Origin: Candidatus Omnitrophota bacterium
GTDB taxonomy: Bacteria; Ratteibacteria; UBA8468; B48-G9; JAFGKM01
Assembly (NCBI GenBank): GCA_023818645.1
Contig: JAMWCJ010000007.1
Location: 1-39,322, forward strand
Length of the DNA stretch: 39,322 bases
Reading direction: 5' to 3'
Part shown: positions 1 to 39,322 of the stretch, one piece after another
How positions within the stretch are numbered: position 1 is the first letter of the stretch
Layout: every line of letters begins with the position of its first letter
Position numbers and translations under genes: made by a program
Notes under the pieces: model-generated
Databases searched by the model: none
What the model was told of the DNA's origin: nothing
What the model saw: the letters and a program-made list of their open reading frames with translations, nothing else

Positions 1-37
1 GACGGAGGAAAATTTCCCAATCAACTTATACGGGATA

Positions 38-112
38 AAAGGGAGAGAAAACAAACTCCTTTACGGGCTTTATTGCCCAGGAAAAATGTTGTTTTCCTCT
101 CCCTTGTTTTTA
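38..112 (+). terminator. Long stem-loop followed by T-tract; probable intrinsic terminator of an upstream gene or a structured RNA
   Basis: AAGGGAGAGAAAACAA (39-54) pairs with TTGTTTTCCTCTCCCTT (89-105) with one bulge; inner nested hairpin GGGC(65-68)/GCCC(75-78) extended by CCT/AGG; followed by GTTTTT. Confidence 0.6.
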
Positions 113-185
113 AAAAATTTAATTTTCAAAGAAACTAATTTATATAATAATATATTTTTAACCAAATTTAACTAGGAGGGAAAAA

Positions 186-1553
186 ATGAATCTTATTTTT
201 ATAATGATTGATAGTTTAAGACAGGACCATGTAAGTATTTATAATAAAGGGAAGAAAGTTTTTGAAAATATTGAAAGTTGTAAAACACCAAATATAGATA
301 AGTTTAGTAAAAATTCAGTTATTTTTGACAATGTTTATCCATGCGGCCTTCCAACAATTCCTGTTAGATATGAACTTATGACTGGATTTTATTCATTACC
401 TTATAGACCATGGTGTCCCTTAACTAATTATGACTTAACAATTGCTCAGATACTAAATAGAGAAGGTTATATTTCAGGACTTATTACAGATACATATCAT
501 TACAGAAAACACGATATGAATTATCATAGAGGGTTTCATATTTATGAATGGATTAGAGGACAGGAATATGACCCATACAAAGTTCCTATAACAAAGAGAA
601 ATCTTGATGACTATTTAAATGAGAATTATCCAGAAGAGTGGAGATGGAGAGTTCTACAATTTCTTGCGAATACAGATGATATGGATGAAAAAAACTGGTT
701 TACAATGCAGGTTGTTGAGAAAAGTGTTGATTTTTTAAAGAATGCAAGAAAGACAAATAAAAGGATATTTTTGTGGATTGATTCTTTTGAACCACATGAA
801 CCTTGGGACCCACCTGAAAAATTTGATACTTATACTTCCAAAAATTATAAAGGGAAAAGATTAATTATGCCTATGGGTGGACTTGCTGAAAAATGGGCTA
901 CAAAAGAAGAGATTGATTTTATAAGAGGACTTTATGCAGGAGAAGTTAGTTTTGTTGATTATTGTTTTGGATTTTTATTTGATGAACTTGAAAGGATGAA
1001 TTTTTATGAGGATTCTTTAATTATTTTAACTGCTGACCATGGACATCCACTTTGTGACCATGGAAAATTTTTAAAAGGTTCTGATAGAATGTATAGTGAG
1101 TTATTAAAAGTCCCATTTATAATGAAATTCCCAAAAGAACTTTACAAAGGGAAAATTGATGCATTAATTCAGTTCCCTGATGTTTTGCCTACTATATTTG
1201 AAATACTTGGCTTTGAAAATAATAATATTCCACTTGCCGGAAAAAGTTTCTTTTCCATAATTAAGGGAGATAAAGATAAACATAGAAATGCTGTAATTTC
1301 TGGATACAAAAATGGTATATATAGATGTGTAAGAAATAAAGAATGGAGTTTGATTTTAACACCTGAAGATGAGGTTGACTATCTTTTCAATATCAAAGAA
1401 GACCCAAAAGAAACAAAAAATTTAATTGATAAAAACCAAGAAATTGCAAAGGAACTTCTAAAAGAATTTGGAACAGTATTTTTTGAAAAGAAAACAAAAA
1501 CTATAAAAGGAATACAGGGAGAATATGAACTTTCTTCTGCATCAATAGAATGA
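186..1553 (+). CDS. Sulfatase-family (alkaline phosphatase superfamily) hydrolase with Thr at the formylglycine position
   Basis: N-terminal MNLIFIMIDSLRQDH metal motif, PTIPVRYELMTG active-site region, FEPHEPWDPP, LTADHGHPLCDHGKF metal motif; RBS-like aggaggg upstream. Confidence 0.88.
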   Translation: MNLIFIMIDSLRQDHVSIYNKGKKVFENIESCKTPNIDKFSKNSVIFDNVYPCGLPTIPVRYELMTGFYSLPYRPWCPLTNYDLTIAQILNREGYISGLITDTYHYRKHDMNYHRGFHIYEWIRGQEYDPYKVPITKRNLDDYLNENYPEEWRWRVLQFLANTDDMDEKNWFTMQVVEKSVDFLKNARKTNKRIFLWIDSFEPHEPWDPPEKFDTYTSKNYKGKRLIMPMGGLAEKWATKEEIDFIRGLYAGEVSFVDYCFGFLFDELERMNFYEDSLIILTADHGHPLCDHGKFLKGSDRMYSELLKVPFIMKFPKELYKGKIDALIQFPDVLPTIFEILGFENNNIPLAGKSFFSIIKGDKDKHRNAVISGYKNGIYRCVRNKEWSLILTPEDEVDYLFNIKEDPKETKNLIDKNQEIAKELLKEFGTVFFEKKTKTIKGIQGEYELSSASIE

Positions 1554-2905
1554 AAAAATATAATCTTCTTTTTATTTTAATTGATGACCTTGGATGGAAA
1601 GATTTAAGTATATATGGAAGTGAATTTTATGAAACACCTAATTTAGATAAACTTGCTGAAGATGGAATTATATTTACAAATGCTTATGCATCAAGTCCTG
1701 TCTGTTCGCCAACAAGAAGTAGTATCCAAACTGGTAAATACCCTGCAAGAATTGGTATAACAAATTATATAGGCGGAAAAGATAGAGGGAAATTAAAACC
1801 ACCAGAAAACATTGAATATTTACCTTTGGAAGAAAAAACAATTGCAAGTTATCTTAAAGAATTTGGATATAAAACTTACTTTATTGGAAAATGGCATCTT
1901 GGAGAAAAACCTTTTTGGCCAGAAAATCATGGATATGATAAAAATATTGGTGGTTGTTCCTGGGGAATGCCAAAATATGGTTATTTTTCTCCTTACAAAA
2001 TACCAACATTAGAAGATGGACCAGAAGGAGAATATTTAACAGATAGATTAACACAAGAGACAATAAAAATAATAAGAGAAACAGAACAACCATTTTTCTT
2101 ATTTCTTTCCCATTATGCTGTTCATATACCAATTCAGGTTCCTGAAAGATATGTAGGAAAATATAGAGAAAAAGTAAAAAAACTTGGTCTTGATAAGTTA
2201 AATCCATTTATAGAAGGAGAGAATTTCCCATGTGAGCATAAGAAAGATTTAAAAGTTATAAGAAGAATTATTCAATCAGACCCTGTATATGCTGGAATGA
2301 TAGAAAATCTGGATGAAAATATTGGAAAGATTATAAATGTCTTAAAAGAAACAGGGAAATATGAAAATACTTTAATTATCTTTACTTCTGATAATGGTGG
2401 ACTTTCAACTGCTGAAGGCTCTCCAACTTGTAATTTACCTTTAAGAGAAGGGAAAGGATGGATTGAACAGGGAGGAATCAGGGTCTCTTTAATAATGAAG
2501 ATACCTGAAATAAATATTAAAAAATCTGATTTCCCAGTTATTTCAACTGATTTTTATCCAACAATACTTGATATCGTTGGGCTTCCAAAAATTCCTGAAC
2601 AACATAAAGATGGAATAAGTATTTTACCTGCTTTAAAAGGACAAAATATAAAAAGAAGTTTATTTTTTCACTGGCCTCACTATGGGAACCAGGGTGGAAC
2701 TCCATCTTCTGCAATTATTTATGATGGCTGGAAACTTGTTTATTCCTATGAATATGAAAAGTATTTACTTTTTAATCTAAATGAGGATATAGAAGAAAAA
2801 AAAGACCTTTTAAATAAAAATCCTAAAGAATTTAAAATCCTTAAGGAATTACTTTGGAATTATATTAAAGAGACAAATGCAAAATTACCAGAAAAGAATG
2901 GATAA
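1550..2905 (+). CDS. Sulfatase with canonical Cys-type motif
   Basis: ILIDDLGWKDLSIYG, PVCSPTRSSIQTGKYPARIG (C-x-P-x-R), FTSDNGGL; ATGA overlap with the preceding gene. Confidence 0.93.
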   Translation: MKKYNLLFILIDDLGWKDLSIYGSEFYETPNLDKLAEDGIIFTNAYASSPVCSPTRSSIQTGKYPARIGITNYIGGKDRGKLKPPENIEYLPLEEKTIASYLKEFGYKTYFIGKWHLGEKPFWPENHGYDKNIGGCSWGMPKYGYFSPYKIPTLEDGPEGEYLTDRLTQETIKIIRETEQPFFLFLSHYAVHIPIQVPERYVGKYREKVKKLGLDKLNPFIEGENFPCEHKKDLKVIRRIIQSDPVYAGMIENLDENIGKIINVLKETGKYENTLIIFTSDNGGLSTAEGSPTCNLPLREGKGWIEQGGIRVSLIMKIPEINIKKSDFPVISTDFYPTILDIVGLPKIPEQHKDGISILPALKGQNIKRSLFFHWPHYGNQGGTPSSAIIYDGWKLVYSYEYEKYLLFNLNEDIEEKKDLLNKNPKEFKILKELLWNYIKETNAKLPEKNG

Positions 2906-3995
2906 AATTGAATTATTGGTAAAACCGAGTTCCTATTTATGTAATCTTAATTGTTCTTATTGCTTTTATAAAAAAACAAAGTCAATTTATCCACAAGGTA
3001 AAATAATGGATTTAAATACTCTTGAGTTTTTTATAAAGAAATTTATGGAATATTCAGAAGGAAAAAATATATATTTTTGCTGGCAGGGCGGTGAACCACT
3101 TTTATGTGGAATTAATTTTTATTATAAAATTATTGAATTTCAGAAAAAATATGGTAAAAGTGGACAGTTTGTAGGTAATACTATACAAACAAATGGGATT
3201 TTAATAAATAAAGAATGGATTGAATTTTTTTTGAAATATAATATTTTTATTGGAATCAGTTTGGATGGTCCAGAGGAAATTCATAATTTTTACAGAAGAT
3301 ATAAAGATGGAGGGAAAACATATAAAAAAGTAATGGAAGCTATAAATCTCTTAAAAGAAAGTAATGTTCAATTTAATATTTTATCAACAATTGCAGAACA
3401 TACAGGGAAATACCCTGAAAAAATTTTCAATTTTTTTATCAATAAAAATTTTCAATATTTACAGTTTATTCCTGCAATAGATAGAAAAAACGATAAGATA
3501 AGCGATTTCTCTATAACTCCAGAAACTTATAAAGATTTTTTGATTAAGATTTTTGAACTATGGTGGAATGATGGTTCTCCCTTTATATCCATAAGGTTTT
3601 TTGATAATATACTTGAAGTTTTATCTGGATTTGAACCATCAAACTGTACACTTAAAAAGAGATGTGGAGAATATCTTGTTATAGAATATAACGGAGATAC
3701 TTATCCCTGTGATTTTTTTGTTATGCCAGATTTTAAACTTGGAAATATTTTTGAAGATGAACTTGATAAAATATATGAGAAACTGAAAAAATTTGGAGAA
3801 ATTAAGGAAATTGGGTCAGATAAATGTAAAGAATGTGAATGGAGTTTTATATGTAATAAAGGATGTTTATGGCACAGGTATGTAAAAGAAAATAGTATAA
3901 AAGGAGTTGATTATTTTTGCTCATCCTATAAAAAATTCTTTTCATACTCTATTGAAAAGTTTAAAATTATAGTAAGGAATATTTTAAAACTTTAA
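2898..3995 (+). CDS. Anaerobic sulfatase-maturating enzyme (radical SAM/SPASM)
   Basis: CNLNCSYCFY radical SAM CxxxCxxC; WQGGEPLLCG; C-terminal SPASM cysteines CTLKKRCGEYLV...CDFFV...CKECEWSFICNKGC. Start at 2898 (MDKIELLVKPSS) fits better than 2877. Confidence 0.9.
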   Translation: MDKIELLVKPSSYLCNLNCSYCFYKKTKSIYPQGKIMDLNTLEFFIKKFMEYSEGKNIYFCWQGGEPLLCGINFYYKIIEFQKKYGKSGQFVGNTIQTNGILINKEWIEFFLKYNIFIGISLDGPEEIHNFYRRYKDGGKTYKKVMEAINLLKESNVQFNILSTIAEHTGKYPEKIFNFFINKNFQYLQFIPAIDRKNDKISDFSITPETYKDFLIKIFELWWNDGSPFISIRFFDNILEVLSGFEPSNCTLKKRCGEYLVIEYNGDTYPCDFFVMPDFKLGNIFEDELDKIYEKLKKFGEIKEIGSDKCKECEWSFICNKGCLWHRYVKENSIKGVDYFCSSYKKFFSYSIEKFKIIVRNILKL

Positions 3996-3996
3996 G

Positions 3997-5115
3997 ATGG
4001 GGAAAATTGAAATTATTAAAAATTTCTCTCAAAGTAATGTATGTAATGTTGAAATAGAATATAAGGACTTACCAGTTTTAAGTTTTGCTCCCTCTCCTAA
4101 GGGTGGTCCTGAATGCCTGTGGTTTTACTTCAAAGTTAAAGTTCTAAATATAAAAAAAATAAAAATTGTACTTAAACATTCTTATAATATGCTGGGTGGA
4201 GGAATGCCAGAAAATCTAAGACCTGTTATAAAATTTAAAAATAGTGAATGGATAAGATTACCACAGCCAGAAATTATAAATTTTGATGATGGTAGAAAAT
4301 CTGTGATATGGACATTAGATATTAAAAATGATTTATTTGAAGTTGCCTTATGTTATCCTTACGGAAAAAATGAACTTGAAAAACTCTTAAAAGATACAAA
4401 TGGATACTGGAAGAAAGATGTAATTGGAGTAAGTCAGGAAGAAAGAGAAATTATAAGATTGAGTAATATTTGTAATGATAGAAGTAAAAGGGGAGTATAT
4501 TTAATATCAAGGCAACATTCTGGAGAAACTCCAGGTAGCTGGGTATTAGATGGTTTTTTGAGATATCTTGCAGAAATTAATTATAAAGATTTAGTTGTGT
4601 GGACAGTCCCTCTTTCAAATATTGATGGTGTTGAAAATGGATTTTATGGTAAGGATAATTTCCCCTATGATTTAAATCGCGCTTGGGGTTTACCTCCTAT
4701 GAGACATGAAACACTTGTTATTCAGAGAGACATTATAAGATGGAGTGAAAGATGCATCCAATTTTTAGCAATTGATTTTCATGCTCCAGGGGCTTGTGAA
4801 AAAGACGGTGCTTATTTTTATATATCTAAGATTACTGAAGATAGAAAAATACATGAAATTGAGAAGAAAATCGCTAAAAATATTTCAAAAAAAGTTGGAG
4901 ATTATATGTCAAAAGATTATGTAAGGTCAATTAATTACAAAAGCAGATGTGAAACTCCTCATTTTACAGATTTTATTAGAAAAAATTTAAAAATACCTTC
5001 CATTACACTTGAAACACCTTATAGTATCTGTAATAATATTTTAATGAAAGAAAACGATTACAGAAAAATTGGAAAAAGAATTGCCATATATTTAATAGAG
5101 GAAAATGAAAAATGA
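3997..5115 (+). CDS. M14-family-like zinc carboxypeptidase/deacylase
   Basis: SRQHSGETPGSWVLDGFL (HxxE), PLSNIDGVENG, DLNRAWG, AIDFHAPG (third His ligand), ITLETPY (candidate catalytic Glu). Confidence 0.82.
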   Translation: MGKIEIIKNFSQSNVCNVEIEYKDLPVLSFAPSPKGGPECLWFYFKVKVLNIKKIKIVLKHSYNMLGGGMPENLRPVIKFKNSEWIRLPQPEIINFDDGRKSVIWTLDIKNDLFEVALCYPYGKNELEKLLKDTNGYWKKDVIGVSQEEREIIRLSNICNDRSKRGVYLISRQHSGETPGSWVLDGFLRYLAEINYKDLVVWTVPLSNIDGVENGFYGKDNFPYDLNRAWGLPPMRHETLVIQRDIIRWSERCIQFLAIDFHAPGACEKDGAYFYISKITEDRKIHEIEKKIAKNISKKVGDYMSKDYVRSINYKSRCETPHFTDFIRKNLKIPSITLETPYSICNNILMKENDYRKIGKRIAIYLIEENEK

Positions 5116-6257
5116 AATTGGGAACTTTTAAAGAAAAACTTGAAATAAAACAAAGAAGCAGATTAATTGGTTATCCAAACACAGAGATAAGGTTTTGTAG
5201 AGGAAGCAAAGGAGACATTGAAGTAAATGGAATAATTTTAAAAGAAGATAAAAAGACAGGGTGTTTAATTTCAATTGATATACTTGGGATAAATCTTTCT
5301 TTCACTAATAAAATCAGAGAATGGATTGAGAAAAATTTTAAGATTCCTTTTGATAATATAGTTATTTCTTGTACACATACTCATTCAAGTGGAGCCAGTT
5401 TAGAAGGAAGATGGGGAAAGGATGAAATATTCTTAAATGAAATTGAAAATAAAATTAAGATTGGAGTTGAAAAAGGTTTTAATAATTTGCAAAATGTTGA
5501 ATTTGGAATTTTAAAAACAGAAGTTGATATCTCACATAATAGAAGAGTGGTTATAAATGGAAAAGGTATTAATGAGTGGCAGGATATTGATGGAAAACAT
5601 ATTGGAATTATTGATAAAGAGATAATATGTATTGGTTTTTTCAGGAAAGATGAAACTTTAAAAAGTATACTTATCAATTATTCCTGTCATCCTGTTGTTC
5701 TTGGACCTTCCAATTATTACGCCAGTGCCGACTTTGTTGGTTATCTAAGAAATTTTCTGGAAAAAAATCTTAATATTGAAAATGTTGTTTATATAACTGG
5801 CGCTTCAGGGAATATAAATCCTAAAATCTGTATAACCGATGATTTTGAAATTGCAAAAAATACAGGTGAAAAAATAGGAAATGAGATTTTAAAAAATATT
5901 AACAATTTTGAAAGGTTTTCTGCGAATGAATTTGATTTTGAAAGAAAAAAAGTTGAATTTATAAAGAAAGATAATTCTGGTATTATAGAAACAGAAATCC
6001 AGATATTAAAAATAAATAATAAAATTTTCCTAATTACTTTACCAGGAGAACCAGTTGTTGAAATAGGCCTTGAGATTAAAAATTTATCAAAATTTCGAGC
6101 AACAATTATTGCTGGCTACACAAATGACTATATTGGATATATAGCAACCAATAAAATACTTTCAGAAGGTGGTCATGAAGCAAATAGTTGTCCAGTGAAA
6201 GATGTTGAAGAAAAAATTAAAAAAGAAATTTCGGAATATATAAATGTTAAATCTTGA
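5112..6257 (+). CDS. Neutral/alkaline non-lysosomal ceramidase-like protein
   Basis: CTHTHSSGASLEGRWG and NYSCHPVVLGPSNYYASADFVGYL motifs typical of ceramidase-like N-terminal domains; ATGA overlap with the preceding gene. Confidence 0.75.
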   Translation: MKLGTFKEKLEIKQRSRLIGYPNTEIRFCRGSKGDIEVNGIILKEDKKTGCLISIDILGINLSFTNKIREWIEKNFKIPFDNIVISCTHTHSSGASLEGRWGKDEIFLNEIENKIKIGVEKGFNNLQNVEFGILKTEVDISHNRRVVINGKGINEWQDIDGKHIGIIDKEIICIGFFRKDETLKSILINYSCHPVVLGPSNYYASADFVGYLRNFLEKNLNIENVVYITGASGNINPKICITDDFEIAKNTGEKIGNEILKNINNFERFSANEFDFERKKVEFIKKDNSGIIETEIQILKINNKIFLITLPGEPVVEIGLEIKNLSKFRATIIAGYTNDYIGYIATNKILSEGGHEANSCPVKDVEEKIKKEISEYINVKS

Positions 6258-7008
6258 AACAAATATTGAAATTAAATTTATTCATTTAAGTTTTGAAAGA
6301 GGAATAGAATTGCCTCATTTTCATGAAGAAAACCAACTCCTTTTTTTCCTTTCTGGAGAAGGTGTTGAATATATTGAAAATCAAAAATATAGAATAACTC
6401 CTGGAACTTTTGTTCTAATTCCTAAAAAAATAGTCCATTTTTTTAAATCTTACTCAAAAAAACCATCTGAAATTCTTTCAATTAGATTTGATGTTTCTCA
6501 AAAGTCAGAAAATAATGAAGTGAAAGTATTTTTTAAAAAAACAAATTTTTATAAAGGGACCAGAGAGAATATAGAAGCGGTTAAAAGATTAATCCCTTCA
6601 ATAATAGATGGAAAACCAGATCTCGGACTTTTTTTTAAAATCTTCAATATGTTTTTTGAATCTTCAGAAATAAAGAAATCTTCTAAAAAAATGGGATATA
6701 TAAAAAAAATTGAGGATTATATTGAAAAAAATATAGGAAATAGAATAAAAATTGAGGAGATAGGGAAACAACTTGGACTGTCAGTTAGTTATATAAGAAA
6801 GATAATAAAAGAAGCATTTGGTGTTAGTTTTATAAAATATGTAAATATAAAAAAGATTGAATATGCCTCAAAACTTTTGATTGAAACAAAGATACCAATT
6901 TCAAATATGGCAGGACTCTGTGGGTTTTACGATTTTAATTATTTTTCAAGAGTTTTTAAAAAAATCAAAGGGGTTTCACCGAGAGAATTTAGAAAGAGTC
7001 ATTATTAA
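6244..7008 (+). CDS. AraC-family regulator with N-terminal cupin
   Basis: LPHFHEENQLLFFLSGEGVEYIEN cupin; C-terminal two-HTH region ending CGFYDFNYFSRVFKKIKGVSPREFRK; overlaps the upstream CDS. Confidence 0.92.
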   Translation: MLNLETNIEIKFIHLSFERGIELPHFHEENQLLFFLSGEGVEYIENQKYRITPGTFVLIPKKIVHFFKSYSKKPSEILSIRFDVSQKSENNEVKVFFKKTNFYKGTRENIEAVKRLIPSIIDGKPDLGLFFKIFNMFFESSEIKKSSKKMGYIKKIEDYIEKNIGNRIKIEEIGKQLGLSVSYIRKIIKEAFGVSFIKYVNIKKIEYASKLLIETKIPISNMAGLCGFYDFNYFSRVFKKIKGVSPREFRKSHY

Positions 7009-7030
7009 AACTTAAAGAAGGAGATAAAAA

Positions 7031-9040
7031 ATGTTTAAAAATTTGATTTTTCTATTTTTATTTTTTGTTTTTTCTTTATTTTCTGAAACAATATGGGTTG
7101 ACTGTAATTCTCAAAAATCTGAACAAACAGGAGAAAAAGAATATCCATTTAAAAAGATATCCGATGCTATAAAGATTTCAAAAGAAGGTGATGAAATTCT
7201 AATAAAAGAAGGAGTATATCCTGAAACTATTTCAGGTAAATCCGGGATCAAAATAAAAGGTATTGGGAGGGCTATTATTTCTGGTTGTAAAAGAATTGAT
7301 GGATGGAAAAAGTATGAAAAAGATATTTATGTAGCATATATAGATAAGATGGTGGATGAGTTGTTTTTAAAAAATAGAAGAATTGAGATAGGTAGATATC
7401 CAGAGAAAATATGGTTAAAAGTAGAAAAATATGAAGAAAGTGAAAATAGTTTTAAAATTTATAATTCTGATTTAAAGAACCTAAAAGATATAAAAAGTTT
7501 TGAAACAAGAATCCTAAATTCGCAAACAAATACTTTTTTTACCTGTTCTGTTTTAAATTTTAATTCAGATGAGGGATTTGTTGAAATTCCAAAACAGCAG
7601 TATTTGAAAATAACAAATAAAGATATATTTTACCTTCAACATAACAAAAATTTTATTAATTCTCAAAATAAATGGGCAATTGAAAAAGAAAAAGATAAGT
7701 TTGCAATATATTTTTTACCTGAGAAAGAGGATGATCTTAAGTTTATTGAAACTACTTATAGAGACAGGGTGATAAATATAGGGAACATAAAAAATTTTGA
7801 AATTGAACAACTTGAAATATGTGGTGGTGAAACATATGGTATATATGTTGGTAAAGGTGAAGACATAAAGATTAAAAATTGCGTTGTCTATAATAATAAA
7901 CATATTGGAATTTATATAGCCGAAAGTAAAAATGTTTCAATTGAGAAAAATATAGTTCTTTTCAATGGAAATGGAGTTAGTGTTGGAAATTCTAAAAACA
8001 TTAAAATTTTGAATAATGAAATTGCCTTTAATAATAATGATGGACTTATAGTTTCCTGGAATAGTGAAGATATAGATGTGATAGGGAATTATATTCATCA
8101 CCATATTCTTTTTGGCCATCCAGACAATATTCAGACATACAGAAATGTTAAAAACTTAAAGATTGAGAATAATTTACTTTTATGTGGTGGTCAATCAATA
8201 ATGATGGAAGAAACATATAATACTGAGTTAAAGAATAATTTGATAATTGGTTCAGGTGCTTATTCTATAATTTTCGGTCATCAAAATACAGATAAAGTAA
8301 AAATGATTTTTAACACAGTATTTTTTTCAAGACATGGATCTGTTTCTTTTACAGGGAAGGAATATGAGGTTAAAGGAAATATATTTGTAAATGGTAACCC
8401 TGGTGCAATATATGGAGTAAATCTTAACGAATACAATGGCGATTTTAATGTTTTCTGGAATGGAAAAATAGAAAATCCAACAACCATAGCAGCATCTGGC
8501 AAATGGTACAAAGCAAATCAGTTTGAAGAATATAAGAAAAATACTAACAAAGATTTAAATTCATTTTATGGTAATCCTAATTTTAAAAACATACCAGTTA
8601 CTTTTCATTCAATTGAACCCACTTTTTCAAATGAAGAAATCCTTTATGTTAATTCACCCAACCTGATAAATGAAGGTGATTTTATAGAAGTAAATTTTGA
8701 CGGTGTTGTAAGAAAAGTTATTGAAAAAAATGGAAATTTAATAAAAATAGACCCAAAACTTGAAAAATATCCATTTAGAATAGTTATGCTTTGTAACTGG
8801 GGAAAAAATGATAATTTTAAATATGACTTTGAGTTAGATGAAAACTCTCCAGTAAAGAAAATAAAATATGAAAACCAAATAGTTGGTTCAAAATTAAATT
8901 TTCAGAATATGAAAAACTGTGATTTTGATGGAGATGGTAAAAGGGATTTAGTTGAATTACAGGATGATTTAAAAAAAATATATGAAGAAAAATTAAAAAA
9001 AGTATATTTAGGTGGTGAGGTTGAAAAAAGATGGAGGTAA
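7031..9040 (+). CDS. Secreted right-handed parallel beta-helix protein (pectate-lyase-like fold)
   Basis: Signal peptide; IWVDCNSQ..EYPFKKISDAIKISKEGDEILIKEGVYPETI; many N-rich beta-helix repeats (KNISIEKN, IKILNNEIAFNNNDG); C-terminal DFDGDGKRDLVE loop. Confidence 0.85.
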   Translation: MFKNLIFLFLFFVFSLFSETIWVDCNSQKSEQTGEKEYPFKKISDAIKISKEGDEILIKEGVYPETISGKSGIKIKGIGRAIISGCKRIDGWKKYEKDIYVAYIDKMVDELFLKNRRIEIGRYPEKIWLKVEKYEESENSFKIYNSDLKNLKDIKSFETRILNSQTNTFFTCSVLNFNSDEGFVEIPKQQYLKITNKDIFYLQHNKNFINSQNKWAIEKEKDKFAIYFLPEKEDDLKFIETTYRDRVINIGNIKNFEIEQLEICGGETYGIYVGKGEDIKIKNCVVYNNKHIGIYIAESKNVSIEKNIVLFNGNGVSVGNSKNIKILNNEIAFNNNDGLIVSWNSEDIDVIGNYIHHHILFGHPDNIQTYRNVKNLKIENNLLLCGGQSIMMEETYNTELKNNLIIGSGAYSIIFGHQNTDKVKMIFNTVFFSRHGSVSFTGKEYEVKGNIFVNGNPGAIYGVNLNEYNGDFNVFWNGKIENPTTIAASGKWYKANQFEEYKKNTNKDLNSFYGNPNFKNIPVTFHSIEPTFSNEEILYVNSPNLINEGDFIEVNFDGVVRKVIEKNGNLIKIDPKLEKYPFRIVMLCNWGKNDNFKYDFELDENSPVKKIKYENQIVGSKLNFQNMKNCDFDGDGKRDLVELQDDLKKIYEEKLKKVYLGGEVEKRWR

Positions 9041-9042
9041 AA

Positions 9043-9996
9043 ATGAAGAAAGTTATATCCACAATATTATTTATTATCAATCTTTTATTTTGTGAGACAT
9101 ATTATGTTAGTGTAAATGGAGATGATAGAAATCCAGGGACAAAGGAAAGTCCATTTAGAACAATTCAAAAAGCAGCAGATATTGTTAACCCAGGCGATAC
9201 AGTTTTTGTTCTGCCCGGTGAATATCAAGAAAGAGTAAACATTTTAAGGAGTGGAGAATAAATAAGAAGAAATAACGAGGTTTATGATTTAAGAGAAACA
9301 GGATGGCATTCAGATATTTTTCAGATATATGACAATAATAGAGAAATTTCTTATGATATACTTATTGAAAATAATTATTTTCATGACTGTACAGGTTCCC
9401 TTGCAATGCTTTTGAGTTATGGATATTCAGATTTAAGGGATTGGACTTTCAGAAATAATGTTTTTTATAATATTGAAGGAGTTGCACAGATAGGAATCCC
9501 TGGATGTAGATTTTATAACAATACTTTTGTAAATTGTGGAAGGAATACAGCAGGTCCATTACTTTTTAGATTTTACGAAAAAAAGGGAGATTACTTAACT
9601 GGTGCACATTTTACAAAAATTTTTAATAATATTTTTGTTGGGGGTGGCTCTAACCCTGACAGCGATGGGATTGGATGGTATCACTTTGCAGATAAACCAA
9701 AAGAAGAGATAGTTGATTTTCAGGCAGATTATAATTATGTAACAAAAACACCTGAAGCAAACTATGGCCCAAAAAATGGATTTAAAGAAAAAAATGGAAT
9801 TAATGGAAAAAACCCTAAATTTTTAAATTTTGAGAAAAAAGATTTTCATCTCCAGAAAGAAAGCCCAGCAATTGATAAAGGAACAGATATAGATGAATGG
9901 AAAGATCCAAAAGATAAAGATGGAGTGAAAAGAGGTATTAGTTCTGGATGGGATATAGGTGCCTATGAATATATCCCAGAAGATACAGAAAAATAG
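9043..9996 (+). pseudogene. Second beta-helix protein interrupted by in-frame TAA (9259-9261), probably with an internal deletion
   Basis: ORFs 9031-9261 and 9406-9996 are in the same frame, and 9262-9405 is open in that frame (IRRNNEVYDLRETGWHSDIFQIYDNNREISYDILIENNYFHDCTGSLA). The 5' part is a typical N-terminus (YYVSVNGDDRNPGTKESPFRTIQKAADIVNPGDTVFVLPGEY); the 3' part is beta-helix plus typical C-terminus (DIGAYEYIPE). Confidence 0.78.
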
Positions 9997-10127
9997 TTAA
10001 AACATATTCTATATTAGAGGATAATTTATAAAAGTTCGTTTTTGTGCTATTAATTTTCTTATTCTTCTATTTACAAAAGAGTAATAGGAAATTAAAATTT
10101 GAAATGAAAAATAAAAAGGAGGATAGT

Positions 10128-11618
10128 ATGGAAAAAATTAAAAAAATAATTTTATTGATGCTAATAGTTTTTAATTTTTTAATTTCACAAGAAAAGACAA
10201 AAGAAACAAGGTTCCACCAATATTCAAAAAAAGCAAAAGGTATGGATGGTAATCTTGAAATTATAAGTGCAAGTTGGTATGGTAAAGAAGAGATTGATAA
10301 GTTTTATTCTGGAGAAATATTGAACGATGGAAGAATTTTACTTGGTGGTACATTAGGAAATAAGGGAATATTACTTTTCTTAGATAAAGAAGGAGCAAAA
10401 ATTGAAAACGAAATAAAAGTGGATGGAGTATATATATATTTTCTGAAAGAAGCAAAGGATGGTTCAATTTATTTTTCTGGGAAAAGTAATAGTTTATTTA
10501 TTGATTACTTAAATTCAAACAAAATTGAAATTATAAAAATCTCTCCGCCTTCTGATACATCACCAAAAGGAAATGATATGTTTTTAGGTAAAATATCAAA
10601 GGATGGGAAAATAGAAAAAGTATATATTTTTGAAAAAGCAGAAGGGATTATGCCTGATATTAACAGAGTTGGACTTAAAGAAAAACCAGGAATTCCATTT
10701 TTTGTTTTATCTAATGGCGAGGTAATATTTCAGGTATATAAAAAGATTCAAAAAATAAACATTAAAGGGAAATTAGAAGAAATTGGTAAAAGTGATTATA
10801 CATTATTAGGTATGGATGAAAAAAGGGGTTATTATATAGTTGGTGGAGATGCTAATACACACACAGGTAGAGAACCTTGGAGATGTCCTCGTTTCTTTAT
10901 ATATAAATTAGATGGACAATATGTTGGTTCTTTATGGGACTGGAATCCAAAACTTGTTGGAGAGGATAAATATAGATTAGTTTCTGACTCTGGATTTAAA
11001 TTTCCAGTTTTGGTAACTAAAGAAGGAGATTATGTTGTTATCGGCTGGTCTGATGGAGGCAATTCTGTATTTTTAAGAGAACCTAAAGATCTTGACTTAC
11101 AGGTAAAATATGGATTTATAGATTCATTATGGGGAGCAAAAGTAGGAAAATTTTCAAGAATAATGAAAGTAAATCCTGATGAAGGGAAATTTACCGGTGG
11201 GAGTATATGGTGCACATTTTTAACTGATAAAAATCAACCAAACAGTTCAGATATTAAAGATATAACAATTATGGAAGATGGAAGTATTGCTTTTATATCT
11301 GGAAACACTCACAATATTATTGAAACTCCTGATGCATGGTCTGGTAATTATCTTAAAGGAGGTAGTGGTTGTGCTTTTTCAATTTTCAGTCCAGATTTTA
11401 AAGATCTTCTCTTTTCATCTGCAATACCTGATACAAATTTATATGGGCTAATTTACAAAAACAAAAAATTTTTAATCTTTGGTTCAACAAAAGGAATTGG
11501 CTCTGGATGTCAATGTGATAGTTGTAAAGATAGAAAGTTAATATTAAAAAATCAGATTCAAAAAGAATTTGGTGGAAATGAGGATTGTTATTTCCTGATA
11601 GCAGTAGTAAAGAAATAA
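10128..11618 (+). CDS. Secreted propeller-like protein of unknown function
   Basis: Signal peptide MEKIKKIILLMLIVFNFLISQ; RBS aaggagg before ATG 10128; repeated G-x-I-hydrophobic-G blades; paralogous to the next gene. Confidence 0.7.
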   Translation: MEKIKKIILLMLIVFNFLISQEKTKETRFHQYSKKAKGMDGNLEIISASWYGKEEIDKFYSGEILNDGRILLGGTLGNKGILLFLDKEGAKIENEIKVDGVYIYFLKEAKDGSIYFSGKSNSLFIDYLNSNKIEIIKISPPSDTSPKGNDMFLGKISKDGKIEKVYIFEKAEGIMPDINRVGLKEKPGIPFFVLSNGEVIFQVYKKIQKINIKGKLEEIGKSDYTLLGMDEKRGYYIVGGDANTHTGREPWRCPRFFIYKLDGQYVGSLWDWNPKLVGEDKYRLVSDSGFKFPVLVTKEGDYVVIGWSDGGNSVFLREPKDLDLQVKYGFIDSLWGAKVGKFSRIMKVNPDEGKFTGGSIWCTFLTDKNQPNSSDIKDITIMEDGSIAFISGNTHNIIETPDAWSGNYLKGGSGCAFSIFSPDFKDLLFSSAIPDTNLYGLIYKNKKFLIFGSTKGIGSGCQCDSCKDRKLILKNQIQKEFGGNEDCYFLIAVVKK

Positions 11619-11619
11619 A

Positions 11620-13365
11620 ATGAAAAAGACAATTTTGATTTTCCTATTAATTTTTATTAGTTTCATATATGGCTCTTTAGAACTTTCTTTTTCAACTTTT
11701 TTTGGTACAGAAGAAGATGATGATATTCAAAGTGCTTGTGAAGGCCCTGATGGTAGTATATATATTGTTGGAAATTTAGGTAAAGAGAAAGATATTAAAG
11801 TTAAAAAGATTATTTATGGAAAAGAAATTGAAGAACCTAAATGTGGTATTGCTTTCATTATAAGGTTTTCACCTGATTTAAAAAAGATTATAAATTATGC
11901 TGAATTTAAAAAGGGGAATGCAATTTTTACAACTGTTAAAGTAAATAAAAAGGGAGTTTATGTTGGTGGATATGCAAGTGAAGGATTGGAAGAAATAATA
12001 AAAAGTGTCCCTGGATTGATAAAAACATATTCTCTAAAAGAAGAAGTAAAATTAATAAAAGAAGGGAAAATTCTTGAAAAAAATGGTATTTTTTTAGAAA
12101 AAGACCCTATAGTTGATAGACCAGGACTTGGAAGATATGGATCTCCTTTTGTAATTTTATTATCCCAGGATCTTACAAAAATATTAGGTGGGACTTATCT
12201 TGAGGGATGGCAACAAGTTTGGGATAAATACAGAGTCAAAAGAATAAAACCAAGAGAATTTTTTGATAGAGAATTTTTTTGGCAAAAAACTTTAATAGAT
12301 TTTGATATTGAGGGAAATCTTGTTGTATCTCATGATGGTGGTTATTTTAAAATTATAAGTGATGAAGAAATAGAAAGAGCAAAAAAGATATCAGAAGATG
12401 ATGAAGAAAAATATAAAAAAATACTTGGGAAAATTGGTTTTTATAACATATGTGATTGGGTTAGTAAAATATCTCCTGACCTTTCAAAAAGATTATGGAA
12501 GACACCAATTTATACACCAATAGTAAATGTAGATGTAGTAAAAGAAATTAAAGAGGGATGGTATCTTTCACATTATGGAAATCCAAGAACACATCAATTA
12601 AGAATTGACAAAAATGGAGACATTTGGATTTGTGGATGGTCTGCAAGTGAAACAAAATCAGAGCCATGGTGGTCTCCATATCTAATAAAAATTGGTAGTG
12701 ACGGCAAAATATTACAAAGATTATATGAATATGATCCTATGAGTGGACCAGATAATAGAATGTATGGACAAGTTGCAGATACAGCAATAACATGTTTTAA
12801 CTTTGATAAAGAGGATAAAATGCTTGTTGGTTTACTTTCTGATGGAGGGAATACTGTTATGTTTTGGAGCCCAAAGGCAGAATTAAGGAAAAACTTTGAA
12901 GGAGAAATCAAAGGAGAAAAATGGGTAAAACTTGTTCATTGGTGGGGTATGATTCATAAAATAGATTTAGAAAAAATTGAAGGAATAATGGGAGTTGGAA
13001 TGACAAGTAAAGGTATTGATGCACCAGGACCTGCATGGGCTGTTGATTTAGGAGTTTTAAGTGACAATAGTATTTTAGTTGTTGGAAGATGTAATCATAA
13101 CTTTTACTGGACTGAAGATGCATTTCAAAAAAGTGCTCCAGAAGAAAATCCAATTGGCTTTATAAGAATATATTCAAAAGAACTTGAATTAAAATTTAGC
13201 AGTGCTTTACCAGGAGTTATTCCGCTTGAACTTACTACTTTGAAAGGGAAAAGATATTTAATAGTTGGTTATGTATTTAATCCATCTTTGAATACTAAGA
13301 ATGAATTTGAAAAATATAACTCAAAAAAAGATGGATTTATCTATCTTATAAAGGAAAAAGAATAA
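11620..13365 (+). CDS. Secreted propeller-like protein of unknown function, paralogue of 10128-11618
   Basis: Signal peptide MKKTILIFLLIFISFIYG; shares SDGGN(S/T)V, EPW..P, D(A/D)(A/F)..F(S)SA(I/L)P segments with the upstream protein. Confidence 0.7.
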   Translation: MKKTILIFLLIFISFIYGSLELSFSTFFGTEEDDDIQSACEGPDGSIYIVGNLGKEKDIKVKKIIYGKEIEEPKCGIAFIIRFSPDLKKIINYAEFKKGNAIFTTVKVNKKGVYVGGYASEGLEEIIKSVPGLIKTYSLKEEVKLIKEGKILEKNGIFLEKDPIVDRPGLGRYGSPFVILLSQDLTKILGGTYLEGWQQVWDKYRVKRIKPREFFDREFFWQKTLIDFDIEGNLVVSHDGGYFKIISDEEIERAKKISEDDEEKYKKILGKIGFYNICDWVSKISPDLSKRLWKTPIYTPIVNVDVVKEIKEGWYLSHYGNPRTHQLRIDKNGDIWICGWSASETKSEPWWSPYLIKIGSDGKILQRLYEYDPMSGPDNRMYGQVADTAITCFNFDKEDKMLVGLLSDGGNTVMFWSPKAELRKNFEGEIKGEKWVKLVHWWGMIHKIDLEKIEGIMGVGMTSKGIDAPGPAWAVDLGVLSDNSILVVGRCNHNFYWTEDAFQKSAPEENPIGFIRIYSKELELKFSSALPGVIPLELTTLKGKRYLIVGYVFNPSLNTKNEFEKYNSKKDGFIYLIKEKE

Positions 13366-13369
13366 TCTT

Positions 13370-15214
13370 TCATCTTACAAAAAATCTTATAGTTGTTTTA
13401 GTTAAATATCCTATAATATTCCAGATACCGCCTGTTATAAATGCTCCAAGTATCAACCCATAGAAAAAATATTTTACTCTATTATAAACCTTAACACCTC
13501 CATATTTCATAATGATTATTTTAGCAACCCAGGCACAAAACACAGAAAACCAGTTACAATAAACACTCAATGGTAGTCCAAGACAAAGACCCACAGGAGA
13601 GATTGGCCACCATAAAAATCTGTTCTTCATAAATGTAAAAAATGTCATTGATAAAATCCCTCCAAATGTCCATGTAAAAAATGTTTTATTAAATCCTATA
13701 GGTTCTTTAATTGACGAAATAATATTTTTTGCTACATAATTATGGATTGAATTGAAAGGCCATGTTAAAAGATTTAAACCCCCATATTTGTAACATAACT
13801 TAATAACAAGGTATGAAGTGAAAAAGTAACTTATAAAAATTGATATTATTATAGGAAAAATCAGTTTTTTAACATTTATTTTAAACTCGTTTGCAATTTT
13901 TAAACCATTTGCTGTTGAAGCCATAACTGTTGTTCTAATATCAAATTGCCAAACATAACTTAAACATAAATTTGTTATTCCTGAAGGACCAAGATATTTT
14001 GAGCCAAAAGTATATAAAGTAGGAAGAAATCCGACTATAGGTGTGGAAAAATATGCAAGACCAGTTTGAGCAATAATCCTTGTTATTCCAAGGTAAATTA
14101 AAATTGTTATAATTAAAAAATAAACTGCTGGTAAAAATTTTAAACCCATTATCTTCAGATAAATAATTAAATATAAGAAAAAAATGAAAAATCCGATATA
14201 AGAAAATTTGTAAAGAAAATTTTCCTGCTCTTTATTTGAATTGTACATATTTTTAAATGTTTCTCTTAGATAAGTTCTTGCAAAATATATACAACTTAAA
14301 GAATAAACCAACAAACATCCGAAAGCAAAAAATGAAATTTCAATTGTTGAAGGGTCTGAAGGTATAACTGATGGACCCTTTGTAGTACCTGTTAATTTTA
14401 AAAAACCTGTTAATAATATATAAAGCAATGAAAAAAACCAGACACTCAAAAGTACATCCTTTGGCATAAAAAAAGCAACTCCAATCATTTCAAAATGGAA
14501 GAAAAGTGGTAATTTAATAACCCCTCTCATAATTGACCAAGATGGGAAAATATTTGGAGCAGGAAAGACAGGTTTAAGAGCATTTAACCCCCTCAAACTG
14601 TATACAAAAAAAGGAATAAAAAAGCCAATCCACATAACTTTATCTTTAAAGAATTTCTTTTCTCCTATCATTTTTAAAGGTAATTCAGTTAAAGGATAAG
14701 ATAATCTTTCTCTTTCAATCCATTGTTTTTTTAAAACAAAAATAATAAATATACAAAGTAAATAAAAACCTATAATGAAAGTAAACCATAAAGAAAGAAC
14801 TTTAAACCATATTCCCCATTGAATTTTCATTCCTTTTGGCAATCCTTCAAAAAAATAAGATACAATTTTTGTATCTTTTATAAAAAATTGTTCTTTTAAA
14901 TAAGGATGAATCAATTTTTCCCATTCATTTGTTGGAGTGGCAAAATAACTAATTCCTGCTATGAAAGAGATTAGATTAAGTATAAGTCCCCATGAAACTA
15001 TACTACAACTAACAATCATCATAAGATATCCAATAACAAGGTCTTCAAATGAAAAAATTTTTCTTAAGAATATTGTAATTAAAAAAAGGAAAATTATTGC
15101 AGCAGATGTGGAATAAAAATGTGAAAGGGGTGAACCATTTGCTAATAAAACACTTCCAATTTCAGAGAGGGAAATCAAAAAACAAAATATTATTCCTGTA
15201 ATTATTCCTTTCAT
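13370..15214 (-). CDS. OPT-like polytopic membrane protein (DUF6784/DUF6785 type)
   Basis: Many TM segments; ATPTNEWEKLIHP, KKQWIERERLSYPLTELP, NRFLWWPISPVGLCLGLPL, MKYGGVKVYNR. Confidence 0.78.
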   Translation of the reverse strand: MKGIITGIIFCFLISLSEIGSVLLANGSPLSHFYSTSAAIIFLFLITIFLRKIFSFEDLVIGYLMMIVSCSIVSWGLILNLISFIAGISYFATPTNEWEKLIHPYLKEQFFIKDTKIVSYFFEGLPKGMKIQWGIWFKVLSLWFTFIIGFYLLCIFIIFVLKKQWIERERLSYPLTELPLKMIGEKKFFKDKVMWIGFFIPFFVYSLRGLNALKPVFPAPNIFPSWSIMRGVIKLPLFFHFEMIGVAFFMPKDVLLSVWFFSLLYILLTGFLKLTGTTKGPSVIPSDPSTIEISFFAFGCLLVYSLSCIYFARTYLRETFKNMYNSNKEQENFLYKFSYIGFFIFFLYLIIYLKIMGLKFLPAVYFLIITILIYLGITRIIAQTGLAYFSTPIVGFLPTLYTFGSKYLGPSGITNLCLSYVWQFDIRTTVMASTANGLKIANEFKINVKKLIFPIIISIFISYFFTSYLVIKLCYKYGGLNLLTWPFNSIHNYVAKNIISSIKEPIGFNKTFFTWTFGGILSMTFFTFMKNRFLWWPISPVGLCLGLPLSVYCNWFSVFCAWVAKIIIMKYGGVKVYNRVKYFFYGLILGAFITGGIWNIIGYLTKTTIRFFVR

Positions 15215-15215
15215 C

Positions 15216-17081
15216 TTATCTTATTGTAAATTTTATTCCCTGAACCTTTGCTAAAAACGCTATAAAGTTCCAAATTCCACTTATAAAAAAAGAGCCCAGA
15301 ACCATTCCTAAGAAAAATACTTTTGCTCTATTGTAAATTTTAACTCCTCCATATTTCATAATTAATGTTTTTAAGACCCAGGCAATAAAAATTGGAAACC
15401 AATTAAAGAACACAGGAAGAGGTAAACCTATAGCAAGACCGACTGGAGAGATTGGCCACCATAAAAATCTATTCTTCAAAAACATTAAAAATATCATTAT
15501 AATTGCTCCAGAAAATGTATATAAAAATTGTTGTTTACCAAAACCAACCTGTCTTTGCATTTCAGATTTAGTATAACTTAAAACAAAATCACTTAACCTT
15601 TTAAGATGCCATGAGGATAAATTCGCTGCACCATATTTATAAGAGAAATAGATAATAACAAAACAACTAAAAACAAAACTTATAAAAATTGAAATTAAGG
15701 TTGGAATAAATGTTAATCTTAAATTTTTTATGGAATTACTACAAACTTTTACACCATTTGCATATGAACTCATGACTGTTGTTCTTATATCACCAGCCCA
15801 TATAAAACTTGTCGCAAGACCTACAATTCCTTTTTCTCCAATATGATTATAACCAAAAGTATATAATGTTGCTCCAAAAGGTATCATAGGCGCTCTATAA
15901 TATGCAAGTCCTGTTTGTGCAATAATTTTTGTAGTGGCAAAAAAAATTAAAATTATGATTATTACGAAATAAAAAGAAATGAGAAGATTTAGTCCAAATA
16001 GATTCATCCAGAAAACCATATAAATAAAAGAGATTATAAAACCCCAGAAAGCAACTCTGTAAGGTATAACTTCCTCTTTATCGTCTATATTATCTTTTTT
16101 CTTAATTGAATGTAAAAAAATATCTTTTAAATAACTCCTTGCATTAAAAAAACTACTTACTGCATAAATTATTAAAGCACCAAATGAGAAAAAAGCAAGT
16201 TGTTGAGGTGCAGGATCTGTATAAGGTATTGTATATCCTATTGTATAACCTGTAAGTTTGAAAAATCCCGTTAAAATAATATATATAAATGCAAATAACC
16301 ATACACTTAATAAAACATCTTTTGGCATCAGAAAAGAAAGTCCAATAACTTCAAAATGTAAATTTAAAGGAAAACCAAACTGTCCTCTAAAGGCAGAAAT
16401 TGATCCATATAAATTAACTTTTGGAAAAGAAGGGAAAATTAAACTTATGCCTCTCAAAGAGTAAATAAAAAATGGGATAAAAAAACCAGCCCACATTAAC
16501 CTATCTTTAATAAAATTATTTTCACTTATCAATCTTGAAGGTAGTTCAGTTAGAGGAAATAAAAGTTTTTCCTTTTCTATCCATTGTTTTCTGAAGATTG
16601 AGAATAAAAAAATAGATAAAAAGTAAAAACCAACAATAAATAAAAACCATTTAAAAAGTAAAGAAAACCAAAGTTTATAAGGTATCCCTATCCCTTCTGG
16701 TAATCCTTCATAAAAATATCTCAATGTTTCATAATCTCTTATAAATAGAAATTTTGGTAAATTTGGATGAATAAACTTATCCCATTCATTTGTTGGTGTA
16801 GAAAAATAATATATCCCTGCAATAAAACCTATTAGATTTAAAACAAATCCCCATGAAACTATTGAACAGGAGATTAAAATCATTAAATAGATTATACTTT
16901 TCTCCTGGATACTAAAGAATTTTCCAAAAAGTAAAATAAAAATGAATGTCAAAAATAATGCTCCACCTGTTGAAAAATCAGAAGCAAAAGGAGAACCATC
17001 AATGATCAAAAGAGTGAAAATTTCAAAAAAACATAATAATATGCAAAGAAATACCCCTCCTATTATTGCTTTATATTTCAT
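15216..17081 (-). CDS. OPT-like polytopic membrane protein (DUF6784/DUF6785 type), paralogue of the downstream gene
   Basis: STPTNEWDKFIHP, RKQWIEKEKLLFPLTELP, NRFLWWPISPVGLAIGLPL, MKYGGVKIYNRAK. Start assigned to MKYKAIIGG (17081) rather than the 17159 start, which overlaps the upstream gene. Confidence 0.78.
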   Translation of the reverse strand: MKYKAIIGGVFLCILLCFFEIFTLLIIDGSPFASDFSTGGALFLTFIFILLFGKFFSIQEKSIIYLMILISCSIVSWGFVLNLIGFIAGIYYFSTPTNEWDKFIHPNLPKFLFIRDYETLRYFYEGLPEGIGIPYKLWFSLLFKWFLFIVGFYFLSIFLFSIFRKQWIEKEKLLFPLTELPSRLISENNFIKDRLMWAGFFIPFFIYSLRGISLIFPSFPKVNLYGSISAFRGQFGFPLNLHFEVIGLSFLMPKDVLLSVWLFAFIYIILTGFFKLTGYTIGYTIPYTDPAPQQLAFFSFGALIIYAVSSFFNARSYLKDIFLHSIKKKDNIDDKEEVIPYRVAFWGFIISFIYMVFWMNLFGLNLLISFYFVIIIILIFFATTKIIAQTGLAYYRAPMIPFGATLYTFGYNHIGEKGIVGLATSFIWAGDIRTTVMSSYANGVKVCSNSIKNLRLTFIPTLISIFISFVFSCFVIIYFSYKYGAANLSSWHLKRLSDFVLSYTKSEMQRQVGFGKQQFLYTFSGAIIMIFLMFLKNRFLWWPISPVGLAIGLPLPVFFNWFPIFIAWVLKTLIMKYGGVKIYNRAKVFFLGMVLGSFFISGIWNFIAFLAKVQGIKFTIR

Positions 17082-17098
17082 TTTATCTAATGTTAAGA

Positions 17099-18004
17099 TT
17101 AAGGATATGACAGTGGTAACATTATTAGTTGAGGAGATATACTCCAAGGATACCACCATCTTCCATTTCTTGGATTATTTCTTCCATCTCCTTCTGTGAA
17201 AGTACCACTAAGAACTTTGTTTCTAATAGCATCATTTAAAATTAAAGGATACCATTCAACATGTCCATCACAAAACAAAACATTACCTCCATCTGCATAT
17301 AACCTAAAAAATGGATGAGCAGAATCAGGACCTAGACTTGTCGTATTAATATTCACTACATCACAGGCAATTGAAACATTAGATGGACCTATAGAAAAAG
17401 GGACACTTGAGATATCTCCAAAATTATTATAGTTATTTAGTGGACTCTTTCTCACATGAAATTTATTAGGCCCTCTTGCAATTATCATATAAATTCCATC
17501 ATCAGGAGTCCCTTTAGAGTACCAGAAAATATGTGCCCAGTTTGAAAATGCTTGAGTGCTTGGATTCCTCCTATTTCCATAATAACAATATCCTGCTTGA
17601 TACCTATTGTAAGGCATAGTTCCGGAAAGCCCAAATTGTCGTTTCCAGTCAAATACTGCATTACTTGCAATATCATAATATTTTTCTCTATTAGGGCAGA
17701 AAAAAACCTGTGCATTTTTTACATAACCTTTATCATACAGCAATCTAAAACCACCATGCCAAGTCGTCAGAAATCTGTACGAATCTGTATATGCTGGTGG
17801 ATACATTTCATTATAATCCAAAGCATATATTTCTAATGCATTGCCTATTTCTTTTAATCTTTGAACACAGAGTGCCCTTCTTGCATTTTCTCTTGCTTTT
17901 TCTAAAGCAGGTAATAACATTGCTGCAAGAATTGCTATTATTGCTATCACAACTAACAGTTCAATTAATGTGAAGCCATAACTTTTTTGAAATTTATTCC
18001 TCAT
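17099..18004 (-). CDS. Prepilin-type N-terminal cleavage/methylation domain protein with H-X9-DG-type C-terminus
   Basis: [35 protein letters not shown]-terminal [19 protein letters not shown] aaaggaggtgcaaa. Confidence 0.95.
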
Positions 18005-18021
18005 TTTGCACCTCCTTTAAA

Positions 18022-18885
18022 TTATCTCGGATTTATTAAATGTAATGCTGGATTTGTTGTACTATAAGGATAACCTGTATATACTCCAGGTTTTTTCAAT
18101 TTGTCTTCGGGTAAGATATAGTAAATTTTACTATTGCTACCAATCTTAGAAGAAGCGGCAAACCATTCTACTCTTCCATCTCCCCATATAACATTTATTC
18201 CCATTGTCTTATGATTATTCATATAATCTAATTCAAAGACATCAGATATTCCATTTGTATTTATATCATAACCAACCCTCCAAACTCCATTGCCGTCTAC
18301 AGTACTATTTGTAATATTTCTTTGCTTATCTGCGAAAAAAATCATATTATTAAAATCAACTCTTGCCTGATTAAGTCCTGTTAAAAAGTTTAAAGGAAGT
18401 CCATCACCAACATTAGGTCTTGGAAATCTGACTGCTCCATAAGCATAGGAACATTCACTATAACTATCAATTTTAAAATCTTTACCCTTTTTATCACTTC
18501 TCTGTGAAGGGCATATAAAAAGATCCATGCCCTTTACATACTCTCCAAATGTAAATCTTATTGTTCCACTTCCATCTGTTCCATAACTGCTATAAATTCT
18601 TCCTGTTAGTTTATTTAAGTAACCACCCGCTCCCCTGCCTGACCCTCCTGAGCCAGTATTGTCTGGACACCAACTTTCGTAATCTTCTACATACATTCTT
18701 AAAGTAAGATAGAGTTGTTTTAGATTATTAACACATAAAGATTGTCTTGCTTTCTCTCTTGCCTTACTTAATGCAGGCATTAACATAGAAGCAAGAATTG
18801 CAATTATAGCAATAACAACAAGCAATTCTATTAATGTGAAGCCATGTGGTTTTGGAAAGAACCTATTTAAAACCTTTTTCTTCAT
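18022..18885 (-). CDS. Prepilin-type N-terminal cleavage/methylation domain protein
   Basis: [52 protein letters not shown] aagaggaggtgtaat. Confidence 0.95.
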
Positions 18886-18961
18886 ATTACACCTCCTCTT
18901 AATATTTATTTTAAATATATTTTTTTATTTAGTAAATTCATTTTTGAGAAGATTATATATC

Positions 18962-18972
18962 CTAAAACGAAC
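18962..18972 (-). promoter_or_regulatory. Second copy of GTTCGTTTTAG motif upstream of the prepilin/transporter operon
   Basis: Reverse strand GTTCGTTTTAG followed by gaTATATAATctt (-10-like), then RBS and ATG at 18885. Confidence 0.4.
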
Positions 18973-18976
18973 AAAT

Positions 18977-19873
18977 TTATAATATTTCTCTATATTTTGT
19001 TGGAGAAATACCTTCAACTCTTTTAAAAATTCTTGTAAAATAGTTCACATTTGAAAAACCGGAGTGTAGTGCAATATATTTTATTTGTAATTCTTCATTT
19101 CTTAACATCTCTTTTGCTTTTTCAATTCTTAATATATTTAAAAATTTGGTAAATGAATAACCTGTAAATTCCTTAACAATTTTTTGTATATACCTTTGGG
19201 AAACCATCAATTTCTTAGAAATATCCCGTGAGTTTATTTTCATTTTTAAATTTTCATTAATGTAATCTTGAATTTTTAAAAAAATCCTTTCTTTCTTACT
19301 TAATCTTTTTATTTTTTTCCTCTTTTTTTCTATAAAAGAAATTAAAAAAAGACGGAATAGAAGATAAAAATATCCTTCAATTTCAATTATCCAACCCATT
19401 TCTTTTTTATTTATAATATCTAAAAACTTTTTAATAATACTATCCATTTCTTTCTTCTTATCTTCAGATAAAAACCAGTAGAATATTTTCCTTGAAAATA
19501 GAAATTTCATCGTTTTAACTTCTTTTATAATTTTCTTTTTAATTACATTTTTTATTATATTGAATCTTAAAGCAAATATCTGACTTTCGGTATTAATTTC
19601 CGGAATAAAAGAATGCTTTTTAAAAGGTGGAATTAAAATCGCCATTCCTGGGACTACTTTAATTTTTCTATTTTCTATTCTTTCAATTCCACTGCCAGTT
19701 AAAAAATAGAGAATTTGATAATCTTTGTGAAGATGAGGATATGTTGGAGTATTTATTTTATGAATATTTAACTGTGTATCTGAAACTAAAATCAAATTAC
19801 TTCCTAAAACCAATGGAAATACTTCTCTTTTTACTTCCTCAAAACTTTTAACGGTAAAAAACTTTTGTCTCAT
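18977..19873 (-). CDS. AraC-family regulator with N-terminal cupin
   Basis: YPHLHKDYQILYFLTGSGIERIENRK cupin; SGFSNVNYFTRIFKRVEGISPTKYREIL C-terminus. Confidence 0.92.
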   Translation of the reverse strand: MRQKFFTVKSFEEVKREVFPLVLGSNLILVSDTQLNIHKINTPTYPHLHKDYQILYFLTGSGIERIENRKIKVVPGMAILIPPFKKHSFIPEINTESQIFALRFNIIKNVIKKKIIKEVKTMKFLFSRKIFYWFLSEDKKKEMDSIIKKFLDIINKKEMGWIIEIEGYFYLLFRLFLISFIEKKRKKIKRLSKKERIFLKIQDYINENLKMKINSRDISKKLMVSQRYIQKIVKEFTGYSFTKFLNILRIEKAKEMLRNEELQIKYIALHSGFSNVNYFTRIFKRVEGISPTKYREIL

Positions 19874-19894
19874 TTTTAATTATTCTATCAATTC

Positions 19895-19930
19895 GTTCGT
19901 TTTTAGTCAAATTTTTTTCATTTCTGACTA
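19895..19930. promoter_or_regulatory. Divergent control region between araC-like gene and GH operon: GTTCGTTTTTAG motif and TAGTCA-N15-TGACTA inverted repeat
   Basis: GTTCGTTTTTAG at 19895-19906; TAGTCA 19904-19909 and TGACTA 19925-19930; TATAAT at 19953-19958 just before ATG 19970. Confidence 0.45.
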
Positions 19931-19969
19931 TTTATTTTTTCTCAAAGTTAGTTATAATAAAGATGAAAA

Positions 19970-22027
19970 ATGAGAAAGGGAAAGTTCTTAATCTACAAAA
20001 AGGGGATTTATTTTGTTTCTGTTGTTTTATGGAAATGGGAAAGTTTGTCTGATGGACAACTTATTGAGGAATTAAGAAGTATAGAAAAAGCAGGATTCAA
20101 TACAGTTAGGGTTTTTTTTGATAGAAATGATATTGAAAAAGGGAATAAAAAATTTGATTGGAAAAATCCAGATAGGTTTTTCAAATGTTTAATGAAAACA
20201 AATTTATGGGCAATTGTACACCCTGGAATTAATTTAAAAAGTATAAAAAAGGAAAACCAAATTATAATATCTAAAAAAGAATATGAAAAACTGAAACATT
20301 ATCTGAAAAGATTTTTGGAAAGATATAAAGAAAATCCAAGGATAATTGCATGGATGCTTTTTGGAGAACCAGAACCTGTGAGAAAAGAGTTTATTTCTAA
20401 GGAAGAGGCAAAGTTATTTGCAAGATTTCTGAAAAAAAATTATAAAACTATAAAAAACCTTAATAAAAAATGGGGGCTTGAAAATAAACCATTCTCTCCT
20501 CATCCACCCTTAAAAGATTTTAAAGATGGTTATAAACTTACACAAATTAGATTTTGGGAAGATTACAGAATTAGAAGGGATTTGATGAGATTTCAAACAG
20601 ATATTTCAATTGAAAATCAAAAAAAGATAATAAATTTTGTTAAAAGGATTGATTCATTACGTCCTATTAGAAGTGGTGGACATAATCTTTTTTTCAATGC
20701 TGCATTATATAGATGGGACTGGGAAAAAACAGCCAATATCTGTGATATGTTTGTCTCATCAATTCATATACCATGGCATTTTGAAGAAGTTGAAGGAGAA
20801 GAAGATATACCATTATATATTCAGGCAAAAATGATAGTTGATTTTTCAACAAATGCAATTCCATGTGCTCCTGAAACAACAGGTGGTTCAAGTAGGTATA
20901 GTGGATATAGACCATTTACAATGACAGAAGAAAAGATAGAAAGATTCATTCTTTATTATCTTGCTTCAGGTTTGAAAGGATTTGGTTTTTGGTTATGGAA
21001 ACCAAGAGAAAGAGGATATGAAGGCGGTGAATATGGTATTATTGATTTAACAGGAAGATTAACAGAAGCAGGTAAAAGAGCAGGAGAAATAGCAAAATTA
21101 ATAGATAAATATGGAAAGGAACTCCTGGAACTTAAACAGAAAGTTGAAATTTATATTTTTTATAGTTGGGATAATGAAAGTTATTTAGCAAGAATAAGTG
21201 AAGGTAATATACAATTAAAACATTCTGAACATGAACTTTCTTCTTCTTATGCAAGAATTGGAATAGCAAGAGCATTAATAAATAAAAATGTTCCATTTAA
21301 GTTTCTTACCGATAATCAATTTTTAAATAATAGATTAGAATCAAAAAAAATTATTTATCTACCGTGGTTGGAATCTATATCAGAAAAAATTTTGTATAAA
21401 CTTTATCAGTATGCAAAAGATGGCGGAAGGATAATTGCTGATATGCCTTTTGCTTATTTTGACGAATATGGCAAAATTTTTGATACAAAAAACGGTTCTA
21501 TTTTTGAAAGATTATTTGGTTGTAGTATCTGTAATTTTTATCGTGTTGGAAAAATTGAAGACAGAATAAGGTACAAAGAATTTGAAATATATGAAAATGA
21601 ACAATGGGCAGAAGTATTACCAACAACAGGTAAAGTAATTGAAAAATTTGAAAATAACTATCCGTGTGTAATTGAAAATAGAATTGGTAATGGTCTTGCT
21701 AAACTTATCTGTTTTTCAATTTCAAAAATGTGTAAAAAACCTGGGAATTTAAAACTTGAAGATGAATTGATAAGGATAATTTTTAATAAAAGAAGGTTTA
21801 AGGAAAATAGTAAAGAGGTTTTACACTTTACATTATATGGTAATTCTTCTGACCATCATTTTTTGATAAATAATTCTCAGGATAATAAAGAGATTGAACT
21901 TAAATTTGAAGATGATTATAAAAAATGCCATGATCTTTTTGAAGACAAAGAAATTTATTTGAAAGATAAGGCAATTAAAATTTTGATTAAAAAAGGGAGG
22001 GGAAAATGGTTAAGGTGTTTAAAGTAA
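19970..22027 (+). CDS. Glycoside hydrolase, GH42/clan GH-A-like
   Basis: TIM-barrel style AGFNTVRVFFDRND, IIAWMLFGEPEPV (candidate acid/base), CAPETTGGSSRYSGYRP (candidate nucleophile), ASGLKGFGFWLWKPRERGYEGGEYGIIDLTGRLTEAGKRAGEIAK; Rossmann-like trimerisation region after about residue 390. Confidence 0.72.
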   Translation: MRKGKFLIYKKGIYFVSVVLWKWESLSDGQLIEELRSIEKAGFNTVRVFFDRNDIEKGNKKFDWKNPDRFFKCLMKTNLWAIVHPGINLKSIKKENQIIISKKEYEKLKHYLKRFLERYKENPRIIAWMLFGEPEPVRKEFISKEEAKLFARFLKKNYKTIKNLNKKWGLENKPFSPHPPLKDFKDGYKLTQIRFWEDYRIRRDLMRFQTDISIENQKKIINFVKRIDSLRPIRSGGHNLFFNAALYRWDWEKTANICDMFVSSIHIPWHFEEVEGEEDIPLYIQAKMIVDFSTNAIPCAPETTGGSSRYSGYRPFTMTEEKIERFILYYLASGLKGFGFWLWKPRERGYEGGEYGIIDLTGRLTEAGKRAGEIAKLIDKYGKELLELKQKVEIYIFYSWDNESYLARISEGNIQLKHSEHELSSSYARIGIARALINKNVPFKFLTDNQFLNNRLESKKIIYLPWLESISEKILYKLYQYAKDGGRIIADMPFAYFDEYGKIFDTKNGSIFERLFGCSICNFYRVGKIEDRIRYKEFEIYENEQWAEVLPTTGKVIEKFENNYPCVIENRIGNGLAKLICFSISKMCKKPGNLKLEDELIRIIFNKRRFKENSKEVLHFTLYGNSSDHHFLINNSQDNKEIELKFEDDYKKCHDLFEDKEIYLKDKAIKILIKKGRGKWLRCLK

Positions 22028-23094
22028 TTTTATTTGTTTCAACATTTTTATGTTTTTTATTAACAGGTCAGCAAAGAAGGCCTGATATTGATGAAGAAGA
22101 GTTTTCAAAATATTGGAAATTTAAAGGAGAGGTAGAGGGATTTTCTAAAAAAGAAGGAGAAAAACCTTCAACAATAAAATTTTATCTGTGGTATCCAGAT
22201 AATATAGAAGTTATAAAAGGAATAGTAATTACAGGTGGAATTTCTACAGAAGGGACTCTTTCAAGGAATGAAAAATTAAGGGCTCTTTTGACAAATAATT
22301 GTTTTGGGATACTAAAGATAAAACCAATGTTTCTCTTAAAGTCCAAAGAAGAAAAAGAAAAATTTGAAGAAATTTTAAAACAGGTATCAGAAATTTCTTC
22401 TCATCCAGAAATAATTAATTTACCCTTTCTAACAATTGGACATTCTACCGGAGGGATATATGCAAGAAATATTGGCTATTTTTATCCAGAAAGAACTCTC
22501 GGAATAATACATATAAAGAGTGGAAATTTACAGGCATACATACCAGACCCTCATTTTTCTTTAAAAGGTATACCTTTTCTTGCAATAAATGGTGAATTTG
22601 AAGAATTTGGTCCTGAAGGTGGCATAAGAGCAAAATATGGAAGACAAACTCAATGGATTATGATTAGAAAACAGTTATTATATTTAAGGGATAAAGATGA
22701 AAACCATCTTTTCTCATTACTTGTACATCCAGGTGGGTCTCATACTTCATGGAATGATGAGATGACTGAATATGTGATAAAGTTTATAAGTAAGTGTATT
22801 GAAAATAGATATCCAGAAAAATTTGACCCATTAAAAGAAAGTGTTAAATGTAAAAAGATAGATTTAAAAAAAGGATATCTAACAGATGCAAATATAAAAT
22901 CTCCTGAGTTTCTCCCTTCATCTCATTCAGAATATAAAGGAGATAAGAACAAAACTTTCTGGCATTTTGATAAAGAAATGGCAGAACTTACTTATGAAAT
23001 ACATAAAAGATTGACACCAGATGACCCAAGTCAAAAAGATGAGAATTGGTGGGAGTTAAATGATACAGTTTTAATTCCAAAGTATTTATGGTAA
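22006..23094 (+). CDS. Secreted alpha/beta hydrolase
   Basis: Signal peptide; GIVITGGIS, LTIGHSTGGIYARNIG (nucleophile elbow), HPGGSHTSW (candidate catalytic His). Confidence 0.7.
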   Translation: MVKVFKVILFVSTFLCFLLTGQQRRPDIDEEEFSKYWKFKGEVEGFSKKEGEKPSTIKFYLWYPDNIEVIKGIVITGGISTEGTLSRNEKLRALLTNNCFGILKIKPMFLLKSKEEKEKFEEILKQVSEISSHPEIINLPFLTIGHSTGGIYARNIGYFYPERTLGIIHIKSGNLQAYIPDPHFSLKGIPFLAINGEFEEFGPEGGIRAKYGRQTQWIMIRKQLLYLRDKDENHLFSLLVHPGGSHTSWNDEMTEYVIKFISKCIENRYPEKFDPLKESVKCKKIDLKKGYLTDANIKSPEFLPSSHSEYKGDKNKTFWHFDKEMAELTYEIHKRLTPDDPSQKDENWWELNDTVLIPKYLW

Positions 23095-23108
23095 AAGGAG
23101 GAGGAGAT

Positions 23109-25946
23109 ATGAAAAAAATTTTTTATCTTATTTTTATTTGCTTGTCTGCAAATTTATTTTCAATGTTAGAATTTACAATAAAAAATCCTGTAAAAAATAC
23201 TTATTCTTCTGCTTATGTTAAAGCACCTTTAGAATTTAAGAATATAGAGGAGATAGAAATTGTTGATGAGAATGGTAAAGTTATTTTATACCAATTTGAA
23301 AAAGATTTTAAGATGAATGTTTATAATTTATGGATTTTTGATGATTTCCCAGCAGATACAGAAAAAAGATATAAGGTGTTTAATAGGAAAAGTAAGATGG
23401 AGAAAAAGATAGGGATAAAGAGAGAGAAAGATTTTATTGAGGTAGAGAATAATTATACTGGTATAAGAATCCCTTTAAAAGTTTATAAAAATGATGGACC
23501 GATTAAAGAAATAATGGTAAATAGAAAATGGATAGGAGAGAGTTTTTGGAAAGAAGAAATAGAAAGTTATAATTTAGAAATTTTATGTGAAGGACCTCTT
23601 TTCTTTAAATCGAGGCAAATATATGGATTTAAAGAAGGTAGTTTTTCTGAAATATTGATTACCTTTTTCTCTGAAAAGCCCTATATTATTGTTGAAGAGA
23701 TACATAAAAACAATGAGAAAAATTACTGGGAGTTAAATTTATGGAAGAGATGGAAAATAGAGGAAGGATATATACAAGGATGGTTTACAACAGAAGCAGA
23801 AAATGTAGGATCTTCTCCACATCCTCCAGTTATACAGAATAGTAAATTTACTGCACCTTTCCTTTATGAAAAATTAAGGAAAGTTGTCATTCCATCTTCT
23901 TTTAGATTAGGAGATACTATTACTTACTTAGAGCCGAGATGGACACAAAATTGTGAAAAATCTTGGTTTTTTGGTTTTTCAGATGGAGAATATTTTGTAG
24001 GCATTATACCTGCAAAGGCTGGAAAGTGGATTTATCCATATAGTAATTCAATAGAGGTAAAAGTTAATGAGAAAAAGGAAGGTAAATTCATATTTCCGTC
24101 TTTTGAAGGTTCAAGATATTATTATATTATTGTTAATGATAATAAAAACCTTGAAAATCTGAAAAATTTTACCCAATATGAAGTTTTAACACCATTAAAT
24201 GAAATTCTGGATAAATATGTTATTGAATGGGAAAATAAAAAGGGAAACTTTGAGCCATTATTCTATTATTCTGATTGGATTGCAAATCCTACCAATCCTG
24301 GGACAAGACATAAAGGCAGAAATCTTGTTTCAGATATTAGAAAAGGGAAATTCCCATCAGAAGATATTAATACTCTTTCCCTTTTTCAACAATATATAGA
24401 CCCTGATTTTTGGGGTTATCCTTACAATGGCTGGTCTCCTTTAAATCCAAACTTTTACACAGATCTTGTCAGAATACCTATTGCTTTATTAACAGGCCTT
24501 AAGTCACACCCTCATTATTCTGCTTTTGTTGAGCATATTAAGAAACTTCTTGATTATCATCTTTCTGCTTCAATTATTCAACCTAAAGGAGCAGGAGTAG
24601 AATGTCCAGGATATTTATGGCATGCACTCGGTGTCTTTATTGATATGAATGATGCATGTATCCATCATGGTATTGATTTAACAAAAGATGAGAGAATAAA
24701 ATCTGCGATATCTTTTCTTTTAAGAACAACTCAACCAATGGGAAATGGGAAGAGGAAGATTTTACCAATGGGAGATACACATCCACCAGGAGTTGATTTT
24801 GAAACAATCAATGAGATTGGATTAAAATTAGGTATTAATGAAGACCCTAAAAATTGGAAAACAGAAGAATTTCCAGGATTTGGGATAGTTTTTAGGAATA
24901 AATCTGGTACTGAAAAAGAAACTTTTTTTGCTTTTAAATCTGGTCCAACAAGAGGACATTATCATGGAGACCAACTTGCATTTCACTATTGTGCTTATAA
25001 TAAAAGAATTGCAATAGACCATATGTGCGGTTATGCTCCAAGAGCAGATCAAGAACATATGCATAATAGAGTTTTTTTTAGTTTACCTGATTGGAAATTC
25101 GCAAATATGGATGGATATGAAAGAGTAATAGGATTTAAAACATCAAAAGAGGTTGATATAGGCATAGGACAGATTGAAAGTAAAAGATTAAGATGGATGC
25201 CTGATTTACCTGAAAAGATTGTTTGGCAGGCAAAATATCCAGTTAAATTTTATCAAGAGCCAATAATTTACAGAAGATATGTAATATTTATTAAAAGTGA
25301 AAAAGAAGATGTTTTGGACTATTTTATTATATGGGATAGATTTGAACTCCCATCCGATGAAATAATTCCAAATTATGCGCTCCATATTGAAACATCAAAC
25401 GATTTTATTAAGGAAAAGGAATACTTTAGATTTGATGAAAAACTCTTTCTTTTTGTCCTTAGTCCTTTATTATTTGATTTTGAGAGATTTAACTGGAAAT
25501 TTGAAAGAAAAAGAAAAGATGGGTCAATTTATTATAGTGAAGAAACAAAAGGACTATTTATAAGGTCTTCTGAAAAAAATAAAAAAGAATTTATAACCCT
25601 CCTATACCCTTCAACTAATAATATTCCTATTGCAAACTTCAATGCAAATGAAAGAAAATTAAAAATAAGTTTTAAAAATTCAAGTTATGAGATCAACTTT
25701 GGTAAAGATTTATTGAAAACAAATAATAAGTCAAAAAATTTAATTTTATTAATAAAGAAAGATGGTAAAGAGATCCTGAATTTATTGGAAGAGGATATAG
25801 ATTTAGAAAGAAGTCAGGGACAATGGTTTTATCCTGTTCTTGAAGCAGGATATAATTTTAACGACGAAGTAGGTTTTTTAAAGAAATATATAAATTTTAT
25901 TCTGGGAGAAGAATTTTATAATTTGAAAAAAAAGATAATAAGATGA
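23109..25946 (+). CDS. Heparinase II/III-like polysaccharide lyase candidate
   Basis: Signal peptide MKKIFYLIFICLSANLFS; FFAFKSGPTRGHYHGDQLAFHYCAYNKRIAIDHMCGYAPRADQEHMHNRV; RBS aaaggaggaggagat; MKK start chosen over the 23088 start. Confidence 0.72.
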   Translation: MKKIFYLIFICLSANLFSMLEFTIKNPVKNTYSSAYVKAPLEFKNIEEIEIVDENGKVILYQFEKDFKMNVYNLWIFDDFPADTEKRYKVFNRKSKMEKKIGIKREKDFIEVENNYTGIRIPLKVYKNDGPIKEIMVNRKWIGESFWKEEIESYNLEILCEGPLFFKSRQIYGFKEGSFSEILITFFSEKPYIIVEEIHKNNEKNYWELNLWKRWKIEEGYIQGWFTTEAENVGSSPHPPVIQNSKFTAPFLYEKLRKVVIPSSFRLGDTITYLEPRWTQNCEKSWFFGFSDGEYFVGIIPAKAGKWIYPYSNSIEVKVNEKKEGKFIFPSFEGSRYYYIIVNDNKNLENLKNFTQYEVLTPLNEILDKYVIEWENKKGNFEPLFYYSDWIANPTNPGTRHKGRNLVSDIRKGKFPSEDINTLSLFQQYIDPDFWGYPYNGWSPLNPNFYTDLVRIPIALLTGLKSHPHYSAFVEHIKKLLDYHLSASIIQPKGAGVECPGYLWHALGVFIDMNDACIHHGIDLTKDERIKSAISFLLRTTQPMGNGKRKILPMGDTHPPGVDFETINEIGLKLGINEDPKNWKTEEFPGFGIVFRNKSGTEKETFFAFKSGPTRGHYHGDQLAFHYCAYNKRIAIDHMCGYAPRADQEHMHNRVFFSLPDWKFANMDGYERVIGFKTSKEVDIGIGQIESKRLRWMPDLPEKIVWQAKYPVKFYQEPIIYRRYVIFIKSEKEDVLDYFIIWDRFELPSDEIIPNYALHIETSNDFIKEKEYFRFDEKLFLFVLSPLLFDFERFNWKFERKRKDGSIYYSEETKGLFIRSSEKNKKEFITLLYPSTNNIPIANFNANERKLKISFKNSSYEINFGKDLLKTNNKSKNLILLIKKDGKEILNLLEEDIDLERSQGQWFYPVLEAGYNFNDEVGFLKKYINFILGEEFYNLKKKIIR

Positions 25947-28897
25947 TTAAAAAAGCAATTTTTATTATTTTTCTCCTTTTTTCTCTTATTCTTTTCTCAC
26001 AAAATAGGTTTAGATATTCAATATTTCTTGAAAATTCACTTTATTCTAATAGGCATAAAAGTTCAGTAGGTCCACTTTCCCTTGATATTTATTCGGATGG
26101 TGTAAAATTTGAAAAATTTTTTATTGGAAATTGTTTAAATTATAATAATACTTTTTGTATCGGTGTAATTGAAAATTCTGAAAAACAAAGGAATACCTAT
26201 ATATTAAATTTAAAGATCTTTTATTTGCCGGATGCCTGGGTTCCTGGGGGTAAAGGGATTTATAAATTAGAGTTTCAGGTAAATAATGAGAAAATTAATG
26301 GAAATTACGAAGGATTTTTTTTACCTTTTAAAAATCCTGGATATTCAACCCTTTTACCTGATTTAAATCTTTTTGAAAGTGAGGAAAATCATATAAAGGT
26401 AAATGGTAAAGTTTATGGAGAAGTAGTTTTGGAAAAAAAATTTGAAATAACAGGACATCCAAGATTGTTAGTTAGAGAAGAGGAATTAAACCAGATAAAA
26501 GAGAAAATAGAAAAGGCAAACTGGAGAAATTTTTATGAAAAATTTAAAAATTCTGATGATATAGTAGTTGTTGGTTTCATGTATTTTCTGACAAGAGATA
26601 AAAATTATGTAGAGAAAGGTAAAAAAATCGTTGAGAATATGATGAATGATTTTACACCAGGTCCATTTAATCTTGGCCATGCACATGGTGAAAGATTAAG
26701 AAAAATTAGTATAGGTTACGATTTCTTTTATAATGTTTGGGATGATGCGTTTAAAAATCGTGTTGAAACATATATAAGTTATTTAAGTGAAAGAATTCTT
26801 TTAAGGCCTACATCTTTATCTTCAAAAGTAAATACACATCCTGTAAGTAATTATTCAGCAAAATTAAATCCAGGAGCATTTATAGGAACTATTGCTATTT
26901 TAGATGAAAATTTTGAGTATCTTCCAGAAATCCATAAACCATCTATAATTGAAATAAAGCCATTTGAATTCAGTTTTGATAATATATATTCACTTTTTGA
27001 AAATTTAAAAATGCCAGAAAAATGGTTATTTAGGGGACCTTTTGAACAATTCTCTTCTTTCTATGATAAAAGATTTTTTAAAGAAGTAATTGATATCACA
27101 GACCTTTCCGAATTAAAAAAATTTTCGGTTTTAGATGAAAAGTATATAAGAAAAAAAGAAAATATTGTCCAATCAATAGATATAATTGGTCCAATAAATA
27201 GAAAATATTTATGCTCCTGTTATTATCTTAGTGGGATAGAAAATGATAAGGAAAGATTTTTAAAAGTTAATTTCAGTGGTGCAGGTGAAATATATATAAA
27301 TTTTCAAAAAGTTACAACAAATGATATTATAAAACTTTCAAAAGGGAAATATCTGATAATAATTAAAATTTTCAATGGACTTGTTTATCCGTGGGGTGGA
27401 AGTAGTTTTTCATTTAATTTAGAAGAAATAACAGAAGAAACTGTTGAAGAATTCATAAATGAAAAAGTCAAAAGATATAAATTGGCATGCGAATATTATG
27501 AAATTTTGAAAGATTTATATATTGAGAGAAAAAAGAAAAACCCATTTGCTTATTTACTTTTTGAAATTGGAAGAAAAAGACTTGAACAATATTCTACTTT
27601 AGGACTTGGAGAATTTGGATTTAATACAGAAGGTGATGGTTATACATTTTACTCAATTGACGAACCTATGATTGCAACTACAATTTATAAAAAAATTACA
27701 GGAAATAACATTAATAAATACAATACTCTTGGAAGAATACCTATTGTTGTATTTACTTCAAGTTTATTTGATGGAAAATTTGAAAGGATCTCATATGGTG
27801 GTGGAACTGGTATCATTTCTCAAAGACATCTGACAAGAATCTTTCCTGTTATTCCTGATGAATATAAAGGTGGTGTTTTATGGTTTTGGAATAAATTAAT
27901 GAACTGGAAAGGAGAATTTACTTCTATAACTGACAGTGATATCCCCTCTGTTTCTCAAAATAATGATGAAGATTTACTTTATCATTTTTTATTCTATCCT
28001 GAAAATATAAAACCAGTTCATCCAGAAAATATTATCCCAAAATTCATAGTTGACAATTTAAAAGGAGGATTTATTTTTAGAAATAGATTTTCTGATAATA
28101 ATGATATTATTGCATCAATTTTTGGCAAAAGTTTACCAGTTAAACCTTGTTGGCAAATGTATAATGCAGGAGATTTTAGAATATGGGGTCTTGGAGAAAA
28201 ATGGTTTATTCAAGGAGCAGTTGATAAAAACTTAATTTCAAGTATTTATCAGAATGTAGTACAGATACATGGAAGAAAACAAAATGGACTTGGAGGTAGA
28301 ATTATCTTCTTTAAAGAAGAAAAAAATTATGGAGTTGTATCATTTGATTTAACTGATGCATACCTTTTGCCTGTAGACGAAAAAACTGATGTAAGAGATA
28401 GATATGGAAATAAGTTGGAAAAGAATTTAAAGAAAGAAGATATAAAAATTATAAGAAGTTTTGGATATGACTTTTCTCAATTAAGTGGCTCAGATGGATT
28501 ATTTGTTATTGCTGATTATTTAAAAATAGAAGGGGAAAAACTATGGCAGGGAGTGATTGGTAAAAACATATTAGTAAAAATAAATGAAAATGAGGTTACT
28601 TTATATTCAGAAAAGAGTAAAAGCACTATGAAATGCTGGTTTTTTCCTAAGGAAGAAGTAGAAGTTTTTTATGGCAATGAAATAGAATTTGAAGGTAAAA
28701 AATACTCTCCTTATGGGAAAAATCAAAACTTATTATGGGCTAAAACAAAAGGAGATATTATTTTTTGTATAATGGCATTACAAAAGGAAAATCCACCTGA
28801 AATAAAAGTTACAGGTAAAAACATCCAACTCCAATTTATAATCAATAAAAGAAAAATTTCATTTGATAGAGACAAAATAATATTTACGAGTATTTAA
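25943..28897 (+). CDS. Heparinase II/III-like / alpha-toroid polysaccharide lyase candidate
   Basis: Signal peptide; GHPRLLVREEELNQIKEKIEKANW toroid entry motif; GERLRKISIGYDFFYNVW; ATGA overlap with the upstream gene. Confidence 0.65.
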   Translation: MIKKAIFIIFLLFSLILFSQNRFRYSIFLENSLYSNRHKSSVGPLSLDIYSDGVKFEKFFIGNCLNYNNTFCIGVIENSEKQRNTYILNLKIFYLPDAWVPGGKGIYKLEFQVNNEKINGNYEGFFLPFKNPGYSTLLPDLNLFESEENHIKVNGKVYGEVVLEKKFEITGHPRLLVREEELNQIKEKIEKANWRNFYEKFKNSDDIVVVGFMYFLTRDKNYVEKGKKIVENMMNDFTPGPFNLGHAHGERLRKISIGYDFFYNVWDDAFKNRVETYISYLSERILLRPTSLSSKVNTHPVSNYSAKLNPGAFIGTIAILDENFEYLPEIHKPSIIEIKPFEFSFDNIYSLFENLKMPEKWLFRGPFEQFSSFYDKRFFKEVIDITDLSELKKFSVLDEKYIRKKENIVQSIDIIGPINRKYLCSCYYLSGIENDKERFLKVNFSGAGEIYINFQKVTTNDIIKLSKGKYLIIIKIFNGLVYPWGGSSFSFNLEEITEETVEEFINEKVKRYKLACEYYEILKDLYIERKKKNPFAYLLFEIGRKRLEQYSTLGLGEFGFNTEGDGYTFYSIDEPMIATTIYKKITGNNINKYNTLGRIPIVVFTSSLFDGKFERISYGGGTGIISQRHLTRIFPVIPDEYKGGVLWFWNKLMNWKGEFTSITDSDIPSVSQNNDEDLLYHFLFYPENIKPVHPENIIPKFIVDNLKGGFIFRNRFSDNNDIIASIFGKSLPVKPCWQMYNAGDFRIWGLGEKWFIQGAVDKNLISSIYQNVVQIHGRKQNGLGGRIIFFKEEKNYGVVSFDLTDAYLLPVDEKTDVRDRYGNKLEKNLKKEDIKIIRSFGYDFSQLSGSDGLFVIADYLKIEGEKLWQGVIGKNILVKINENEVTLYSEKSKSTMKCWFFPKEEVEVFYGNEIEFEGKKYSPYGKNQNLLWAKTKGDIIFCIMALQKENPPEIKVTGKNIQLQFIINKRKISFDRDKIIFTSI

Positions 28898-29142
28898 TTT
28901 TTTATTCAGGTGAAAAACCTAAATCCTAATCCCCATCCATTTTAAACCTTAACTCCCCAAGATTTAGGTAATAAGTTTTAACACTTCTTTTAAAAAGAGA
29001 GAAATTTATTCTTTTGTAGATAAATTAATTCAAAAATTCTTTCTCATTAAATCGTTGGTAGTAGATTCCAAAACAGTTTTTTTAAATCTATATAAATGTT
29101 CCCTATTATAAATTTACAAATTTGATTTGAAAAAAATAACTG

Positions 29143-29163
29143 ATATTACTTGGTAAGTAATAT
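29143..29163. repeat. Perfect inverted repeat, 9-bp arms with 3-bp spacer
   Basis: ATATTACTT-ggt-AAGTAATAT. Confidence 0.85.
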
Positions 29164-29177
29164 GAAAAGTAGGAATT

Positions 29178-29380
29178 ATGGGATATCCTGATTGGGTGGT
29201 AAAACACAAAAGAAAGTGAACTCCAATTCATAATATAAGAAGGCATTTTTATTTGTATGCGATAAGAGCAGATAGGACAAAGGATTGAAAATAGCCAAAA
29301 GATTAGTAAGAGATATTCAGGAAAGATAACACCAAATATAGGAGGGATGTTTGATGCTTTTAAAAATACACTAATTGATT
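29178..29380 (+). pseudogene. Decayed transposase N-terminus
   Basis: ATG at 29178: MGYPDWVVKHKRK*TPIHNIRRHFYLYAIRADRTKD*, then a shifted frame IENSQKISKRYSGKITPNIGGMFDAF. Resembles transposase N-termini of the form PDWVLKHKxKGT-IxxIxxxYYLYxxxSxWDKExKRxKKITGxxLGKITPxG. Confidence 0.68.
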
Positions 29381-29424
29381 TTATACGGAATTTGTTATCA
29401 AATTTATATTTCTTGGAGTTTATT

Positions 29425-30480
29425 TTAAGGTGCCCATTTTAAAAGATGAAGATTACCTATATTTACATTTTTGAGATATCTCTTTGCAGTTTCATAACAT
29501 TTAAAAACAGTTTCTCTTGGAGTTATTGGTAAATCATTCATATAAAATTCTGGATGGAAAATCAGTAAAGAATAAGGTATTTCCGGATTTAAAGTGGATA
29601 TAAATTTTGCTATTTTTTCAACTTCAGTTTCATCTATATATCCTGGGACAAGTAAAGTTGTTGCTGTTAATAAAGGATAATCACTTTTTTCTAAAAATTC
29701 ACCTATAATTTTAAAATTTTCCAATGTCTTTTTATTTGATACACCTGTTAAAACAATATTTAAATTTTCATCAAATGCTTTTAAATCAAACTTAATTACC
29801 CCTTTACTTTTAAGAACAACCTCTCCTATTTTTCTAACAAGATTTTTATTTCCGCAACCATTCCATTCAAAACATATCCTTATTTCCCTTTTCGTTAAAA
29901 TCTCTTCAGAAAATTTAATTACAAAAGGAAGTTGTGGTTCTGGAGAACCACCAAAAAAACAAACACAATAAACATCATCTCTATTTGCATAATTTATAAG
30001 TTGTTCAATTTTTAAAATTTCCCCCTTTTCAATAAATTTATGAGAATAATTCTGACAAAAAAGACAATCAAATGAACATCCATAAAAGAATACAGCAAGA
30101 TTATATTTACCTTTCCCATATTTCTCTGCTTCACAAAACCATTCAGCACAGCAATTTGTAGGGATTGGGTCATAATAAAAATCTAAAACGCCATAATCTG
30201 AACTTACTTTACTTTTTAAAACTCCATTTATATTTTCCCTTAATCCACAGTATCCTTTTTCTCCAGCACCAATAACACACTTATTATCGCATATCTCACA
30301 TTTTATCCCTTTTTCTGATTTAGGAGATAAAGGTGGGAGATTATATCTTTCTCTTATTTTTTTATGAACTTGTATTGAAATATTAATTGCTTCTTTGGGG
30401 TTTTCTCTTATACATTCAATACATATACCTAAATTTTCTGAAATAAATTTTTCTTTTTTGCAGATTTTACACAAACCCAT
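29425..30480 (-). CDS. Radical SAM protein, PflA-like/AmmeMemoRadiSam-like
   Basis: FYGCSFDCLFCQNYSHK (CxxxCxxC), FFGGSPEPQ, N-terminal CxxC-type cysteine clusters CKICKK, CIECIR, CEICDNKCVIG..GYCGLR. Confidence 0.82.
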   Translation of the reverse strand: MGLCKICKKEKFISENLGICIECIRENPKEAINISIQVHKKIRERYNLPPLSPKSEKGIKCEICDNKCVIGAGEKGYCGLRENINGVLKSKVSSDYGVLDFYYDPIPTNCCAEWFCEAEKYGKGKYNLAVFFYGCSFDCLFCQNYSHKFIEKGEILKIEQLINYANRDDVYCVCFFGGSPEPQLPFVIKFSEEILTKREIRICFEWNGCGNKNLVRKIGEVVLKSKGVIKFDLKAFDENLNIVLTGVSNKKTLENFKIIGEFLEKSDYPLLTATTLLVPGYIDETEVEKIAKFISTLNPEIPYSLLIFHPEFYMNDLPITPRETVFKCYETAKRYLKNVNIGNLHLLKWAP

Positions 30481-30482
30481 TT

Positions 30483-30938
30483 TTAATTTTTTACAAAGAG
30501 ATAAGTAACTTTATCTATAGATTTTAAAACACAATTACTTACCTCTTCGCCTATTTTTATTTTCTCAGGTTGAATTCCAAGAATATAGATTTCAGAATTC
30601 CCTATAAGATTTTTAAAAAGAGGAAGAGAAAAATTATGTGTATTAAAAGTTGTTTCTTTAATTTCTTCAATTTTAAAAATTCTAAAATTTCCTGGATATG
30701 AATTAAAATCAACAGAATCAATTATCAAGATTAAAGAAGGAGAGAAGTTTTTTATAATTCCTATATAGTTTTCAGGTTTATTTTCAGCATCAATTATAAG
30801 TAGATTTTTGCTTTTAATTTTTTCTTTCAATTTTTCTGCAATGATACTTCCTGCTGCATCATCTCCTTTTAATCTGTTTCCAATCCCGATTATAACTACT
30901 TTTTCTCCCTTTTTAATCCTTTCAAGTATTCTATCCAT
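30483..30938 (-). CDS. [NiFe]-hydrogenase maturation protease, HycI-type
   Basis: VVIIGIGNRLKGDDAAG, IDAENKPENYIG, IIDSVDF, THNFSLP, YILGIQPEKIKIGEEVS. Confidence 0.85.
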   Translation of the reverse strand: MDRILERIKKGEKVVIIGIGNRLKGDDAAGSIIAEKLKEKIKSKNLLIIDAENKPENYIGIIKNFSPSLILIIDSVDFNSYPGNFRIFKIEEIKETTFNTHNFSLPLFKNLIGNSEIYILGIQPEKIKIGEEVSNCVLKSIDKVTYLFVKN

Positions 30939-31555
30939 ATGTTAAAATTTTCTCCTGTCTTTGAAGATAGTTTTATAAGTTTTGATCCTGAAGAGATGTT
31001 TTTTAGGTCATTTTCAAATTTTCCAAAATCAAAATCAAGGTAAGGAACTAAATCAATCTTATTTAATATACAGAGATCCGAAACTTTAAATATCAAAGGA
31101 TATTTTTCAATTTTATCATCTCCTTCTGTAATTGAAGAAATAACAATATTTTTTTCTGTTCCTATATCAAATTCAGCAGGACATATGAGATTCCCAACAT
31201 TTTCAATAAAAAGAATTTCTATCTGTTCAAGATCTATTTCAGAAACTGCTTTTTTTACCATATTTGCATCAAGATGACATCCTCCTCCTGTATTTATTTG
31301 AATTACAGAAATATTAAATTTCAAAAATTTTTCAGAATCAACTTTCCCCTCCACATCTCCTTCAATAACTCCAAATTTAAATTCATCCTTTAATACATCA
31401 ATTGTTCTCTCAATAAAAGATGTCTTTCCACTGCCAGGAGCACCCATAACATTGATACCTAAGATATTATTTCCTCTTAAAATATTTCTTACCTGATCTG
31501 CTATTTTCTCATTTTCTTGAAATATACTTTCTTCTATTCTTATTATTTTTATCAT
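30896..31555 (-). CDS. hypB: Hydrogenase nickel-incorporation GTPase HypB
   Basis: VMGAPGSGKTSFIERTI, GVIEGDVEGKVDSEK, INTGGGCHLDANMV, FIENVGNLICPAEFDIG, LNKIDLVPY. Confidence 0.94.
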   Translation of the reverse strand: MIKIIRIEESIFQENEKIADQVRNILRGNNILGINVMGAPGSGKTSFIERTIDVLKDEFKFGVIEGDVEGKVDSEKFLKFNISVIQINTGGGCHLDANMVKKAVSEIDLEQIEILFIENVGNLICPAEFDIGTEKNIVISSITEGDDKIEKYPLIFKVSDLCILNKIDLVPYLDFDFGKFENDLKNISSGSKLIKLSSKTGENFNIWIEYLKGLKREKK

Positions 31556-31604
31556 TTTTTCTTTCCCTCTATCTTTCTGTTTTTAGAAATTTTAAGCGAA
31601 AGTA

Positions 31605-31862
31605 TTAAACTTCTATTTCAATATTTTCAACAATATATTCTCTATCATCAGGTTTTCCGTCTCTTTTAAGTTCAATCCTTGTGCCTTTGTATATCTCTTT
31701 TCCTTTAGTAAGTACAGAAAAAACAAAATTTAAATTTCCTTCATCAAGACAACTGTATGGATTTATTCTTATATTTATTTTTATTACTTTTTTTGCTTTA
31801 TTTTCTTTACAAACCGTTTCAAGTATTCTAATTAAATTATTTACAACAGAAATCTCATGCAT
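31605..31862 (-). CDS. hypA: HypA-like hydrogenase nickel chaperone lacking the zinc ribbon
   Basis: MHEISVVNNLIRILETVCKENKAKKVIKINIRINPYSCLDEGNLNFVFSVLTKGKEIYKGTRIEL; start 31862 (MHE) preferred over 31874; no CxxC pairs before the C-terminal EYIVENIEIEV. Confidence 0.82.
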   Translation of the reverse strand: MHEISVVNNLIRILETVCKENKAKKVIKINIRINPYSCLDEGNLNFVFSVLTKGKEIYKGTRIELKRDGKPDDREYIVENIEIEV

Positions 31863-32187
31863 CTTTATCCTCAATTAGGTCTTTTTCTATCTCCGTCCCT
31901 TTAACTGGTTTTACTCCACTGGTTAATGCACCATAAGATAAAGCATGAGAAGCAGTCGGAGAATTTAAAAATAAAAATACAATACATAATAATGCTTTAA
32001 GCCCTATACTTGAAAATCCAGTTAATAAAAATGTCCCAAATAAGATTGAACCAGCACCAAATGTTACACATTTTGTCGCTGTTTGAAATCGGCAGTAAAC
32101 ATCAGGCATTCGGACAAGACCAAGACATCCAAAAAAGACAAAACAAAGACCATTAAAAATTAAAAACCATCCAAAAATCTCAATCAT
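31855..32187 (-). CDS. Mrp antiporter/energy-converting-hydrogenase MnhG-like subunit
   Basis: Three TM segments; LVRMPDVYCRFQTATKCVTFGAGSILFG; SPTASHAL; RBS gggagg before ATG 32187. Confidence 0.85.
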   Translation of the reverse strand: MIEIFGWFLIFNGLCFVFFGCLGLVRMPDVYCRFQTATKCVTFGAGSILFGTFLLTGFSSIGLKALLCIVFLFLNSPTASHALSYGALTSGVKPVKGTEIEKDLIEDKDA

Positions 32188-32434
32188 CAAACTTCCTCCC
32201 TTCAAGAAATTTAGCAAGTGTAATTGTACTCACAAAACCAAGTATACTCCATGCTATAGCAATGTTCATATAAAAATCAATTCCTGTAAATAGTGAATAA
32301 AAAACGCAGTAAATAATTATTACAAGACCAAGTATATCTATTCCAACCATCCTATCTACTGCTGTCGGTCCTCTTGCTATTCTATAAATACACATAGCAA
32401 CACATATACTGATAAATATAAAAATCGCATTCAT
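32180..32434 (-). CDS. Mrp antiporter/energy-converting-hydrogenase MnhF-like subunit
   Basis: YRIARGPTAVDRMVGIDILGLVI; three TM helices. Confidence 0.88.
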   Translation of the reverse strand: MNAIFIFISICVAMCIYRIARGPTAVDRMVGIDILGLVIIIYCVFYSLFTGIDFYMNIAIAWSILGFVSTITLAKFLEGRKFDD

Positions 32435-32706
32435 TCAAACACCCTCTTTAAAATTTTTTCCATCAATCCAACTATCTTTTCTCTCTGTTGCTTTTTATCA
32501 TAAGTATAAATATAAATCCAGTGAATGTAAAGAAAGTTTTCTGTTACCTTTAATGTAAAAGTCCCTGGAGTTAATGTTATTGAATTTACTAAAATTGTCC
32601 TTGCTAAGGGAGATTTTAATTCAATAGGTATTTTAATTATACCTGGCTTTATTGGTAATCTTGGACTTAATACCCTATATGCCATCAAAATATTGGCTTT
32701 TATCAT
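32431..32706 (-). pseudogene. N-terminally truncated MnhE-like subunit
   Basis: IKANILMAYRVLSPRLPIKPGIIKIPIELKSPLARTILVNSITLTPGTFTLKV..LYIHWIYI is the C-terminal half of MnhE; the in-frame extension upstream (IVFIWY) hits TAA, so the N-terminal TM region is missing. Confidence 0.75.
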
Positions 32707-32778
32707 ATACCAGATAAATACAATGGGTTATCTCTGATTTTAGCCACCAAATTTTCTATTTCATAATATTTTAAGATG

Positions 32779-32967
32779 CTAATTGTAATTGTCAAATTTT
32801 TTTATTAGACCTAATAGTTTGTTTACTTTTTCTTCTGTTGTCAACTCTCTGTTGTTATATTTCCAGACATATTCCGCAAGATAAAATCTCCTCTTTTCTC
32901 TCCGTATCCTGCCTCTGGAAGATAATTGCCTTTTAAGATACCCCCAAAATCCTTCAAGACCATTTAC
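32779..32967 (-). pseudogene. C-terminal fragment of an IS1595/ISXO2-like DDE transposase
   Basis: Reverse-strand translation VNGLEGFWGYLKRQLSSRGRIRREKRRFYLAEYVWKYNNRELTTEEKVNKLLGLIKKFDNYN*, preceded in frame by TAG; resembles the final DDE-motif region of ISXO2-like transposases. Not in the ORF track. Confidence 0.75.
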
Positions 32968-32976
32968 TGGCTATTT

Positions 32977-33576
32977 TCAAAGATAACTCAAAACAAACCA
33001 AGGGACAGAAAAACCTACCATTTTTGAAAGAGAAAAAGTCCCTGAAAAAAGATATATAAAAACAAATGACAAAAACATAACTCCTGCTCCACCTGAAGTT
33101 ATCATAAATGCCTTATCCGCTTTTAAAAGATGTTCTTTTTCTCTATATGTTCCAATCAACCTGTAAGAGCAAAGTCCTGCAATTTCCCAGAAGAAATAAA
33201 GAGATATTAAATTATCTGAAAAAACAACTCCAAGCATACTTCCAAGAAAAATTAGAGTCCAGAAACTGAAAAAACTTTTTTCTTTTTCTTCTCTAAAATA
33301 TCCCAAGGAGTAAACAAAAATTAAAAGAGCAACAAATGTAGATGTAGTTGCAAATAGGAAACTTAAATCATCATATAAAAATGAAATCCCTAAAAATTCA
33401 AAATTTGCTTTTAAATTTCCTGGAAGAAAGAGTATCAAGATAAAGTCCAAAAATGTAATTAAAATCGCAATATAAAGAGAATATTTCTCTTTGAAAACTT
33501 TTGTCAAAAAAGCCCCTAAAAAACTAAAAATAGTAACTATAAATGTCATTTTTATCTTATTTGTGAAAATTTTCAC
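32977..33576 (-). pseudogene. C-terminally truncated NuoL/MrpA-like proton-translocating subunit
   Basis: LYFFWEIAGLCSYRLIGTYREKEHLLKADKAFMIT is the NuoL/MrpA core motif; the ORF stops at 199 aa next to the transposase fragment. Confidence 0.8.
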
Positions 33577-34033
33577 AAATTATTTTAATATAATATACTA
33601 TAAAATTTTTTTGTCAACAAAATGTATAAGTAAAGGATTTAGTAAAACTTTTCTATTTTCATCAAATTTTTGTTTTTCAGACAGAAACTTAATTTGCTAT
33701 TTTTCACCTTCTTCTTTTTCTTTTATTTTATCTACATTTTTTCAAGCATATGGAATGTAACTTGGATGTCTTAAATTCTGCAATTTTTTTAATTTTAACG
33801 ATAGAACATTATGTTTTAATACAGGAGTTCTTGAAAGATATCTTTGTGAAATACTATAATTTCATTTCTTAAATAAATGTAAATATTTTTCAAGTGATGA
33901 ATTTGTCCTGCTGAAAGATTTAACTTCTTTGTTGCTTGCATGAACTCATTTTAGAAATATGATAGACGATAAGTTTATGCTTTTTTCTAATCAACACTTT
34001 TAAACTTAATAGCAAAAAGGTATTATATTCTAT

Positions 34034-36091
34034 ATGAGGAAAAGTTATATAATTGTATTTACTATATTTTTTCTTTTTTCTGTCAAGAAAGTCCTGGAGG
34101 CAAATATGGATATTAAAAAATCTGAAGTTCTTTATGTTTCAAAAGATGGGAGTGATTCTTTTTCAGGTAGATTGAGTAGAAAAAGTAAAAATGATGGTCC
34201 TTTTTTAACAATTCAAAGGGCTATAGATGAAATTAAAAATATAAAACAAAAAAATAAAGGGTCTCTTAAAAAACCAGTTGTAATTATGATAAGAGGTGGA
34301 ACATATTTTCTTGAAAAACCAATTGAGATAGACCATCAGCATTCGGGGACTTCGGAATTCCCTGTTATTATAATGCCATATAAAAATGAAAGGGTTATAA
34401 TAAGTGGTGGTGAAAAACTTGAAAATTGGGAAATTACAAAAATCAATCAGAATGAAGTTTTTGTTTTTGAAATAAATGGGAAAAGATTTATAAATTTATG
34501 GGTAAATCAGGAAAGAGTAAATAAAGCAAGATATCCAAAAATAGGTTATTTAAAAATTTATGGATTATGTGAAGAAGACGGAAAAAAACAATGGAATGAA
34601 GGAGTTTATAAAGCAATCTTTAATAAACAGGATATTGAAAATCTGAATGAATATAAAAATGGAGAAATTATACTGATGACAAAGTGGGTTGAATCAAGAT
34701 TACCAATTTTATCAATTGATAAAGATAAAGGAATTATTGAATTTAGAAAAAGAACTGTTTTTAAACCTCAGAAAAATGACCTCTATTATATTGAAAATTT
34801 ACTACAATTTCTTGATAAAAACCAGTGGTATATTGATTTTGAAAATGAAAAATTGTATTACTTCCCTGAAAAAAATAAGAAAGATTATGAGTTTATTATT
34901 CCAAAATTTGAAAAAGTTATAAAAATTGTTGGTAAACCAGAAGAAGATAAGTTTGTTGAAAATATTCAATTTTATAATATCACTTTTTCTCACACTGAAT
35001 GGTATTTTCCTGAAAGTAGTTTAAGGGGGAAAGATGCTGGAGGTTTTGCTCAAGCAAGCGTAGAAGTACCAGGAAGTATTTATTGTGAAGGGATGAGAAA
35101 TTGTAAATTTGAAAACTGTGAAATATCACATATTGGAAACTATGGAATTGAACTTGGTAAGGGATGTCAGAAAAATAAAATTGTAAACTGTAAGATCTAT
35201 GATTTAGGAGGTGGAGGCATTAAAATAGGAGAAAGAATAATAAGAGATGAAAAAAAAATGCAAACATTTGGAAATGAAATAAGTGGATGTACAATAAATG
35301 ATGGTGGGAAAATATTTCATAGCGCAGTTGGTATATGGATTGGACAGAGTTATGACAATTTAATTTTAAATAATAAGATTTATGATTTTTATTATACTGG
35401 AATAAGCATTGGATGGACATGGGGATATGGAAAAACACTTGCAGGTAGAAATATTGTTAAATTTAATTATGTTCATCATATAGGTAAAAAAACAAATGGA
35501 GATGGTCCAATTTTAAGTGATATGGGTGGTATATATACTCTTGGAATTCAACCAGGGACTTTAATTTCAAATAACATCTTCCATGATATTTATGGATACT
35601 GGTATGGTGGATGGGGGATATATTTTGATGAAGGGAGTTCTTATATAATTGCTGAAAAAAATTTAGTTTATAATACTACTCATGGTGGATTTCACCAGCA
35701 TTATGGCAAAGAAAATATTGTTAGGAATAATATTTTTGCTTTTGGAACCCATCAGCAGATCCAAATAACAAGACCTGAACCTCATAAAAGATTTACATTT
35801 GAAAAAAATATTGTCATAGGAAAAACAGAAAAATGGATTGAAGGAGGACTTGATTTTAATTTTGTTTTTGATAAAAATTTATACTGGAAAATTGATGGTG
35901 GAGAGATAAAATTTTTTGATAGAAACAGTAAACAATATTCATTAAAAGAATGGAGAGAAAAAGGAATGGATATAAATTCTCTAATTTGTGACCCAAAATT
36001 TTATAATATAGAAAATTTTGACTTTAGATTAAAAAATGACTCACCTGCTTTTAAAATTGGTTTTGAAGAGTTTGAACTTCCAGAAAGATAA
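34034..36091 (+). CDS. Secreted right-handed parallel beta-helix protein
   Basis: LYVSKDGSDSFSGRLSRKSKNDGPFLTIQRAIDEIKN; RGGTYFLEKPIEI; beta-helix repeats CEGMRNCKFENCEISHIGNYGIELGKGCQKNKIVNCKIYDLGGGGIKIG. Confidence 0.85.
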   Translation: MRKSYIIVFTIFFLFSVKKVLEANMDIKKSEVLYVSKDGSDSFSGRLSRKSKNDGPFLTIQRAIDEIKNIKQKNKGSLKKPVVIMIRGGTYFLEKPIEIDHQHSGTSEFPVIIMPYKNERVIISGGEKLENWEITKINQNEVFVFEINGKRFINLWVNQERVNKARYPKIGYLKIYGLCEEDGKKQWNEGVYKAIFNKQDIENLNEYKNGEIILMTKWVESRLPILSIDKDKGIIEFRKRTVFKPQKNDLYYIENLLQFLDKNQWYIDFENEKLYYFPEKNKKDYEFIIPKFEKVIKIVGKPEEDKFVENIQFYNITFSHTEWYFPESSLRGKDAGGFAQASVEVPGSIYCEGMRNCKFENCEISHIGNYGIELGKGCQKNKIVNCKIYDLGGGGIKIGERIIRDEKKMQTFGNEISGCTINDGGKIFHSAVGIWIGQSYDNLILNNKIYDFYYTGISIGWTWGYGKTLAGRNIVKFNYVHHIGKKTNGDGPILSDMGGIYTLGIQPGTLISNNIFHDIYGYWYGGWGIYFDEGSSYIIAEKNLVYNTTHGGFHQHYGKENIVRNNIFAFGTHQQIQITRPEPHKRFTFEKNIVIGKTEKWIEGGLDFNFVFDKNLYWKIDGGEIKFFDRNSKQYSLKEWREKGMDINSLICDPKFYNIENFDFRLKNDSPAFKIGFEEFELPER

Positions 36092-36092
36092 A

Positions 36093-37883
36093 TCATATTT
36101 GTTGTAAAGTTAAAAATTTGTAATAAACCCCCTTTCTTTCATATAATTCGGAATGAGTCCCTTCTTCTACTATTTCCCCATTTTCAAGAACAATTATCTT
36201 TTTTGCTTCTTTGATCGTTGATAATCTATGTGCAACGATAAAGACCGTCTTTCCCTCCATTATTTTATCAATTGCTTTTTGAACAATTTTTTCAGATTCA
36301 CTATCAAGAGAAGCAGTTGCTTCATCAAATATTAATATTTCAGGATTTCTGTATATTGCTCTTGCTATTGAGATTAATTGTTTTTGCCCCCCTGATAAAT
36401 TTATTCCTCTTTCTCCAATAATTGAATTCTCTTTTTCTGGGAGTTCATTTATAAATTTAGAAATCCCAACTGTTTCTATAACCTGTTTAAATCTTTCTTC
36501 ATCATCTTCCCCAAAAGTAATATTTTCCTTTATAGTTCCATAAAAAATGACTGACTCTTGTGGAACATAGCCAATATGTTTTCTTAATGAAGAAAGTTTA
36601 AAATCTTTTATATTCTGTCCATCTATTAAAATTTCTCCTTCAGTTGGGTCAAAAAATCTAAGCAATAAACTTACCAGAGTACTTTTACCTGAACCTGTTT
36701 TTCCAACAATCCCTATTTTATCACCTTTATTTATACAAAGATTTATATTTTTTAAAACACAATTTGAATTATATGAAAATCCAACATTTTTAAATTCAAT
36801 TTTCTTCTTCAACCCATCAAAAATTTTTTTCCCTTCATCTTTCACCTGTGTTTTATAATCAAGAATGAAAAAAAGTCTTGGTAAAACAGAACTTGCATGT
36901 TTTATATGAGCGTATGTTTGCATAATTCCTTTAAGAGGACTTATTATTGAAAAAAGACCAAAGAAAAAAAGTGATAAAAAACCAGGAGTAATTACACCTG
37001 TAAGAATTTTATTACCTGCATAAAATATAATTAAACCTGTGGCAACTGCACCACATAAATCAGTAAATGGTTCAATCAATAAGAGCCTTTTATTTATTGA
37101 AATTATAGTTCTGAAAATGCTTTCATTCTCTTCCCTGAATTTTCTCAATCTATCCTGTTCAAGGTTATATGCCTTTATAATCCTCTGACCAAAAACGCTT
37201 TCATTCACAAAATTCCCTATTCTACCATATGTTTCCTGAATTATTCTTCCAAGGTTTCTTAATTTTTTTGTCCAGTTCATAACAGGTATAAGTATTACAG
37301 GATATATTAAAATTGAAACAAAACTCAACTGCCAGTCAATTATAAAAATTATTGAAAGATAACTTATTACAAGAAAGATTGGAAATATAAAATTTGGTAA
37401 AAATATTTCAAAAACATAATTAAGCAGCCCTATATCATATACAACCCTTGTTGTTAATTCACCTGTTTGAGTATAGGTATAAAAATCAAGAGAAAGGTTT
37501 AAAAACTTATTATATACTTTATCTCTGATATCTGTCTGAATTTTTGTTGAAAATAATCTAAAGAAAAGGTTGCTAAAATAAAAGCAGATGCCTTTAAACA
37601 AAAAAGTCAAAATTATAAAAACAATTAAATACTTTAACACCAATAAAGGATGATAGGAATTAATTCTTTCAATTAAAGGTTCAATTTTAATTCCAATAAA
37701 TTCAGGAAGATTTTCAGGAAGAGTTATTCTTCTTCCAGAAAGGATTCTATCTATCAATGGAATAACAGAAGTAAATGATAAAAAATTTAAAATGATATAA
37801 AAAATTGAAAGAATACCACCAACACAAACATATTTCCAATGTATCTTAATATAATTCCTTAATTTTAAATATTCTTTTATCAA
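36093..37883 (-). CDS. msbA: ABC transporter, MsbA-like lipid/exopolysaccharide exporter (permease-ATPase fusion)
   Basis: GKTGSGKSTLVSLLLRF Walker A, INLSGGQKQLISIARAIYRNPEILIFDEATASLD; adjacent to lpxB. Confidence 0.85.
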   Translation of the reverse strand: MIKEYLKLRNYIKIHWKYVCVGGILSIFYIILNFLSFTSVIPLIDRILSGRRITLPENLPEFIGIKIEPLIERINSYHPLLVLKYLIVFIILTFLFKGICFYFSNLFFRLFSTKIQTDIRDKVYNKFLNLSLDFYTYTQTGELTTRVVYDIGLLNYVFEIFLPNFIFPIFLVISYLSIIFIIDWQLSFVSILIYPVILIPVMNWTKKLRNLGRIIQETYGRIGNFVNESVFGQRIIKAYNLEQDRLRKFREENESIFRTIISINKRLLLIEPFTDLCGAVATGLIIFYAGNKILTGVITPGFLSLFFFGLFSIISPLKGIMQTYAHIKHASSVLPRLFFILDYKTQVKDEGKKIFDGLKKKIEFKNVGFSYNSNCVLKNINLCINKGDKIGIVGKTGSGKSTLVSLLLRFFDPTEGEILIDGQNIKDFKLSSLRKHIGYVPQESVIFYGTIKENITFGEDDEERFKQVIETVGISKFINELPEKENSIIGERGINLSGGQKQLISIARAIYRNPEILIFDEATASLDSESEKIVQKAIDKIMEGKTVFIVAHRLSTIKEAKKIIVLENGEIVEEGTHSELYERKGVYYKFLTLQQI

Positions 37884-38977
37884 GATTTAACTCCCTCAAG
37901 AATAAATTTACAGATTTTTTCACTTACATTTTTTCTATCTAAAAGTTTTCTCATTCTTTCAAAACCGTCCATCTCTTTTTTATAAATTTCACCTTCTTTT
38001 ATTATATCAATTATATCATTGACAGTGTCCTTTATATTAAAATTTTGAATATACTCAGGTACAACCTTTTCATTTAAAATTATATTAATAGGACTTATAA
38101 ATTTCCCCTTCACAATTAATCTACATAAAAAATAATTCAGAAGAGAGGTTTTATAAAATACAATCATAGGTCTCTTGAAATATGCGACTTCAAGATTAAC
38201 AGTACCTGAAACAGTAAGAACAAGATTGGAATTTTGGATTATATAATAAAGGTCTTCCTCTATTTTATACTCAAAATTAGAATTTTTAAAAATTTCATAA
38301 ACTATTCTTTTAAATTCTTCATTTATTGCAGATATCAGCACTTTAAAATCTAATTTATTTTTCAAATTTTCTAAAATTTTTTTCATAACAGGTAAGTTAT
38401 ATATCAATTCTTCTTTTCTGCTTCCTGGCAAAACTCCTATTACATACCTATTTTCTTTTAAAATTTCTTTCTTTTCTTCATTATTTATAAGGTCAACAAA
38501 TGGATGTCCAAAATAAAATGTAGGAATATTCTCTTTTTTGTAAATATCTATTTCAAAAGCAAAGATTGGAATAACAAAATCAATATACTTCTTTATAATT
38601 TTTATCCTTTTGTAATTATGAGCCCAGATTTTAGGAGGAATATAATAATATGTTTTATATTTCTTTTTCAATCGTTTTGCAACTTCAAGATTAAAACCAG
38701 GGTTATCAATGAATATTATAATATCTGGATTTTGTTTTTCTATCTCTTTTGTTAACTTTTTTAGAAAAGAGATATATAAGAAAATTTTTTTTATAACACC
38801 TGAAAAACCCATTTGTCCAAAAGGCATACCTTTTATTAAATTTGCACCTTCTTTTTCCATTCTTTCTCCACCTGTACCAAAAATAAATATATCCTGCTTT
38901 AATTTTTTAAATTTTCTGCATAAAAGTGAACCATAATTGTCACCAGATTTTTCTCCAGCAAGTATACATATTTTCAT
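37880..38977 (-). CDS. lpxB: Lipid-A-disaccharide synthase
   Basis: ILAGEKSGDNYGSLLCRKFKK, GTGGERMEKEGANLI, IDNPGFNLEVAKRLKK, YYIPPKIWAHNYKRI, VLPGSRKEEL. Confidence 0.93.
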   Translation of the reverse strand: MKICILAGEKSGDNYGSLLCRKFKKLKQDIFIFGTGGERMEKEGANLIKGMPFGQMGFSGVIKKIFLYISFLKKLTKEIEKQNPDIIIFIDNPGFNLEVAKRLKKKYKTYYYIPPKIWAHNYKRIKIIKKYIDFVIPIFAFEIDIYKKENIPTFYFGHPFVDLINNEEKKEILKENRYVIGVLPGSRKEELIYNLPVMKKILENLKNKLDFKVLISAINEEFKRIVYEIFKNSNFEYKIEEDLYYIIQNSNLVLTVSGTVNLEVAYFKRPMIVFYKTSLLNYFLCRLIVKGKFISPINIILNEKVVPEYIQNFNIKDTVNDIIDIIKEGEIYKKEMDGFERMRKLLDRKNVSEKICKFILEGVKS

Positions 38978-39142
38978 AATTCCACCTTTTTAAGTTAAAT
39001 TATACTTAAATTTTCTCAATTTTACTACATTTTAAAAAACAGATGTTGTTTAAAAGATAGAATTTAGTAGTTCCATCGGCTATTATAGTTTTATAGGAGG
39101 TGGTAGTGGATGGAGAAATATATTTAATCCACACAATTTAAA

Positions 39143-39250
39143 ATGAAAAGTTTCGGAGAATTTGTTCAGATGGATACTTCAAGTTTTCCAAATCTTTTTG
39201 TGGATATAAATAGTATATTTTATTTTAATTTTAGACGCGTTTTTTAAAAG
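39143..39250 (+). pseudogene. Possible decayed rve/DDE transposase fragment
   Basis: MKSFGEFVQMDTSSFPNLF resembles the start of the integrase core (GE-V-Q-D-T); preceded in another frame by FNPHNLK*. Confidence 0.35.
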
Positions 39251-39322
39251 ATAGAAAAGTTATTTCTATTTACATATTATCAATTTAGAATACTTTACCT
39301 ATTAAGTTTCTCTCTGAAAAAC

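Follow-up and report, generated by a model that had tools for sequence, protein, structure and literature searches.

The window, that is, the whole stretch of DNA analysed (39,322 nucleotides from a Candidatus Omnitrophota bacterium), has near its left end an ORF of 455 aa (positions 186..1553, + strand) that encodes a sulfatase-fold (PF00884) protein of Thr type, here called P0001. The ORF starts with ATG and is preceded, 5 bases upstream, by the ribosome-binding site AGGAGGG (174..180, +). It opens a tight gene run on the + strand. The second gene (1550..2905), which shares 4 bases (ATGA) with the Thr gene, encodes an S1_16-like S1 sulfatase of Cys type (C52-S-P-T-R, GKWH), with 6ust (E 1.5e-147) and the S1_16 enzyme 9fo1 (E 7.8e-107) as close matches. 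Then follow the genes for an anaerobic sulfatase maturase (anSME, 2877..3995; TIGR03942, 387 bits, cut-off 349), an M14-type zinc carboxypeptidase-like protein (3997..5115), a weak match to the neutral ceramidase N-domain (5112..6257) and, at the end of the run, a cupin and AraC-type regulator (6244..7008). Elsewhere in the window are two tandem genes for DUF6785/DUF6784 proteins (13370-17159, -), an adjacent pair of pseudopilin-like genes (N_methyl and DUF1559; 17099-18885, -) and, after a GH42-like gene, three consecutive ORFs of 362, 952 and 984 aa (22006-28897, +), which had no confident Pfam match and are possibly carbohydrate enzymes.

Pfam search matched P0001 to PF00884 (E = 1.3e-35), with an SGSH_C tail (4.6e-13), and none of the NCBIfam models scored at or above its cut-off. 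The first core strand (MNLIFIMIDSLRQDH) opens the protein directly at the N terminus; no apparent signal peptide or transmembrane helix was found, nor any strongly hydrophobic 19-residue window.

The sequence L-P-T57-I-P-V-R61 (348..368, +) replaces the (C/S)-x-P-x-R motif of sulfatases, and the codon of the putative nucleophile, Thr57, is ACA (354-356). In 5 of the 5 HMM alignments to solved sulfatases listed, Thr57 was aligned on the Cys/Ser of (C/S)xPxR. Codon, alignments and orthologs thus agree with the initial annotation, which had placed Thr at the formylglycine (FGly) position, and the alternative Cys or Ser there that it had named as counterevidence was not found in the alignments. 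It had also taken both metal motifs to be intact. D9 and D284-H285 are indeed present, but motif 1 (MIDSLRQDH) is not fully sulfatase-like, as the metal Asp is followed by Ser (D9-S10, 210..215, +) where FGly-sulfatases have Asp or Gln. The putative metal ligands D284-H285 (TADHGH; 1035..1040, +) are arranged as in LtaS and in phosphonate monoester hydrolases (PMHs), whose equivalent residues we take to be Asp324/His325. H204 of the PHxP motif (795..797, +) and K297 (1074..1076, +) are equivalent to His211 and Lys375 of PAS, respectively, and both are invariant in the Thr clade described below. The position of the active-site Lys (LysA) of 'GKxH', matching Lys113 in PAS and Lys101 in SpAS1, is occupied by D102 (489..491, +). 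For HisA, MAFFT favoured Y104; profile alignment to 4upl placed H105 there.

The AlphaFold2 model of P0001 had a mean pLDDT of 89.8 and a pTM of 0.91, with Thr57 predicted as the first residue (N-cap) of helix 57-66. When the model was compared with the PDB by Foldseek, the best 50 matches were all sulfatases and PMHs, and the top TM-scores were those of RlPMH (2vqr, 0.75), SpAS2 (4upl, 0.75) and EfAS (9koq, 0.74). The predicted structure of P0001 fits the sulfatase/PMH group.

LPTIPVR is conserved in orthologs of 47-88% identity, their Thr being encoded by ACA, ACT or ACC; a frameshift or an error of sequencing or assembly was ruled out on the grounds that the motif is kept with differing Thr codons. 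The host genome (1.97 Mb, 152 contigs) carries two further Thr paralogs, L002 (TIPSR) and L003 (TVPNR), and beside them five Cys-type PF00884 sulfatase genes. The DNA pattern [L/F]PT-x-P-x-R-(x4)-TG had nearly 60 matching sites, spread over 36 of the 386 genomes sampled; its reversed control gave 9 sites, and a few of the nearly 60 look fortuitous. This spread, together with the fact that Thr at this site of PF00884 was noted in 2016 (see below), does not support the rarity implied by the initial annotation.

Phylogenetic analysis of 88 PF00884 proteins brought together 35 Thr proteins that have T-x-P-x-R, joined only by the Cys protein L025 (LPCMPAR) at the unresolved base (SH-aLRT 98); constraint of the 35 as one clade was not rejected (AU p 0.72). 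Although pairwise identity within this clade is 21-87%, residues T57, P59, R61, G67, W76, H204, W207, D284, H285 and K297 are invariant (35/35), as is D9, one truncated row apart. The residue after D9 is Ser or Thr in 34/34 members, compared with Asp or Gln in 34/41 of the Cys-type S1 proteins sampled, and the LysA position holds Asp (32/35) or Ser (3/35), compared with Lys in 33/41 Cys members. W76 is invariant in the Thr clade only (L025 has it too), and W207 is rare in Cys members (4/41). P0001 carries the full signature, namely T-x-P-x-R, Ser/Thr after D9, W76, H204, W207, D284-H285 and K297. Because the catalytic residues are kept in 35/35 members down to 21% identity, the active site is considered to be under selection, and the coupled residue changes across sequences this divergent indicate that the site works, but differently.

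Three further forms were observed around this clade. L025 (841-2628, -; G056:C3) is a Cys protein (SLPCMPARRELHTGR) that bears marks of the Thr clade, namely a Ser next to the metal Asp, W76 and an Asp in the LysA position, but has Tyr at the W207 position; it is possibly an intermediate between Cys and Thr types. L114 (269-1699, +; G032:C162) is a Thr protein (EIPSTTGARRC) that lies next to L120 inside the Cys clade and represents a separate Cys-to-Thr change in which the Pro was lost too. There is also a second Thr group without the Arg, T-x-P-x-[HYFV].

Pairing of the Thr gene with sulfatase and anSME genes was found in the window, in L037 and in L038/L042, all very close relatives within the window's genus. 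Around the orthologs in three other genera (G007, G017 and G031), no sulfatase or anSME was present in the stretch seen, and the neighbours were unrelated; functional coupling as a general rule was rejected, since it is not kept there. The proposal that P0001 works beside a canonical sulfatase holds for the window and its genus, but not for the stretches seen in the three others. On the scale of genomes, anSME was detected in 13/19 Thr-carrying genomes and in 3/42 others (Fisher p 1.6e-6, with kinship ignored), and shared use of sulfated glycans is the simplest reason for this co-occurrence. In the draft genome G007 (81% complete), the Thr ortholog was the sole PF00884 gene found, and neither an anSME above cut-off nor an FGE was detected; this would fit independence from a maturase, but a draft of 81% completeness does not prove that none is present.

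With FGly-dependent S1 sulfatases (SulfAtlas S1; PF00884) P0001 shares the fold, D9, the xPxR frame and the positions of H204, D284/H285 and K297, and it differs from them in having Thr for the Cys/Ser that begins the motif, no Asp/Gln after D9, and Asp for LysA. The RlPMH/BcPMH and SpAS/EfAS group is closest in predicted structure (TM 0.72-0.75) and likewise has His second in the D-H metal pair; the LysA position of PMHs is not Lys either. Unlike P0001, PMHs use FGly; in them a Gln follows the first metal Asp (here Ser10), LysA is Tyr (here Asp102) and HisA is Thr or Asp. LtaS, EptA/MCR and YejM have the same fold and a Thr nucleophile on one divalent metal, the arrangement proposed here for P0001. 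These enzymes are, in contrast, membrane-anchored and extracytoplasmic, with phospholipid head groups or LPS as substrates, and the T-x-P-x-R frame of P0001 is not reported for them in the relevant part of PMC7576196. The LtaS metal ligands corresponding to D284/H285 are Asp475/His476.

From these results, P0001 is most probably (a probability of roughly 60%) an FGly-independent, soluble cytosolic hydrolase or transferase of the sulfatase/PMH branch within the alkaline phosphatase superfamily, acting on phosphoesters, probably phosphodiesters, with a Thr nucleophile; the number of metals, the catalysis, the preference for phosphate and the substrate are what we infer. This reading is preferred because Thr-nucleophile, single-metal enzymes of the same fold act on phosphate esters, namely LtaS (with Mn), EptA/MCR-1 and YejM, a Mg-dependent phosphatase, as described in a section of PMC7576196; because the FGly aldehyde is not obtainable from Thr, as stated in a passage of PMC5066984; and because LysA and HisA matter, being the two positions at which arylsulfatases and PMHs differ (PMC5488252) and at which mutation of K110/H112 in EfAS abolishes or nearly abolishes activity (PMC12421950). 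Thr57, as the N-cap residue of the catalytic helix, would coordinate one divalent metal together with D9, D284 and H285. The ester would be bound by R61, H204 and K297, and Thr57 would attack the P atom or, less likely, the S atom. The covalent Thr ester so formed would then be cleaved by water or, in a transferase, by an acceptor, possibly with help from D102. The likeliest substrate would be a phosphodiester or a phospho- or phosphono-substituted sugar or head group rather than a sulfate ester, and P0001 would need no sulfatase maturase. The suggestion of the initial annotation that the protein may be phosphodiesterase- or phosphatase-like, with a Thr nucleophile and no FGly, is supported. 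Against the preferred reading, the overlap of the Thr gene with the sulfatase gene fits a role in sulfated-glycan use too, anSME is commoner in Thr-carrying genomes, and it is not obvious how the negative charge of D102 near the ester would favour an anionic substrate.

The gene overlap and the anSME association would suit a true sulfatase with an unmodified Thr, which forms a sulfo-Thr intermediate, activates water by D102 or H105 and has sulfated sugars as its substrates, alongside the S1_16-like sulfatase. The sulfate-site residues R61, H204 and K297 are all retained, the association with anSME is strong and was seen also in 11/16 Thr-positive handles, and Cys-to-Ser mutants of sulfatases retain about a tenth of kcat/KM (PMC5488252). 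We nevertheless regard such an enzyme as unlikely: LysA, needed in EfAS, is Asp here, no sulfatase gene adjoins the orthologs of the three other genera within the stretch seen, and the literature search gave no sulfatase whose nucleophile is a plain hydroxyl. Equally doubtful is the broader proposal that the Thr clade forms an enzyme class widespread among sulfated-glycan degraders, in which an unmodified Thr attacks sulfate esters with the aid of Asp102, the conserved residue that stands in for the sulfatase Lys. If true, the sulfatase fold would have a second way of splitting sulfate esters, one that needs no maturase.

That P0001 is a pseudo-sulfatase devoid of catalysis, retained for regulation or binding, is still less probable. 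Loss of both the FGly precursor and LysA is what a dead sulfatase should display, but the metal ligands, Thr, Arg, His and Lys are invariant in 35 divergent members (with the above exception for D9), and new clade-specific active-site residues arose, which decay would not give. Membership of the NPP/type I phosphodiesterase family (PF01663) with its two-zinc site, to which the initial annotation had likened the Thr, was rejected and is considered very improbable. Only the Thr nucleophile matches; there is also a weak PF01663 match, with the best stretch at 252-290, and the N-terminal strand-helix region aligns. No NPP occurred, however, among the best 50 Foldseek matches, and in the profile comparison with two NPP-type proteins the match was confined to the N-terminal 72 columns. 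That alignment does not reach the second-metal site of NPP (D-x3-H and a C-terminal His); by eye, no Asp/His pair was seen in the PHEPW stretch of P0001 where NPP has D-x3-H, and second-metal ligands of the NPP kind were not found there. The two NPP-type proteins, which keep seven candidate two-metal ligands (D11, T50, D351, H355, D410, H411 and H551), are encoded at two loci by genes that directly adjoin Thr-type PF00884 genes (L037 2948-4930, +; L047 8694-10634, +) and are 36% identical. Oxidation of Thr57 by the linked anSME to a ketone, with the ketone hydrate replacing FGly as the nucleophile, is scarcely credible. Within the tight run, the anSME gene does lie two places after the Thr gene; the intervening Cys sulfatase accounts for it, however, and G007 has the Thr gene with no anSME or FGE detected. 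Oxidation of Thr would yield a ketone, a modification that, according to PMC5066984, has never been demonstrated.

The Thr substitution as such is already on record. In the section of Barbeyron et al. 2016 on the Pfam profile (PMC5066984), Thr is reported at this site in 30/59 PF00884 seed sequences, where it replaces Cys/Ser as in P0001, and the profile is therefore said to mislabel proteins as sulfatases; Thr-type members are mentioned there only to exclude them from the sulfatases, and that section does not describe the T-x-P-x-R clade or its coupled residues. No characterised T-x-P-x-R member was found in the literature search. The coupled residue signature is the main addition of this study. 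Pfam scores proteins of the Thr clade as 'sulfatase', and genome surveys probably count them so, yet they lack the FGly-forming residue. Annotators can set the clade apart by its signature of Thr, Ser/Thr after D9, Asp at LysA, W76 and W207, and the clade provides the alkaline phosphatase superfamily with a clear test case in which the nucleophile and the active-site Lys change together.
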